Position numbers and translations under genes: made by a program | Assembly: GCA_022773425.1 (NCBI GenBank) | Contig: JALFBM010000044.1 | Span: 1 to 63,968, forward strand | Direction: 5' to 3' | DNA length: 63,968 nucleotides | Source of the DNA: Selenomonadaceae bacterium | GTDB lineage: Bacteria > Bacillota > Negativicutes > Selenomonadales > Selenomonadaceae | In this document: positions 1 through 63,968 of the stretch, in pieces | How positions within the stretch are numbered: the first letter of the stretch is position 1 | How the letters are laid out: each line of letters opens with the position of its first letter | Notes under the pieces: generated by a model | The model's database searches: none | What the model saw: only the letters and a program-made list of their open reading frames with translations | What the model was told of the DNA's origin: nothing

Positions 1-146
1 TACACATCCAACTGCTCCTGTGTATAAAACCTCCGATTCGTCGGGGTTCTGAAAGCTTTCAACTTGCCCGCAACATCCCACTTCTGGAGCGTCCGGACTG
101 TCACACCAAGCATCTTGGCAAAATCTTTCGGTTTATAGGTATTCAT
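1..146 (-). CDS. tnpA: IS607-family transposase TnpA, N-terminal part (cut by window edge)
   Basis: The reverse strand from 146 encodes at least 48 residues beginning MNTYKPKDFAKMLGV and continuing through VRTLQKWD and FRTPTNRRFY. This is the MerR-like helix-turn-helix found at the N terminus of IS607-family serine transposases. The catalytic serine-recombinase domain, and any tnpB partner, would lie left of the window. The ATG at 146 is the only start that keeps the whole helix-turn-helix, and a promoter-like sequence lies just upstream. A stand-alone MerR-type regulator is the main alternative, but the RTPTNRRFY stretch is typical of TnpA. The gene is open at the window edge, so intactness cannot be judged. 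Confidence 0.75.
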   Translation of the reverse strand, partial: MNTYKPKDFAKMLGVTVRTLQKWDVAGKLKAFRTPTNRRFYTQEQLDV

Positions 147-195
147 ACTTATATTATACCATATATACCTATTATATTCTACGTTTTAATCAACA

Positions 196-223
196 GTTAT
201 ATGCTCCTTATGGTCATGGTCAA
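196..223 (-). promoter_or_regulatory. Putative promoter of the IS607 transposase
   Basis: On the minus strand TTGACC (218-223) and TATAAC (196-201) are 16 nt apart, about 50 nt before the transposase ATG. The surrounding 150-260 stretch is AT-rich compared with the chromosome around it. The exact end of the insertion element is not visible, because IS607 elements lack terminal inverted repeats. Confidence 0.4.
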
Positions 224-358
224 TCTTTATCGTTTCTTTCTCCCTCTATTTTACCGTATCGAGGGTCATTTTGCAAAAATTGTGCGGATGCAGCAGGAAA
301 ATGCGGATCGCGTGCATAACTATGCCTATAGCAGCAGATGAGGGAAAAGGAAAGAGGG

Positions 359-1363
359 ATGGACATGACGATACGCGAACAGAATGAGGCACTCGAATAC
401 CGGATTTTGTCGCCGCGGGCAGCGAAAAGCCGCGAGGCAGAGCGGGAAAGGCCTATGGAGGAATGCCCGGTGCGCACGAAATTCCAGCGCGATCGCGACC
501 GCATCCTGCATTCGAAGTCGTTCCGCCGGTTAAAGCACAAAACGCAGGTCTATATTACTTCGGGAGATCACTACCGCACGCGCATGACGCACAGCCTTGA
601 GGTCGCACAGATCTCGCGCACGATTGCGCGTGCCCTGCGCCTGAATGAGGACCTCACGGAGGCCATCGCGATGGGACACGATGTCGGGCACACGCCGTTC
701 GGCCATTCCGGCGAGGGCGCTCTGGAAAAACTTGCCGGGCATTTCCGGCACAACGAGCAGAGCCTGCGCGTGGTGAAGTTTCTCGAACGCGATGGCCGCG
801 GGCTGAATCTCACGCGCGAGACGATGGACGGTATCGTGCATCACACAGGCAAGAATCAGCCTCGGACGCTGGAGGGCCAGATCGTGCGCACGGCGGACCG
901 CATTGCCTACCTCTGCCACGATTATGACGACAGCCTGCGCGCGGGACTATTGCATGAGGGTGACCTGCCGGCGGTGGTCTACGCGCATTTCGGCCACGAT
1001 TCTTCGTCGATGATCACGGCGATGGTCATGGACATGATCCGCAACTCTACGGACAGGGACTATGTGCGGCCGTCGGATGAGGTTAAAGCGGTCATGGACA
1101 CGTTTCGCACGTTCATGTTTGAACATATCTATCTATCCAAAGCGCTCGAGCACGAACGCGCGCAGGCCGTTTTCGTGCTGAACAGCCTGTTTACGCATTT
1201 CACGGCTCATTTCGAGGAAATGCCGGAGGCGTTTATTCGCCGCGAGGAACGCTGGAGCCGCAAGCAGATCGTCGTCGACTACGTGTCGGGACTCACGGAC
1301 AGCTACGCCGTACAGCTCTTTACCAAAATCTTCATGCCGCCTCTCTGGCAGATGCCGGTGTAG
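359..1363 (+). CDS. dgt: Deoxyguanosinetriphosphate triphosphohydrolase (dGTPase)
   Basis: HD-superfamily enzyme expected to hydrolyse dGTP (or other dNTPs) to the nucleoside and triphosphate, helping balance nucleotide pools. Metal-site motifs are visible: the His of RMTHSLEVAQ, the HD pair in MGHDVGHTPFGH, and the downstream D of HDYDD. The protein is about 334 residues, the size of the shorter Gram-positive type. The position directly before dnaG and rpoD is the usual Firmicutes arrangement. The start is uncertain: ATG 338, 359 and 365 are in frame. 359 has AAGGA about 6 nt upstream and 365 has GAGGG 6 nt upstream. The stop codon sits inside a tandem 10-mer repeat (GATGCCGGTG twice, 1351-1372). 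Confidence 0.93.
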   Translation: MDMTIREQNEALEYRILSPRAAKSREAERERPMEECPVRTKFQRDRDRILHSKSFRRLKHKTQVYITSGDHYRTRMTHSLEVAQISRTIARALRLNEDLTEAIAMGHDVGHTPFGHSGEGALEKLAGHFRHNEQSLRVVKFLERDGRGLNLTRETMDGIVHHTGKNQPRTLEGQIVRTADRIAYLCHDYDDSLRAGLLHEGDLPAVVYAHFGHDSSSMITAMVMDMIRNSTDRDYVRPSDEVKAVMDTFRTFMFEHIYLSKALEHERAQAVFVLNSLFTHFTAHFEEMPEAFIRREERWSRKQIVVDYVSGLTDSYAVQLFTKIFMPPLWQMPV

Positions 1364-1615
1364 ATGCCGGTGAGAGGAAACAGAGAGGCTTACAAAAGTA
1401 GAACGGAAAAAAGGATATTCGAAACTTTTGGTGAATATAGAATACTAGGAGGCGCGGGCCTGCCCGTTTCCTGCGTGGCGCGGGAAAGGGGACCTTTTTT
1501 TCGAAAACATATGAATTTTTTTGAAGAAAAGAAGGAATTTTCCCAGCGGTATCGAATATTTTACAGGCAACGCGAATAGGATACGCAGGAGCGAAGTGAG
1601 GGGAAGCAGGCAGCC
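1364..1615. other. dgt-dnaG intergenic region
   Basis: 252 bp without a convincing gene. A 71-codon open frame at 1364-1579 has low-complexity content and no recognisable domain, so it is not called. The stretch 1490-1560 is AT-rich. No clear terminator or consensus promoter was seen, so dgt and dnaG may be co-transcribed. Confidence 0.4.
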
Positions 1616-3442
1616 ATGGACAAGGAAAAGATGGATGCATTTGTCGCGGCGGTCAAAGACCGCACGGACATTCTGCATGTCGTACAGGCCTATGTCCCCC
1701 TCAAGGCGCGCGGCGGCAGGTACTGGGGGCTCTGTCCCTTTCATCACGAGAAGACGCCATCGTTTTCCGTGGTGCCGGACAAGGGGTTCTACTACTGCTT
1801 CGGCTGCCACGCCGGCGGCAATGCGTTCAATTTCCTATCCAAGATTGAAAACATCACGTACTTCGAGGCCATCAAGATGCAGGCGGAAAAGCTCGGGATC
1901 CCGATGCCGGAACGCCATTCGTCCAAGGCCGAACTCGAGCGGGATAAGGAACGCGAGGACCTGCGGAAGGTCAACGCGATGGCGCGGGATTTCTACCATA
2001 ACTGCCTGACGTTGACGCGTCTTGGCACGCCCGGCAAGCAGTATTTCGCGGGCCGCGGGATCCAGGACGCGACGATCGCTGAGTTTCATCTCGGCTATGC
2101 GCCGGATGCCTGGGACAAGCTTTCGCGTGCGTTCCTGCAGCGTGGGGTCCCTGAGGAACTGTTAATCAAGGCGGGGCTTGCCTCCCCGCGCAAAAACGGC
2201 GGGGGCCTCTATGACCGGTTCCGCGGCCGCGTCATCATACCGATTGCGGATATCCGCGGGCAGGTCGTCGGGTTCGGCGGCCGGGTCCTTGACGACAGCA
2301 AGCCCAAATATCTCAATACGCCGGAGACGATTCTCTTCAACAAACGGCGGCTGCTTTTCGGCCTTGACCGCGCACACCGGGCCATACAGGACGCGGACTA
2401 CGCCATCATCGTCGAGGGTTATATGGACGCGATATCCGTTTTCGACGCGGGCGTGCACAATGTCGTCGCCTCGCTCGGCACGGCGTTCACCGCGGAGCAC
2501 GCAAAGCTCCTGCTGCGCTATACCGCAAACCTCGTATTCTGCTACGATAGCGATGAGGCGGGGCAGAAGGCGACGATGCGCGCGCTGACGATTGTCCGGA
2601 ATACCGGTGCGAACGTCCGCGTCATTGTGGTGCCAGACGGCAAGGATCCCGATGAATTCATTCGAAAGCACGGTGCGGACGCATTCCGCGAGCTCGCGGA
2701 ACGCGCCAGGGATCTCGTCGAATACCGGCTCGCGTATGTGCTTGCCCATGTGCGTTACGATACCCTCGAGGGAAAGACACGGGTCATTCAAGAGATGGCG
2801 CCAGTGCTCGCGGGCATTCAGAATGCCGCGCGCATCGTGGAGTACCGGCGGCGCCTTGCGCAGACGCTGATGCTCGACGAGGGCGTGGTGAGCGGGGAGC
2901 TCCGCCGTTACGCAAAGATGGATTTCCTGGAGGAACGGGACGTGCGGCCAGCTGGCCCCATGCAACGCCCGCCTGCGCGGAAACCGGACGATGCGCTCGA
3001 GAAGGCTGGGCGCATCGTGATCCGGATGGTATGGGCGGATCCAGAACTGCTCGTGCATGTCAAGAGCATGGTGCCGATTGAGAGCATCCCCGTGCCGGAG
3101 CAGCGAGAAATCCTCGCGTATATCGAGAAAACAGCGGCTGAGGGCGGCGCGCCGGATGACGTGCAGGCGGCCGCCGCGCTCAGCGAGCCCGCTGGTGAGG
3201 AGCTGGCGCGCGCCATCGCCGGAGAGGATTCGGCCAGGCACGTGGGTACAGACGAGGCGGACAAAGCAAGGGCCATGCAGGCGTACCAGGATTCCCTGCA
3301 GGCACTCCGGAACGCGTACCTCGAGGCGCAGTACATGGAACATACCCGATTGGCGGAAAACGCCATGCGGGAGGGCAATACCGGGCTTTGGCGGGAAGAA
3401 ACGCAGAAAGCCATGGACTTTAGAAAGCAGAAGATTGAATAA
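1616..3442 (+). CDS. dnaG: DNA primase
   Basis: Synthesises RNA primers for lagging-strand replication. The 608-residue protein has the full bacterial layout. The CHC2 zinc finger is at residues 40-64 (C40, H43, C61, C64 in LCPFHHEKTPSF and YYCFGC). The RNA-polymerase core follows at about 130-250. The TOPRIM fold starts near residue 260, with the acidic motif IIVEGYMDAI and the DSDEAG motif. The C-terminal third (about 440-608) is the variable helicase-interaction region. The ATG at 1616 is preceded by GAGGGGAAG. rpoD follows 70 bp later, the conserved macromolecular-synthesis arrangement. Confidence 0.97.
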   Translation: MDKEKMDAFVAAVKDRTDILHVVQAYVPLKARGGRYWGLCPFHHEKTPSFSVVPDKGFYYCFGCHAGGNAFNFLSKIENITYFEAIKMQAEKLGIPMPERHSSKAELERDKEREDLRKVNAMARDFYHNCLTLTRLGTPGKQYFAGRGIQDATIAEFHLGYAPDAWDKLSRAFLQRGVPEELLIKAGLASPRKNGGGLYDRFRGRVIIPIADIRGQVVGFGGRVLDDSKPKYLNTPETILFNKRRLLFGLDRAHRAIQDADYAIIVEGYMDAISVFDAGVHNVVASLGTAFTAEHAKLLLRYTANLVFCYDSDEAGQKATMRALTIVRNTGANVRVIVVPDGKDPDEFIRKHGADAFRELAERARDLVEYRLAYVLAHVRYDTLEGKTRVIQEMAPVLAGIQNAARIVEYRRRLAQTLMLDEGVVSGELRRYAKMDFLEERDVRPAGPMQRPPARKPDDALEKAGRIVIRMVWADPELLVHVKSMVPIESIPVPEQREILAYIEKTAAEGGAPDDVQAAAALSEPAGEELARAIAGEDSARHVGTDEADKARAMQAYQDSLQALRNAYLEAQYMEHTRLAENAMREGNTGLWREETQKAMDFRKQKIE

Positions 3443-3512
3443 ATGAACAATAGATTGTGTAAGTATGTTGAGATGGCGAACGGAACCGGAATCGAGAACA
3501 GGGGGCAGCGCA

Positions 3513-4637
3513 ATGGCTGAGACAAAGAAGACCGCGAAGGGAAAGACGGCGAAGACGAAGAGCTCGGAGATCATTGCTGAGCTGCTCGAAAAAGGCAAGA
3601 AGAACGGCGGTACGCTGACGAACGGCGAGCTCATGGATGCTCTGCAGTCTCAGGATCTGACGCCGGACGAGATTGACCAGATGTTCGCGAAATTCGACAA
3701 AAAGGGCATCGAGATCGTGGATGAAACGAAGGATACCGACGAGGATCTCGGCAAAGACGACGACGGTGAGGCCGAGGAACTCGACCTGTCGGTGCCGGAC
3801 AGCGTCAACATCGACGACCCGGTCCGCATGTACCTGAAGGAAATCGGCCGCGTCCCCCTGCTGACCGCCGATGAGGAGGTCGAGCTCGCAAAGCGCATGC
3901 AAAATGGCGATATGGAGGCGCAGAAGAAGCTCGCGGAGGCGAACCTCCGCCTCGTCGTGTCTATCGCAAAGCGCTATGTCGGCCGCGGCATGCTGTTCCT
4001 CGACCTCATCCAGGAGGGGAACCTCGGGCTCATCAAGGCCGTCGAGAAATTCGACTACACCAAGGGCTATAAGTTCAGTACCTACGCGACCTGGTGGATC
4101 CGCCAGGCCATCACGCGTGCGATCGCGGATCAGGCGCGCACCATCCGCATCCCGGTCCACATGGTCGAGACCATCAATAAGCTGATCCGCGTCTCGCGTC
4201 AGCTCCTGCAGGAACTCGGCCGCGAGCCGACCCCGGAGGAAATTGCGAAGGAGATGGATATCTCGGTCGACCGCGTGCGCGAGATCATGAAGATCGCGCA
4301 GGAGCCGGTATCCCTCGAGACGCCGATCGGTGAGGAGGAGGACTCCCACCTCGGCGATTTCATCGAGGATCAGGATGCGCCGGCCCCGGCGGACGCCGCC
4401 TCCTTCATGCTGCTCAAGGAACAGCTCGAGGACGTGCTCGACACGCTGACCGACCGCGAGGAAAAAGTTCTGCGCCTGCGCTTTGGCCTCGACGATGGGC
4501 GCGCGCGGACGCTCGAGGAGGTTGGTCACGCGTTCGGCGTCACGCGCGAGCGCATTCGTCAGATCGAGGCGAAAGCGCTGCGCAAGCTGCGTCACCCGAG
4601 CCGGAGCCGGAAGCTCAAGGATTTCCTCGACGAGTAA
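3513..4637 (+). CDS. rpoD: RNA polymerase primary sigma factor (sigma-A/RpoD)
   Basis: Housekeeping sigma factor that directs RNA polymerase to -10/-35 promoters. The 374-residue protein has a short Lys-rich N-terminal region 1.1 and region 1.2 from about residue 92 ([12 protein letters not shown]). The highly conserved region 2 ([28 protein letters not shown]) lies at about 145-215, region 3 in the middle, and region 4 ends with [17 protein letters not shown]. The length is typical of Firmicutes SigA. An in-frame ATG exists at 3465, but the ATG at 3513 is preceded by GGGGGCAG and fits the family N terminus. Confidence 0.97.
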
Positions 4638-4678
4638 TTTGGGCTGCACGCGCATTTCCTGCTTTTTTGAAAAAACCA

Positions 4679-4707
4679 TTGACAAGAGCGCCGGAAATGC
4701 GTATAAT
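4679..4707 (+). promoter_or_regulatory. Consensus sigma-A promoter of tRNA-Asn
   Basis: A perfect TTGACA (4679-4684) and a perfect TATAAT (4702-4707) are separated by 17 nt. The tRNA begins 18 nt after the -10 box. Confidence 0.85.
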
Positions 4708-4725
4708 AATATCTGTTGTTGAGAT

Positions 4726-4801
4726 TCCTCGATAGCTCAGCCGGTAGATCACCTGACTGTTAATAAGGCTGTCGCAGGTTCGAATCCTGCTCGAGGAGCC
4801 A
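4726..4801 (+). tRNA. tRNA-Asn (anticodon GUU), with two stem mismatches
   Basis: The sequence folds as a 76-nt tRNA with perfect acceptor (TCCTCGA/TCGAGGA) and T stems (GCAGG/CCTGC), an encoded CCA, and anticodon GTT at 4759-4761. Two stem pairs are broken. In the D stem, C11 faces U24 (T at 4749). In the anticodon stem, G30 faces A40 (A at 4765). A usual bacterial tRNA-Asn would have GAGC and TCAGG at these places. It has a consensus promoter and a strong terminator, so it is likely transcribed. Whether it is a working tRNA or a decaying copy is unclear. Confidence 0.85.
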
Positions 4802-4810
4802 GAAATCACA

Positions 4811-4839
4811 GCGGTGCAGCGTATGCTGCACCGCTTTTT
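4811..4839 (+). terminator. Rho-independent terminator after tRNA-Asn
   Basis: A perfect 10-bp stem, GCGGTGCAGC/GCTGCACCGC, with a GTAT loop and followed by five T. Confidence 0.9.
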
Positions 4840-4895
4840 CGTTACCCCAAAGGCAGATCTTTCTATGGGAAAGGCTGCCAAGAAGGAGGATTCCT

Positions 4896-5582
4896 ATGAA
4901 ACTGGATGACCGCCTGCAGGCGCTGGCCGACTTTGTCCCCTCAGGTTCCCGCGTTGCGGATATCGGCACGGATCACGGGTATCTGGCCGTCGCGCTCGTC
5001 GAGAGCGGGAAGGCCTCTTTTGTCGTTGCGAGCGACCTGAACCGCGGCCCATGCGAGGCCGCGAAGCGAACGGTTGCCGAGGCGGGCCTTGCATGGGGCA
5101 TCGACGTGCGTCAGGGCGACGGCCTCGCACCGCTCGCACCCGGTGAGGTGGATGTCCTCTGCATCGCGGGCATGGGCGGCGCGTTGATGACGCAGATCCT
5201 TGCGGCGGGTGCCGCCGTACTGGAGAAGGTGCAGCGGCTCGTCCTGCAGCCGATGAACGGTGCGGGAAAACTCCGCCGCTGGCTCTACGAGAACGGCTGG
5301 CATATCGACGATGAGAGACTTGCCGTCGCGGATGGGCGGCTCTACGAGATCCTGACGGCCGTGCCAGGCTATGCGCCGATGCCAGAGGCGGTATTGCTCG
5401 ACATCGGCCCGATACTCTGGGAGAAAAAGCCCCCGCTCCTGCGGCAGCATATCGAGGCGCTGCTGTTCTCGGCCCGCCGAGAGGCCGCTGGCATGGAGAA
5501 CAGCGAGCAGGCGGTAAAGAGCGAGAAATACCGGCAGGTCCGGGCGCGCATCGAGGCGCTCGAGGCGCATCGAAAGAGCTAA
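4896..5582 (+). CDS. trmK: tRNA (adenine(22)-N(1))-methyltransferase
   Basis: SAM-dependent enzyme that methylates N1 of A22 in the D loop of certain tRNAs. The 228-residue protein has the Rossmann SAM-binding motif VADIGTDHGYLAVAL at about residues 19-33. It also has CIAGMGGALM near 90 and LVLQPM near 115, all typical of the TrmK (YqfN) family. The C-terminal third is helical and charged, like the family's coiled tail. The ATG is preceded by AAGGAGGA. It lies downstream of rpoD and 61 bp before the Nif3-like gene, as in many Firmicutes. Confidence 0.93.
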   Translation: MKLDDRLQALADFVPSGSRVADIGTDHGYLAVALVESGKASFVVASDLNRGPCEAAKRTVAEAGLAWGIDVRQGDGLAPLAPGEVDVLCIAGMGGALMTQILAAGAAVLEKVQRLVLQPMNGAGKLRRWLYENGWHIDDERLAVADGRLYEILTAVPGYAPMPEAVLLDIGPILWEKKPPLLRQHIEALLFSARREAAGMENSEQAVKSEKYRQVRARIEALEAHRKS

Positions 5583-5643
5583 GCTAGGCGATGCCTGCTT
5601 GCCTGGGATGCGGCAGGCTATGGAGGAAAAGGAGGAAGTTCCC

Positions 5644-6444
5644 ATGGTGACGGTACAGACGATAGCCGACATTCTGGAGCGGATTGCCCCGCGGCGCTAC
5701 GCGGAGGACTGGGATAATCCGGGCCTGCTCGTCGGGCGTCCGGACGCGGAGGTGCGGAACATCGTCGTGTGCCTTGATGTCAGCGCAGACGTGATTCGCC
5801 AGGCCGTGCACGAGCAGGCCGATCTCATCGTGTCGCATCACCCGCTGCTTTTCCACGGACAGAAAGCGGTGCGGACCGATGCGCCAACGGGACGGCTCAT
5901 CGCGCTTCTCATCAAGCACAATATCGCTTCGTTTGCGGCGCATACGAACCTCGACATCGCCGCAGGCGGCGTCAATGACGTGCTGGCCTCGCGCATCGGC
6001 CTGACCACGATCGAGCCGTTCATCCCCGTGCCTGGCAGCGAGGGGCTCAGCATGGGCCGCATGGGGCGGCTTGCCTCGCCGATGGGCCTTGAGGACTTTG
6101 CCAAGCAGGTCAAGGCTGCTCTGCCGGTCACGGCGATCCGCTACGTCAAGGCGGCCGACCGCCGCGTCGAGCGCGTCGCGCTCTGCAGCGGCAGCGGCGC
6201 GGAATTCATCGGACAGGCCGCCGCGATGGGGGCCGACGTTTACGTGACGGGCGATGTGAAGTATCACGACGCGCAGCTCGCGATGGGCCTCGGGCTGGAC
6301 GTGATCGACGCAGGGCATTTCGGTACGGAGTTTCCGGTCGTGCCGGTGCTCGCGGAGCGCCTGCGCGCGGAGCTCGCGGCGGACGGCCTCGACGTTCCCG
6401 TGCTCGAAGATACGCAATCCCAGGATTTTTTCCAGACCATCTGA
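5644..6444 (+). CDS. Nif3-like dinuclear metal-centre protein (YqfO family)
   Basis: Member of the Nif3/YqfO family, often named GTP cyclohydrolase 1 type 2. Its cellular role is not settled. Family marks include DWDNPGLLVG near the N terminus, the metal ligands of VSHHPLLFHG and AAHTNLD, and the C-terminal DAGHFGTEFP with a further His and Glu. At 266 residues it is the short form, without the inserted PII-like domain seen in B. subtilis YqfO. The ATG at 5644 follows GGAGG by 8 nt; an earlier in-frame ATG at 5599 is less likely. The pairing with trmK is conserved in Firmicutes. Confidence 0.9.
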   Translation: MVTVQTIADILERIAPRRYAEDWDNPGLLVGRPDAEVRNIVVCLDVSADVIRQAVHEQADLIVSHHPLLFHGQKAVRTDAPTGRLIALLIKHNIASFAAHTNLDIAAGGVNDVLASRIGLTTIEPFIPVPGSEGLSMGRMGRLASPMGLEDFAKQVKAALPVTAIRYVKAADRRVERVALCSGSGAEFIGQAAAMGADVYVTGDVKYHDAQLAMGLGLDVIDAGHFGTEFPVVPVLAERLRAELAADGLDVPVLEDTQSQDFFQTI

Positions 6445-6456
6445 GAGGTGCAGCCT

Positions 6457-7401
6457 ATGAAAGAATCGTTTCGCCGGCATGCCGGCCGCTACGCCGAGAT
6501 CACGCTCGGCAGTCTCATCACCTGCCTGGGATTCAACCTGTTCCTGATCCCGGGGCATTTGCTGACCGGCGGGATCTCCGGCGTCGCGCTGATCATCTAC
6601 TATATGACGGGCTTGCCCGCCGGTGCGCAGAACTTCGTCTACAACCTGCCGATTCTCTATCTCGCGTACAAGGTGTTCGGCAAGCTCTACGCCTGGGACA
6701 CGATCGTCGGCACGGTGCTTCTGTCGTTCTTCCTCGATGCGACGCATTTCGTCGTCGGGTGGCAGATCGTCGACGATGTGCTGCTGAACGCGATTTTCGG
6801 CGGTGTGCTCGCGGGCATTGGCTTCGGGCTCGTGTTCCGCGCGAACGCGAACACGGGCGGTTTTGATGTGCTCGCAGCCGTCGCGAAGAAATATTTTTCG
6901 ACGGACGTCGGCACGGCGGTCTTCGTCATGAACTTCATCATCGTCATGGGTTCCGCCTTCCTGTTCACGCTGAAGGAGGCGCTGTTCTCCATCATCGCCA
7001 TCTACGTGACCGCGGAGCTCACGAACCGCGTCGTCGCGGGTCTGAACCGTGAAAAATCCATCGTCGTCATCTCGCCGCAGGCCGAGACCATCTGCCGCGA
7101 GATCATGGAGAAGGTGCATCGCGGCGTGACGTATCTCGACGGCCGCGGGGGATTCGCCGGTGAGCGCAAGGACATTCTGTTCGTCGTCGTGCGCCTCACG
7201 CAGGTCAGCCGCGTCAAAGCCATCGTCGAGGCGAGCGATCCGCAGGCCTTCATGATTGTATCCGACACCTCCGAGGTCTCCGGCAAGGGCTTTACCCTCG
7301 AATGCGAAAGTTATGCTGAAGCACGCCGCCGCTGGGAAGAAGCGCATGGAAAGAGCAGTGGCGGGGAAGCGCAGCAAAAAAATAGAGATTTTTTTTCCTA
7401 G
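6457..7401 (+). CDS. YitT-family membrane protein
   Basis: Predicted integral membrane protein of unknown transport or sensing role. It has about five or six hydrophobic helices in residues 15-200 (for example ITLGSLITCLGFNLFLIP and FVYNLPILYLAY) and the conserved GGFD segment in NANTGGFDVLA. A soluble C-terminal DUF2179 domain follows (from about 205; GVTYLDGRGGF and ILFVVVRL), which ends most YitT proteins. Its 314 residues are the usual length. The ATG at 6457 is chosen because GAGAGG precedes it; a GTG at 6448 overlaps that ribosome-binding site. It starts 12 bp after the Nif3-like gene, so it is probably in that operon. Confidence 0.88.
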   Translation: MKESFRRHAGRYAEITLGSLITCLGFNLFLIPGHLLTGGISGVALIIYYMTGLPAGAQNFVYNLPILYLAYKVFGKLYAWDTIVGTVLLSFFLDATHFVVGWQIVDDVLLNAIFGGVLAGIGFGLVFRANANTGGFDVLAAVAKKYFSTDVGTAVFVMNFIIVMGSAFLFTLKEALFSIIAIYVTAELTNRVVAGLNREKSIVVISPQAETICREIMEKVHRGVTYLDGRGGFAGERKDILFVVVRLTQVSRVKAIVEASDPQAFMIVSDTSEVSGKGFTLECESYAEARRRWEEAHGKSSGGEAQQKNRDFFS

Positions 7402-7406
7402 CGGCT

Positions 7407-7432
7407 TAAGTCCCTGGAAAAAGAGACGATAT
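7407..7432 (+). promoter_or_regulatory. Sigma-28 (FliA/SigD)-like promoter of flagellin
   Basis: TAAG (7407-7410) and GACGATAT (7425-7432) are separated by 14 nt. This is close to the flagellar sigma consensus TAAA-N15-GCCGATAA/T, and it lies in the 174-bp gap before the flagellin gene. No good sigma-A promoter was seen there. Confidence 0.6.
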
Positions 7433-7575
7433 ATATAGTGTAAAAAGAGAAACGGCCGGGGAACGGGTAGCATGCGTCCGGTCTTCGGCACGGTTCTTTT
7501 CATGGTAGGGCGGGCATGGATGTCCGCGAAAACAAGAGTGGGCTTGGTACCCCATTCTCAAGGAGGAATTTTATT

Positions 7576-8901
7576 ATGGCAATGGTAGTCAAAAACAACA
7601 TGTCGGCAGTTTCCACGCTGAACACGCTGAATAAGAACTCGTCTGCACTCGCAAAGAGCCTGCAGAAGGTTTCCTCGGGTATGAAGATCAACTCGGCAGC
7701 CGATGACGCTTCCGGGTATGCGATTTCCGAGCGCATGCGCGTTCAGATCCGCGGCCTCGACCAGGCAAACCAGAACACGCAGAACGGCAGTAGCATGATG
7801 AAGGTTGCCGAGGGCGCGGTTTCCTCGACGGTCGACATCCTGAAGACCCTCAAGGAGAAGGTCATCAACGCAGCCAACGATACGAACACGGACGCTGACC
7901 GTCAGACGATCCAGAAAGAGCTCGACCAGAGCATCGACCAGATCGACGACAACGCGAACGTGACGTACAACGGCAAGTACCTCGTCGACGGCTCGCACAA
8001 CAGCAAAACGGACGCTACGAAGACGGCTCTGACGAACGAGTCCCTCGACGTGAAGACGACGGATACTAGTAATCTGACCGATCTTAAAAACCGCAACGGC
8101 GAGAGCCTGAACATCCTCTCGACGGATACGGTGACGGTTTCCTATGTCAGCCAGGGCAAGACCTACACGACGTCGATGACGGTTGGTAAGAATACGACGC
8201 TTAAGACTATCCTCGACAAGCCGGCGAAAAACGGCTCGCAGAAGCTCGAAGGTGCGCTTACGCTGAACACGACAAAGACCTCGAAGATTGGCGTCGATGG
8301 CAACGGCAATACGGTCTACACGGCAGACATGGGCTGCGCGATGACGCTGACGGCAAAGACGGCTGGTATCGCTGGCCAGATTTCCGGCTTCACGATCAGC
8401 ATCACGAGCAACACGGGCGCAACGCGCAAGAGCGCAAACGCGGTTCTCGACAACTTCTCCGAGAGCATCCGCGCACAGAACAAGTCCGATGACAACTCGA
8501 TTTCGCTGCAGGTCGGCACGAAGGCCAACCAGAACATCAAAGTTGGTCTGACGGATATGCGCTCCGAGGCTCTTGGCCTGAAGGGTTCCGACGGCAAGAC
8601 GCTGAACGTCTCGACGCAGGCTAAGGCAAACGCCGCGATCAACGTCCTCGACAACGCCGTGCAGAAGGCACTCGATCAGCAGACGACGATCGGCTCCGTT
8701 GAGTCCCGCCTCTCCTACACGAGCAGCAACTTGACGACGGCTTCCGAGAACGTCCAGAGCTCCGAGTCCACGATTCGCGATGCGGATATGGCAAAGGAAA
8801 TGACGGAATACACGAAGAACAACGTTCTTCTGCAGGCCGCTCAGTCCATGCTCGCACAGGCGAACCAGAGCAGCAGCTCCGTTCTCAGCCTGCTCCAGTA
8901 A
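7576..8901 (+). CDS. fliC: Flagellin
   Basis: Major flagellar filament subunit. The 441-residue protein has the conserved N-terminal D0/D1 region (LNKNSSALAKSLQKVSSG, DDASGYAISERM, QNTQNGSSMMKVAEGA) and the C-terminal D0 (ADMAKEMTEYTKNNVLLQ, ending SVLSLLQ). These flank a Thr/Ser/Lys-rich variable middle of about 250 residues exposed on the filament. There is no signal peptide, as expected for type III flagellar export. ATG 7576 follows AGGAGGAA. It is monocistronic, with a sigma-28-like promoter and its own terminator. No other flagellar structural gene is in the window. Confidence 0.97.
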   Translation: MAMVVKNNMSAVSTLNTLNKNSSALAKSLQKVSSGMKINSAADDASGYAISERMRVQIRGLDQANQNTQNGSSMMKVAEGAVSSTVDILKTLKEKVINAANDTNTDADRQTIQKELDQSIDQIDDNANVTYNGKYLVDGSHNSKTDATKTALTNESLDVKTTDTSNLTDLKNRNGESLNILSTDTVTVSYVSQGKTYTTSMTVGKNTTLKTILDKPAKNGSQKLEGALTLNTTKTSKIGVDGNGNTVYTADMGCAMTLTAKTAGIAGQISGFTISITSNTGATRKSANAVLDNFSESIRAQNKSDDNSISLQVGTKANQNIKVGLTDMRSEALGLKGSDGKTLNVSTQAKANAAINVLDNAVQKALDQQTTIGSVESRLSYTSSNLTTASENVQSSESTIRDADMAKEMTEYTKNNVLLQAAQSMLAQANQSSSSVLSLLQ

Positions 8902-8913
8902 TGCATAGGCGCT

Positions 8914-8931
8914 GCATAGCAGTTGCTATGC
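8914..8931. repeat. Perfect 18-nt inverted repeat after flagellin
   Basis: GCATAGCA-GT-TGCTATGC lies between the flagellin stop and its terminator. It would form a second 3' hairpin in the mRNA and could add to transcript stability. Confidence 0.5.
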
Positions 8932-8935
8932 CAGC

Positions 8936-8969
8936 GAAAAGCCCTCTCCCGTTTGGGAGAGGGCTTTTC
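8936..8969 (+). terminator. Rho-independent terminator of flagellin
   Basis: A 15-bp perfect stem with GTTT loop (GCCCTCTCCC/GGGAGAGGGC flanked by AAAA/TTTT). Confidence 0.9.
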
Positions 8970-9027
8970 TATCGCATGGCGCCTGGCGAAAAAGGCGTTC
9001 TTTTTCCGTTTTCTGTCCGCCGTACGG

Positions 9028-9057
9028 TTGACGGCCGCGCGCGGGGTAGAGTATAAT
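9028..9057 (+). promoter_or_regulatory. Sigma-A promoter of leuS
   Basis: TTGACG (9028-9033) and TATAAT (9052-9057) with an 18-nt spacer, 81 nt before the chosen leuS start. Confidence 0.75.
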
Positions 9058-9084
9058 AGGTGATAGCTGTAAAACGCGATAGAT

Positions 9085-9117
9085 GAGTGCCGGTCTGCCT
9101 TTTGCAGACGGGCACTC
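9085..9117 (+). promoter_or_regulatory. Stable hairpin in the leuS leader
   Basis: The two-part stem GAGTGCC/GGCACTC and GTCTGC/GCAGAC falls in the leader just upstream of the ribosome-binding site. No T run follows, and no T-box core (GGTGGTACCGCG-like) is present, so it is neither an obvious terminator nor a T-box. Its role is unknown. Confidence 0.45.
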
Positions 9118-9138
9118 TTGGTATCAGGGGGAATGGAT

Positions 9139-11613
9139 ATGGACCGTTACGAGCCGCAAAAAATTGAAAAGAAATGGCAGGAAAAATGGCTGAAAGAGGA
9201 CGTCTATCATACGGAGGCGGATCCGTCGCGGCCAAAATATTATGCGCTCGAGATGTTCCCGTATCCGTCGGGCAACCTGCACATGGGCCATGTGCGCAAC
9301 TACGCCATCGGTGATGTTATGGCGCGCTACAAGGCGATGGAGGGCTACAACGTCCTGCATCCGATGGGCTTTGATTCGTTCGGCATGCCGGCCGAGAACG
9401 CGGCCATCAAGCACGGTGTAAAGCCGGGGGACTGGACGCTCTCGAACATCGCGAATATGGAACGCCAGCAGAAGTCGATGGGCCTTTCCTACGATTGGGA
9501 TCGCGAGGTCATCACGTGCAAGCCGGAGTACTATAAATGGACGCAGTGGCTGTTCGAGCTGTTCTACAAGCGCGGCCTTGCGTACAAGAAAAAGGCCTCG
9601 GTCAACTGGTGTGATACCTGCGGGACTGTGCTTGCCAATGAGCAGGTCATCGATGGCAAATGCTGGCGCTGCGATTCTGAGGTGCACAAAAAAGACCTCT
9701 CGCAGTGGTTCCTCAAGATTACGGACTATGCCGACGTGCTGCTGAAGGACCTCGACAAGCTCGAGGGATGGCCGGAGCGCGTCAAGACGATGCAGCGCAA
9801 CTGGATCGGCCGCAGCGAGGGCCTCGAGTTCCAGCTCGAGGTGCCGGCACTCGGCAAATCCATTTCCGCTTATACGACGCGCCCGGATACCGTCTATGGT
9901 ATCACATTCCTCGCCCTCGCGGCAGAGCACCCGCTGATGGACGCGATCTGCGCCAAGAGCGAGCATGCGTCGGAGATCCAGGCGTTCTGCAAGAAGACGC
10001 GCAACCAGAACGACATCGAGCGCACGTCGAGCGAGTCGGCGAAGGAAGGCGTGTTCACGGGCCTTTACTGCGTGAATCCGTTCAACGGCCGCAAGGTGCA
10101 GATCTGGGTCACGAACTATGTGCTCGCCGACTACGGCACGGGCGCCGTCATCGGCGTGCCGTCCGAGGATACGCGCGACTGGATGTTCGCGACGAAATAC
10201 GGTATCGAGAAGATCCTGACGATCCGCCCGAAGGAGGGCGAGCTGAAGCTTGAGGACATGACGGATGCCTATGCCGAAAAGGAAGGCTATCTGATCAATT
10301 CCGGCGAGTTCGACGGCATGGAGATGCACGAGGCCATGGGCGCCATCATCGACAAGGCCGAGAAAGAGGGCTTCGGCAAGCGCCATGTGAACTACCGCCT
10401 GCGCGACTGGCTGATCTCGCGGCAGCGCTACTGGGGCGCGCCGATCCCGGTCATCAACTGCCCGCATTGCGGTGAGGTACTCGTGCCGGAGGAGGATCTG
10501 CCGGTCCTGCTGCCGGAGGATGTCTCGTTCCGGCAGGGCGCGCTCTCCCCGCTTTCGTCGAGCGAGAGCTTCCTCCACTGCAAGTGCCCGAAATGCGGCG
10601 CCGATGCGACCCGCGAGACGGACACGATGGACACGTTCATCTGCTCGTCCTGGTACTATCTGCGCTACACGGATCCGCATAACGACAAGATGCCGTTTGC
10701 GAAGGATAAGGTCAACTACTGGGCGCCGGTCGATCAGTATATCGGCGGCATCGAGCATGCGATCCTGCATCTGCTGTACTCGCGTTTCTTCACGAAGGTC
10801 CTGCACGATGCAGGCCTCGTCGATTTCGATGAGCCGTTCAAGAACCTGCTGACGCAGGGGATGGTCCTCAAGGACGGCTCGAAGATGTCGAAATCGAAGG
10901 GCAACGTCGTTTCGCCGGAAGAGATCATCGGCAAGTACGGCGCGGATACGGCGCGCCTGTTCATCCTGTTTGCAGCGCCGGTCGACCGCGATCTCGAGTG
11001 GAGCGACCAGGGCGTCGAGGGATCGTACCGCTTCCTCGGCCGCGTATGGCGTATCCTCGGTCATTTCGAGGACACGATCAAGGGAGCGTCTGACGACTAC
11101 GACGTCACGAAACTCACGAAGGAAGAGAAGGAGCTGCGCCGGATCCTGCATACCACCATCAAGAAGGTGACGGATGATCTGCGCGACCGCTTCATGTTCA
11201 ATACGGCGATCTCGACGATTATGGAGCTCGTCAATGCCTTTTACGGTTTCCAGGACAAGGCGGTCAACGCGGGGCTCGTGCGCGAGGTCGCGCGGAACCT
11301 GCTGCTGCTGCTCGCGCCGTTCGCGCCGCATATCACCGAGGAACTTTGGAGCCGTCTGTTCGCGGAGGGCTCGGTACACGCGCAGCATTGGCCGTCCTAT
11401 GATGAGACGGCCATGAAGCGCGACGAGATCGAAATCGTCCTGCAGATCAACGGCAAGGTCCGCGACAAGGTCGTCGTGCCGGCGGACATCGACCGCGAGG
11501 GCATGAAGGCAGCGGTCATGGAACTGCCGCGCGCCAAGGAACTCACGGCCGGCAAGACCATCGTCAAGGTCATCGCCGTGCCGAAGAAGCTCGTGAACAT
11601 CGTCGTAAAGTAA
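9139..11613 (+). CDS. leuS: Leucyl-tRNA synthetase
   Basis: Class I synthetase charging tRNA-Leu. The 824-residue protein shows the HIGH-type motif in [15 protein letters not shown] (about 41-55). A zinc-binding Cys pair is in [10 protein letters not shown] and CWRCDSE, and the CP1 editing domain carries [16 protein letters not shown]. The KMSKS motif is near 582, followed by the anticodon-binding and C-terminal domains. GGGGG lies 7 nt before ATG 9139; the in-frame ATG at 9133 is too close to that ribosome-binding site but cannot be excluded. Confidence 0.97.
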
Positions 11614-11647
11614 AGGGCAATAGATTCCGCAGGGAGTGTGGAAACGG

Positions 11648-12739
11648 ATGTTAAAAGCCTATGCCATAGAGAACCTCAAGAGCGGCATGGTGGTCGGCCG
11701 CGATGTCAACGACCCGGACGAGGGCCTGCTGATCCGGGCGGGAACCGTGCTGAACAACGCGACTATCTTCCAATTGCTCGACCGGCCGATCTTCTCCATC
11801 TACATCGAGGAAGAAGAAAAGAAAAAGCATGTCACACCGACGAAAAGCTCGCTGCTCGATGCGCCGTACGTGGCGTGTTATCAGCAGGCCTATGGGCAGA
11901 TGGAGGAACTGCTCAGCAAGCTGCGCGAGGGGGCGGGGCTCGACATCGTGCTGCTCGAGTCCATCTTTTCGGCCGAGAATATGCGCCAGCTCTGCGATGG
12001 GTCCAAGGCGGTCTCGCAGCTCAGCAATATGGACCGGTCGGGGGACTACCTCGTCCACCACAGCCTGCACCTCGCCATCCTCGCGGGACTCATGGGCCGC
12101 TGGCTGCGCTATGACGACCAAAAGCGGCACGACCTCGTCATCACGGGCCTGCTGCTCGACATCGGCAAGATTAAGATTCCGGATACGATTCTAAGCAAGA
12201 AGGGGCCGCTCTCGGATGAGGAGTTCCGCGCCATCCAGAAACATGCGGAATACGGCTACGAGATGCTCAAGGACACGCAGCTCGGCACGAACCGTGATAT
12301 CTTGTTCGGCGTGCTGCAGCATCACGAGCGCTGTGACGGCTCTGGCTATCCGTACGGCGTCTGCCGCGCGCAGATTTCGGATTTCGGCCGGATCATGGCC
12401 ATCCTCGACATCTACGATGCGATGACCGCGGACCGTTCGTATGCGAAGAAAAAGTCACCGTTCGACATTTTCGCTATCCTCCACGACGACATCATGAGTG
12501 GCAAACTCGATACGGAGTACGGCGTCTATTTTACCAAGCATTTCTGTCACGCGCTGAACGGCAGCTGGGTGCGGCTGTCCACCGGTGAGGTCGGGCACAT
12601 CGTCTACCTCGATGAAAGCCGCGTTGACGCGCTGCCGATCGTGCAGACCCTCGACGACCAATTCATCGATCTCAGCAGCAACATGTCCGTCAAAGTCGAG
12701 GCCATCCTGAACGCCGAGGAAGCACAGCACGCGGAATAA
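11648..12739 (+). CDS. HD-GYP domain protein (candidate cyclic-di-GMP phosphodiesterase, altered HD motif)
   Basis: The 363-residue protein has an N-terminal region of about 125 residues (starts [20 protein letters not shown], a DUF3391-like opening) and an HD-GYP domain from about 130 to 300. The GYP loop is intact ([12 protein letters not shown]). The HD pair, however, reads L170-D171 in GLLLDIGK, where a CTC codon (12155-12157) replaces an expected His codon. That His is a metal ligand in active HD-GYP enzymes, so activity is doubtful. The start at ATG 11648 follows AGGGAG by 11 nt. leuS is 34 bp upstream, so the two may share a transcript. Confidence 0.85.
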
Positions 12740-12757
12740 TCGAAAGCAGGAAATCCG

Positions 12758-12786
12758 AAATCCTCCCCGCCGGGGAGGATTTCTTT
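12758..12786 (+). terminator. Terminator after the HD-GYP gene
   Basis: Stem AAATCCTCCCC/GGGGAGGATTT with a 3-nt loop, then CTTT. It ends just before uvrB. Confidence 0.8.
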
Positions 12787-12801
12787 ATGGGAGGGAACAG
12801 T

Positions 12802-14847
12802 ATGTCCATGGTTCCAAAGCTCAACACGATGCAGTTTGAGGAGGAGACGCCCTTTGAGGTCGTCGCGCCGTTCGAGCCGATGGGCGATCAGCCCAAAGCC
12901 ATCCGCGATCTCGCGGCGGGCGTCGAGGCCGGTATGGATACGCAGGTCCTGCTCGGTGCGACGGGCACGGGCAAGACCTATACGATCGCGAAGGTCATCG
13001 AGAAGGTGCAGAAGCCGACGCTCGTGATCGCGCACAACAAGACGCTCGCCGCACAGCTCGCGAGCGAATTCAAGGCGTTTTTTCCGCACAATTACGTCGG
13101 TTATTTCGTCAGCTACTACGATTTTTATCAGCCGGAGGCGTATATCGCGTCGACGGATACCTATATCGAGAAGGATGCGTCCATCAACGACGAGATCGAT
13201 GAGCTGCGGCACAGCGCGACCTGCTCGTTGTTCGAGCGGCGGGACGTCATCATCGTCGCGTCGGTTTCGTGCATCTATGGTCTCGGCTCGCCGGAGAGCT
13301 ACCACGAAATGGTGCTGTCCCTGCACAAGGGGCAGCAGGTCGATCGCGACGCGATCTTGCGAAAGCTCGTCACCATCCGCTACGAGCGCAACGATATTGC
13401 GTTCGAGCGCGGCAAGTTCCGCGTGCGCGGCGACGTCATCGAGGTATTCCCGGCAGGGTATAACAACCGCGCGGTGCGCATCGAGCTGTTCGGCGATGAG
13501 ATCGACCGCATGCTCGAGTTTGACGTCACGACCGGCGAAATCTACGGGGAGCGCACGCATGTGATGATTTTCCCGGCCTCGCATTATGTGACGCCGGAGG
13601 AAGACATGAAAATCGCGAGACAGGACATCCGTGCGGAACTCGAGGAGCAACTTGCGAAATTCAAGCGGGAAGGCAAGCTGCTCGAGGCGCAGCGGCTCGA
13701 GCAGCGCACGAATTACGACCTCGAGATGATGGAGGAGGTCGGCTACTGTTCGGGGATTGAGAACTATTCGCGTCACCTCGCGCACCGCGCGGCCGGACAG
13801 GCGCCGTACACCCTGCTCGACTATTTCCCGGAGGATTTTCTGATCGTCATGGACGAGAGTCATGTGACACTGCCACAGCTGCATGCGATGTACGCTGGCG
13901 ACCGCAGCCGCAAGGTCTCGCTCGTCGAGAACGGGTTCCGCCTGCCGTCGGCGTTCGACAACCGGCCACTGACGTTCGAGGAGTTCCAGGCGCGCGTGAA
14001 TCAGATCATCTACGTCTCGGCGACGCCGGGGAAGTACGAACTCAGCCGTGCGCAGCAGGTCGCCGAGCAGATCATCCGGCCGACCGGCCTTCTGGATCCG
14101 GAGATTGAGATCCGGCCGCTCGAGGGGCAGATCGACGACCTGATCGGCGAGATCAAGAAGCGCATCGAGAAGAACGAGCGCACGCTCGTGACGACGCTGA
14201 CGAAGCGTATGGCGGAAAACCTCACGGACTACCTGAAGGAAATCGGCATCAAGGTCACATACCTGCATTCCGATATCGCGACCATTGAGCGCGCCGAGAT
14301 CATCCATGACCTGCGTGCGGGGAAGTACGACGTGCTCGTCGGCATCAACCTGCTGCGTGAGGGCCTCGATATGCCGGAGGTATCGCTGATTGCCATCCTC
14401 GATGCGGACAAGGAGGGATTCCTGCGCTCGGATACGTCGCTAATCCAGATCATCGGGCGCGCGGCGCGCAATGCAAATGGACATGTGATCATGTACGCGG
14501 ACGTGCAGACGGATTCGATGAAGCGCGCCATCGGCGAGACCAACCGTCGGCGTGAGATCCAGCAAGCCTACAATCGCGAGCACCATATCACGCCGAAGAC
14601 CATCGTAAAGCCGATCAAGCCGCTGATCGAGACGACGCTTGTCGCGGCGGAATCCGCGGCGGATTATGAGAGCGGCAAGCGGAAAAAGAAGCTCACGAAA
14701 AAGCAGAAGGCAAACCTCGTGCAGACGCTCACGCGCGAGATGCAGCAGGCTTCTCGCGCACTCGAGTTCGAACGGGCGGCGGAGCTGCGCGATATGATCC
14801 TCGAGCTCAGCGGGAAACTGCCGGGCCAGAAGGATGATGCGAAATGA
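12802..14847 (+). CDS. uvrB: Excinuclease ABC subunit B
   Basis: DNA-damage recognition helicase of nucleotide excision repair, working with UvrA and UvrC. The 681-residue protein has Walker [11 protein letters not shown] at about 52-61 and the DNA-inserting beta-hairpin region ([19 protein letters not shown]). DESH follows near 350, then helicase motifs V/VI (IGRAARN) and a C-terminal UVR domain ([11 protein letters not shown]). ATG 12802 has GGAGGG 6 nt upstream; an earlier ATG at 12787 precedes that ribosome-binding site. uvrA is in this window but not adjacent. Confidence 0.97.
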
Positions 14848-14893
14848 GCGTTGGCTGCGGAAAATTCGTGGCGGGGCGGTGGCAGAAATGGAT

Positions 14894-14922
14894 TGACAGC
14901 GCGGCGAAAAAGGACGATAATA
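14894..14922 (+). promoter_or_regulatory. Sigma-A promoter of manA
   Basis: TTGACA (14894-14899), 17-nt spacer, GATAAT (14917-14922), 44 nt before the manA ATG. Confidence 0.75.
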
Positions 14923-14966
14923 GGGTTGGCCTTGAAAAGATATGACTTTATGGGAGGAATCGCACT

Positions 14967-15932
14967 ATGTTATACCCGATGAAACTACGCGCACCACTCA
15001 AGGATTATATCTGGGGCGGCACGCGTCTGAAGGACGAGTTCGGCAAGAAGACAGATCTCGAGAAGGTCGCGGAGAGCTGGGAGCTCGCCTGCCATAAGGA
15101 CGGCAAGAGCGTCATCGAGAATGGGGAGTACGCGGGCAAGACGCTCGAGGAATACCTCGCTATCGTCGGCAAAGACGTACTCGGAACGCGCGGCAAGGCA
15201 TTCCCGTATTTCCCGCTTTTGATCAAACTGATTGATGCGAAAAACGACCTCTCCGTGCAGGTGCACCCGGGCAACGACTACGCGAAGCGCGTCGAGGGCG
15301 AGTACGGCAAGACGGAGATGTGGTACATTGTGGACGCGGAGCCTGGCGCGAGCCTGCTCTACGGTTTCAAGGAAAAGGTTTCGAAAAAGGAAATCGAGCA
15401 GCATATCAAGGACAATACGCTGCCCAATATTCTAAACCGCGTGCCGGTCAAGAAGGGCGATGTGTTCTTCATCGATGCCGGTACGCTGCACGCGATCGGC
15501 AAGGGCATCCTGATCTGCGAGATCCAGCAGAATTCAAACACGACGTATCGTGTCTACGACTACGGGCGCGTCGGCAAGGACGGCAAGCCGCGCGAGCTGC
15601 ATGTCGCGAAAGCGCTCGACGTCATGAAGCGCGAGAAACCGACGCGCAAGACGGAGCCGGTAGCCCAATTGGATATTTTTGAGGGACTTAGGGGCGAGCT
15701 GCTCGCGCAGTGCCCGTATTTCACGGCCTACCATTTCGCACTCGAGGACAGCGCGGACCTCGAAGTCAAGGACGGTTCGTTCCAGGCGCTCACGGTGACC
15801 GATGGCTCGATGGAGCTCCGCGCCGCCGAGGGTACGTTGCAGCTCGAGAAGGGAAACAGCGCGTTCCTGCCAGCCGGCATGGGCGGCTACGTCTTGAAAG
15901 GCCAGGGCGAGTTCATCCTGAGCGAGGTATGA
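14967..15932 (+). CDS. manA: Mannose-6-phosphate isomerase, class I
   Basis: Zinc-dependent interconversion of mannose-6-phosphate and fructose-6-phosphate, linking mannose use and nucleotide-sugar supply to glycolysis. In 321 residues the family marks are visible: YIWGGTRL near the start, the zinc ligands of LSVQVHPGND, the Glu of KTEMWY, and the active-site stretch DAGTLHAIGKGIL with QNSNTTYRVYD. The length is that of the short Firmicutes form. ATG 14967 follows GGGAGGAAT. It is a single gene with its own promoter. Confidence 0.95.
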   Translation: MLYPMKLRAPLKDYIWGGTRLKDEFGKKTDLEKVAESWELACHKDGKSVIENGEYAGKTLEEYLAIVGKDVLGTRGKAFPYFPLLIKLIDAKNDLSVQVHPGNDYAKRVEGEYGKTEMWYIVDAEPGASLLYGFKEKVSKKEIEQHIKDNTLPNILNRVPVKKGDVFFIDAGTLHAIGKGILICEIQQNSNTTYRVYDYGRVGKDGKPRELHVAKALDVMKREKPTRKTEPVAQLDIFEGLRGELLAQCPYFTAYHFALEDSADLEVKDGSFQALTVTDGSMELRAAEGTLQLEKGNSAFLPAGMGGYVLKGQGEFILSEV

Positions 15933-15948
15933 TTCCAGCCGCTGCCCC

Positions 15949-15977
15949 TTGCATTTCGGACAGAATCCTGCTATAAT
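15949..15977 (+). promoter_or_regulatory. Sigma-A promoter of tRNA-Pro
   Basis: TTGCAT (15949-15954), 17-nt spacer, TATAAT (15972-15977), 10 nt before the tRNA. Confidence 0.75.
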
Positions 15978-15987
15978 GGATGACGTT

Positions 15988-16064
15988 CGGGACGTAGCGC
16001 AGTTTGGTAGCGCGCTTCCTTGGGGTGGAAGAGGTCGTGGGTTCAAATCCCGTCGTTCCGACCA
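15988..16064 (+). tRNA. tRNA-Pro (anticodon GGG)
   Basis: A 77-nt cloverleaf with acceptor CGGGACG/CGTTCCG, D stem GCGC/GCGC, anticodon stem CTTCC/GGAAG, and anticodon GGG at 16022-16024. The T arm carries TTCAAAT, and the CCA end is encoded. All stems pair, with ordinary wobbles. Confidence 0.95.
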
Positions 16065-16079
16065 TTTTTTTTAGCAACG

Positions 16080-16123
16080 AAAACCGGGGCTTCACAGAGA
16101 ATTCTCTGTGAAGCCCCGGTTTT
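16080..16123. terminator. Bidirectional terminator between tRNA-Pro and rubrerythrin
   Basis: A perfect 22-bp palindrome (CCGGGGCTTCACAGAG arm) with A-rich left and T-rich right flanks. It serves the convergent tRNA-Pro and rubrerythrin genes. Confidence 0.9.
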
Positions 16124-16139
16124 TTATGCGGGATTTCTC

Positions 16140-16688
16140 TTATTCGCCGAAATAGCGGTCGAACAGGCCCTTGAAGCCGCGGCCATGGCGCGCCTCGTCC
16201 TTGGCCATCTCGTGAACCGTGTCATGGATGGCGTCGAGATTGAGCTGCTTGGCGAGCGTTGCGAGCTCTTTCTTGCCCGCGCATGCGCCGTGCTCTGCAT
16301 CGATGCGCATCGTGAGATTCTTTTTCGTGCTGTTCGTCAGGACTTCGCCGAGGAGCTCCGCGAATTTGGAGGCGTGCTCTGCCTCATCCAATGCGTAGCG
16401 CTTGAAGGCCTCCGCGATCTCCGGATAGCCCTCGCGGTCTGCCTGGCGGCTCATGGCGAGGTACATGCCGACCTCGGAGCACTCGCCCGTAAAGTTCTGG
16501 CGAAGGCCCTCGAGGATACGCGGATCTACGCCCTTCGCGACGCCGACATGATGCTCATCCGCGAACGTCAGGTCTTCGGACTGCTCGACAAACTTCGAGG
16601 CCGGTGCGTGGCAGATCGGGCACTCAGCCGGGGCAGCATCGCCCTCATAGACATAACCGCAGACCGTGCAGACAAACTTTTTCATCAT
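16140..16688 (-). CDS. Rubrerythrin, reverse type (N-terminal rubredoxin domain)
   Basis: Non-haem iron peroxidase that detoxifies H2O2 in anaerobes. In this 182-residue protein the rubredoxin Fe(Cys)4 site comes first (C7, C10, C23, C26 in [10 protein letters not shown] and ECPICHA). The ferritin-like di-iron domain follows ([30 protein letters not shown]), the reverse of classical rubrerythrin. ATG 16688 has AGGAGG 6 nt upstream on the minus strand. A TATAAT -10 box lies at 16798-16803 (minus strand). Fur/PerR-type dyads farther upstream fit peroxide or iron control, by inference. Confidence 0.93.
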
Positions 16689-16839
16689 GAAAAACCTCCT
16701 ATAAAAAATACACAGAACGTTATCGCTTTTGGGAAGCGCCCTTCGCGGCGCTTTCTTGTTTGGCAAGGGTGTTTCGCAACTCCCTTGCTATGGCTTTATT
16801 ATACGAGAAATCCGGAAAAAAGAAAATAGGGAAATATGC

Positions 16840-16859
16840 CTATTATCCAAAAATAATAG
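16840..16859. promoter_or_regulatory. CTATTAT/ATAATAG dyad upstream of rubrerythrin
   Basis: Inverted repeat CTATTAT-N6-ATAATAG about 37 nt upstream of the rubrerythrin -10 box. It is AT-rich and resembles PerR/Fur half sites in content but has a 6-nt gap, so the assignment is weak. The rest of the 388-bp gap 16689-17076 holds the -10 boxes, the dyad at 16923 and otherwise AT-rich DNA with no gene. Confidence 0.35.
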
Positions 16860-16922
16860 CCCATATCTCGCAGATGCACATGAAATCACGCAAATACATA
16901 GTAAATAAAAATAAAAACTAGC

Positions 16923-16937
16923 GGATAATGATTATCC
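16923..16937. promoter_or_regulatory. Fur-family operator (7-1-7 dyad)
   Basis: GGATAATGATTATCC is a perfect 7-1-7 palindrome that differs from the Fur consensus TGATAATNATTATCA only at the two outer bases of each arm. It lies between divergent rubrerythrin and tsaE, 86 bp before the tsaE -10 box. Confidence 0.55.
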
Positions 16938-17008
16938 ACTATTAGGGGAAGAAAGGAAGAATACGATGGAATCCTGTGGAACCGCTTCTATCCTTTAGGG
17001 AAACGTGT

Positions 17009-17014
17009 TATAAT
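17009..17014 (+). promoter_or_regulatory. -10 box of the tsaE operon
   Basis: A TATAAT preceded by GTGT lies 62 nt before the tsaE start. No good -35 is visible at the usual distance, so an activator or a weak promoter is possible. Confidence 0.5.
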
Positions 17015-17076
17015 AGCGACAGAAGTGTATGCAAGTTTCGTTTAACTTTTGTTTGATAGGAGAGATGGAAAGAAGC

Positions 17077-17559
17077 ATGTTTAGCTGCCATACGGATTCG
17101 CCAGCGGAGACGGCGGCGCTTGCCGAGCTCGTGGGGAAAAAGGTTCATGAGGGGACCGTGTTTTGCCTCGAGGGAGATTTGGGCGCCGGCAAGACCCTGT
17201 TCGTACAGAGTCTTGCGCACACGCTCGGCGTGACCGGCGAGGTCACGAGTCCGACGTTCAATCTGATGAATGTTTATGAGGGAATCTGCCCCATTTTTCA
17301 CTTTGATCTCTACCGGCTCGAGTCGGCGGAGGAGCTGGAGGACATTGGCTTTTTTGAGTATACGGAGGACCCGGAGGGCATCGTGCTGATCGAATGGGCG
17401 GACAAGTTCCCGGAATGCCTGCCGGAAAACTACGTTCGCCTTTGCATCGAACATGACCCGGCGGAGGAGAATGGCCGGATCTTTACCTTCACGAGCATCG
17501 GCTCGCAACAACAGAAATTGGTAGAGGAGTTGGGACGTCTTGTCCATACTGGCAATTGA
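17077..17559 (+). CDS. tsaE: tRNA threonylcarbamoyladenosine biosynthesis ATPase TsaE
   Basis: ATPase that cycles the TsaB-TsaD complex during N6-threonylcarbamoylation of A37 in ANN-decoding tRNAs. In 160 residues it shows the Walker A GDLGAGKTLF, the TSPTFNLMNVY stretch, the HFDLYRL motif and LIEWADKFP, all typical of TsaE. Two starts are possible: 17065 (close behind AGGAG) and 17077 (GGAAAG 4 nt upstream); 17077 matches the family length better. It overlaps tsaB by 20 nt, so translation is probably coupled. Confidence 0.93.
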   Translation: MFSCHTDSPAETAALAELVGKKVHEGTVFCLEGDLGAGKTLFVQSLAHTLGVTGEVTSPTFNLMNVYEGICPIFHFDLYRLESAEELEDIGFFEYTEDPEGIVLIEWADKFPECLPENYVRLCIEHDPAEENGRIFTFTSIGSQQQKLVEELGRLVHTGN

Positions 17560-18295
17560 TACGTCGACGCAGGTCTCAAGCGTCGCGGTGATGAACGAGA
17601 AACGGCTGCAGGCAGAAATCACGATGCAGGCGCGGCTCACGCATTCGGAAACGCTGATGCCGCATATTGAGGCGGCGCTGCGCATGGCCGCCGTCAAGAA
17701 AACAGAGCTCGAGGGCATTGCGGTCAGCATTGGCCCGGGTTCGTTTACGGGGCTGCGCATCGGGCTCGCTGCCGCAAAGGCGATGGCCTATGCGCTTTCC
17801 CTGCCGATCGTCGGCATCTCAACGCTCGCGGCGCTTGCCGTGCATTTTCCGGCGCCGGGGGCGCGGATCCTCAGCCTGATTGACGCGCAGAAAGGCAATG
17901 CCTACGCGCAAGCCTTTCATATGGAGAACGGGCAGCCTGTGCCGCTCGGCCGTGTGGAGGTCCTCGCCATCGAGGAGGTTCTCGCCCGCGCGAGCCGCGC
18001 CGGGGAACCGGTCATCCTGACCGGCGACGTCGTACCGAAGAAAATCGTCGGCAAACTGGTTGTGCCGGAGCATGTGATCCTGCCGCCGCCGCAGATGCAG
18101 ATGCCGCGCGCCGCGAATGTCGGTCTGCTCGGCCTGCAGCGCCTCGCGCGCGGGGCATCCGACAACCCGATGGCGCTCGAGCCCGTCTACATCCGTCGCA
18201 GTGAAGCCGAGGTGCTTTGGGAGAGGCGCCATCCGGACGCGCCGAAGGGCGAGGAACCGGAGACGAAGACCATCGTGATGAGGAAATCATCGTGA
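17540..18295 (+). CDS. tsaB: tRNA threonylcarbamoyladenosine biosynthesis protein TsaB
   Basis: Scaffold paralogue of TsaD needed for the t6A modification. The 251-residue protein begins with the ASKHA-fold phosphate loop (LAIDTSTQVSSVAV) and has the characteristic SIGPGSFTGLRIGLAAAKAMA. It uses a TTG start at 17540 with GAGGAG 10 nt upstream, inside the end of tsaE. The stop codon overlaps the rimI start. tsaD, the catalytic partner, does not follow here. Confidence 0.93.
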   Translation: MSILAIDTSTQVSSVAVMNEKRLQAEITMQARLTHSETLMPHIEAALRMAAVKKTELEGIAVSIGPGSFTGLRIGLAAAKAMAYALSLPIVGISTLAALAVHFPAPGARILSLIDAQKGNAYAQAFHMENGQPVPLGRVEVLAIEEVLARASRAGEPVILTGDVVPKKIVGKLVVPEHVILPPPQMQMPRAANVGLLGLQRLARGASDNPMALEPVYIRRSEAEVLWERRHPDAPKGEEPETKTIVMRKSS

Positions 18296-18780
18296 CCGCG
18301 GCGGAAAAGCCCGTCGAACGGGCGGCGCGGAAACCCCTGTCCCTGCGGTTTCGCGAGATGGTGCCGGAGGACGCGGAGGCTGTCGCGGCCATCGAGCGCG
18401 AGACGTTCCCGACGCCGTGGTCGCGGGAGTCGTTTTGGCGCGAAGCCGCAAACGAGAACACCTGCTACCGGCTCGCCCTTGACGGGGATACCGTCATTGG
18501 CTTCGCCGGAGCGTGGCTGTCGTTCGGCGACGCGCAGGTCACGAACATCGCCATCCGTGAGGCGTTCCGCGGGCGCGGTGCCGGCACTGCGCTCATGCGG
18601 GATCTCATCGAGGCGTGCAAGGCGCGCGGCTGCACGGCCATGACGCTCGAGGTTCGCCCGTCGAACGCGGCTGCGCTCGCGCTCTACCGGCGTTACGGCT
18701 TTCAGGAGGCGGGCCGCCGCAAGGGCTATTATCAGGATAATCACGAGGATGCCCTGATCATGTGGAATACGAAGCTTTAA
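18292..18780 (+). CDS. rimI: Ribosomal protein S18 alanine N-acetyltransferase
   Basis: GNAT acetyltransferase predicted to acetylate the N-terminal Ala of S18. In 162 residues the RimI signatures are visible: FPTPWSRESF, VTNIAIREAFRGRGAGTALM (the acetyl-CoA loop), LEVRPSNAAALALYRRYGF, and the C-terminal RKGYYQDNHEDALIM. GTG 18292 overlaps the tsaB TGA (GTGA), and GAGGAAA lies just upstream. Earlier in-frame starts within tsaB are not supported. The tsaE-tsaB-rimI order is common in bacteria. Confidence 0.9.
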   Translation: MTAAEKPVERAARKPLSLRFREMVPEDAEAVAAIERETFPTPWSRESFWREAANENTCYRLALDGDTVIGFAGAWLSFGDAQVTNIAIREAFRGRGAGTALMRDLIEACKARGCTAMTLEVRPSNAAALALYRRYGFQEAGRRKGYYQDNHEDALIMWNTKL

Positions 18781-18789
18781 GTCTATAGG

Positions 18790-21700
18790 ATGGTTGTGAT
18801 GAGCATGGCGGATGAGAAAAAGGGATTGGCGGGGATGGATTTTTTCCCCGGCGGGGTGGTACTCATTTCACGCGACGAGGAGGAGCGGATCCTGGCGGTC
18901 AGTGCGCATGCCTGCGAAATGTACCAGTGTGACTCGGAAGAGGAGTTCTTCACATTCAGCGAACGGCAGTACTGCAGTCTAGTGGTGCCGGATGACTACG
19001 TGCCGCTGGCGGATCTGTATGCGCGTCGCACGCAGGACACGGTGGACTCCTTATGTGTATACCATTTCCATATGCGGACGAAGATCGGGTATTTTCGCTG
19101 GCTCGAGGGGGTGCTCGGGCCCGTGGACGTGCCAGGCTTTGGCAAGGCCTGGTCCCTGCATTTTATTTACAGCCGTACCCGGGATGCGGCCATCGAGCCC
19201 GATGCTATGACCGGCCTGATGGGGTGGCATACGTTTTATCAAAGAGCTGCGGAGGCTGCCGTCAGGAACGCGAAGAACGGAACCATCGGGGACTATGTGT
19301 CCGTCTACCTGAATCTTACCAACTTCAAAATGTACAATGCGAATCACGGCGTGAAAGCGGGGGACGCCCTGCTCCGGAACGTCGCCTCGCTGTTGCATCG
19401 CTGTTTCCCGGACACGTTGATGTGCCATTTGTCCGCGGATAACTTTCTGATGCTCGCCCGCCGGGAGGACATCGAAAAGAAGCTGACCGCGATGGAACGA
19501 GCGTTCCGCGCGCAGAATGCCGACTCCTCCGTATCGATGAAGGCCGGTATCACACTTTTTGAGCGGCTTTCGGAGGAGGAGCGGCGCGATCCGCGGCGGA
19601 CGTTTGATACGGCAAAGATTGCCGCGGACAGTATCAAGCAGGACAGCAGCCGCGTCTATGCGGTCTATAGCGAGGATATGGGACGTCGCCTCCAGGAGGA
19701 AACCTATGTGCTTCGTCATTTCGAGAAGGCGATCGAAAAGGGTGACATCAAGGTATACTATCAGCCGGTCGTCCGCACGCTGACGGGTAAGATCGCCAGT
19801 ATCGAGGCGCTCGCGCGCTGGGAGGATCCGAAGCAGGGCATGCTGATGCCGAATGTCTTCATTCCCGTGCTCGAACGCATGCGGCTGATCACGAAGCTGG
19901 ATTTCTATGTCGTCGAGGAGGCAGCAAAGCTCCTGCGGTTCCAGATGGAGAATCAGCGGCCGGTGTTGCCGGTTTCCGTGAACCTGTCGCGCGTTGATTT
20001 CGATCTCTGCGATCCCGTGGAAAAGGTCGAGGAAATCGTGGGACGCTACGAACTGCCCCGCGACCTGCTGCGCATCGAGATCACCGAGACGGCGCTCGCG
20101 CTGGGCTCGAAGAAACTGCAGCAGGCCATCCGGCGCTTTCATGAGGCCGGCTATGCGTGCTGGCTCGACGATTTCGGCAGCGGCTATTCCTCGCTGAACA
20201 TGCTACACCATTTTTCTTTTGATGAGATCAAGTTCGACATGTCCTTCCAGCGCAACAGCAATGAGGAGAGTCGGAAAATCCTGCGCGCGCTGGTCGTGAT
20301 GGCGAAGAACCTCGGCATCCATACGCTCGCGGAGGGCGTGGAGACCGAGGAGCAGGCTGCGTTCCTGCGCTCCATCGGCTGCGAGATGATCCAAGGGTAT
20401 CTTTACGGGAAGCCGATGCCGTACGAGGCCTGCCACCGCCACTGCTTTGAGCGGCAGCTGCTTTCGGAGGAACGGCCGGAGGCCCTCGCGATGGAGAAAG
20501 CCGGCCTCACGAACCTCCTCACCGATGTGCCGCTTGCCGTATTCTGCTATGACGGCGAAAAAAGGCTCGCAGAGCTTTGGCGGAACAAGGCCTATATCAA
20601 GACCATCCTGCCCGTCGCACGGTTGGATTTCCCCGAGGAACGGCAGTTCATCGATTTGAGCGTTTCGCCTTTTCTGAGTCAGTTCAAGGAAATGCTCGAT
20701 CGGGCCGTGCGCTCGGGGAAAGAGGAATTCCTGACCTATGTGAAGGACGGTCAATACATGCGGGTCAAGGTGCGGATCTTCGCAGGTTCTCCGGGTGTTT
20801 ATACGGGAAGAACGGAACTCTACAACATCACGTTCGACGATTCGATCCGCCATACGCGGCGCATCGAGAAGGTATCGAAGTATCTGTTGCCCGTTTACGA
20901 GAGCGTTTACCTTTATCATGGCAACCGAGGGGAACTCGAGCTGCTCAGTGAACGGCAGGCGTCGGACCAGGGATCGAAACGACTTTCGATCCGCACGTGG
21001 ATGACGGAGCAAAAACGCATACACCCGGCGGATCAACCGCGGTTTGCTCAATGGGCGGCGCCGCGCACGCTTTGCCGGCAGATTCAGGAATCGCCGCACG
21101 GCGTAGTGACCGGTCTGTTTCGCACGCAACAAGAGGATGGGAGCTACCGCTGGAAAGAATTTCACGCATTGCCCACCGATGGGGAGGCGGACGATATCCT
21201 CCTCGGCATCAAGAACGCCGCGTTAGAGCAGGTCAAAGACCGCCGGAAAATTCTCCCAGAATTTTTGCGTTCGTTCGGCCTGCGGGCCGAGCTGCCAGCT
21301 GTGCCTCAGGCCATCCAGCAGGGCACGGTACTCGATGCGCTCAAGAGCTCGCAGGACATCAAATTTTTCTGGAAGGACCGGCAGCGCCGATTCCTCGGCG
21401 TCAGCAAGGGATTCCTCAACTATTTCGGTATCCACGACGAGGCCGCGATTCTTGGCAAAACCGATGAGGAAATGGGCTGGCATGTGGATGCGTATCCCTA
21501 TCAATCCATTGAGAAGGAAATCCTGCGGGAGGGGAAAGTATCCTGCGGAGCCATCGGCAAATGCATCATTCGCGGTCGGATTCACACCATCCGTGCAAGC
21601 AAGATCCCGCTCTATGAGGACGATCGGATCATCGGGCTGATCGGGTATTTCGAGGATCTGGACCGGGAGCAGAAAATCCGGCAGAAGGATGTGGACCTCG

Positions 21701-23493
21701 GCCTGATTGACCTGGATACGGGGCTTGCCGGTTTCCGCGGCATGATAGCGGCCGGTATCGAATATTTCAATAATTACGAGCGGCAGCAGGAGGACTTTAT
21801 CGGTATCCTGTTCCACATCCCGGAGCTGACAACCATCTCCCGCAGATACGGCGAGCAGTTCCGAAAGGAACTGCTGCATAAGATCAGCCGGATTTTCATG
21901 GAGCAATGTTCGCTCGGGGAGACGCTTGGGCATTTCAGCAACGGAAGATTTCTGCTGTATATGAAGTATCGAAAGTCCGCCGACCTCGACGATCTCGTGC
22001 TCCATCTGTCCAACCGGATTCACGCCATCCGAGAAATCCACGGACGGCCGGTCACGCTGTATCTGCAGTCGGCCGTGGCCTATGGCTCAGAGGCTGGCAG
22101 TATGAACGGGCTGATTCACCTGCTTTCGGAACGGCTCTACGAGGCAGAACGACAGCGGTACGGACAGTCTATCTTCGTTGGCGACCGCATCGCGATTGAC
22201 CGCGAGGCGTTCGATACGAGCGATCAGAACGTGATGATGAGCCGCCTCGATAACGACGAGCTGATTTACGTCAACAAGGCGGGGCTCAGGGACCTCGGTC
22301 TGCCGGATACCTACGATTACAGCGGCAAGAAATGCTATGAGCTGCTCTGCGGGGGGGATAAGCCCTGCGAGGAATGCCCGAAGAAGCTGTTGCGCCGCGA
22401 CCGCTTCTACACGCGTACCTACTACAATCGGGCGCTCGGGCGGGTCTATCTGATCAACCAGGTGCTCGTCCCATGGCGCGGACGGCTCTGCCAGCTCGAA
22501 ATCGCGACGAATATGCGCAACTACGTCAGCGATGAAATCCGGAAGAACGATGTGTTCTTCCGCGAGATGGCAGTCAACGACGCCATCGAGGCCGGGCTGG
22601 TGGAAAAGGATCCATCGCGTGGCATTCAGAATATGCTGGGATGTGTCGGCGAAATCCTCGAATGCGAAAGGGCCTGTATTTATGAGGAACAGCCGGACGG
22701 CACGGTGAAGAATACCTACGAATGGTGCAGGGATGGCATTTCGTCGATGCAGGCAAAACGCCAAAAGGTGTCGCGTGAGAACGTGCAGTATCTGTACGAT
22801 TCCTTCGGCATAAATCAGATTGCCATCATCAACAACGTCCAGCAGATTCTGGATCGCTATGGCATTACGCGGACACACAGCAAAGAGGTAAAGAGCATCA
22901 TCTCCGGGCATCTGATTTTCGGGGGAGATTCTATTGGCTTTACCGAGATCGTCAATCCGTCGGAGAAGATCCTGAAAGAGGCAAGCCCCCTGCTCGCGAC
23001 GATGACGCGATTCCTCGCTATTTTGATCAACAACCGGAACAATATGAACAGCCTGAACCAGATGAGCTATATGGACGTCATGACCGGCACGCGAAACCGC
23101 CGGGCGTTCCTGCACTGTGTCAAGGGTCTGCCGCCAGACCGCGAGATGACGTTCGTGTTCGGCGATATGAACGGCCTCAAATACATCAACGACCATTTCG
23201 GGCACAAGGCCGGCGACGAGGCCATCTGCAAGGCTGCCGACATCATGAAAGCGATGGCCGGGGATGACAACGTGTTCCGCATGGGCGGCGATGAATTCAT
23301 CCTAATGCTCAGCGACACCGATGCAGAAAAGGGGCAGGCGTTCATCCAGCGCATGAAGGCGGCCTTTAAGAAAGACGGCATCAGCATGGCGCTCGGTGCG
23401 GCGACGAAACGCACACCCATCCCGAACGTCGACCTCCTCATCACCGTGGCCGACGGCGAGATGTATAAAGACAAGAAAAAACCGAGAAAATAA
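18790..23493 (+). CDS. Large multi-domain PAS/GGDEF/EAL signalling protein
   Basis: This 1567-residue protein probably makes and/or degrades cyclic-di-GMP. In order it shows a PAS-like N-terminal region (about 10-130) and a degenerate GGDEF domain (about 140-300, SADNF near 216). A complete EAL domain follows (about 310-560: IEALARWEDP, VNLSRVDF, IEITET, LDDFGSGYSSL, FDMSF, AEGVETEEQ, QGYLYGKP). Next are a long linker with PAS-like folds, a PAS near 855-960, and a second degenerate GGDEF (about 975-1130, SNGRF). The tail has a Cys-rich PAS (CYELLCGGDKPCEECP near 1182), a GAF-like region, and an intact C-terminal GGDEF (MGGDEFILM near 1497). The RxxD inhibitory site is absent there. There are no clear membrane helices, so it is probably cytosolic. 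It follows rimI by 9 bp. The start is ATG 18790, with 18799 and 18805 possible. Confidence 0.88.
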   Translation: MVVMSMADEKKGLAGMDFFPGGVVLISRDEEERILAVSAHACEMYQCDSEEEFFTFSERQYCSLVVPDDYVPLADLYARRTQDTVDSLCVYHFHMRTKIGYFRWLEGVLGPVDVPGFGKAWSLHFIYSRTRDAAIEPDAMTGLMGWHTFYQRAAEAAVRNAKNGTIGDYVSVYLNLTNFKMYNANHGVKAGDALLRNVASLLHRCFPDTLMCHLSADNFLMLARREDIEKKLTAMERAFRAQNADSSVSMKAGITLFERLSEEERRDPRRTFDTAKIAADSIKQDSSRVYAVYSEDMGRRLQEETYVLRHFEKAIEKGDIKVYYQPVVRTLTGKIASIEALARWEDPKQGMLMPNVFIPVLERMRLITKLDFYVVEEAAKLLRFQMENQRPVLPVSVNLSRVDFDLCDPVEKVEEIVGRYELPRDLLRIEITETALALGSKKLQQAIRRFHEAGYACWLDDFGSGYSSLNMLHHFSFDEIKFDMSFQRNSNEESRKILRALVVMAKNLGIHTLAEGVETEEQAAFLRSIGCEMIQGYLYGKPMPYEACHRHCFERQLLSEERPEALAMEKAGLTNLLTDVPLAVFCYDGEKRLAELWRNKAYIKTILPVARLDFPEERQFIDLSVSPFLSQFKEMLDRAVRSGKEEFLTYVKDGQYMRVKVRIFAGSPGVYTGRTELYNITFDDSIRHTRRIEKVSKYLLPVYESVYLYHGNRGELELLSERQASDQGSKRLSIRTWMTEQKRIHPADQPRFAQWAAPRTLCRQIQESPHGVVTGLFRTQQEDGSYRWKEFHALPTDGEADDILLGIKNAALEQVKDRRKILPEFLRSFGLRAELPAVPQAIQQGTVLDALKSSQDIKFFWKDRQRRFLGVSKGFLNYFGIHDEAAILGKTDEEMGWHVDAYPYQSIEKEILREGKVSCGAIGKCIIRGRIHTIRASKIPLYEDDRIIGLIGYFEDLDREQKIRQKDVDLGLIDLDTGLAGFRGMIAAGIEYFNNYERQQEDFIGILFHIPELTTISRRYGEQFRKELLHKISRIFMEQCSLGETLGHFSNGRFLLYMKYRKSADLDDLVLHLSNRIHAIREIHGRPVTLYLQSAVAYGSEAGSMNGLIHLLSERLYEAERQRYGQSIFVGDRIAIDREAFDTSDQNVMMSRLDNDELIYVNKAGLRDLGLPDTYDYSGKKCYELLCGGDKPCEECPKKLLRRDRFYTRTYYNRALGRVYLINQVLVPWRGRLCQLEIATNMRNYVSDEIRKNDVFFREMAVNDAIEAGLVEKDPSRGIQNMLGCVGEILECERACIYEEQPDGTVKNTYEWCRDGISSMQAKRQKVSRENVQYLYDSFGINQIAIINNVQQILDRYGITRTHSKEVKSIISGHLIFGGDSIGFTEIVNPSEKILKEASPLLATMTRFLAILINNRNNMNSLNQMSYMDVMTGTRNRRAFLHCVKGLPPDREMTFVFGDMNGLKYINDHFGHKAGDEAICKAADIMKAMAGDDNVFRMGGDEFILMLSDTDAEKGQAFIQRMKAAFKKDGISMALGAATKRTPIPNVDLLITVADGEMYKDKKKPRK

Positions 23494-23500
23494 CAACAAG

Positions 23501-23530
23501 AAAAAAGCTCCCGCGGTGGGAGTTTTTTTT
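23501..23530 (+). terminator. Terminator after the GGDEF/EAL gene
   Basis: Short stem CTCCC/GGGAG with a GCGGT loop between an A-rich left flank and an eight-T run. It ends the tsaE to GGDEF/EAL transcript. Confidence 0.8.
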
Positions 23531-23673
23531 ACAGTAAAAAGACGGCGTGCAGCCGGTGCGTCCGCGTCGAACCTCCTAAAATTTTATGGCAATATCGGTA
23601 TATTCTAACCTTTCTTTTATATACTAGGCAAGGAATAAGCAAATGACAGGATCTTTGAAAAGGTGGTATGGCT

Positions 23674-24552
23674 ATGGCAATCCTCGCATATGACATCGGT
23701 GGTTCGAGTGTGAAATACGCCGTCATCAAGAAGGACGGTACGATCTGCACGAAGGGCAGCTTCGTCACGCCGGAAACGCTCGGCGAGTTCCTCGATGGGA
23801 TGGTGCAGGTCAAAAAGAAACTCGAAAAGGACGATAAGCTCATCGGCGTCGGCTGCAGCTTCCCTGGTGCGGTCGACGATGCGGCGGGCGTGATCGGCGG
23901 CAGCTCGGCCTTGCCGTATATCCACGGCATCCCGATGAAGCGCATGCTCGAGGAACAGCTCGGTCTGCCCGTTGCCATGGAGAACGACGCGAACTGTGCG
24001 GCGATCGGCGAGGTGTGGACAGGTGTCGCGAAGGGCTGCAAGGACGTGATCTTCCTCGTCATCGGCACGGGGATCGGCGGCGCGGTCGTCAAGGACGGCC
24101 GTATCCATCATGGCTGTCATTTTCACGGCGGCGAATTCGGCTACATGATTGTCGATGAAGCGAATACCATCCTCAGCGATGCGGCCTCGACGCGTGTACT
24201 CGTCGAAGAGACCGCGCGCCGCAAGAAGGTCGATCCGCAAACGCTCGACGGACAGAAGGTCTTTGCCATGGCGGAGAACGGCGATGCGGACGCGCAGGCC
24301 GCCGTGCAGCGCATGTACTACTACCTCGGCTGGGCCGCGTACAATCTGCAGTATTCGTTTGACCCGGAGCGCATCGTGCTCGGCGGCGCGGTCAGCGCAC
24401 GCGAGGACCTTGCGGAAAACGTCATGCGGGAGGTCGAAGCGATTCGCAAGAGCGTCGGGGTCGCGCATGTCCGTCCGGAGATCGTATGCTGCAAGAATGG
24501 CAACGCGGCGAACCTGCTCGGTGCTGCATATACCTTTTTACAGAAAAAGTAA
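23674..24552 (+). CDS. ROK-family sugar kinase-like protein (no ROK zinc motif)
   Basis: Putative cytosolic sugar kinase or ROK regulator without a DNA-binding domain. The 292-residue protein has the ATP loop DIGGSSVKYAV at the N terminus and the sugar-binding MENDANCAAIGE. It also has IGTGIGGAVV and the C-terminal FDPERIVLGGAVSA. The usual ROK zinc cluster CxCGxxGCxE is missing: after HGGEFGYMI the segment lacks the cysteines. Substrate cannot be told. ATG 23674 has AGGTGG 7 nt upstream. A GntR/UTRA regulator gene follows on the same strand, which suggests a sugar-responsive pair. Confidence 0.85.
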   Translation: MAILAYDIGGSSVKYAVIKKDGTICTKGSFVTPETLGEFLDGMVQVKKKLEKDDKLIGVGCSFPGAVDDAAGVIGGSSALPYIHGIPMKRMLEEQLGLPVAMENDANCAAIGEVWTGVAKGCKDVIFLVIGTGIGGAVVKDGRIHHGCHFHGGEFGYMIVDEANTILSDAASTRVLVEETARRKKVDPQTLDGQKVFAMAENGDADAQAAVQRMYYYLGWAAYNLQYSFDPERIVLGGAVSAREDLAENVMREVEAIRKSVGVAHVRPEIVCCKNGNAANLLGAAYTFLQKK

Positions 24553-24561
24553 TATCAATTA

Positions 24562-24592
24562 TTGAAAAAAATTACCCTTTTTCGGCTATAAT
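24562..24592 (+). promoter_or_regulatory. Possible promoter of the GntR gene
   Basis: TTGAAA (24562-24567) and TATAAT (24587-24592) with a long 19-nt spacer, 57 nt before the regulator ATG. Confidence 0.4.
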
Positions 24593-24648
24593 TAGGGGGA
24601 ATGATAAAGAAAACGGTAAACCGACAGAGGGAAAAGAGGGATTATAGT

Positions 24649-25359
24649 ATGCTGAAATACGAGGCGATCGCGCAGGAGCTGCGTGAGAAAATACACCACG
24701 GGGAATACCGTTCCGGCGAGCAGCTGCCGCTTGAGAAAGAGATGTGCGATTTTTATGGCGTGAGCCGCATCACGATACGCCGCGCCGTTGACGAGCTCGT
24801 GAAAAATGGCCTCGTGATCAAGCGGCGCGGGGCCGGAACCTTTGTAAAATCCCTGAAAAGAAGCGACGTCAAGGAACTGAGCGAGCCGGGGCAGTTTCTT
24901 GGCTTTGCCGCAACCTACGCCGATAAGAAGGTCACGACGAAGGTCCTGCGCTTTGCTATTGTCCATCCGGACAAAATGACGGCGGGGAAACTTCGGCTAA
25001 GCGAGGAAGATTTCGTCTACGATATCGTGCGCGTGCGTTCGGTGGATGGAGAGCCCATCGTCGTGGAATATACGAAAATGCCGATTGAACGGATCCCTCG
25101 GGTCAAGCACTCCGTGCTGGAGCATTCCATCTATCGGTACATCGAAGAAGATCTCGGCCTGAAAATCCAGTCCGCGCACCGCATCGTGCGTGCGGTCATG
25201 CCGACCGAGTTGGAAAAGGAAGAACTCCATATCGAGGGCGTTCTGCCGCTGCTCGAGGTCACGCAGACCGCGTTCCTCGACGATGGGCGGCCGTTCGAGT
25301 ACTCCATTTCGCGGCACCGCGGCGACAAGAGCGATTTTCGCACGATCAGTGTCCGCTGA
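24649..25359 (+). CDS. GntR-family transcriptional regulator with UTRA domain
   Basis: HutC-type regulator of 236 residues. The N-terminal winged helix carries LREKIHHGEYRSGEQLP, SRITIRRAVDELVKNGLV and RRGAGTFV. The UTRA effector domain occupies about 85-236, ending with PFEYSISRHRGDKSDF. UTRA domains usually bind phosphorylated sugars or related metabolites. The upstream ROK kinase-like gene is a plausible functional partner, by inference. ATG 24649 has AGAGGG 8 nt upstream. A short dyad (25366-25380) follows the stop. Confidence 0.9.
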   Translation: MLKYEAIAQELREKIHHGEYRSGEQLPLEKEMCDFYGVSRITIRRAVDELVKNGLVIKRRGAGTFVKSLKRSDVKELSEPGQFLGFAATYADKKVTTKVLRFAIVHPDKMTAGKLRLSEEDFVYDIVRVRSVDGEPIVVEYTKMPIERIPRVKHSVLEHSIYRYIEEDLGLKIQSAHRIVRAVMPTELEKEELHIEGVLPLLEVTQTAFLDDGRPFEYSISRHRGDKSDFRTISVR

Positions 25360-25365
25360 ACCTAG

Positions 25366-25380
25366 AACCCATCATGGGTT
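25366..25380 (+). repeat. Short dyad after the GntR gene
   Basis: AACCCAT-C-ATGGGTT, followed by TT. It may be a weak terminator or an operator; it lies immediately before the larger palindrome at 25383. Confidence 0.4.
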
Positions 25381-25382
25381 TT

Positions 25383-25428
25383 ACACAGGCGCGTAACCTT
25401 TGCCATGGCATTGGTTACGCGCCTGTGT
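25383..25428. promoter_or_regulatory. 46-nt near-perfect palindrome in front of uvrA
   Basis: Arms ACACAGGCGCGTAACC and GGTTACGCGCCTGTGT (16 bp) enclose the palindromic core TGCCATGGCA, with only two T-T mismatches. A -10-like TACAAT follows directly (25429-25434), so the palindrome overlaps the likely uvrA promoter. No typical LexA box is visible. There is no T run right after it, so it does not look like a normal terminator. Confidence 0.6.
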
Positions 25429-25476
25429 TACAATATAGAAAATTGGATGTTCAAGATAAACGAGGCATAGCATAGT

Positions 25477-28320
25477 ATGGAAAACTGCATCAAGATACGC
25501 GGCGCACGCGCGCATAATCTGAAAAATATCAACGTCGATATCCCGCGCGACAAGCTCGTCGTCATCACGGGGCTGTCGGGCTCGGGGAAGTCCTCGCTCG
25601 CGTTTGATACGATCTACGCAGAGGGGCAGCGCCGCTACGTCGAGTCTCTCTCGTCGTATGCGCGGCAGTTTCTCGGTCAGATGGATAAGCCGGACGTCGA
25701 CAACATCGAGGGACTTTCTCCGGCGATCTCCATCGACCAGAAGACGACGAGTCATAACCCGCGCTCGACGGTCGGCACGGTCACAGAGATCTACGACTAT
25801 CTGCGCCTGCTCTATGCGCGCGCCGGCAAACCGCACTGCCCGAACTGCGGCCGCCCTATTTCGCAGCAGACGGTCGATCAGATGATCGACCGCATCCAGA
25901 CGCTGCCAGAGCGTACAAAACTCTTGGTGCTTGCGCGCGTGGTAAACGGCCGCAAGGGCGAGCACAAGAAACTGCTCGAGCATATCCGCCGCGAAGGCTA
26001 TGTGCGCGTGCAGATTGACGGCGAGGTATACGACGTCAGCGAGGACATCGCGCTCGAGAAAAACAAGAAGCATACGATCGACGTCGTGATCGACCGTCTG
26101 ATCGTTCGCGAAGGCATGGAGTCGCGGCTCGCGGACTCGCTCGAGACCGCGCTGAAGCTTGGCGAGGGCGTGGTCTACGTGCAGATTGTCGGCGGCGAGA
26201 CCTTGATGTTCTCGGAGAATTTCGCCTGCGTGCACTGTGGGATCTCGCTGCCGGAAATCACGCCGCGCATGTTTTCGTTCAACAATCCGTACGGCGCGTG
26301 CCCGGCCTGCATGGGCCTCGGCAGCCATATGGAGTTCGATCTCGATCTCGTGCTGCCGGATCCAACGCTGAGCGTCGGGCAGGGCGTGTTCGAGCCGCTG
26401 TCGAAAAATCCGCATTCCTACGCGATGTGCGTGATGACGTCGCTGCTCGAGTCGCGCGGCTATACCGCGGATACGCCGTGGAAGGCCCTAGACAAGAAAA
26501 CGCAGCATATGCTGTTGTACGGCTCCGGCGAGGAGCGCTTTACGTTCCAGTACACGAATATGTTCGGCGAGCACAAATCGTATCATGTGCCCTTTGAGGG
26601 CGTCATGCCGCTACTCTCGCGCCGCTATCATGAGACCGATTCCGACGAGATGCGCGAGTCTTACGAGAACTACATGACGGAAATCCCGTGCAAGACCTGC
26701 CATGGCGCGCGGCTGAAGCCGGAGACGCTCGCCGTGACGATCGGCGGCAAGAACATCGCGGCGTTCACGGCGATGACGATTCGCGAGGCCGACGCGTTCC
26801 TGCAGTCGGTTGCGTTTACGGACCGCGACCGCAAGATCGTCGGGCAGGTGATCAAGGAGATCCACGCGCGGTTTCAGTTCCTGCTGAACGTCGGACTCGA
26901 CTATCTGACGCTCTCGCGCTCGGCCGGCACGCTCTCAGGCGGCGAGGCGCAGCGCATCCGGCTCGCGACGCAGATCGGCTCGGGGCTGCAGGGCGTGCTC
27001 TACGTGCTCGATGAGCCGAGCATCGGCCTGCATCAGCGCGACAACAACCGGCTGCTCGCGACGCTAAAGCACCTGCGCGATCTCGGCAACACCTTGATCG
27101 TCGTCGAACACGACGAGGACACGATGCGCGCGGCGGACTGCATCGTCGACATCGGGCCGGGCGCCGGCGCGAACGGCGGACACGTTGTCGCGCAGGGCAC
27201 GGCCGAAGAAATCGAGAGGGTGCCGGAATCCATCACGGGCCAGTACCTCTCGCGGCGCAAATTCATCCCGGTGCCGCAGAAGCGACGCCCCGGCAATGGC
27301 AAATACATCGAGGTCGTCGGCGCAAGCGAGAACAACCTAAAGAACCTCAACGTGAAGTTCCCGCTCGGCACGCTGACGCTCGTGACGGGGGTCTCCGGCT
27401 CGGGCAAATCGACGCTCGTCAACGAAATTCTCTACAAGGGCATCGCCTCGCGCCTCTACCACGCGAAGGGCAAGCCGGGAAAACATAAGAAGATCAAAGG
27501 GCTCGAAAACATCGATAAGATCATCAACATCGACCAGCAGCCCATCGGGCGCACGCCGCGCTCGAACCCGGCGACGTACACCGGCGTCTTCGACAGCATC
27601 CGGCAGCTTTTCGCGCAGACGAATGAGGCAAAGATCCGCGGCTACAAGGCGGGGCGGTTCAGTTTCAACGTCAAGGGCGGCCGCTGTGAGTCCTGCAAGG
27701 GTGACGGCATCCTGAAGATCGAGATGCATTTCCTGCCCGACGTCTACGTGCCCTGCGAGGTCTGCAAGGGAGCGCGTTACAACCGCGAGACGCTTGAGGT
27801 AAAGTACAAGGGCAAGAACATCGCCGAAGTCCTGAACATGACCGTTGACGAGGCCGTGGACTTCTTTCAACATGTGCCGCGCATCGCGCGGAAGCTGCAG
27901 GTCATCAAGGACGTCGGACTCGGCTATATCAAGCTTGGGCAGAGCGCGACGACGCTCTCCGGCGGCGAGGCGCAGCGCGTCAAGCTCGCGACAGAGCTCT
28001 CGCGCCGCAGTACCGGCCGCACGCTCTACATCCTCGATGAGCCGACGACGGGCCTGCATACGGCCGATATCCACAAGCTCATGGGGATCCTGCAGCGTCT
28101 CGTCGACGCCGGCGATACGGTCGTCGTCATCGAGCACAACCTCGACGTCATCAAATGCGCAGACCATATCATCGACCTCGGCCCGGAGGGCGGCGACAAG
28201 GGCGGCACGATTGTCGCCGAGGGGCGTCCCGAGGACATCGTGCGTGTGCCGGCCTCTTATACGGGCCGGTTCCTCAAACCGCTCCTCGACGAAGCGGAAG
28301 AAAGCGGCGGGCATGCTTGA
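25477..28320 (+). CDS. uvrA: Excinuclease ABC subunit A
   Basis: DNA-damage sensing ATPase of nucleotide excision repair. The 947-residue protein has two ABC cassettes. Walker A motifs are [10 protein letters not shown] near residue 32 and [10 protein letters not shown] near 640. Signature motifs LSGGEAQRI and [12 protein letters not shown] are present, with Walker [12 protein letters not shown] and [11 protein letters not shown]. Zinc modules are visible as [13 protein letters not shown] with CPACMG, and RCESCKGDG with CEVCKG. Length and order are standard. The ribosome-binding site is weak (GAGGC). An ACT-domain gene follows 87 bp later. Confidence 0.97.
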
Positions 28321-28407
28321 CGCGTACCCATCCGGCCGATATAATGGAGACAGGTGTTTTTTACCAGTTGTAAGCATGTAACAGAGTATGAGTGAGGAGA
28401 CGGAAGC

Positions 28408-28680
28408 ATGAAAGTTGTCGTTACGACAGTAGGCAAGGACCGTGTGGGGATTATCGCAAAGGAAAGCCAGATTCTCGCGGAGAACGGCGTCAACATCCTG
28501 AATATCAACCAGAACATCACGGGCGGTTTTTTCAATATGGTCATGATCGCGGAGCTGCCGGATAACGGCGGCATCACGCTCGCGGATCTGCAGGCGAAGC
28601 TCAAGGAACTCGGCAAGGAGATGGGGCTTGAGATCAAGGCCCAGCACCAGGATATCTTCAACATCATGCACGATGTGTAA
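28408..28680 (+). CDS. ACT-domain protein (UPF0237 type)
   Basis: Single ACT domain of 90 residues ([32 protein letters not shown]), a small-molecule-binding fold. ACT-only proteins of this type are commonly encoded directly before the DUF711 protein, as here (44 bp gap). They are thought to regulate or partner it, but the ligand is unknown. ATG 28408 follows GAGGAGAC. Probably co-transcribed with the next gene. Confidence 0.9.
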
Positions 28681-28724
28681 TCCAGCGGAGAGTCGGCTGC
28701 GTTTTTTACTGGGAGGAAATTTCC

Positions 28725-30086
28725 TTGATAACGATAGATGATATTTTCGAAACCAATCAGATGATCACGGAGAACAAGCTCGACGTCCGTACCATCACGA
28801 TGGGCATCTCGCTGCGCGACTGCGCAAACCCGAACATCGACAAGTTCTGCCAGAATATCTACGACAAGATCACGAAATCCGCGGAGGACCTCGTCAAGAC
28901 CGGCGAGGCCATCGAGGCGGAATACGGCATCCCCATCATCCACAAGCGCATTTCCGTGACGCCGATTGCGATTGCGGCGGACGCGTGCAAGACGGATTCC
29001 TATGTGCCGATTGCCGAGACGCTCGACAAGGCGGGCAAAGAGGTCGGCGTGAACTTTATCGGCGGCTTTTCGGCTCTCGTGGAAAAGGGCATGACGCACG
29101 GTGACGAGACGCTGATTCGCTCGATCCCACAGGCGATGGCCGCGACGGATATCGTCTGCTCGTCGGTTAACGTCGGTTCGACAAAGGCCGGCATCAACAT
29201 GGACTGCGTGCGCCAGATGGGCGAGGTCGTCAAGCGCACGGCCGAGCTCACGCGCGATCAGGAGGCCATCGGCTGCGCGAAGATCGTGACGTTCTGCAAC
29301 GCGCCGGGCGATAACCCGTTCATGGCGGGCGCGTTCCACGGCGTCGCCGAGGGCGACCGCGTCATCAACGTCGGTGTCAGTGGTCCGGGCGTCGTCAAGC
29401 ATGCGCTCGAGGGCCTGAAGGGTGCGGACTTCACCGAGGTCGCGGAGACCATCAAGCGCACGGCGTTTAAGATCACGCGCGTCGGCCAGCTCGTCGCACG
29501 CGAGGCCTCGAAGCGCCTCGGCGTGCCGTTCGGTATCATCGACCTATCGCTCGCACCGACGCCAGCGGTCGGGGACTCGGTCGCGCGCATCCTCGAGGAA
29601 ATGGGCCTCGAGGCCTGCGGCGTGCCGGGGACGACTGCGGCGCTCGCCATGCTCAACGATGCGGTCAAGAAAGGCGGCCTCATGGCGTCCTCGCATGTCG
29701 GCGGTCTCTCGGGCGCGTTCATCCCGGTCTCTGAGGACGAGGGCATGATTAACGCCGTGAACCAGGGCAGCCTCTGCATCGAGAAGCTCGAGGCCATGAC
29801 CTGCGTCTGCTCGGTCGGCCTCGATATGATCGCGATTGACGGTGATACGACGGCGGCGACGATCGCGGGCATCATGGCGGACGAGGCGGCTATCGGCATG
29901 ATCAACAACAAGACGACGGCTGTCCGCGTGATCCCGGTCCCGGGCAAACATGTCGGCGACTCCGTGCAGTTCGGCGGCCTGCTCGGCTACTGCCCGATCG
30001 TGCCGGTCCACAATCAGTACAGCTCCGAGGCGTTCATTGCGCGCGGCGGCCGCATCCCGGCCCCGGTCCGCAGCCTGACGAACTGA
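28725..30086 (+). CDS. PFL-family protein of unknown function (DUF711/UPF0210)
   Basis: A 453-residue conserved protein of the UPF0210/DUF711 family, which resembles pyruvate formate-lyase-like folds; its reaction is unknown. Conserved stretches include [71 protein letters not shown] and the C-terminal [15 protein letters not shown]. It starts with TTG at 28725 behind GGGAGGAAA. It pairs with the ACT-domain gene, a conserved two-gene unit. Confidence 0.92.
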
Positions 30087-30116
30087 CGGCTGGCTCCAAA
30101 AGCGTGTATAGAACCC

Positions 30117-30152
30117 AAACATGCCTTCTCCGATGGGGAGGGCATGTTTGTT
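30117..30152 (+). terminator. Terminator after the DUF711 gene
   Basis: Stem AAACATGCC...CTCC/GGGGAG..GGCATGTTT with a GAT loop, followed by TTTGTT. Confidence 0.75.
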
Positions 30153-30156
30153 AACC

Positions 30157-30186
30157 TTGCATAAATATGTAGAAAAGGTGTATAAT
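30157..30186 (+). promoter_or_regulatory. Promoter overlapping the start of nth
   Basis: TTGCAT (30157-30162), 18-nt spacer, TATAAT (30181-30186). The -10 box ends only 2 nt before the ATG at 30189, which would put the transcription start inside the annotated coding sequence. Confidence 0.55.
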
Positions 30187-30188
30187 TT

Positions 30189-30821
30189 ATGCGTGTAACG
30201 AAGAAAATACGGGAGGAACAAATCGCGATTCTCGAAACGGTCTACGCGGGCGCCAAGCCGGCGCTGCATTTCCGGAATCCGTTCGAGTGTCTGATCGCTG
30301 TGATGCTTTCAGCGCAGTGTACGGATAAACGCGTGAACGTTGTGACGGAGCGCCTTTTTCAGACGGCGGATACGCCGGAAGAGATGCTGCGCCTGACGCT
30401 GCCGGAACTCGAGGCGGAGATCCGCGACTGCGGGCTCTATCACAGCAAGGCCAAACATATCCTTGCGACCTGCGAAATCCTGCTGCGTGATTTCGGCGGC
30501 GAGGTGCCCGACGATTTCGAGGCCCTGCAGAAGCTCCCGGGCGTCGGCCGCAAGACCGCGAACGTCGTCGAGAGCGTTGCGTTCCATCACCCGGCCATCG
30601 CCGTTGACACGCATGTGTTCCGCGTCGCCAACCGGCTGCAGCTCGCGAAGGGCACGACGCCGCTCGCGGTCGAAAAGGGCCTGCAGAAGGTCATCCCGAA
30701 GGAAAAATGGTCGGCGGCGCATCACTGGCTGATCTGGCATGGGCGCAAGATCTGCAAGGCGCGCAAGCCGCTCTGCGCGTCTTGTCCACTCGCGATGGTC
30801 TGCCCGAGTGCCGAAGCCTGA
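30189..30821 (+). CDS. nth: Endonuclease III (DNA glycosylase/AP lyase)
   Basis: Base-excision repair enzyme removing oxidised pyrimidines. The 210-residue protein has the helix-hairpin-helix LPGVGRKTANVV with the catalytic Lys, and VDTHVFRVANRL with the catalytic Asp. The [4Fe-4S] loop cysteines are in CKARKPLCASCPLAMVC. The start is uncertain: ATG 30189 lies right behind a TATAAT box, and the best ribosome-binding site (GGGAGGAA, 30211-30218) is inside the reading frame without a standard start codon after it. A GNAT gene follows 21 bp downstream. Confidence 0.95.
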   Translation: MRVTKKIREEQIAILETVYAGAKPALHFRNPFECLIAVMLSAQCTDKRVNVVTERLFQTADTPEEMLRLTLPELEAEIRDCGLYHSKAKHILATCEILLRDFGGEVPDDFEALQKLPGVGRKTANVVESVAFHHPAIAVDTHVFRVANRLQLAKGTTPLAVEKGLQKVIPKEKWSAAHHWLIWHGRKICKARKPLCASCPLAMVCPSAEA

Positions 30822-30842
30822 AACTGTTAAGGAAGGGTTCCT

Positions 30843-31337
30843 ATGCTTTACCGTAAAGCGATATTCCACGATGTAGAAGAAATCTATACCCTGGTCGCGC
30901 ATTATGCCGGGACGGGAGAAATGCTCGCGCGCTCGCGCAATACGCTCTATGAGACGCTCCGCGACATGGTCGTCGCGGTGGATGAGGAGGGGCATGTGCG
31001 CGGCGTCGGCGGCCTGCATATCATTTGGGACCGGCTCGCCGAGGTGCGCACGATGGCCGTGGATCCCACCTGTACGCGGCAGGGGATCGGCGCTGAGATC
31101 GTCAAGCGGCTCGTTGCGGAGGGCCGCGCGCTCGGCGTCGAGAAAATCTTTACGCTGACCTACAAGCCGGGGTTCTTTCAAAAGCAGGGTTTCGTGACGG
31201 TCACGAAGGACGATCTGCCGCATAAGGTCTGGAAAGAATGTCTCGACTGTCCGAAGTTCCCGAACTGCGACGAGATCGCGATGGTTCTGCCTTGGGAAAA
31301 CTACGAAAAAGAACTGAAAAAGATTTCCATGCGTTGA
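30843..31337 (+). CDS. GNAT N-acetyltransferase, possibly an amino-acid N-acetyltransferase
   Basis: A 164-residue GNAT protein with the acetyl-CoA loop in AVDPTCTRQGIGAEIVKRL. Its C-terminal Cys motif CLDCPKFPNCDEIAM recalls the short single-domain N-acetyltransferases annotated as ArgA-like. The Cys set might bind metal. A role in arginine synthesis is possible but not shown here, as no other arg genes are present. It is probably in an operon with nth. Confidence 0.85.
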   Translation: MLYRKAIFHDVEEIYTLVAHYAGTGEMLARSRNTLYETLRDMVVAVDEEGHVRGVGGLHIIWDRLAEVRTMAVDPTCTRQGIGAEIVKRLVAEGRALGVEKIFTLTYKPGFFQKQGFVTVTKDDLPHKVWKECLDCPKFPNCDEIAMVLPWENYEKELKKISMR

Positions 31338-31373
31338 GAAAAAACAGAAAGAATCAAACCTTACAAAAAGCGG

Positions 31374-31402
31374 TTGACAGGTACGAAGAATCCTGCTATA
31401 GT
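31374..31402 (+). promoter_or_regulatory. Sigma-A promoter of the aroF-tyrA operon
   Basis: TTGACA (31374-31379), 17-nt spacer, TATAGT (31397-31402), just upstream of the T-box leader. Confidence 0.85.
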
Positions 31403-31408
31403 ATTACA

Positions 31409-31677
31409 CAACAAAGCAAAAGGCTGAGAGTGCGAGAAGTAATCCGCGGAGGTCTCAAGAGAGCAGCTGGTCGATGCGAAGCTGTGGCGGAACCGGATGA
31501 AATACACGCAGGAGCCGCAGGCTGAAGGCAGGGATCTGTCCGTAGGCCGTGCCGGACGCCCCCGTTACCATGGGCTGGGATATGCATGTATCCGAGAGAG
31601 AGGCTTGCCGCAAAGCAAGCAGGGTGGTACCGCGAGAATTCAGCTCGTCCCTGTATGAGGGGCGGGCTTTTTATTTT
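31409..31677 (+). ncRNA. T-box riboswitch leader, tyrosine specifier (UAC)
   Basis: The core T-box AGGGTGGTACCGCG is at 31621-31634. Stem I can be traced: GGCT/AGCC base, GTGCG/CGCA, then the specifier loop, then ATCCG/CGGAT. The loop has AGUA on its 5' side and GAA-A-UAC-A on its 3' side, so the specifier is UAC (31503-31505), a tyrosine codon. The leader ends in a terminator, GCTCGTCCCT/AGGGGCGGGC (31643-31667) with a T-rich tail. Uncharged tRNA-Tyr would allow read-through into aroF-tyrA. Confidence 0.92.
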
Positions 31678-31722
31678 GGATGTTGCAGAGGAAAACGTTT
31701 CAAAAACATAGGAGGAATCCCC

Positions 31723-32736
31723 ATGATCGTAGTCATGAAACCAAATGCCACAAAAGCGGAAATCGACGGGGCCGTCGACAAGATTCACCGTTCCGGCCTT
31801 GACGTCAACATCTCCAAGGGTGCCGAGACGACCATCATCGGTGTCATCGGCGACAAGAAGAAAATCGCGAACCTTCAGATGAACATGATGCCAGGCGTGG
31901 AGAAAACGGTGCGCATTACGGAAAAATATAAACTTGCGAGCCGGAATTTCCATCCGCAGGACACGGTCGTCGACGTGGGTGGCGTCAAGATCGGCGGAAA
32001 GGCGCTCGCCGTGATGGCGGGGCCGTGCTCGATCGAGAGTCAGGAGCAGGTCGATGAAGCAGCGGAGAAGGTCAAAGCGGCCGGCGCTTCGTTTTTGCGC
32101 GGCGGCGCGTTCAAGCCGCGCACGTCCCCGTACGATTTCCAGGGACTCGCGGAAGAAGGCCTGAAAATCATGCGGAATTCCGCGGATAAGTTCGGCCTGA
32201 AGGTCGTTACGGAGATCGTGGACAAGGACGATATGGATTTGATCGGTGCCTATGCGGATGTATTCCAGGTCGGCGCGCGCAATATGCAAAACTTCCAGCT
32301 GTTGCGTGCACTCGGCCGCCAGAGCAAGCCGGTCCTGCTAAAGCGCGGCCTGGCGGCGACGATCAGCGAATGGCTGAACGCGGCCGAGTACATCCTCTCC
32401 GAGGGTAATCCGAACGTCATCCTCTGCGAGCGCGGCATCCGCACCTATGAGACGTTCACGCGCAACACGCTCGACCTCTCGGCGGTCGCGGCCGTCAAGG
32501 AGCTCTCGCATCTGCCCATCGTCGTCGACCCGAGCCACGGCACGGGCCGCTGGGAAATGGTGCGTCCGATGGCGCGTGCGGCGGTTGCGGCTGGCTGTGA
32601 CGGCCTGATCATCGAGGTGCACCCGCATCCGGAGCAGGCGCTTTCGGACGGTGACCAAAGTCTGACGCCGAAGAATTTCGAGCGCGTGATGGATGAGGTC
32701 CGGAGCATCGCCGCGGTCATGGGCCGGACGGTCTGA
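31723..32736 (+). CDS. aroF: 3-deoxy-7-phosphoheptulonate synthase (DAHP synthase, type I-beta)
   Basis: First step of aromatic amino-acid synthesis, joining phosphoenolpyruvate and erythrose-4-phosphate. The 337-residue protein has an N-terminal ferredoxin-like regulatory domain (about 1-70, starting [18 protein letters not shown]). The catalytic barrel shows [41 protein letters not shown] and [10 protein letters not shown]. Such N-terminal domains mediate Tyr/Phe feedback. ATG 31723 follows AGGAGGAA; an open frame extends upstream but runs through the T-box leader and is not used. tyrA follows 12 bp later. Confidence 0.95.
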
Positions 32737-32748
32737 GAGGGGAGAAGG

Positions 32749-33699
32749 ATGGATACGATGGAGACGAAGGAAAAGGCGGAAGCGGACTTTCCCTGCTCGT
32801 GGACAAGGGAAAATCCCGTACATCTCGCCATCATCGGTGTCGGGCTGATCGGCGGATCGCTCGGGCTCTGCCTGAAAGATGCGCTGGGCGAGGCCATTCA
32901 TATCACGGGTCTCTGCCGCACGCAGCGCTCGATGGATCTCGCGATGCAGCGCGGCGCAGTCGATTTTGCCGCGCCGGATATCGAGGCGGTCGTCAAGGAT
33001 GCCGATATCGTATTTCTTTCCCCGCCGGTGTTGCAGATCGTGCCGATGGTCGAGAAAATCCTGCCGTATCTGAAGCCTGGCACCATCCTGACGGACGCGG
33101 GCAGTACGAAGGGCTATATCTGGCAGCATCTGCAGAAAATCCTGCCCGAGAATATCTACTATATCGCCGGGCATCCGATGACCGGCCGCGAAAAGAGCGG
33201 CGTCGAGGCAGCGACGAAAGACCTGTTCCGGAACAAGGCCTACGTGATCGTCGAGGACACCGGAGCGCCGCGTGAAGCGCATGAGAAACTCCACGCCTTG
33301 CTACAGTACACGGAGGCGAATTTCCTCTCCCTTGACATCCGCAAGCATGACCGCTGTGCGGCCGTCATAAGTCATGTGCCGCATCTCGCGGCTGCGGCGC
33401 TCGTAACTCTGCTGAATCGCAGCGGTGACGACCTCGATTCCTGCATCAAGCTCATCGGCGGCGGTTTTAAGGATACGACGCGCATCGCGTCCTCCAACGC
33501 CGATATGTGGGCCGATATCTGTATGACGAACGGCGAGGATATCGCGCAGAATCTGCAGACCCTGCGCGATATCCTCGGCGAGGTGCAGGCGGCCTGCGAG
33601 CACCATGACCGGCAGTTCATCTACGAGTATTTCACGGCATCCAAAAAGCGCCGCGACAGCATCATGCAGACGGCTGAGCAGCGCTTTGATCCGAACTGA
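32749..33699 (+). CDS. tyrA: Prephenate dehydrogenase
   Basis: Converts prephenate to 4-hydroxyphenylpyruvate in tyrosine synthesis. In 316 residues the NAD(P)-binding motif is [13 protein letters not shown] (about 28-40). It is followed by LTDAGSTKG, the [11 protein letters not shown] catalytic region, and the C-terminal dimerisation helices with [12 protein letters not shown] and [11 protein letters not shown]. No C-terminal ACT domain is present. It lies in the tyrosine T-box operon behind aroF, so both a committed and an entry step are under one tRNA-Tyr sensor. Confidence 0.95.
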
Positions 33700-33704
33700 T
33701 CGGG

Positions 33705-34124
33705 TTAATCCTCGTATTCGAGTTTATTCTCCTCGCAGAACCATCGCGCGAGGTCGAGAAAATGCTGGTGCAGGTAGGCTTCCCAATCGGCGAGCAACAG
33801 CATTTCCTTTACGGCATGGCGGAACCGCGTCGCGCCGCCTGGCTGACGGAGCGCCTCGAGCAGGCGCTCTTTTTTTGCGCGTTCTTTCTGCGCTTCGGCG
33901 AAAGAGCGCATGGTCTCGCGTTCTTCGCCGTCGTAGAGGTCCGGGATCGGCACATAGTTCTCAAAATCGTCCTCGATATCGAACACGCGGTCGAGAACCT
34001 GCTGGTCGTCCTCGCTGCCGTCCGTATCGACAAAGACAACGGTCCCCTTGCCGATGTCGACGTAGCTCTGCTGGACATCGGATTGTTCGAGGGCTTTTGC
34101 TAATTCACTGAGCTGAATTTTCAT
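33705..34124 (-). CDS. UPF0158-family protein
   Basis: A 139-residue acidic protein of unknown function (UPF0158 type). It starts MKIQLSELAKAL and has Y-V-D-I-G-K-G near the N terminus, a Glu/Lys-rich helical middle, and the C-terminal WEAYLHQHFLDLARWFCEEN. ATG 34124 has GGAGG 8 nt upstream on the minus strand. It lies 30 bp downstream of the EIIC-EAL gene on the same strand and is probably co-transcribed. It converges with tyrA, with only 5 bp between stops. Confidence 0.8.
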   Translation of the reverse strand: MKIQLSELAKALEQSDVQQSYVDIGKGTVVFVDTDGSEDDQQVLDRVFDIEDDFENYVPIPDLYDGEERETMRSFAEAQKERAKKERLLEALRQPGGATRFRHAVKEMLLLADWEAYLHQHFLDLARWFCEENKLEYED

Positions 34125-34154
34125 CAGGTACACCTCCGGGAAGAAAGGGGGACG

Positions 34155-36449
34155 TTAGCATTCTGCGCCTTCCCCTTCCGTATCGTTCGCCGCGATGGGT
34201 TCCTTTTCTGCGCCGCGGCTTTCTTTCTCGCTCTTTGGGTACGATATGTTTTCGCGGCCCTTGTCGACAATCAGATGCATGAGCCGATTTTCGGAAACCG
34301 GCGGACTGTACAGGTAGCCCTGGAAGATATCGCAGCCGAGCGTTTTGAGCTGGTCACGCTGCGGCACGTTGTCGACGTATTCGGCGACGGTCATCATATC
34401 CATGTCGCGCGAGAGGCTTGTCAGCGAGGAGACAATCTGTTGGCTCTTTTGATCGGTCAGCACCTTTCGCGTAATGCTACCGTCGAGTTTGACCATACCA
34501 AAAAGACCGGTCTGCAGGTAGTTGATCGAGGTCTGTCCCATGCCGAAATCGTCGACGATGAGCTGGTGTCCCTGCGCCTTGAGGTTCTCGAGGTTCGACT
34601 GTGTCTGTTTGTTCAACGTGATCGTATCCTGCTCGGTAATCTCGATCCAGAGCTTGCGCGGGTCGATGTTCGTCTCCTGGACGATGCGGCGGATGGAGCG
34701 GTTGAGCCCGTCGTAGAGCAGCGACTCGCCGGTAATGTTCGCCGAGATCTTGAAGTTTGCGTCTTTGCCGAGCATTTTCTCAAGCCGCGCGATGCATTCG
34801 CAGGTATCGCGGAAAATGAATTCTTCGAGCTTTGGCAGGAAACCGCCGCACTTCGCGAGCGTAATGACCAGCGGCGGATAGATGAACCCAGCGTCTGGGT
34901 GCTTCCAGCGGAGCAGGGATTCTGCGCCGATGATCTTGCCATTGCTCGCGATCTGCGGCTGATAGACCATGAACAGCGTATCTTTATGGGGCTTACTCAG
35001 CTCTTCCTCGAGGTCATTCATAAGCCGTGTAAAGATAAAGGATTGCTGATCGTTGAAGTTTGCGGGATTGAAACGCTCTGCCTTTGCCTCATACCATTGG
35101 TGCAGCTTCTCGAGATGGCGGGTCAGACGCTCGGTCTGCGTCGAGCGATAGCGGTCGTAGAGCTTGACGAACGGTTTGAACAGAAAGAGGTCGATCAGGA
35201 GCAGGAAAAGCTGCGCGGCGGCGCCGTTTAGGGAACCCGTTGCGGCATAGCCGGAGAGCAGCGGCGGAACAGCCCAGCTGACCTCGTGGATGGTCGGCGG
35301 GATCAGTCCGAGCCGCGTCATGCCATAGGCGATGGCGAGATTGGCCATCGGGATCAGCAGGATGGCCGGCAGGAAAATCGGGTTGCCGATCAGCGGAAAC
35401 CCGAAAACCGCGACCTCGCTGACGTTGAAACAGGCTGGGAGCAGCGAGAGCCTTGCGATAAGCTTGCTGAACTTTTGCGTGCTGAATGTCAGGAAAGAAA
35501 CCGACAGGGCGAGGATTGCCCCGGAGCCGCCGAGATACGCAAAGCAGTTGAAAAAGGATTCGTTCATCAGGATTGGCACCGTGCCTTCCGCGGCCGGCAC
35601 CGCGTTGATCTCTGTGAAGAATGCGGTCTGACTGCCGAGGAACAGCGCGTTGCCGTTGATGCCGAAGAACCACGGCAGCTGGGCCAGCAGCGTGTGTACC
35701 TCAGCGGCGAAGAGCTGCGAGATCGGGCAGAGTGCCAAAAGCCAAAGCGCCGCGTCGTTTAGCTGCTCCTGCAAGATTCGGCCGCCGCCGACGAAAAGAA
35801 TGCCGGCCTGCGCGAAAATCGCGAGCAGGAGAATGGCGAGCACGATCGGGATGGAGTAAAGCACATCGAACAGATGCATGTCAATCCGGAGAACGGGAGG
35901 CGGGGAGGCGATTTTGAAAAACCGTTCGTAGCCGTTGAGCTTCAGGAAAAAGAAGCTTGCGAAAACCGCGGAGAAGATTGCCGTGCAGATGGCAGAGCGG
36001 CCAAAATAGGAAATCCGGCCGCCGGAAAAAATCCAAAAGCAGGCAACTGCGGACATGTTGAGCAGGACGCTGCGGAAGACTTTGAGCCTCCACTCGCGGG
36101 CAAAGCTGAACGCGAGCGCGCCGGCAGTCAGCAGCGAAAAATAACTCTGCGAGGCCTGATAGACTGCGCCGAGCAGATTGTAAAACCAGTGGCCGTTGTT
36201 CATCAGAAAGAACTGCCAGCTGCTGAGCGGGAGCGTGAGCAAGGCGAACGCGAGCGCGCGGATCAGAATGAACGGGATCAGCAGTACCATGCCATTCCGC
36301 AGCGAGTGGAACACGCGGTTCTTGTTGAGCGCCGCTGTAACCTGGAACCAGAACGCCGTGGAGAACATCGGCATCCGCGTCCCCTCTGCATTCGTCTTAC
36401 GGAAAGAGGGTATCGTGTCTTGTGTGGTGGTATCTGTTTTTTTACTCAT
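34155..36449 (-). CDS. PTS EIIC membrane domain fused to an EAL (cyclic-di-GMP phosphodiesterase) domain
   Basis: A 764-residue fusion. Residues about 30-440 resemble a lactose/cellobiose-type PTS EIIC: many hydrophobic helices (for example GMVLLIPFILIRALAFALL, LLSLLPACFNVSEVAVFGFP, NPIFLPAILLIP). The cytosolic C-terminal part (about 480-735) is an EAL domain. Its catalytic residues are kept: Glu of AESLLRW (ESL instead of EAL), Asn of SANITG, IEITEQ, VDDFGMG, VKLDGS, Glu of AEYVDN and Gln of FQGYLYSPP. No EIIA or EIIB gene is nearby, so a sugar-sensing role rather than transport is plausible (inference). It is divergent from the LysR gene. Confidence 0.88.
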   Translation of the reverse strand: MSKKTDTTTQDTIPSFRKTNAEGTRMPMFSTAFWFQVTAALNKNRVFHSLRNGMVLLIPFILIRALAFALLTLPLSSWQFFLMNNGHWFYNLLGAVYQASQSYFSLLTAGALAFSFAREWRLKVFRSVLLNMSAVACFWIFSGGRISYFGRSAICTAIFSAVFASFFFLKLNGYERFFKIASPPPVLRIDMHLFDVLYSIPIVLAILLLAIFAQAGILFVGGGRILQEQLNDAALWLLALCPISQLFAAEVHTLLAQLPWFFGINGNALFLGSQTAFFTEINAVPAAEGTVPILMNESFFNCFAYLGGSGAILALSVSFLTFSTQKFSKLIARLSLLPACFNVSEVAVFGFPLIGNPIFLPAILLIPMANLAIAYGMTRLGLIPPTIHEVSWAVPPLLSGYAATGSLNGAAAQLFLLLIDLFLFKPFVKLYDRYRSTQTERLTRHLEKLHQWYEAKAERFNPANFNDQQSFIFTRLMNDLEEELSKPHKDTLFMVYQPQIASNGKIIGAESLLRWKHPDAGFIYPPLVITLAKCGGFLPKLEEFIFRDTCECIARLEKMLGKDANFKISANITGESLLYDGLNRSIRRIVQETNIDPRKLWIEITEQDTITLNKQTQSNLENLKAQGHQLIVDDFGMGQTSINYLQTGLFGMVKLDGSITRKVLTDQKSQQIVSSLTSLSRDMDMMTVAEYVDNVPQRDQLKTLGCDIFQGYLYSPPVSENRLMHLIVDKGRENISYPKSEKESRGAEKEPIAANDTEGEGAEC

Positions 36450-36503
36450 AGATATGGAATATTTTATGACCTTTCTATTCGAGGGATATCTTCATTTCCC
36501 TTT

Positions 36504-36638
36504 CATTCTATCATAACTAACATATATAGTAAATATAATTACGGTCCCTTTCTTGTACTATAAAAGAAAAGGGGAAAAGGGACATTTGAGCTTGAAATGG
36601 GAAATGCCTTTTCAATAGCTAGAAGTTATGATAGAATG
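36504..36638. promoter_or_regulatory. Mirrored promoter region between EIIC-EAL and LysR genes
   Basis: CATTCTATCATAACT (36504-36518) recurs as its exact reverse complement AGTTATGATAGAATG (36624-36638), each copy carrying a -10-like TATGAT facing one of the divergent genes. Inside lies a second dyad, GTCCCTTT (36544-36551) and AAAGGGAC (36576-36583). The layout suggests both genes share one regulatory input, perhaps the LysR protein itself. Confidence 0.6.
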
Positions 36639-36669
36639 GAGGACGTAAGACAGAAAGAGAGGGATTGGG

Positions 36670-37560
36670 TTGGAATTACGGCAGCTCGAATATTTTGTCA
36701 CGGTCTGTGAATTTCGGAATTTTACGCGGGCAGCGGAGGTACTCGGCGTCTCACAGCCATCGGTCACGAAGGCGATCAAGACGCTCGAACGCGAGCTGAA
36801 CCTCGTGTTGATCGACCGCAGCCAGAAGCGCGCGGCACTGACCGAGGAGGGGGCGGCCTTTCTCGTGCACGCGCGCCGTATTCTGCAGGATGTCGAGGCA
36901 GCAAAGGAGGATATGCACCGCTTCCATGTCGGCGCGAAGGGGATCGTGCATTTCGGCCTGCCGCCGATGATCGAAGCTTATTTATTCCCTAATCTCTTTC
37001 TGGATTTTGAGAAGAAATACCCGGAGATCAGTCTCGAGATGCAGGAATGCGCGGATTCCATGCAGGTCGAGGAGAAGGTCACGCGTGGAGAACTGGATTT
37101 CGGCATTCTGCTGCGTGCACCGGGGCGTTGTGCGCATAACGAGCTCGCGCTGCTAAGGAGTCCGCTTTCGCTTTGCGTCAGTGCGCAGCATCCGCTTGCG
37201 GGTAGGAAAAACGCAGCGATCCGGGCGCTTGAAGACGAGAAATTCATCCTCGAGCCGCCGGGCACCTATCAGTATGATTCGGTTGTCACGCGCTGCGAGG
37301 AGGCGGGGTTCGCCCCGTCTATCCTGCTGACGACCTCGCAGATGAAGACGGCGAAGCAGCTCGTCGCGCGCGGGGCCGGCATATCCATCCTGCCGGATTT
37401 CGTGACGAGCACGGAGAAGAATATGGTGCGCGTCCCGCTCGCCGATCCTCTCGTCGTCGAAATCGTGCTCCAGTGGAACGAGCATATCGAGAAGACAGCG
37501 GCCATCGATTATTTCATGCAATTCATGCGCTCGTACGCGCATGTCCATCATCAGCTATAA
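36670..37560 (+). CDS. LysR-family transcriptional regulator
   Basis: A 296-residue regulator with an N-terminal winged helix (LRQLEYFVTVCEFRNFTRAAE, SQPSVTKAIKTLE, LTEEGAAFL) and a C-terminal periplasmic-binding-like effector domain (about 90-296). TTG 36670 is used, behind AGAGAGGGA. Its effector is unknown. It is divergent from the EIIC-EAL gene, which is a natural candidate target, and is followed 14 bp later by smc. smc may therefore be co-transcribed with a LysR gene, which is unusual. Confidence 0.92.
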   Translation: MELRQLEYFVTVCEFRNFTRAAEVLGVSQPSVTKAIKTLERELNLVLIDRSQKRAALTEEGAAFLVHARRILQDVEAAKEDMHRFHVGAKGIVHFGLPPMIEAYLFPNLFLDFEKKYPEISLEMQECADSMQVEEKVTRGELDFGILLRAPGRCAHNELALLRSPLSLCVSAQHPLAGRKNAAIRALEDEKFILEPPGTYQYDSVVTRCEEAGFAPSILLTTSQMKTAKQLVARGAGISILPDFVTSTEKNMVRVPLADPLVVEIVLQWNEHIEKTAAIDYFMQFMRSYAHVHHQL

Positions 37561-37574
37561 AGAGGGAAGAATCT

Positions 37575-40500
37575 ATGCAGCTCAAACGCCTCGAAGCCTA
37601 CGGCTTCAAATCGTTTGCCGATAAGATCACCATGGATTTCGAACAGGGGATCACCGCCGTCGTCGGCCCGAACGGCAGCGGCAAGAGCAACATCACCGAC
37701 GCGATCCGCTGGGCGCTTGGCGAGCAGAACATCCGCAACCTGCGCGGCACGAAGGCAGAGGACCTGCTGTTCACGGGCTCGGCCTCGCGGCACGCGCTTG
37801 GTGCGGCGGAGGTCTCGCTGACTTTTGATAACTCGGATGGCACACTGCCCGTCGATTTCCAGGAGGTCGTCGTGACGCGGCGGCTCTACCGCAGCGGCGA
37901 GAACGAGTGCTACATCAACAAGAGCCGCTGCCGCCTGAAGGATATCTACAACCTGTTTGCCGATACAGGCATCGGGCACGATGGCATGAGCATCATCGGA
38001 CAGAACCGCATCGATGCGATCCTGAACGCGCGGCCGGAGGAACGGCGCGGGTTTTTCGAGGAGACCGCCGGCATCACGAAGTACCGGAACCGCAAGCGGG
38101 AATCCCTGCGGCGCCTTGAGGACACGGAGGCAAACCTCGTCCGCGTGCGCGATATCACCGGGGAGCTCGAGCAGCAGCTCGGCCCGCTCGAACAGGCGGC
38201 GGAAAAGGCGAAGCGCTGGCAGGACCTCGATGCGGACTACAAGATGGTAAAGGTTACCGATCTCTCCCGCGACTACGACGCGGAGGCGGAGAAAAACGCT
38301 GCGCTAGGCAAGCAGAAGCAGGCCGTTGACGACGCCATCACGGCGGCGGAAACGCGCGCGAAGACAGCGGAGGCCGAAAAGGCTGCGGCCGAGGCCGAGG
38401 CCGCGAAGCTCGAGGACGCGCGGCAAAAGCGGGTCGCAGAAAACGAGCGGCAGCGCCAGGCCATCGAGAAGCGAAAGCAGGAAATGGCCGCGCTCAAGGA
38501 GCGCACGGGGCAAAGTGAAGCGGCAAAAGAACGCCTCGCGCGCGAGCACGAGCAGATCTGCGGCGAAATCGAACAGGCCCGCAAAGACCTCATTGCCATC
38601 GAGCAGAATGGCAAGGCGCAGGAACAGGACCTGTTGCTCGCGTCCGACCTGCTCGAAAAGGAAAAAGAAAAGCAGAAGAAGTATCAGGATGTCGTCGAAA
38701 GTCGGCAGGAAAGCCTGCGGCAGGCCGAGGAAGCGTTCCATGCGGCGGAAAAACGGGAAAGCGACCTGCGGCAGACGCTCGCCGTGCTCGACCGCGACGT
38801 TGAGAACGGAACGGGCAGCAAGGAGGAGACGCAAAAGGCTCTCGCCGCCGCGCGCGCGCAGCTGGATACGCTGCAGCAATCCGGCGCCGAGGCTGAGGCC
38901 GCGTGCAAAAGCGCGGACGAGGCTGCGCTCGCCCATGCCGCGGCCCTAAAGCAGGCCGAGCAGGGCCTGCGCGCAGCCATGCAGGATCAGCGCGAGATGG
39001 AGCGCGCACGCCAGCATATGGTACAGGAGAAGCGCGACGCGGCGAGCCGCCTTTCGATGCTGCGCCGCTTGCAGAAGAGCTACGAGGGCTTCGGCCGCGC
39101 GCCGCGCGCCATCCTGCAGTCGTCCTATCCGTGGCGCGGCGGCGTTTTGGGCGCCGTGGCCGAGCTCATGGAGGTGCCGCGGGACTATGTCACAGCCATT
39201 GAGACGGCGCTCGGCCCGGCTGCCCAGTACCTCGTGACGGAGGACGAGGGCACGGCGAAGGCCGCCATCCAGTTTTTGAAGGAGCAGCGGCTCGGGCGCG
39301 CGACATTCTTGCCGCTCGCGTCGCTCGTCGTGAAGCCGGCCCTCGGTGACGGTATCCAAGCCGAGACCGGCGTTGTCGGATGGGCGAGCGAGCTCGTGCG
39401 GCCGGTGGCGCGCAAGGAGCGCGCGCAGAAGGCTATCGATTTCCTGCTCTCGCGTACACTTGTTGTCGATACGCTCGACCACGCGCTGGCTCTCGCCAGA
39501 CGCAAGAATCACCGCCTGCGCATCGTGACGCTCGGCGGCGAGCGGCTGAACCCGGGCGGCTCGCTGTCTGGCGGACAAAGTCGCGGGCAGGAGACGAGCT
39601 TCCTGCATCGACAGGGCGAGATGGAGCAGGCGTCCGCGAAGGTGAAGGAGCTCGAGAAAAAGGAAAAAGCGGTCATCACCGCCTGTCAGGAGGCCGAGCA
39701 GGCGAATGCGCTTGCACAGGAGAGTCTCGCCGCGGCCCGCGATGCACAGCAGCGCGCGGCCGTCGAGCAGGCGCGCGCGCGCACGAACGCGGCGCAGCTC
39801 GCAGAGCGCGTGAAACAGGCGCAGGCGCAGGCGCAGGCACTGGCGGTTACGGCGGAAGCGCAGGCGCACAGCTTCGCCGAGCTCCAGAAGAAACGCCAGG
39901 AGATCTTTTCGGCGCGCAAGACGGCGGAACAGGCTCTGCAGCAGGCGGAAGCTGTGCGAGCGGACGCGCAGGACGCGGCCGAGGATGCCGGGCAGGACGC
40001 CGCAGATCTCGCGGAGCACATCAAGAAATGCGAGCTAGAGCGTGCCGTGCTCGAGCAGCAGACTTTGCGTGCGAAGGAGCAGGCGGAGCTTCGCCGCTCG
40101 GCTATGCAGTCAAGCGAGAAGCGGCTCCGGCAAAATGAGCAGGAGACAGCGAAGCTCGAGGCGGCCAAGCAGGCGAGCAGCGGCCAGCTCGAGACCATCC
40201 GGCAGGAAATGGAAGCGCAGCAGAAGGTTCTCGACGAGGGGCGCGCATCGCAGCAGGATCTGTATCAGCAGCGCATGAAAAAGCTTGCGGAGAGCCGCGA
40301 AAAGGACGAGGCTGTCCGCGCGGCCAGCCGCGAGGCCGCGGCCCAGCAGGAGAACCGGCACCGCCTCGACCTGCAGGCTGCGCGCATCCAAATGAAGCTC
40401 GAGGAAATCACCGGCGTCATGCGGCGCGACTACGGCGTGACGCCTGGCCTTGCGCGGCAGCAGGCCCTCGACCTGCCAGAGGAGGAACTGGGGGAGCGGC

Positions 40501-41204
40501 TCCATGCGCTGCGGCGTGAGCTCGACGCCATCGGGCCGGTCAATCCGCAGGCCGTCGAGGAGTACGAGAACCGCAGGGCGCGCTATGCCTTTCTTGAAAA
40601 ACAGGCGGCCGACCTTGAGGCGGCGGAGGATAATCTAAAAAAGATTCTCGAGGAAATGGATGCCGCGATGACGAAACAGTTCCGCGCGGCATTCACGGCC
40701 ATTCAGAGCGCTTTTCAGGAATGCTTTGAGAAACTGTTCGGCGGCGGCAGGGCCGAGCTGCGGCTCGTCCCGTCGAAGGCCCAGCCGGAGAGCGACGCGG
40801 GACTCGCGCCGGATGGACAGGAGAAACAGGCCGCGGTGCGGAAAGTGGATATCTTGACCGCCGGCATCGAAATCCTCGTGACGCTGCCGAAGAAGAAGCG
40901 GCAGAACCTCGCGGCGCTTTCAGGCGGCGAGCGCGCGCTGACGGTCATCGCACTGCTGTTTGCCTTCCTGCGTTACAAGCCGTCGCCTTTCTCCGTGCTC
41001 GACGAGATTGACGCGCCACTCGACGAAGCCAACGTCGTGCGATTCGGCCGTTTTCTGCAGGAACTTTCTGGCGATACGCAATTCATCGTCGTCACGCACC
41101 GCAAGGGGACGATGGAGGCCGCCAACACGCTTTACGGCGTGACGCTCGAGCAGGCCGGCGTTTCGCGCATCCTCTCGGTCAAGCTTGACGAGGCACTGGA
41201 ATAA
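37575..41204 (+). CDS. smc: Chromosome segregation protein SMC
   Basis: Condensin ATPase that organises and segregates the chromosome with ScpA/ScpB. The 1209-residue protein has the N-terminal ATPase half ([27 protein letters not shown]). Long Ala/Glu/Gln-rich coiled coils run from about 165 to 500 and 670 to 1010. A flexible hinge lies near 503-665 ([18 protein letters not shown] onward). The C-terminal half carries [17 protein letters not shown] and [17 protein letters not shown] 37575 follows AGAGGGAAGA. Length is normal. Confidence 0.96.
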
Positions 41205-41207
41205 CGG

Positions 41208-41236
41208 TTGCAAAAGCCTGTGGATAATGCTAGAAT
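41208..41236 (+). promoter_or_regulatory. Promoter of the RNase J gene
   Basis: TTGCAA (41208-41213), 17-nt spacer, TAGAAT (41231-41236). It starts just after the smc stop, leaving a 5' leader of about 165 nt without an obvious riboswitch core. Confidence 0.6.
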
Positions 41237-41405
41237 AGAGGAGAATGAAAAGAACGGATAAAATTACATATGGACTATAGGCGGACTCCTTGGCGATTTT
41301 TACGATACAGCGGCTGCTGGTACGATCGGGAACGGGTGCGGAGGGGGCTGTTTATATCTGTGCGTTTCCGTGCGTTAGGAAGAAAAATCGCTGGAGGTGC
41401 GTTTT

Positions 41406-43070
41406 TTGGCTAAACAGACTCAAAAATTACAGATTATCCCGCTTGGCGGGCTCGGAGAGATCGGCAAGAACATGACCGTGATCCGCGTGGACGACGAAAT
41501 TCTCGTGGTTGATGCGGGACTCATGTTCCCGGACGACGATATGCTCGGTGTCGACCTCGTCATCCCGGATATCACCTATCTGCTCGAGAACAAGGACAAG
41601 ATCAAGGCCATCGTGCTGACGCATGGCCATGAGGACCATATCGGGGCCCTGCCGTACGTCTTGAAGCAGATCCATGTGCCGGTCTACGGCACGCGTCTGA
41701 CCCTGGGGATCCTCGAGGGGCGCCTCGCGGAAAACGGTGTGGACTCGAGCAATCTGCACGCGGTCATGCAGGGCGACATCATCAACGTCGGCTGCTTCAG
41801 CGTCGGCTTTATCCGCGTGAATCATTCCATCCCGGACGCGGTCGGGCTTTCCATCAAGACGCCGGTCGGCATGATCGTGCATACGGGCGACTTCAAGCTC
41901 GACTACACGCCGATCGACGGCAAGATGACGGACTTCCGCCGGTTCTCGGATCTCGGCAACAAGGGCGTGCTCGTCATGATGGCGGATTCGACGAACGCGG
42001 AGCGCGAGGGGCATACGCCGTCCGAGCGCACGGTCGGCGCGGCGTTCGACCGCGCGTTCCACAACGCGCGCGGCCGCATCATCGTCGCGACGTTCTCGTC
42101 GAATGTCCACCGCATCCAGCAGATCATCGACACGGCGGTCCGCTACAAGCGCAAGGTCGCCATTCTCGGTCGCAGCATGGTCAATGTCGTCAGCATTTCG
42201 CTGGAGCTCGGCTATATCGATGCGCCGGAGGGTACGCTGATCGATATCGATGAGATCGGCCGCTATCGTCCGGAGCAGGTCGTCATTGCGACGACGGGCA
42301 GTCAGGGCGAGCCGATGTCCGCGCTCACGCGCATGGCGATGAGCGATCACCGCAAGGTCACGATCGTGCCGGGTGACACCGTCATCATTTCGGCGAACCC
42401 GATCCCGGGCAACGAGAAGATGGTCGTCAAGACCATCGACAACCTCATGAAACTCGGTGCGCATGTCATCTACGGCCGCAACGAGGGCATCCACGTGTCC
42501 GGCCACGCGAGCCGCGAGGAGCTCAAGATGATGCACAATCTCGTGCGTCCGAAATTCTTCATCCCGGTGCACGGCGAGTACCATCACCTCGTCAAGCACG
42601 CGGAGCTCGCGCGTGAGCTCGGCATGCCGAAGGACCATATCTTCGTCGGTGAGAACGGCATGGTCTTTGAGTTTACGAAGGACAAGGGGCGCGTCGCCGG
42701 CAAGGTGCAGGCGGGCATGGTCATGGTCGATGGCCTCGGCGTCGGCGATGTCGGCAACATCGTTCTGCGCGATCGTCGCCAGCTGTCCCAGGACGGCATC
42801 CTGATCATCGTGATCGGCATGAGCAAGCAGACGAACCGCGTCATTTCCGGCCCGGACATCGTCTCGCGCGGTTTCGTCTACGTCCGTGAGTCCGAGGCGT
42901 TGATGGATGAGGCAAAGGCCCGCGTCGAGCAGGCTCTCGATCGCTGCGAGGACGAGGGCGTTAAGGAGTGGGCGGCCATTAAGGCGAACGTCCGCGATGC
43001 GCTCGGCCGCTACCTGTTCGAAAAAACGCGCCGCCGTCCGATGATCCTGCCCATCATCATGGAAGTGTGA
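41406..43070 (+). CDS. rnj: Ribonuclease J
   Basis: Metallo-beta-lactamase/beta-CASP ribonuclease with 5'-3' exonuclease and endonuclease activity in RNA processing and decay. In 554 residues the zinc motif is LTHGHEDHIGALPYV (near 72). It is followed by HTGDFKLDY, the beta-CASP motifs (ADSTNAEREGHTPSE, IVATFSSNVHRIQQI, GSQGEPMSAL, IHVSGHASREE) and the C-terminal domain. TTG 41406 sits 8 nt after GGAGG; GTG 41397 overlaps that site and is less likely. One copy is in the window, so J1 versus J2 is not decided. Confidence 0.95.
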   Translation: MAKQTQKLQIIPLGGLGEIGKNMTVIRVDDEILVVDAGLMFPDDDMLGVDLVIPDITYLLENKDKIKAIVLTHGHEDHIGALPYVLKQIHVPVYGTRLTLGILEGRLAENGVDSSNLHAVMQGDIINVGCFSVGFIRVNHSIPDAVGLSIKTPVGMIVHTGDFKLDYTPIDGKMTDFRRFSDLGNKGVLVMMADSTNAEREGHTPSERTVGAAFDRAFHNARGRIIVATFSSNVHRIQQIIDTAVRYKRKVAILGRSMVNVVSISLELGYIDAPEGTLIDIDEIGRYRPEQVVIATTGSQGEPMSALTRMAMSDHRKVTIVPGDTVIISANPIPGNEKMVVKTIDNLMKLGAHVIYGRNEGIHVSGHASREELKMMHNLVRPKFFIPVHGEYHHLVKHAELARELGMPKDHIFVGENGMVFEFTKDKGRVAGKVQAGMVMVDGLGVGDVGNIVLRDRRQLSQDGILIIVIGMSKQTNRVISGPDIVSRGFVYVRESEALMDEAKARVEQALDRCEDEGVKEWAAIKANVRDALGRYLFEKTRRRPMILPIIMEV

Positions 43071-43129
43071 ACGGGATAAAAAAGAACCGATAGGAAAATG
43101 TCTATATTTGTATACATATCTGTAATATA

Positions 43130-43158
43130 TTGACAAATGCAAGGTATACAGGTAATAT
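43130..43158 (+). promoter_or_regulatory. Sigma-A promoter of the symporter gene
   Basis: TTGACA (43130-43135), 17-nt spacer, TAATAT (43153-43158). Confidence 0.75.
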
Positions 43159-43170
43159 GGTAACCAAAAG

Positions 43171-43225
43171 CAGCGTTGCTTGAGAGGGAAAGAAACGTCT
43201 TTCCGGCAGCGCTGTTTTCTTTTTT
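43171..43225 (+). promoter_or_regulatory. Leader hairpin with T run before the symporter gene (possible attenuator)
   Basis: Between the promoter and the symporter start, CAGCG/CGCTG (43171-43175, 43210-43214) encloses a second hairpin GGAAAG/CTTTCC (43187-43192, 43199-43204). It is followed directly by an 11-nt T-rich run. It would act as a terminator in the leader. No known riboswitch core was recognised. Confidence 0.5.
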
Positions 43226-43262
43226 GAAGGGTTGTCGTTCTCGTTCCGGAAGGATGAGTTTT

Positions 43263-44687
43263 ATGGATGTATCGGCACTGCTCGCGGCGGTCAACAACTT
43301 TGTCTGGGGCCCCGTGATGCTTGCATTTTTGGTTGGGACCGGCGTGTTTCTGACCATTCGGCTGAAGTTTCTGCCCTGGCGGAATCTCGGCTATGCCATC
43401 CGCATGGTGTTTTCGCGGCGCGATGCACATGCGGGTGATATCTCGCCGTTCCAGTCGCTGATGACCGCGTTGTCCGCGACCGTCGGTACGGGCAACATCG
43501 TCGGTGTCGCGACGGCCATGGTGCTTGGCGGCCCGGGGGCGCTCGTCTGGATGTGGATCGCCGCGGCGTTCGGCCTTTCGACGAAATACGCGGAATCCGT
43601 GCTCGCGGTCAAGTACCGCGAGACGAACAGCGTCGGCGAGATGTCGGGTGGCCCGATGTACGCGATGAAGAACGGCATTGGCCACTGGTATGGCCGCGGG
43701 CTCGGCGTGCTGTTCGCTGTGTTCGCCGTACTCGCGTCGTTCGGCATCGGCAATATGACGCAGGCCAACTCGATCGCGGGGGCGCTTTCCTCAAGCTACA
43801 GCATCCCGACCTGGCTCGTCGGCGGCATCATCATGGTCGCGGCGCTCGCCATCCTGGTGCGCGGTATCCACAGCATCGGCCTCGTCTCGAGCGTGATCGT
43901 GCCGACGATGGCGGCGTTCTATTTCGTCGCGTCGGCCGTCGTGATCCTCGCCAATTTCGCGGCGGTGCCGGCGGGTGTCGAGGAGATGTTCCGCATGGCG
44001 TTCTCCGTCGAGGCGGCCGCGGGCGGGGTCGGCGGTTCCATCGTCGCGTCCATGCTGCAGGCCATGCGCTGGGGCGTGGCGCGCGGCGTGTTCTCGAATG
44101 AGGCCGGCCTCGGTTCCGCGCCGATTGCGGCGGCCGCCGCGCGCACGGATCACGCGTCACGGCAGGGCTATGTCAACATGACCGGTACTTTTTTCGATAC
44201 GATGATCATCTGCATGCTGACGGGCCTCGTCATTGCCTCGTCCGGCGTACTCGGCACGGTCAACCCCGATACGGGCGGGCTCGTCTCGGGCATCCAGCTG
44301 ACGATCCTTGCGTTCTCAACGGTATTTGGCGCCGCCGGCAAGCTCATCGTATCCATCGCGATCTCGCTGTTCGCGTTCTCGACGATTCTCGGCTGGGAGT
44401 ACTACGGCGAGAAAGCGCTCGAATACCTGATCAAGAAGCGCCCGGTCATCCTTGGATACCGCGTTCTGTTCTCCTTGATGACCTTTGTCGGCGCGACGAC
44501 GACCCTCGAAGTTGTCTGGAACTTCTCCGACACCATGAACGGCCTCATGATCATCCCGAACCTCATCTGCCTGATCTGGCTCAACAAGGACATCGCGGAC
44601 GAATGCTTCGAGTATGAGGAAAAGGTCGTAAAGCTCGAAAAACACGGCCAGTCTGTGGACTACCAGGCTGAGATGGCGGATAGCTGA
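43263..44687 (+). CDS. Alanine/glycine:cation symporter (AGCS family)
   Basis: Na+ or H+ coupled uptake of alanine, glycine or a related amino acid. The 474-residue protein has about 10-11 hydrophobic helices. It carries the AGCS signature ATVGTGNIVGVATAM followed by GGPGALVWMW, and the conserved ARGVFSNEAGLGSAPIAAAAA. ATG 43263 lies 9 nt after GGAAGG; ATG 43254 abuts that site. It has its own promoter and a terminator-like leader. The exact substrate cannot be read from the sequence. Confidence 0.93.
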   Translation: MDVSALLAAVNNFVWGPVMLAFLVGTGVFLTIRLKFLPWRNLGYAIRMVFSRRDAHAGDISPFQSLMTALSATVGTGNIVGVATAMVLGGPGALVWMWIAAAFGLSTKYAESVLAVKYRETNSVGEMSGGPMYAMKNGIGHWYGRGLGVLFAVFAVLASFGIGNMTQANSIAGALSSSYSIPTWLVGGIIMVAALAILVRGIHSIGLVSSVIVPTMAAFYFVASAVVILANFAAVPAGVEEMFRMAFSVEAAAGGVGGSIVASMLQAMRWGVARGVFSNEAGLGSAPIAAAAARTDHASRQGYVNMTGTFFDTMIICMLTGLVIASSGVLGTVNPDTGGLVSGIQLTILAFSTVFGAAGKLIVSIAISLFAFSTILGWEYYGEKALEYLIKKRPVILGYRVLFSLMTFVGATTTLEVVWNFSDTMNGLMIIPNLICLIWLNKDIADECFEYEEKVVKLEKHGQSVDYQAEMADS

Positions 44688-44710
44688 TGACGGCTGACGA
44701 ATAGAGAGCA

Positions 44711-44768
44711 TGAGGGCTGCGGTACAGACTGGATCATCGGTCTGTACCGCAGCCCTCACTTTTCTTTG
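44711..44768 (+). terminator. Strong terminator after the symporter gene
   Basis: A perfect 19-bp stem (TGAGGGCTGCGGTACAGAC arm) with a 10-nt loop, followed by CTTTTCTTT. Confidence 0.92.
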
Positions 44769-44778
44769 TTGAGAATCC

Positions 44779-44808
44779 TTGACAAATGATATTGAGATGG
44801 TTTATCAT
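44779..44808 (+). promoter_or_regulatory. Promoter of the feo operon with a weak Fur-like site
   Basis: TTGACA (44779-44784) is followed after 17-18 nt by TTATCAT. The stretch TTTATCATAATCA (44801-44813) over the -10 region resembles one side of a Fur box but is a poor palindrome. Iron control is expected for feo, but this site alone is weak evidence. Confidence 0.5.
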
Positions 44809-44858
44809 AATCAATGTAATCGAGAAGAAATATCAATTTTAATTGGGAGGCGTTTTTC

Positions 44859-45083
44859 TTGACATTGAGAGAAGGAAAGCCTGGTATGAAGCTGAAGGTC
44901 GAGTCCATCGGGGATTCTGACCTCAAGCAGCGCCTGATGACGATGGGGGTTATCCCTGGCACGACCATTAAGGTCCTGCGTTCGGCGCCGCTCGGAGATC
45001 CGATCGCGATCAGCCTTCGTTCCTACAATCTCGCGATGCGCCGTGCAGACGCGGAGCGGATTCAGGTTCAGCAGGTGAGCTGA
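44859..45083 (+). CDS. feoA: Ferrous iron transport protein A
   Basis: Small SH3-like cytosolic partner of FeoB, 74 residues (LREGKPGMKLKVESIG, LKQRLMTMGVIPGTTIKVL, GDPIAISLRSYNLAMRRADA). The start is TTG 44859, 8 nt after GGGAGG. It lies 53 bp before feoB, in the same operon. Confidence 0.93.
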   Translation: MTLREGKPGMKLKVESIGDSDLKQRLMTMGVIPGTTIKVLRSAPLGDPIAISLRSYNLAMRRADAERIQVQQVS

Positions 45084-45136
45084 GCCGAACAGGAATAGGG
45101 GTGTACGAGAGCAAATAGGAGAAGTGAGCGTATAAA

Positions 45137-47035
45137 ATGGCAACACTAGCGGTAGCCCTGACGGGCAATCCGAATACAGGAAAATCCACCATCTTTAACG
45201 AACTGACCGGTGCCCGTCAGAAAATCGGGAATTGGCCGGGTGTCACGGTCGACAAGAAGGTTGGCTATGTGCGCCGCGGCGATCACGCGATGTCGATCGT
45301 GGATCTCCCGGGAACATACAGCGTCAACGCGCGCAGCCCGGAGGAGAAAATCGTCATCGATTATCTGATGAACAACAAACTCGACCTCGTCATGGATGTG
45401 GTCGACAGCTCGAATATTGAGCGCAACCTGTTCCTGACCATCCAACTGCTCGAAGCGGGCATCCCGCTGCTGATCGACCTCAACATGGCGGATGAGGCGG
45501 AGAAGCGCGGCGTTCATATCGACATCAAGAAGCTCGAGGAGGCCATCGGCATGCCGGTGGTCACGACGGTTGGCCGCAGCCACAAAAGCGCGGAAAAACT
45601 GCTCGATATCTTCACGGACACGGTCATGGCGAATTACCATGTGACACCGATGATCCAGGCGCATATCGACAAGGTCGAGGCGATCCGAGCTGGTCACGAG
45701 AGCGCAGAGCAGAAGGAAGAGGAGATCTCGAAGGCTCGCTACGCACTCATCGATCGGATTATGGCACAGGCTGTGACCGTCAAGGAGAACGGGCCGACGT
45801 TTTCGGAAAAGCTCGATCGTTTCCTCGCAAACGGCGTGCTCGCCTTGCCGATTTTCCTCTGCATCCTGTATCTCGTCTTCATGATCACGTTCGAATGGGT
45901 CGGTGCGCCGCTGCAGGACTGGTTCGACGGTCTGATCAACGACGATTTCGCTGGCTGGGCGTCGGCTGCGCTGGCGGATGCCGGTGTGGCGGACTGGATG
46001 CAGTCGCTGATCTGTGACGGTATCATCGCCGGTGTCGGCGCAGTTCTGACGTTTGTCCCGCTCGTATTCACGATGTTTTTCCTGCTGTCGTTCCTCGACG
46101 GCACGGGCTACATGGCGCGCATCGCGTTCATTATGGATCCGATCATGCGCCGCTGCGGCCTGACGGGCAAAGGCATCATGCCGCTGATGATGGGCTTTGG
46201 CTGCGCGGTCCCGGCCATCATGGGTGCGCGCGCCCTTGACTCGGAGAAGGACCGCATGGTCTCCATCCTCGTCACGCCGTTTTTGACCTGCTCGGCCAAG
46301 CTGCCGGTCATGGCCCTGTTCGCGGCGATGTTCTTCCCGGACAACGCGGCAAACGTCGTGTTCGCCATGTATATCGGCGGCGTCATCATGGCTATCCTCG
46401 CGGCGAAGGCACTCGGCTCGACGCTGTTCAAGGGCGAGGGCTCGACCTTCCTGCTCGAGCTGCCGCCGTACCGCATCCCGGATATGAAGACGGTTCTCCT
46501 GGAGACCTGGGATAAAGGCAAAGGCTATCTCGTAAAGGCTGGTACCATCATCTTCGCGATGTCCGTGTTGATCTGGTTCCTCTCGAGCTACAATTTCGCC
46601 GGCCCGACCGACGAGATGAACGACTCGTTCCTCGCGACGCTTGGCGCCTGGATCTCGAACCTGTTCGTCTTCCAGGGCTTCGATACCTGGGAATCCGGCG
46701 CGGCGATCCTCTCCGGGATCATGGCCAAGGAAACGGTCATCTCGACCATCGGTATTCTGTACGGTGCGGCGGATGTTTCCACGGAGGCGGCGGATGCTCT
46801 CGATACGGCATCCCAGATGATGGGCACCTCTATGGGAACGGCGTTCTCGACGATGTCGGCGCTCGTGTTCATGGTGTTTTCACAGCTCTACACGCCTTGC
46901 ATGACGGCGCTCGGTACGATCAAGAAGGAAACAAGCAGCTGGAAATGGATGGGCTTCTCGGCAGGCTATCAGTTTGTCGTCGCCTGGATCCTTTCGCTGA
47001 TTGTCTATCAAGTTGGTACGCTGCTGGGATTCTGA
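45137..47035 (+). CDS. feoB: Ferrous iron transporter FeoB
   Basis: Membrane Fe(II) transporter with a cytosolic GTPase domain. In 632 residues the G motifs are GNPNTGKST (10-18), NWPGVTVDKK (G2 area), DLPGTYS (G3) and LNMADEAEKRG (G4). The helical GDI region follows. The membrane part has Gate motifs with conserved cysteines (GFGCAVPAIMGAR, TPFLTCSAKLPV) and SGIMAKETVISTIGILYG. It is flanked by feoA and a Cys-rich FeoB-associated peptide. Confidence 0.96.
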   Translation: MATLAVALTGNPNTGKSTIFNELTGARQKIGNWPGVTVDKKVGYVRRGDHAMSIVDLPGTYSVNARSPEEKIVIDYLMNNKLDLVMDVVDSSNIERNLFLTIQLLEAGIPLLIDLNMADEAEKRGVHIDIKKLEEAIGMPVVTTVGRSHKSAEKLLDIFTDTVMANYHVTPMIQAHIDKVEAIRAGHESAEQKEEEISKARYALIDRIMAQAVTVKENGPTFSEKLDRFLANGVLALPIFLCILYLVFMITFEWVGAPLQDWFDGLINDDFAGWASAALADAGVADWMQSLICDGIIAGVGAVLTFVPLVFTMFFLLSFLDGTGYMARIAFIMDPIMRRCGLTGKGIMPLMMGFGCAVPAIMGARALDSEKDRMVSILVTPFLTCSAKLPVMALFAAMFFPDNAANVVFAMYIGGVIMAILAAKALGSTLFKGEGSTFLLELPPYRIPDMKTVLLETWDKGKGYLVKAGTIIFAMSVLIWFLSSYNFAGPTDEMNDSFLATLGAWISNLFVFQGFDTWESGAAILSGIMAKETVISTIGILYGAADVSTEAADALDTASQMMGTSMGTAFSTMSALVFMVFSQLYTPCMTALGTIKKETSSWKWMGFSAGYQFVVAWILSLIVYQVGTLLGF

Positions 47036-47065
47036 TTCCCCGGCAGCAATCAGGAGGGATGGATT

Positions 47066-47230
47066 ATGGCTACGATTCTCTGTGTCGCAGTTGTTGCTGT
47101 TGCGCTGTTTTTTGCCTTGCGCCATGTCTGCCGGAATGCGAAGCATATGCATTCGGATTGCTATGGATGCTCAGGCTGCAACGCTTGCACGCATGGCGGC
47201 TCCTGCCATCCGTCTGTTCCCAAGAAGTGA
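47066..47230 (+). CDS. FeoB-associated Cys-rich membrane peptide
   Basis: A 54-residue product starting MATILCVAVVAVALFFALRH, a single membrane helix. It is followed by a Cys/His-rich tail (DCYGCSGCNACTHGGSCH) with five cysteines. This matches the small proteins often encoded right after feoB in Firmicutes, thought to assist ferrous iron uptake. ATG 47066 has AGGAGGG 7 nt upstream. It ends just before the terminator of the feo operon. Confidence 0.85.
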   Translation: MATILCVAVVAVALFFALRHVCRNAKHMHSDCYGCSGCNACTHGGSCHPSVPKK

Positions 47231-47241
47231 ATCGACGCAGC

Positions 47242-47278
47242 AAAAAGAGGGCCTGCCTTTGGCAGACCCTCTTTTTTT
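47242..47278. terminator. Bidirectional terminator after the feo operon
   Basis: Stem AAAAAGAGGG.CTGCC/GGCAG.CCCTCTTTTT with a TTT loop, one mismatch, between convergent genes. Confidence 0.88.
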
Positions 47279-47290
47279 GCTCCGCGAATG

Positions 47291-48082
47291 TCAAGCATGG
47301 ATCTTCGCGTAACCGATGGCAAGGCGCATCATGAGGCTATGCGGGAGAATGGTGCAAAGGATGCGGTGCAGGAAGCTCATGATATCCGGCGTACAGACGC
47401 GGATGCCGTGCTCTGCCGCTGCGAGCGAGCGCGTGGCGGTTTCCTGTGCGTTTGCCGCAAACGGCAGCCAGGAAAAGAGGCGGTGCGGACCGCTCGCAGC
47501 CTTCTGCAGGAATTCCGTGTCGCGGATCCAGTACGGGCAGACCGTCGTGACTTGGATGCCCTGCGACCGGAGCTCCATGCTGCGCGCGCGGCCATAGCGC
47601 AACAGGAATGCCTTCGTCGCCGCGTAGACATTGAGATACGGAATCGGCTGGAACGCCGCCGTCGATGCGACGAGCAGGATATGGCTGCCCGACGACATAA
47701 ACGGGATGGCGAGTTCGGTCACCAGGACTGCCGCGCGGCAGTTCAGGTCGATCATGCGCAGCGAGTCCGTGAGCGGGATTTCCTGTGTATTGCCGATTCG
47801 CCCGAACCCGGCGGCCGCGATCACATAGCGCACCTCGATATCCTTTGCCGCGGCCAGTGCATTCTCGAGCTGTGCCCGGGCTTCCGGCGCCGTGAGGTCG
47901 CAGACCATCACGCGGCACGGTGTATCGAGCTCGCCGGATAGCTCTTCGAGCCGGTCCCGGCGCCGCGCGATAAGCCAGAATGCGTCGAGTGGCGTTCCCT
48001 TCCGCCGCGCGAGCGCCTCAAGTTCCCGGGCATAGACGCGGCCGAGTCCGCTCGAAGCCCCGGTGATGATGGCGATATTCAT
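47291..48082 (-). CDS. Short-chain dehydrogenase/reductase
   Basis: NAD(P)-dependent oxidoreductase of unknown substrate. In 263 residues it shows the Rossmann motif ITGASSGLGRVYA, VCDLT, AAAGFGRIGN (NAG-like), and the catalytic VASTAAFQ and YLNVYAATKAF (Y-x3-K). The C terminus is hydrophobic and ends near RLAIGYAKIHA. The ATG at 48082 (minus strand) has AAGGGAA upstream; longer open frames to 48364 overlap the divergent RHH gene and are not used. Confidence 0.88.
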   Translation of the reverse strand: MNIAIITGASSGLGRVYARELEALARRKGTPLDAFWLIARRRDRLEELSGELDTPCRVMVCDLTAPEARAQLENALAAAKDIEVRYVIAAAGFGRIGNTQEIPLTDSLRMIDLNCRAAVLVTELAIPFMSSGSHILLVASTAAFQPIPYLNVYAATKAFLLRYGRARSMELRSQGIQVTTVCPYWIRDTEFLQKAASGPHRLFSWLPFAANAQETATRSLAAAEHGIRVCTPDIMSFLHRILCTILPHSLMMRLAIGYAKIHA

Positions 48083-48101
48083 AAGCTTCCCTTCTTTTTT
48101 C

Positions 48102-48130
48102 TTGCTTTTTCTTCTAGTGTACCATATAAT
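48102..48130 (+). promoter_or_regulatory. Promoter of the ribbon-helix-helix gene
   Basis: TTGCTT (48102-48107), 17-nt spacer, TATAAT (48125-48130). Confidence 0.6.
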
Positions 48131-48202
48131 AAGAAATGATTGCGAGAAAATTTCGAACGGGCGCGCGAAAAGGGTGCGCCCGGAAAAAAGGATGAAGGCA
48201 AG

Positions 48203-48391
48203 ATGGAAAAGCAGACGGGATGGGAGGAAGAACCTTACCGGAAAACCTTTGGCGTAAAGCTCCCCGAGGACCTCATTGATGCGGTCAAGCGCCGCGCGAA
48301 TGAGGAGAATCTTTCCATCCGCGATTTTATGGAACGGATGCTTCGCGATTATCTCAAGGAGCATCCCTCGCGCCAGGGAAAACTTTTCTAA
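48203..48391 (+). CDS. Small ribbon-helix-helix-like protein
   Basis: A 62-residue basic/acidic protein. The segment KTFGVKLPEDLIDAVKRRAN then LSIRDFMERMLRDYL fits a ribbon-helix-helix (CopG/Arc-like) DNA-binding fold: a short beta strand and two helices. Such proteins are often autoregulators or antitoxins, but no toxin gene lies beside it. ATG 48203 is chosen over 48140 because it follows AAGGCAAG. A function cannot be assigned. Confidence 0.65.
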   Translation: MEKQTGWEEEPYRKTFGVKLPEDLIDAVKRRANEENLSIRDFMERMLRDYLKEHPSRQGKLF

Positions 48392-48422
48392 AAGGCGCGG
48401 TTTGGTAATGAGAGTTACAGAA

Positions 48423-48456
48423 CCATCCGTTTCTTTTCGATAAAGGAAATGGATGG
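48423..48456 (+). promoter_or_regulatory. 15-bp hairpin in the ferredoxin leader
   Basis: The arms 48423-48437 and 48442-48456 pair over 15 positions (CCATCC/GGATGG at the base, two G-T wobbles) around a CGAT tetraloop. It ends 51 nt before the ferredoxin ATG. No T run follows, so it is not a simple terminator. Confidence 0.5.
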
Positions 48457-48507
48457 GGAAGAAACTATATTTTATTCTGTGTATTTGTTTCAGAGGAGGA
48501 TTTCATC

Positions 48508-48687
48508 ATGACGGCAACAGTAGATAAGGATACTTGCATTGGCTGTGGTATGTGCACGGGCATCGCACCGGACGATTTCGAGATGGGCGATGACGGGCTC
48601 GCAGAGGCAAAGAATCCGGTGAGCGACGAGGCTGCGGCAAAAGAAGCAGCGGAGTCCTGCCCGGTTTCGGCCATCACGGTGGAGTAA
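48508..48687 (+). CDS. Ferredoxin, single [4Fe-4S]
   Basis: A 59-residue electron carrier with one [4Fe-4S] cluster ligated by C10, C13, C16 (CIGCGMC) and C51 (CPVSAI). It is acidic, as usual for ferredoxins. ATG 48508 follows GAGGAGGA. The gene stands alone with a structured leader and its own terminator. Its redox partner is not visible here. Confidence 0.93.
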   Translation: MTATVDKDTCIGCGMCTGIAPDDFEMGDDGLAEAKNPVSDEAAAKEAAESCPVSAITVE

Positions 48688-48706
48688 GACCTGTCGCGCG
48701 GCTGTG

Positions 48707-48731
48707 CCACCCCGTCGGGGTGGTTTTTTTA
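48707..48731 (+). terminator. Terminator after ferredoxin
   Basis: Stem CCACCCC/GGGGTGG with a GTC loop and a seven-T run. Confidence 0.88.
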
Positions 48732-48829
48732 TGCGAAAAAATGAAAATATGTGCATATAGAATAGAAAGAATGTGCTATACTAAGGAAAGAGAATAGAAC
48801 AAGGAAAGAAGAGGGAAAAGAGGGAAGGC

Positions 48830-49795
48830 ATGGATAAAAAAGAGCAGAGCCTGGCTGTTGCGCGGCTCTATTATGAATCCGGCCGCAGCCAGCAGGATAT
48901 CGCGCAAGATCTCGGCCTGTCGCGGCCGACGGTCTCACGCCTGCTGCATTACGCGCGCGAGCAGGGCTTCGTGGAAATCACCATCCACGACCCGGCGGAG
49001 AGTCTGCAGAGACTGGCGGAGCGGATGCAGAGGCGCTACGGCCTGCACCGCGTGTACATCGCACCGGCCCCCATGGAAGAACTGGCGGAACAGGAAAAGG
49101 CGATGGGGGAGAAAACGGCGGAGTTCCTGTCCGGCATCGTGCAGGATGGCATGACCATCGGTATCGCCTGGGGAAATGTGCTGTACGAGATGGCCAAAGC
49201 GCTTCGGCCGCGCTTCCTGCGGGACGTCCGCGTTGTGCAGCTAAAGGGCGGCATGAGCCTGAACCAGAACAGCACGCACGCCTATGAGATTCTCGAGCGC
49301 GTGACGCAGGCTTTCGGGGCGCGCGGCTACTATCTGCCGCTGCCCGTGATGTTCGATACCGTGCAGGTCAAGAATATCGTGGAGGAGGACCGCGGCATCA
49401 AGAACATCCTCGACATCGGGCGGCAGGCGGATATCGCCGTATTCACCGTCGGGGCCGTGCAGAAGGAGTCCCAGCTCTTTCACCTCGGCTACTATATCAC
49501 CGACCAGGAAAAGGCCATGCTCGAGGAAAAAGCGGTCGGCGATGTCTGCTCCCGGTTCTACGATGCGGATGGGAAGATCGTCGATCCGTCCATCGACGCG
49601 CGGACCGTCGGGATCTCGCTGCCGGAGCTCAAGCGGATTCCGATGCGCATTCTCGCCGCCGGCGGGCGGCATAAGCTCCGCGCCATCGAGGCGGCGCTGC
49701 GCGGCGGCCTGGCGGATGTGTTTATCACCGACGCGTTCACGGCGCGGGCCATTCTCGCGCACGAAAAAGATACGCTTTCTTCTCCATGGGGTTGA
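48830..49795 (+). CDS. deoR: SorC/DeoR-type sugar-binding transcriptional regulator, probably of deoC
   Basis: A 321-residue SorC-family regulator. The N-terminal helix-turn-helix (YYESGRSQQDIAQDLGLSRP then TVSRLLHYAREQGFVEI) is followed by a large sugar-phosphate-binding domain (GIAWGNVLYEMAKAL, RVVQLKGGM, ADIAVFTVGAV, LGYYITDQE, AAGGRHKLRAIEAAL). B. subtilis DeoR is of this type and answers to deoxyribose-5-phosphate. The adjacent deoC supports that role. The start ATG 48830 follows GAGGGAAGG. Confidence 0.88.
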   Translation: MDKKEQSLAVARLYYESGRSQQDIAQDLGLSRPTVSRLLHYAREQGFVEITIHDPAESLQRLAERMQRRYGLHRVYIAPAPMEELAEQEKAMGEKTAEFLSGIVQDGMTIGIAWGNVLYEMAKALRPRFLRDVRVVQLKGGMSLNQNSTHAYEILERVTQAFGARGYYLPLPVMFDTVQVKNIVEEDRGIKNILDIGRQADIAVFTVGAVQKESQLFHLGYYITDQEKAMLEEKAVGDVCSRFYDADGKIVDPSIDARTVGISLPELKRIPMRILAAGGRHKLRAIEAALRGGLADVFITDAFTARAILAHEKDTLSSPWG

Positions 49796-49843
49796 AAAAA
49801 GTTTCTTATTCTTATTTACAAAATTTCAACCTTGTGCTATACT
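49790..49843 (+). promoter_or_regulatory. deoC promoter with candidate DeoR operator
   Basis: TTTACA (49815-49820), 17-nt spacer, TATACT (49838-49843). An 8-bp dyad, GGTTGAAA (49790-49797) and TTTCAACC (49824-49831), brackets the -35 box, with the right half inside the spacer. The motif is like the TTGAA/TTCAA halves known for DeoR sites in Bacillus. Confidence 0.6.
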
Positions 49844-49898
49844 GAATGCGAAAGAACGATAGGAGAGGGCCCGCAGATGGACCCGGAGGAGGAAAATC

Positions 49899-50558
49899 AT
49901 GAAGGCAGAGGAAATTCTCGCGAAAGTCGATCATACGTATCTGAAACAGACGGCAACCTGGGAGGACATCCAGCGCATCTGCGATGAGGCCGTGACGTAT
50001 CATACGGCGACGGTCATGGTTCCGTCCTGCTTTGTTCCGCGCATCCAGGCAAAGTACGGCGATCAGCTCAAGATTGCGACGGTCGTCGGCTTCCCGAACG
50101 GCAACTGCAGCACGGCGGCGAAGCTTGCGGAGACGGCGCAGGCCCTCGCGGACGGCGCGAGCGAGATTGATATGGTCATCAACATCGGCATGCTCAAAGC
50201 CGGTGAGACAGACTATGTCACCGGAGAGATCCGCGCGCTGAAGAATCTCGTCGGCGACCGCGTGCTGAAGGTCATCGTCGAGACCTGCTTCCTGACGGAG
50301 GAGGAAAAGATTGCAGCCTGCGGCTGCGTCAACGACGGCGGCGCGGACATCATCAAGACCTCGACGGGCTTCGGCACGGCCGGCGCCAAACTCGAGGATA
50401 TCGAGCTTTTCAAAAAGCACATCAAGCCGGGCGTCGGCATGAAGGCAGCTGGCGGCATCCATACGCGCGAGGAGATGGAGGCTTTCCTGAACGCGGGCTG
50501 CTGCCGCCTCGGTGCGAGCGCTGCTGTCAACGTGCTCAAAGGTGAAATTGACGCATAA
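49899..50558 (+). CDS. deoC: Deoxyribose-phosphate aldolase
   Basis: Splits 2-deoxyribose-5-phosphate into glyceraldehyde-3-phosphate and acetaldehyde in nucleoside catabolism. In 219 residues the class I aldolase marks are VDHTYLKQTAT, VVGFPNGNCST, EIDMVINIGMLKAG, KVIVETCFLTEEEK (first active-site Lys) and DIIKTSTGFG (Schiff-base Lys). MKAAGGIHTREE closes the site. The gene has its own promoter behind deoR. Confidence 0.96.
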   Translation: MKAEEILAKVDHTYLKQTATWEDIQRICDEAVTYHTATVMVPSCFVPRIQAKYGDQLKIATVVGFPNGNCSTAAKLAETAQALADGASEIDMVINIGMLKAGETDYVTGEIRALKNLVGDRVLKVIVETCFLTEEEKIAACGCVNDGGADIIKTSTGFGTAGAKLEDIELFKKHIKPGVGMKAAGGIHTREEMEAFLNAGCCRLGASAAVNVLKGEIDA

Positions 50559-50592
50559 AAATAACATTTGTTCCTTCTCTTGACCAAAGGAC

Positions 50593-50623
50593 TCGCTCAT
50601 ATCTCGGTATGGGCGATTTTTTT
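50593..50623 (+). terminator. Terminator after deoC
   Basis: Stem TCGCTCATA/TATGGGCGA (one wobble) with a 6-nt loop and a seven-T run. Confidence 0.85.
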
Positions 50624-50753
50624 GTTGCTTCACGCAATTTTTCTCAAAAAAAGGAAGGAAAATGGCCATAGAAAGCGAAAATAAAAAAGGGAAGGTCCAA
50701 GAATGGAATAAAGTACAAAAAAAGGACAAGGGAACATAAAGGAGTGGTGCAAG

Positions 50754-52478
50754 ATGGAACTCATCAAGAACCTCAAAGTGGCGAATAAACTGCGCATCCT
50801 CGTGGCCATCGCGGTCGTCGGTATGCTCTGCATTGCGTGGTCCGGCTATCGGGCGACGAACCAGGCAAAGGAGGATATCCGCACGATGTACGAGAGCTCC
50901 GTGCAGAGCCTCGAGTACGTCGGCGACGCGCGCTACGGCGTCCGCTACGCGCAGGGTATGGCCACCATCATGACGACGGTCAAGAATGACCCGCAGCGCA
51001 TGCAGGAACTGAAGGAGAAATACGAAGACGGCAGAAAGACCGTCGATGACGCGATCGCAGCGTATCAGGCCATCCCCTATGATGATGAAGATAGCGACGC
51101 CATCATGGACGAGGTCGAACAGACCTGGGGAGAGCTCAAGGCAAATCTCGACCAGACCGTCGCGCTCGCACAGGCTGGCAAGCCGGAGGAGGCGCTGCAG
51201 GTCTATGGCTATGGCGGCGGCGCAAAGCTCGCGGCATCCCTTGGCAAGCAGCTGACAGCCCTGACGAAGAATGAGACGAAAGGGGCCGAAGAGCTGTCAT
51301 CGGAAAACGAAGAGGCTATGGCCTCGCAGGCGCGTACCATGCCTATCCTGTTCGTGCTCACGCTGTTCGTGCTCCTCGCGGTCAGCTACTGGCTCGCCAA
51401 GGGGATCACGAATCCGCTCAGCCGCATGATGGGCGAGCTCGACGCTTTGGCGGAGGGCGATTTCAGCGCGCGGGAGAAGGCGCTGGATTCGACCGAGGAA
51501 TTCGGCACGATGGCGGCAAAGATCCAGCAGGTCCGCGAGAACCTGCGCAAGCTCATGCGGAATACGAGCACGTCGGCCGAGCAGCTGGCTTCGAGCTCGG
51601 AAGAACTCACGGCGAGTGCGCAGCAGTCGGCGCAGGCGTCCGGCCAGGTCGCCGAATCCGTGACGAACGCCGCGGGCGCGACGGCGGAGCAGCAGCAGGA
51701 TGTCGGCGATACGCTTGACTCGATCGACCGCACGGCGGCCTCGGTCGGCCGTCTGTCCGAGGCGGCACAGCGTGTGACGCAGGACGCGCAGACGAGCACG
51801 GATGCGGCTGTCGAGGGCACGAAGGCCATGCACCAGGCCATCTCGCAGATACAGGAAGCGGCGAAGACGGTCAGTGCGTCCGCCAAGACGGTCGACAAAC
51901 TCGGCGAACGCTCGCAGGAAATCGGCACGATCATCGAGACCATCTCGAACATCGCCGACCAGACGAACCTGCTCGCGCTGAACGCAGCCATCGAGGCAGC
52001 GCGCGCCGGCGAACACGGCCGCGGCTTCGCCGTCGTCGCGGAGGAGGTGCGCAAGCTCGCCGAGGCCTCGCAGGAGTCCGCGCAGCAGATCAGCGGCCTG
52101 ATTCAGACCATTCAGCAGGATACGCAGGACGCGGTCCAGGCGATGAACAGCGGCAGTACGGCGGTGCAGGACGGCACGACGGCGGTAGAGGAGCTCGAGC
52201 AGACCTTCCACCGCATTCGCGAGGCGTCCATCTCTGCGGGGAAACGCATCGAGGAGATGGATCAGGAAATCGAGAACGTGAAGAAAGAGACGGCGACCGT
52301 CAAGGACAAAGCGAGCGGCATCGAGCAGAAGGGCCGGACCGTTGCGACTGAGATGGAAAGCGTCTCGGCGGCGTCCGAGGAGCAGTCCGCGTCCGCGAGC
52401 GAAATCGCCAACGCGAGCTCGTCGCTGGCGGAACTCGCGCAGGATCTCCAGGGATCGCTGCAGCATTTCAAATTCTGA
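50754..52478 (+). CDS. Methyl-accepting chemotaxis protein
   Basis: Transmembrane chemoreceptor of 574 residues. The N-terminal helix [20 protein letters not shown] (about 15-34) and a second helix [20 protein letters not shown] (about 196-215) flank a four-helix-bundle type sensor domain. A HAMP domain follows ([13 protein letters not shown]), then a long Ala/Ser/Gln-rich signalling coil with the conserved hairpin tip ([21 protein letters not shown] then [22 protein letters not shown]). No C-terminal CheR-binding pentapeptide is present. ATG 50754 follows AGGAGTGG. The ligand is unknown. Confidence 0.95.
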
Positions 52479-52508
52479 TTTTCAGCGGACCTTTTGGGTG
52501 TGCAGCTG

Positions 52509-52553
52509 AAAAAGAGAGCAATCCCCTTTTTGGGGATGCTCTCTTTTTCTTTT
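52509..52553 (+). terminator. Terminator after the chemoreceptor gene
   Basis: Long stem AAAAAGAGAGCA..TCCCC/GGGGATGCTCTCTTTTT with one bulged A, then CTTTTT. Confidence 0.9.
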
Positions 52554-52626
52554 TGACCTTTTGTAACCGTGGTTACGGAGAATCCATCTCCATTAACCTA
52601 TACTTAAACCGTAAGCGGAAAAGACC

Positions 52627-52655
52627 TTGAAAGAGGTTCCACCGTGTGCTAAGAT
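52627..52655 (+). promoter_or_regulatory. Promoter of enolase
   Basis: TTGAAA (52627-52632), 17-nt spacer, TAAGAT (52650-52655). Confidence 0.7.
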
Positions 52656-52666
52656 ATACATATAAA

Positions 52667-52681
52667 TGATAATCATTATCA
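52667..52681. promoter_or_regulatory. Perfect Fur-type operator at the enolase promoter
   Basis: TGATAATCATTATCA is an exact 7-1-7 palindrome matching the Fur consensus at every defined base. It begins 11 nt after the enolase -10 box, so a bound repressor would cover the transcription start. It is 42 nt before the eno ATG. Confidence 0.75.
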
Positions 52682-52711
52682 TAGTTTCTTCGAAAGCCGG
52701 TTGCGGTATAG

Positions 52712-54028
<1,317 letters not shown>

Positions 54029-54059
54029 GCAGCGGAGGAAATTGAAACAATAAGCCAGA

Positions 54060-54106
54060 AGATGTAAGCGGATCCGTTGGTTTTAACGGTGCTTACATCT
54101 TTTTTG
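54060..54106 (+). terminator. Terminator after enolase
   Basis: Outer stem AGATGTAAGC/GCTTACATCT with inner CCGTT/AACGG and a T run. Confidence 0.88.
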
Positions 54107-54142
54107 TATCTTGCTTAGCAGGTAGGAAGAGCAAAATTATGG

Positions 54143-54148
54143 TATAAT
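54143..54148 (+). promoter_or_regulatory. Extended -10 promoter of the secreted-protein gene
   Basis: A TATAAT with an upstream TG (TGGTATAAT) lies 52 nt before the gene. No clear -35 is seen, as is common for extended -10 promoters. Confidence 0.5.
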
Positions 54149-54200
54149 AGAAAATAGAATCTGAAAATTTAGGAGTACATCGAGATATGGGAGGACACTT

Positions 54201-54791
54201 ATGTTAGCAGCATGCAGGAAAAAAGGAATCGCGATGCTCGGGATGGCTCTGCTCGCCGGAGCAATGGCCCTGCCGGTGCAGGCTGAGGCCGCGGAGGTGT
54301 TCGGGCGGCTCTATATCCCGGAGGATCAGCAGATCACGATGCAGACCAGCGGTGGCATCGGCTTTGATTTCAGCAAGGAGAAGAAAGCCAAGCTGACACC
54401 GGCCGAGTTCTGGCTGATTGACGCGAACGTCAATTGGAAAAAGGTACCGGGCAGTCAGGTCGATGACTGGTACCGTTCGAAAAAAATCCCCGCCGGTCAG
54501 CATATCTACTATGCGAAGGCCGCGGATGATGGCACGTTTGACTTCAAGGACATCGCGGGCGGCGACTACTATCTCGTGATCGTCAACAACTACGTACCGG
54601 GGCGCGGCGGCGATCCGGACGCGCTAAAAGCCCTGCAGGGCTATATGCCGGATTACGAGCTCTTCCAAATGTTCATTACGGGTATGAGCGATCCGACGGT
54701 CATCCGGTTCCATCTGAAAGCAGAGGAACGCGCGTCGTTTGATACGATGCCGGCGAAACAGACGACGCCGGTGAACCCGCACGAGAACTGA
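54201..54791 (+). CDS. Secreted protein of unknown function
   Basis: A 196-residue protein with a clear signal peptide: basic start (CRKKG), hydrophobic core (MLGMALLAGAMALPV), and a likely cleavage near QAEAAE (about residue 28-31). The mature part has an FGRLYIPED strand and a segment DDGTFDFKDIAGGDYYLVIV. That is the kind of pattern seen in carboxypeptidase-regulatory or transthyretin-like beta domains. No lipobox and no C-terminal anchor were seen. I do not recognise the family. It is 31 bp before the M16C protease gene and may be in its operon. Confidence 0.75.
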   Translation: MLAACRKKGIAMLGMALLAGAMALPVQAEAAEVFGRLYIPEDQQITMQTSGGIGFDFSKEKKAKLTPAEFWLIDANVNWKKVPGSQVDDWYRSKKIPAGQHIYYAKAADDGTFDFKDIAGGDYYLVIVNNYVPGRGGDPDALKALQGYMPDYELFQMFITGMSDPTVIRFHLKAEERASFDTMPAKQTTPVNPHEN

Positions 54792-54822
54792 CACAGGAAA
54801 ATCAGAAAAATAGGAAAGAGGA

Positions 54823-57756
54823 ATGCTGTTTATGCAGGTAAACGATCGGATTCATGGATTCAAGATACTAAAAAAAAGCAAGATCGAGGAGACGGCTTCG
54901 ACCGCCTATACCATGGAACACGTCAAGAGCGGGGCGCGCCTGTTCTATCTCGAGAATGAGGATGATAACAAGGTGTTCTCGATTTCGTTCCGCACGCCCC
55001 CGACGGATGATACCGGTGTTGCGCACATCGTCGAGCATTCCACGCTCTGCGGCTCGCGCAAATATCCGTTGAAGGAGCCGTTCGTCGAGCTCGTCAAGGG
55101 CTCGCTCAATACGTTCCTGAACGCGATGACATACCCCGACAAGACCATGTATCCGGTCGCGAGCCGCAACGACAAGGACTTTCAGAACCTCATGGACGTC
55201 TATCTGGATGCGGTGTTCTATCCGGCCATGCGGGAGAACCCGCAGATCCTGATGCAGGAGGGCTGGCATTATGAGATCGAAAAGCCCGAGGATCCGCTGC
55301 AGTACAGCGGCGTCGTATTCAATGAGATGAAGGGCGCGCTGTCCGCACCGGACGACTTGCTCGAGAGTCGGATCCTGTCCTCGCTTTACCCGGACACGAC
55401 GTATTTCTATGAATCCGGCGGTGACCCAGCGGCCATCCCGCAGCTCACGCAGGAGAAGTTTATCGCGTTCCACAGCAAGTACTACCATCCGTCGAACAGT
55501 TATATCTACCTCTACGGTAAGATGGATATCGAGGAAAAACTCCGCTATCTCGATGAGCAGTACCTGTCGGCTTTTGACCGCATCGAGGTTCCATCACATA
55601 TTGCGCGGCAGAAACCGTTTACAGAGCTTCATAAGATGACGAGTGAGTACCCGGTGCTTTCTGAGGACGAGAGGAAGGAAAAGACGTTCCTCGCGCTTTC
55701 GTGGCAGATGGGCGGCTATGAAAACCCCGTCGACGAGATGGGCATCTCCGTTCTCGAGCACGCGTTGTTCCAGACGGAAGCGGCCCCCGTGCGCAAGGCC
55801 ATCATTGACGCACGGCTCGGCAAGGACGTCGATACGCAATTCGAGACGGATCTGCAGCAGCCGTATTTCAGCATCGAGCTGAGCAATTCGGAGCCGGACC
55901 GCGCCGAAGCGTTTTACCAGTTGGTCATGGATACGCTGAAGAAGGTCGCGGACGAGGGCATCGACAAGACCCTGCTGACGGCGTCGCTGAATCTCACGGA
56001 GTTCCGCCTGCGCGAGGCGGATTTCGGCACGGCGCCGAAGGGGCTCATCTACGGCATCCAGCTGATGAAGAGCTGGCTCTACGGCGGCGATCCGGAAACA
56101 CCGCTGCGCTATGAGGCCGTGTTGCCGAAACTGCGCGAGGGGATCGAAAACGGCTATTTCGAAGACCTGATCCGGAAGTATTTCCTCGAGAACCATTACG
56201 CGTCGTTCGTGACGCTGAAGCCGAGCCTGACGATTGCCGGGGAGCGCGAGGAAAAGCAAAAGAAGGAGCTCGCGGCGCGCAAGGCGGCGATGAGCTCGGC
56301 GGAAATCGAGCAGGTCATCGCCTCGACGAAGGCCCTGAAGGCGCGCCAGCAGAGCGAGGAGACGCCGGAGGCCCTCGCGACGATTCCCGTGCTCGAGCGC
56401 AGGGACATCAAGCAGGAGCCGGACCGTCTGCCGCTCGAGGTCCGTTCCATCGATGGCATGGATGGCGTCAAACTCCTGTACTCGGACGTTGAGACGCACG
56501 GCATTGCCTACCTTGACCTGTATTTGGATACGAAGGCCGTGGCGCAGAAGGACATCCCATACCTCTATCTGCTCATCGAACTGCTCGGTGCGGTGGACAC
56601 GAAGCGCCATAGCTATGCTGAGCTCGCAAACCTCAAGAATCTCTATACGGGCGGTATCAGCTACGAGATCCTGGCGGCGCGCAAAAACGCGGATCTCAAC
56701 GCGTGCGAGCCGTATCTGCACCTGCGCACGAAGGCCCTGCGGAAATATCTGCCGAAGGTCTTCGACCTCGTGACGGAAATCCTGACCGACAGCTTGTTCA
56801 CCGATAAAAAGCGCGTGCGGGAGCTCATTGAGCAGACGCTCGCGGCCATCGAGCTGAACCTGCAGCGCTCGGCGCACCAGGTCGTCCTCTCGAAAATTCA
56901 TTCGTACCTGACAAAGGCCGGAAGCTACGCCGATATCGGCGGCCTGCCGTTCTACGCGTTTTTACAGGATTTCCTCGCGCATTTCGATACGGCGTTTGTG
57001 CAGATGCAGCAGGCCTTCGCGCGGATCTGGCCGCGTGTCATGAATCAGCACCGCCTGCTCGTGAGCCTGACCGGGCGCGAGGCGGAACGCGAGGCCTTTA
57101 CGGCAGCACTGCCGAAGCTCTATGCGGCGCTTTCGGCAGAGTCCTTTGCGGATGAAGCCTACGCGTTTGCGGTCAAGCCGCTCAATGAAGGCCTGACGTC
57201 GTCGAGCCAGGTACAGTACGTCGGGCAGGGCGCGAACTTCCGCGCACTCGGCTACGACTATACCGGCGCGATGCGCGTGCTCGAGACCATCCTGCGTTAC
57301 GGCTTCTTCTGGACGAAGATCCGCGTACAGGGCGGCGCTTACGGCGCATTCGTGCGCTTCCCGCGGAACGGCGACATGTTCTTCGGTTCGTACCGCGATC
57401 CGAACCTTGCGGAAACCTACGAGGTGTTCGCGGAGACCGCGGATTTCGTGCGGCATTTCGATGCGTCTGAGCGCGAGCTCACGAAAGCGGTGATCGGCAC
57501 GATCAGCCTGATGGATACGCCACTGACGCCGCGCTTAAAGGGCGAGGCGGCCGTTTCTCTGTACCTGAGCGGCACGAGCTACGCGGATCTGCAGGAGGAG
57601 CGCGCACAGGTCCTGCAGGTGACGGCGGACGATATCCGCGGCCTTGCGGACCTCGTGGAGACCTGCATGCAGCAGCACGTGCTCTGCACCTTCGGCGGTG
57701 AGAAGAAAGTGCGCGAAAACGCGGCGATCTTCGGCACCGTTCATCCGGCGCTGTAA
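54823..57756 (+). CDS. M16C-family metalloprotease (presequence-protease type)
   Basis: Zinc peptidase of the insulinase superfamily, 977 residues, the size of single-chain M16C enzymes that degrade peptides in a closed chamber. The inverted zinc motif HIVEH is at residues 68-72, followed by STLCGSRKYPLKEPF and LNAMTYPDKTMYP. The second half is the non-catalytic M16C partner domain. No signal peptide is seen, so it is probably cytosolic. Start ATG 54823 is used; ATG 54832 is equally possible. Confidence 0.93.
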   Translation: MLFMQVNDRIHGFKILKKSKIEETASTAYTMEHVKSGARLFYLENEDDNKVFSISFRTPPTDDTGVAHIVEHSTLCGSRKYPLKEPFVELVKGSLNTFLNAMTYPDKTMYPVASRNDKDFQNLMDVYLDAVFYPAMRENPQILMQEGWHYEIEKPEDPLQYSGVVFNEMKGALSAPDDLLESRILSSLYPDTTYFYESGGDPAAIPQLTQEKFIAFHSKYYHPSNSYIYLYGKMDIEEKLRYLDEQYLSAFDRIEVPSHIARQKPFTELHKMTSEYPVLSEDERKEKTFLALSWQMGGYENPVDEMGISVLEHALFQTEAAPVRKAIIDARLGKDVDTQFETDLQQPYFSIELSNSEPDRAEAFYQLVMDTLKKVADEGIDKTLLTASLNLTEFRLREADFGTAPKGLIYGIQLMKSWLYGGDPETPLRYEAVLPKLREGIENGYFEDLIRKYFLENHYASFVTLKPSLTIAGEREEKQKKELAARKAAMSSAEIEQVIASTKALKARQQSEETPEALATIPVLERRDIKQEPDRLPLEVRSIDGMDGVKLLYSDVETHGIAYLDLYLDTKAVAQKDIPYLYLLIELLGAVDTKRHSYAELANLKNLYTGGISYEILAARKNADLNACEPYLHLRTKALRKYLPKVFDLVTEILTDSLFTDKKRVRELIEQTLAAIELNLQRSAHQVVLSKIHSYLTKAGSYADIGGLPFYAFLQDFLAHFDTAFVQMQQAFARIWPRVMNQHRLLVSLTGREAEREAFTAALPKLYAALSAESFADEAYAFAVKPLNEGLTSSSQVQYVGQGANFRALGYDYTGAMRVLETILRYGFFWTKIRVQGGAYGAFVRFPRNGDMFFGSYRDPNLAETYEVFAETADFVRHFDASERELTKAVIGTISLMDTPLTPRLKGEAAVSLYLSGTSYADLQEERAQVLQVTADDIRGLADLVETCMQQHVLCTFGGEKKVRENAAIFGTVHPAL

Positions 57757-57826
57757 GGAAACGTGGATTTCCTCGGAATTCTCGAAAACAGAACCACACA
57801 AAAATAAATAGAAAGGGCTATGCAAC

Positions 57827-59002
57827 ATGTTCAAAGAGTTGACGGATAGTTTTCTGATCCATTACCTCGGTCGTTTTGACCGTCATCCATTCCAGGTGCA
57901 AATGCATGGGGACACCTATCGCATTGGCAGTGGAGAGCCGGAATGTACGGTCGTCGTGCATCGGGATATTCCGAAAAAGGATCTGATCGCATCGACGTCA
58001 CTTGCGCTCGCCGAGGCGTATATGCGCGGCGACATCGAGCTGAAGGGCACGGATCTCTTCACGTTTATCGCGCATCTGCTCGAACAAGCAGACCAGTTCT
58101 CCTTGAACAAGCATATGCTGCACGATTTGTTTTCGTTCTCCGAAAAGAAAAAGGCGCAGGCAAAACAGGTTTCGAGCCACTACGACCTCGGCAATGACTT
58201 CTACTCGCTGTGGCTGGATCCGACGCTGTCGTATTCGTGTGCGTATTTCAAGAACGCAGACGATACGCTCGAGCAGGCGCAAAAGAACAAAGTCGATTAT
58301 ATTCTCGAAAAGCTCGCGCTGAAACCGGGCATGACGCTGCTCGATATCGGCTGTGGCTGGGGGTATCTACTGATCGAGGCGGTGCGCAAGTACGGCGTCA
58401 AGGGCTATGGCTGCACGCTGTCAAAGGAGCAGTGGAAGAAGGGACAGGAGCGCATTGCGGCGCTCGGCCTCGAGGACAAACTGACGATTGACTTGATCGA
58501 TTACCGCGATCTGCCAGACCAGAAAAGGAAGTTCGACCGCATCGTGTCGGTCGGCATGATGGAGCATGTCGGGCGGGACAACTACCAGCTCTATTTTGAG
58601 ACGGTGAACGCGCTGCTGAAGGATAAAGGCGTGTTCCTGCTGCATTCGATTACAGGAAACGACGAGGAAATGAGCGATTCGTTCATGCGCAAGTACATCT
58701 TCCCGGGCGGTATGCTGCCGTCGCTGCGCGAGCTCGTGTCGATTGCGTACGACCATGAGTTCCGCGTCATCGACGTCGAGAGTTTGCGGCGGCATTACGC
58801 CAAGACATTGATGTGCTGGTACCGGAACTTCCAGAAGGTGCACGATAAGGTGCGCGACTGGAAGGGCGATTCGTTCGTGCGCATGTGGGATATTTACCTC
58901 GCAGGCTGCGCGGCGGCGTTCTACATCGGCTACATCGATATCCATCAGGTGCTCATGACCAAGGGCGCCAATAACGACCTGCCAATGACGCGCTGGTATT
59001 GA
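57827..59002 (+). CDS. cfa: Cyclopropane-fatty-acyl-phospholipid synthase
   Basis: Transfers a methylene group from SAM to unsaturated membrane lipids. The 391-residue protein has the N-terminal lipid-binding domain, then SSHYDLGNDFYSLWLD and YSCAYF. The SAM motif LLDIGCGWGYLLIEA is near 170, and the SVGMMEHVG motif and FPGGMLPSL follow. The length matches the E. coli enzyme. ATG 57827 lies after AAAGGG. A large palindromic element follows 27 bp after the stop and may end the transcript. Confidence 0.95.
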   Translation: MFKELTDSFLIHYLGRFDRHPFQVQMHGDTYRIGSGEPECTVVVHRDIPKKDLIASTSLALAEAYMRGDIELKGTDLFTFIAHLLEQADQFSLNKHMLHDLFSFSEKKKAQAKQVSSHYDLGNDFYSLWLDPTLSYSCAYFKNADDTLEQAQKNKVDYILEKLALKPGMTLLDIGCGWGYLLIEAVRKYGVKGYGCTLSKEQWKKGQERIAALGLEDKLTIDLIDYRDLPDQKRKFDRIVSVGMMEHVGRDNYQLYFETVNALLKDKGVFLLHSITGNDEEMSDSFMRKYIFPGGMLPSLRELVSIAYDHEFRVIDVESLRRHYAKTLMCWYRNFQKVHDKVRDWKGDSFVRMWDIYLAGCAAAFYIGYIDIHQVLMTKGANNDLPMTRWY

Positions 59003-59029
59003 GGTATTGCATTTTCGGTTTGGGTAGAC

Positions 59030-59218
59030 GGGGGGACAGTCATACCAAAAGCGGAGCGTTGATGTTTTGCGTGAAGAAGGAAATTTTTTGCCGACACACC
59101 TCGTGAAAACTTCTGTCGTTCAAGCGAAGCGCGTTTAAGAAGGTTTCACGGTTGATTCTTGGCAAAAAATTTCCTTTAGCAAAACACCTCAGCGTAGTGT
59201 TGGTATGACTGTCCCCCC
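59030..59218. repeat. 189-bp palindromic element with 18-bp terminal inverted repeats (MITE-like)
   Basis: The ends GGGGGGACAGTCATACCA (59030-59047) and its exact complement (59201-59218) enclose nested inverted repeats. These are GTTTTGC/GCAAAAC (59064-59070, 59179-59185), a 16-bp pair AAGGAAATTTTTTGCC and complement (59077-59092, 59161-59176), and GTGAAAaCTTCT/AGAAGgTTTCAC (59103-59114, 59138-59149). It could fold into one long hairpin. There is no convincing gene inside. A non-autonomous mobile element or an RNA structure are the main options. Confidence 0.7.
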
Positions 59219-59243
59219 CTGCCTTTGCAAGGGGAGGAAGAAC

Positions 59244-60638
59244 ATGAACGAAAAGGGAATTGTCGGCGCGTGCGCTGTGCCACACCCGCCGCTCATCATG
59301 CCGGAGGTCGGGCATGGCGGGGAGGTGCGGATCCAGCATACGATCGACGCGTACCGGGCGGCGGCGCAGTTCGTCGCGGATCTGCGGCCGGACGTGGTTG
59401 TGATCACGAGCCCGCACGCGGTGATGTACGCGGATTATTTCCATTTTTCACCGGGTGAGAAGGCAGCCGGGGATTTCGGGGCGTTTGGCGCGCCGAAACT
59501 GCGGCTCGCCGCGGCATACGATACGGCGTTTGTCCGGCATCTGGAACATCTCGCTGCGGTGGAGGATTTCCCGGCGGGGACGTTTGGGGAAAAGTCGCCG
59601 GCGCTGGATCACGGGACGATGATTCCGCTGCGCTTCTTGCAGGAGGCGGGCTATGCGGGCCCGATCGTGCGCATCGGGCTCGCGGGACTCTCGCGCGGCG
59701 CGCATTACCATTTGGGGCAGCTGATTGCGCAGACGGCGGAGGACCTCGGCCGTCGCGTCTGTTTCGTGGCGAGTGGGGACCTCTCGCATAAGCTAAAAGA
59801 GGACGGGCCGTACGGGCTTGCGCCGGAGGGAGCGGTGTTCGACGCACAGATGCAGCGTGATTTCTCGTCGGGGGATTTTCTCTCTTTGTTGATGACGCCG
59901 TACACGCTGGCGGAGAAGGCGGCGGAGTGCGGTCTGCGGTCGTTTTGGATCATGACCGGAGCACTGGATCGGCATGCGGTGCAGTCGGAGCTCCTTTCCT
60001 ACGAGGGCCCGTTCGGCGTCGGCTACGGCGTCGCGACGTTTGCGGTAACGGGAACGGACGAAAAACGGAATTTCGGCGAGCAGGCTGAGCGGATGGAGCG
60101 TGAGGCGCTTGCGGTGCGCAGGGAACGCGAAGATGCCTACGTGAAGCTCGCGCGGCTTTCACTCGAGACCTTCGTTAAGACGCACGGCTGCGCCAGGATG
60201 CCGGAGGGCCTGCCTGCAGCACTCACGGAGCGGGCGGCAGGAGCGTTCGTATCCTTGAAAAAGGACGGACAGCTGCGCGGCTGCATCGGGACGATTCTTC
60301 CGACAAAACGCACACTCGCGGAGGAAATCCTCGCGAACGCGGTGGCGGCTGGCACGCGCGACCCGCGGTTTTCGCCGGTCACGGCGGACGAACTTCCCAA
60401 GCTCGTCTATGACGTCGATGTTCTTTCGCGTCCCGAGCCCGTCAGTAGCGCCGCGGCGCTCGACGCAAAGAAATACGGCGTTATCGTCGAGAGCGGCTCC
60501 AAACGCGGCCTGCTCCTGCCGGATCTCGACGGTATCGATACCGTCGAGCAGCAGATCGACATCGCGCGCCGTAAGGGCAATATCGCCCGCACTGAAAAAA
60601 TCCAGCTCTACCGCTTTACCGTCACGCGCCATATTTGA
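59244..60638 (+). CDS. AmmeMemoRadiSam protein: MEMO/LigB-like domain fused to AMMECR1
   Basis: A 464-residue fusion. Residues 1-270 are MEMO/class III extradiol-dioxygenase-like (CAVPHPPLIMPEVG, VVITSPHAVMYAD, LDHGTMIPLRFL, VASGDLSHKLK), keeping several His and Asp ligands. Residues about 290-464 are an AMMECR1 domain (QLRGCIGTILPTKRTLAEEI, NAVAAGTRDPRFSPV, GLLLPDLDGIDTVEQQ). The companion radical-SAM gene follows directly. Together they form the AmmeMemoRadiSam system, whose reaction is unknown to me. ATG 59244 follows GGGGAGGAAG. Confidence 0.92.
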   Translation: MNEKGIVGACAVPHPPLIMPEVGHGGEVRIQHTIDAYRAAAQFVADLRPDVVVITSPHAVMYADYFHFSPGEKAAGDFGAFGAPKLRLAAAYDTAFVRHLEHLAAVEDFPAGTFGEKSPALDHGTMIPLRFLQEAGYAGPIVRIGLAGLSRGAHYHLGQLIAQTAEDLGRRVCFVASGDLSHKLKEDGPYGLAPEGAVFDAQMQRDFSSGDFLSLLMTPYTLAEKAAECGLRSFWIMTGALDRHAVQSELLSYEGPFGVGYGVATFAVTGTDEKRNFGEQAERMEREALAVRREREDAYVKLARLSLETFVKTHGCARMPEGLPAALTERAAGAFVSLKKDGQLRGCIGTILPTKRTLAEEILANAVAAGTRDPRFSPVTADELPKLVYDVDVLSRPEPVSSAAALDAKKYGVIVESGSKRGLLLPDLDGIDTVEQQIDIARRKGNIARTEKIQLYRFTVTRHI

Positions 60639-60661
60639 ACCGCAGATGGGCGGAAGCTTTG

Positions 60662-61567
60662 ATGAAACAAGAGGTGAAGGCATGCATGGACGTTTCCGCA
60701 AAGGGGAATTTCCGCGCAGTGCATACGGGGCGTATTCTCTGCGCGCTGTGCCCGCGGCACTGTGCGCTCGGAAAAGGGGAGACCGGGGCCTGTGCGGCAC
60801 GGTGGAATCCGGATGGACGCATCGTTTCCAAGAATTACGGGCAGGTCACGTCGTTAGCGCTCGATCCGATTGAGAAAAAGCCGCTTCGCCATTTTCATCC
60901 GGGGCGGTTGATCCTGTCGGTCGGGAGCTTTGGGTGCAATCTGTTCTGTCCGTTCTGCCAGAACGCGGAGCTTTCGCGTGCAAAAGCGGGGGATGTGCCG
61001 GCACGCTATATCTCCCCAGAGGCGCTCACGGCGCTTGCCGCGCAGCTCGCGGCGGAACACGGCAACCTCGGCGTGGCGTTCACGTACAACGAGCCGCTTG
61101 TCGGTATTGAATACGTCATGGACACGGCACGGCTGCTGCATGAAAGACATCTCGACGTCGTACTCGTGACGAACGGACAGATTGCGCCGGAGCCGCTCGG
61201 GCCGCTTTTGCCGCTGGTCGATGCGTGGAATATTGACCTCAAGGGTTTCACGCAGGCATACTACGACTGGCTGGGCGGGAGCCTCGAGACGGTCAAGCAC
61301 ACGATTGAGCGGGCCGCGGCGTCCGGCTCCGAGGTCGAGGTCACGACGCTCGTCGTCCCGGGGAAAAACGACAGCGTAGAGGACATGGAAAGAGAGGCCG
61401 CATGGCTTGCATCCCTTTCTGTGGATCTTCCTCTGCATATCACGCGCTATTTCCCGCGCTATCGCTGTGAGATCCCCGAAACCCCGCGCGAGACCATCGA
61501 GCGTCTTGCCACGGTTGCCCAATCCTATCTGCATCATGTGTACAAGGGGAATCTTTCCCCGGCATAA
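60662..61567 (+). CDS. amrS: AmmeMemoRadiSam radical-SAM enzyme
   Basis: A radical-SAM protein of 301 residues with the [4Fe-4S] motif CNLFCPFCQN (Cx3Cx2C) preceded by SVGSFG. An N-terminal Cys set is in RILCALCPRHCALGKGETG, as in pyruvate-formate-lyase-activating-enzyme-like members. Later motifs include AFTYNEPLVGIEYV, NIDLKGFT and HITRYFPRY. Its substrate is unknown; the linked MEMO-AMMECR1 protein is the expected partner. Starts at TTG 60635, ATG 60662 and ATG 60686 are in frame; 60662 is chosen tentatively. Confidence 0.9.
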   Translation: MKQEVKACMDVSAKGNFRAVHTGRILCALCPRHCALGKGETGACAARWNPDGRIVSKNYGQVTSLALDPIEKKPLRHFHPGRLILSVGSFGCNLFCPFCQNAELSRAKAGDVPARYISPEALTALAAQLAAEHGNLGVAFTYNEPLVGIEYVMDTARLLHERHLDVVLVTNGQIAPEPLGPLLPLVDAWNIDLKGFTQAYYDWLGGSLETVKHTIERAAASGSEVEVTTLVVPGKNDSVEDMEREAAWLASLSVDLPLHITRYFPRYRCEIPETPRETIERLATVAQSYLHHVYKGNLSPA

Positions 61568-61633
61568 GGCAAACTTGGAAAAGGCAGCAGGAATTTTCTG
61601 CAGAAATGAGATAACGATAAGGGGGCGGTTGTA

Positions 61634-62416
61634 TTGAGTCAGGAAGTGTTGGAAGGGCTGTTGATTCCCTTTTTGGGAACAAGTCTCGGGGCGGCTTGCG
61701 TATTCGTGATGAAACAAGAGCTTTCGATGCGCGTGCAGAAGGCGCTCATGGGATTTGCAGCAGGCATCATGGTCGCTGCGTCGGTGTGGAGCCTGCTGAT
61801 CCCGTCGATGGAGGAGAGCGCGGCACTCGGCAGTCTGGCGTTTTTGCCGGCCGTCATCGGCTTTTGGATCGGAACAGTCTTTCTGCTCGCGCTCGATCAT
61901 ATCATCCCGCATCTGCATCTTTACGCGCAGGAGGCAGAGGGCCCGAAAAGCAAGCTATCCAAAACCATCATGATGGCGCTCGCCGTAACGCTACACAATA
62001 TCCCTGAGGGCATGGCAGTAGGCGTCGTGCTGGCCGGGTGGCTTGCCGGAGGCGGAGACATCTCGTTTGGCGGCGCGTTTGCGCTGTCACTTGGCATCGC
62101 GATCCAAAATTTTCCGGAGGGGGCCATCGTCTCGATGCCGCTTCGCGCGGCAGGCTCGAGCCGGGGGCGCGCGTTTGCACTCGGCGTGCTCTCGGGCGTC
62201 GTCGAACCGATCGGCGGCATACTGACGATCCTCGCCGCGAGCCTTGTTATTCCGGTGCTGCCGTATCTGCTCTCGTTCGCGGCCGGGGCGATGCTCTACG
62301 TGGTCGTCGAAGAGCTGATCCCTGAGATGAGCGCCGGGAAGCATTCCAATATCGGCGTCATCTGCTTTGCCGTCGGCTTCACGCTGATGATGGCGCTCGA
62401 CGTGGCTCTCGGCTGA
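61634..62416 (+). CDS. ZIP-family metal transporter
   Basis: Divalent metal transporter (zinc, iron or similar), 260 residues with about eight helices. The ZIP metal-binding motifs are in helix 4 (VTLHNIPEGMAVGV) and helix 5 (IAIQNFPEGAIVSMP). A His-rich stretch IIPHLHLYAQEAEG lies in the loop, and VVEPIGG and VVEELIPEM follow. TTG 61634 is used, behind GGGGGCGG. It stands alone after the AmmeMemoRadiSam pair. Confidence 0.9.
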   Translation: MSQEVLEGLLIPFLGTSLGAACVFVMKQELSMRVQKALMGFAAGIMVAASVWSLLIPSMEESAALGSLAFLPAVIGFWIGTVFLLALDHIIPHLHLYAQEAEGPKSKLSKTIMMALAVTLHNIPEGMAVGVVLAGWLAGGGDISFGGAFALSLGIAIQNFPEGAIVSMPLRAAGSSRGRAFALGVLSGVVEPIGGILTILAASLVIPVLPYLLSFAAGAMLYVVVEELIPEMSAGKHSNIGVICFAVGFTLMMALDVALG

Positions 62417-62565
62417 ACACAAAACGTGCGAAAAATTTGACAAAAAGAAAACAGAGAGGAAAGCAGGAGAATCCCGACAAAACGCGAATACTACAGATAT
62501 AGAATAGGATGAGCGGCGGAGGCCGGCAAGGGCCACGCCGGATTCGTTGGTAAGGGGGATTTTCC

Positions 62566-63852
62566 ATGATCGGTATCAAAAAGACAATCGCAATCGTCTG
62601 CGGCGGCGGTCCGGCGCCTGGCATCAATAGCGTCATTTCAGCGGTGGTCAGCGAGGCAACGCGGCACGGATGGGATGTGCTCGGCATCTATGACGGTTTT
62701 TCCCGCATCGCCCGCGGGGAGAAAAACTACGTGCGGCTGCTGCCGCAGGATATCAGCCGGATCCATCTGACGGGCGGCTGCATCCTGAAGATGTCACGGT
62801 TCAACCCGACGAAGAAGGAGTCCGATCTGCGCACCGTCGTTGAGACGCTTACGGAACTCGGCGTCACGCACCTCGTGACGATCGGCGGCGATGATACAGC
62901 GTACAGCTCGGCGGCGGTCTCGGAGTATGCGCGCAAGATGGGCCGTACGATCAACGTCGTGCACGTGCCGAAAACGATTGATAACGATCTGCCTTTGCCG
63001 GATGGCGTACCGACCTTTGGCTTCGAGACAGCGCGCGCGTTCGGTACGACCGAGATCGAGAATCTCATGGAGGATGCCCGTACGACGAATAACCGCTGGT
63101 ATTTCACGATTGCGATGGGCCGTACGGCCGGCCACCTCGCGCTCGGCATGGGGCGCTCGGCGGGCGCCGCACTGACGATTATCCCCGAGGAATTCCCGCA
63201 GGAGAAGATCCCTCTGCAGCAGGTTGTCGACATCATCACAGGCGCCATCGTCAAGCGCTACCTGTTCGGCCATAACTACGGCGTTGCGGTCATCGCCGAG
63301 GGCATCATCGAGAAAATCGCGCCGGACGATTTCAAGAAGCTCGGCACGGTCGTCACCGATGAGCACGGCCATATCCGCTACAGTGAGCTCGACTTCGGCG
63401 AAATTCTGAAGCAGGCGGTGCTGGCCGAGGTCAAGAAGCTCGGCATCAAGATTTCCGTCATCGACAAGGAAATCGGCTACGAGCTCCGCTGCACTACGCC
63501 GATCGCGTACGATATCGACTACGCGCACTCGCTCGGCTACTCGGCCGTGCAGTTCCTGATGTCCGGCGGCAGCGGCGCGTTGATCACGATCCAGAACAAC
63601 AAGGCCGTGCCGATGACGTTCGAGGAGATCAAGGATCCGGCGACCGGCAAAACGAAGGTCCGCAAGGTCAACATCGATTCCGTCGACTACAAGATTGCCC
63701 GCGGATCCATGATGCGCCTCGAGAAAGAGGACCTCGAGGATCCGGGACTCGCGAATGCCTACCGCATGACGCTCGAGGAGTTCCAGATGCGCTATGGCTA
63801 CCTGTTCGACGAGGGAGAGCCAAAGCCAGAGGAAAAACAGGAGAAGAAATGA
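62566..63852 (+). CDS. pfp: 6-phosphofructokinase, probably pyrophosphate-dependent
   Basis: Phosphorylates fructose-6-phosphate in glycolysis. The 428-residue protein has GGGPAPGINSVISAV at the N terminus, IGGDDTAYSS (D109, D110) and PKTIDNDLP (K136). In this family GGDD with PKTIDND goes with pyrophosphate as donor, while ATP enzymes read GGDG and PGTIDND. So PPi dependence and reversibility are inferred. The C terminus is Glu/Lys-rich. ATG 62566 follows AAGGGGGA. A CCGGC/GCCGG hairpin lies in the leader. Confidence 0.9.
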   Translation: MIGIKKTIAIVCGGGPAPGINSVISAVVSEATRHGWDVLGIYDGFSRIARGEKNYVRLLPQDISRIHLTGGCILKMSRFNPTKKESDLRTVVETLTELGVTHLVTIGGDDTAYSSAAVSEYARKMGRTINVVHVPKTIDNDLPLPDGVPTFGFETARAFGTTEIENLMEDARTTNNRWYFTIAMGRTAGHLALGMGRSAGAALTIIPEEFPQEKIPLQQVVDIITGAIVKRYLFGHNYGVAVIAEGIIEKIAPDDFKKLGTVVTDEHGHIRYSELDFGEILKQAVLAEVKKLGIKISVIDKEIGYELRCTTPIAYDIDYAHSLGYSAVQFLMSGGSGALITIQNNKAVPMTFEEIKDPATGKTKVRKVNIDSVDYKIARGSMMRLEKEDLEDPGLANAYRMTLEEFQMRYGYLFDEGEPKPEEKQEKK

Positions 63853-63899
63853 ACCGGAGCTGCCCCGCAGCGCGAAGAGAGAAAATATAGATAGGTAAG

Positions 63900-63943
63900 A
63901 AAGCGAAGGATTTCTCGCGGACAGCGGGATCCTCCGCTTTTTT
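63900..63943 (+). terminator. Terminator after the phosphofructokinase gene
   Basis: Stem AAGCG.AGGAT/ATCCT.CGCTT with one mismatch, followed by TTTTTT. Confidence 0.8.
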
Positions 63944-63968
63944 GACGGTATGATCGATTTTTTTTTGT

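Follow-up and report, generated by a model that had tools for sequence, protein, structure and literature searches.

A gene in the stretch of Selenomonadaceae DNA analysed here (63,968 nucleotides, referred to as the window) joins a PTS sugar-permease domain (EIIC) to an EAL domain of the cyclic-di-GMP (c-di-GMP) phosphodiesterase type. This raises the question of whether the permease half still transports a sugar, or whether it has become the input module of the phosphodiesterase. Databases already contain the EIIC-EAL architecture, and one review covers it: in the passages cited here, PTS_EIIC is listed among the domains rarely seen in c-di-GMP proteins (PMC8846402). A full-text literature search retrieved no experimental study of any EIIC-EAL protein.

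Results

The fusion gene and its two domains

The fusion is encoded by a stop-free reading frame of 764 codons (34155–36449, minus strand; Table 1). The ATG at 36374 (residue 26) is probably the true start, since a GAGGGG ribosome-binding-like motif lies just 5' of it and residues 1–28 are disordered in an AlphaFold2 model, which was built from 42 family sequences (mean pLDDT 87, pTM 0.83). In this model a helix (residues 407–455) exits the membrane part of EIIC, and a second helix (residues 467–485) enters the EAL domain. A spurious reading frame was ruled out: homologues carry both domains in one chain and align end to end at 25–55% identity, as members of an EIIC-EAL fusion family, with dN/dS far below 1. 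A UPF0158-family gene starts 21 bp past the fusion stop codon and is possibly co-transcribed with it.

Table 1. Features of the EIIC-EAL locus, with positions given as those of the window.
Feature	Position	Strand	Details or evidence
EIIC-EAL fusion gene	34155..36449	-	764 aa as annotated; likely start ATG 36374, giving 739 aa
PTS EIIC domain, lactose/cellobiose family, residues 38-438	35136..36338	-	PF02378, TIGR00410, PDB 3qnq, Foldseek
Helical linker, EIIC to EAL	35016..35135	-	AlphaFold2 model
EAL domain, residues 479-717, complete active site	34299..35015	-	PF00563, residue check, Foldseek
Asn265 codon, at ChbC His250 position	35655..35657	-	3qnq alignment, family columns, PMC11393339
Glu345 codon, at ChbC Glu334 position	35415..35417	-	3qnq alignment, family columns
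UPF0158-family gene, downstream	33705..34133	-	PF03682, E = 4e-10

The first-pass annotation had assigned the N-terminal half to the lactose/cellobiose-type EIICs and the C-terminal half to intact EAL domains, and domain searches and structure prediction for both halves confirmed these two families. The Pfam PTS_EIIC profile (PF02378) matches residues 51–364 (E = 3.7e-11; 43.1 bits, cut-off 30.7). The NCBIfam models lacE and cello_pts_IIC cover residues 38–438 (E = 1.2e-40), scoring 139.8 bits against curated cut-offs of 236 and 434; the TIGR00410 match is under its own cut-off of 236, yet spans this whole region. ChbC (PDB 3qnq) is the sole PDB sequence relative of the membrane half (E = 9e-28, residues 35–437), and Foldseek likewise pairs the two structures (E = 3.4e-15, target TM 0.50, rmsd 9.5 Å); the low TM score may be due to a different elevator position in the model. 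Profiles, PDB match and fold together place this half among the EIICs, and not in another, non-PTS family.

The C-terminal half matches the Pfam EAL profile at residues 479–717 (PF00563, E = 1.3e-55), and Foldseek ranks EAL structures first, with that of the active enzyme BifA (8arv) at TM 0.93–0.94. All nine site residues are present (E510, N571, E603, E606, D633, D634, K654, E690 and Q710), and these metal, substrate and catalytic residues are identical across 45 fusions, bar one missing column in the frameshifted protein of L085. The EAL part is predicted from its sequence to hydrolyse c-di-GMP. Sequence and fold thus agree with both families initially proposed. The accompanying suggestion, that DDFGMGQTS and AEYVDN deviate from consensus in a way that implies changed activity, was dropped: EIIC-EAL fusions typically read DDFGMG[QH]TS and AE[YF]V[DE]x at these sites. 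Genome searches gave six EAL and eleven GGDEF matches in the source genome, so the fusion enzyme has a c-di-GMP network on which to act. Elsewhere in the window, a very large open reading frame (19201–23487, plus strand; 1570 aa) carries one EAL and three GGDEF matches.

The EIIC site of the window protein

In the alignment with 3qnq, Asn265 of the window protein occupies the position of ChbC H250, a His-to-Asn change that the first-pass annotation did not record; the conserved EIIC histidine is thus absent. Glu345 aligns with ChbC E334, so that the catalytic Glu is kept, and Trp392 is kept too. Among the ligand contacts, E334 and H250 alone are described as conserved between chitobiose and glucose transporters (PMC11393339), and the HP1b histidine has been implicated in phosphotransfer (PMC12900739). 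Loss of the NEP-motif proline was considered as a marker of the fusions and discarded, since ChbC itself reads NEM.

Distribution of the family and the histidine-lost clade

About 40 near-full-length EIIC-EAL fusions were recovered from Selenomonadaceae, Lachnospiraceae, Treponema and Succinivibrionaceae, with further examples in C. difficile and marine Proteobacteria. In 41 loci (L049–L089), obtained by scanning genome contigs, the match extends into the EIIC half, and in most of them it covers nearly the whole protein. Their hosts are Selenomonadaceae, Lachnospiraceae, Treponema, Succinatimonas and another Aeromonadales MAG, and the frames of L069, L075, L085 and L087–L089 are broken or shortened relative to the match. 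L153 and L154, of the same class, were gained through another search. Within the same family (Selenomonadaceae), three genus relatives have a fusion that is 56% identical, and identity is about 40% for the copies in G140 and G028; a phylum survey of 398 genomes yielded five further full-length fusions and one split fusion. Plasmid-collection records add fusions of C. difficile, Acetoanaerobium, Tritonibacter, Pseudoalteromonas and Photobacterium. At one locus (G530, contig C10, 55675–57749) a stop separates the EIIC and EAL halves, which represent either a broken fusion or two genes. A phage origin was rejected, as no relative was found among viral contigs and phage records gave partial, EAL-level matches only. 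EIIC-EAL is an established but little-studied family.

The ChbC H250 position is His in 37 of the 45 fusions of the main alignment and Asn or Asp in the other eight; adding two tandem L053 paralogues brings the non-His proteins to ten. The same position is His in 23 of 24 canonical lone EIICs, the exception being L133, with Asn. All ten Asn/Asp fusions, including the window protein, form one clade (support 100/99), and its sister is a histidine-kept Treponema protein. The loss was one ancestral event in the clade and counts as a single observation. Selenomonadaceae and Succinivibrionaceae are mixed within the clade, which points to transfer between phyla. In the three genus relatives His is replaced by Asp, the ChbC E334 position reads D, S and D, and the Trp392 position A, D and A. 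Further near-invariant EIIC positions are altered in the clade (G64, H257, S267 and D301, with G350 and W392 in several members). Across the fusions, P59, P74, G266, G307, G308, G310, P352 and N356 are invariant. A histidine-lost clade with an intact EAL domain, as opposed to the histidine-kept majority, appears to be undescribed in the literature searched.

Two side observations concern the same position. An EIIC-EAL protein of Photobacterium sp. DA100 (L209) also has Asn there (SLGINGHN), seemingly through an independent loss. A Succinatimonas MAG has no fewer than three EIIC-EAL paralogues in tandem (L053, from 6013 to 13669 and further), all with Asn; an extra open reading frame grouped with the family begins at 13708 and runs off the end of the locus.

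Constraint on the EIIC half

Among pairs with EAL identities of 55–65%, which are not independent of one another, identity between the EIIC halves is 31% in the histidine-lost clade versus 40% elsewhere. The dN/dS of the EIIC half is about 0.16–0.18 within the genus and 0.34 between the window protein and L049, where dS is high, and these values indicate a constrained domain. A decaying EIIC half was ruled out, given end-to-end alignment of the homologues and dN/dS far below 1.

EAL enzymes usually function as dimers, and the EIIC might serve as a mere membrane anchor or dimerisation scaffold for a phosphodiesterase that is constitutively active at the membrane. Such a role is in keeping with the dimeric state of EIICs of the lactose/cellobiose family (PMC7329351) and with the faster divergence of the EIIC than of the EAL half, strongest in the histidine-lost clade. 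However, the EIIC half is under purifying selection and retains invariant positions, a 400-residue permease is a costly anchor, and the tandem paralogues of L053, at least three in number, have diverged EIIC halves that better suit ligand diversification. We therefore consider a simple anchor quite improbable.

PTS partners and gene neighbourhood

Profiles for EIIA and EIIB were built from genes adjoining lone EIICs, and these detected the positive-control locus L201. No lac-type EIIA or EIIB was found with them in the 64-kb window or within about 6 kb of about 50 fusion loci (some flanks being shorter than 6 kb), the five plasmid-collection loci among them. The lack of nearby partners noted in the first pass thus extends to the whole window, and a survey for the same fusion without EIIA/EIIB recovers the family widely, with lac-type partners near none of the fusions tested. 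Such partners are, though, present on other contigs of the source genome: contig C5 carries a complete cellobiose-type EIIC, EIIB and EIIA set, with GH1 6-phospho-beta-glucosidase-like and GH16-like genes beside it (recognised by eye rather than by profile search), and EI and HPr are encoded on C30. The fusion adjoins smc in the genus relatives, and in the window a LysR gene intervenes. Apart from this genus smc locus, and from GGDEF-EAL genes that adjoin L054 and L055, no recurrent functional neighbour of the fusions was found.

The genes on C5 and C30 would allow a bifunctional "trigger enzyme", in which EIIC transports and phosphorylates a beta-glucoside with EIIA and EIIB supplied in trans, and its turnover tunes the EAL domain; the His, Glu and Trp retained in most histidine-kept relatives are consistent with this. 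Against it stand the His-to-Asn change here, the His-to-Asp change accompanied by Glu to Asp or Ser in the genus relatives, and the finding that EIIA/EIIB adjoin no fusion tested. EI and HPr were also not found in the relative G042; their genes are neighbours in relatives and a single assembly gap could remove both, so this absence was set aside as proof of PTS independence. We regard the bifunctional permease as unlikely overall, and a transporting bifunctional protein as possible mainly for the histidine-kept relatives.

EIIC domains in other signalling contexts

In G033 an EIIC-EAL protein (L013/L047, 11088–13208) has a degenerate EAL domain, with metal positions and most of the catalytic residues lost, and keeps the EIIC His and Glu intact; the product of the neighbouring gene resembles a hybrid histidine kinase. 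Such a combination is what would be predicted if control ran in the reverse direction, with the EAL domain acting as a c-di-GMP receptor that gates EIIC. The clade of the window protein shows the opposite, a perfect EAL site and an eroded EIIC site, which makes reverse flow very improbable there; only for L013 is it suggested.

Other proteins link EIIC to histidine kinases. In L018/L048 (G046, contig C143) an EIIC with its histidine kept is joined to a histidine kinase, recognised by eye, and a receiver. At L213 (G029, 2840–8927), L156/L212, L155 and L157, EIIC-like proteins that stand alone and whose histidine motif has diverged share an operon with genes for a response regulator (by eye), a PnrA/Bmp-like binding protein and a membrane histidine kinase. 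This kinase is a hybrid with REC and Hpt domains in both examples tested, and in L213 a REC-HD-GYP gene follows. The L213-type operon looks like a second signalling use of EIIC. Given the fusion to a hybrid histidine kinase and the histidine kinase operons, use of EIIC as an input module recurs.

Discussion

The best reading of these data, to which we assign a probability of roughly 60%, is that the fusion is an EIIC-derived and probably non-transporting membrane receptor that controls a c-di-GMP phosphodiesterase. The idea, already raised in the first-pass annotation, that the EIIC is a sensor setting the c-di-GMP level rather than a transporter gains support as a predicted function from the clade-wide loss of the histidine, the loss of the Glu in close relatives, the lack of EIIA or EIIB nearby and the full retention of the EAL site. 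A receptor also best fits the combination of a perfect EAL domain, an altered EIIC site, constraint on the EIIC half and missing partner genes. Weighing against it are the retention of Glu345 and Trp392 in the window protein, and L133, a lone canonical EIIC that also has Asn. Most relatives keep both EIIC residues and could still transport, and the EIIA/EIIB and EI/HPr encoded elsewhere in the genome could act in trans.

For the fusion we infer phosphodiesterase activity, ligand binding, the direction of control and the loss of transport as follows. The input module of the membrane-bound phosphodiesterase would be a decommissioned PTS sugar permease of cellobiose/chitobiose-type descent, which in the clade of the window protein would no longer make a phospho-sugar. 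The EIIC half would either bind a ligand, with a product of glycan breakdown the likeliest candidate, or report the position of its elevator domain. Its movement would be passed through the exit helix (407–455) and the linker helix (467–485) to an EAL dimer, which would hydrolyse c-di-GMP.

A broader proposal, which we put forward tentatively and with some doubt, is that EIIC permeases have repeatedly become pure membrane receptors, coupled to EAL domains, to hybrid kinases and to the REC/EIIC/PnrA-like/hybrid-kinase operon, and so make up an unrecognised class of PTS-derived glycan sensors. Under this proposal, the EAL clade that abandoned phosphotransfer would have moved between rumen Selenomonadaceae and Succinivibrionaceae. 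To our knowledge, only a small number of natural ligands is known for c-di-GMP phosphodiesterases. If the receptor reading is true, a permease turned receptor would make the c-di-GMP level of rumen and gut bacteria depend directly on sugars outside the cell, and the family would offer a natural series (His kept, His lost, Glu lost, EAL lost) for studying the change from transporter to sensor.

Each half of the fusion has a characterised counterpart. ChbC, the diacetylchitobiose PTS EIIC of Bacillus cereus (3qnq), is homologous over residues 35–437 and has the same fold, and its Glu334 position is kept here; the window protein differs in having Asn in place of His250, an added EAL domain and no EIIA/EIIB nearby. 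The EAL domain of Pseudomonas aeruginosa BifA (8arv) has the same fold as that of the fusion (TM 0.93) and the full set of catalytic residues in common with it; the input module of the fusion, in contrast, is an EIIC, and loop 6 of its EAL domain reads DDFGMGQTS. The PTS_EIIC proteins of PMC8846402, described there as rare, belong to the same architecture class, with PTS_EIIC joined to a GGDEF, EAL or HD-GYP output. In the passages cited, PTS_EIIC is called a phosphoreceiver and no studied EIIC-EAL protein is named, whereas the window protein lacks the histidine and has no EIIA/EIIB nearby. In Vibrio cholerae, the PTS sugar state controls the c-di-GMP phosphodiesterase PdeS through EIIA-Glc (work of Heo et al. 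2019, summarised in PMC8846402). There, a separate and phosphorylatable EIIA acts in trans; here, the PTS component is an EIIC within the same chain, and its site is altered.
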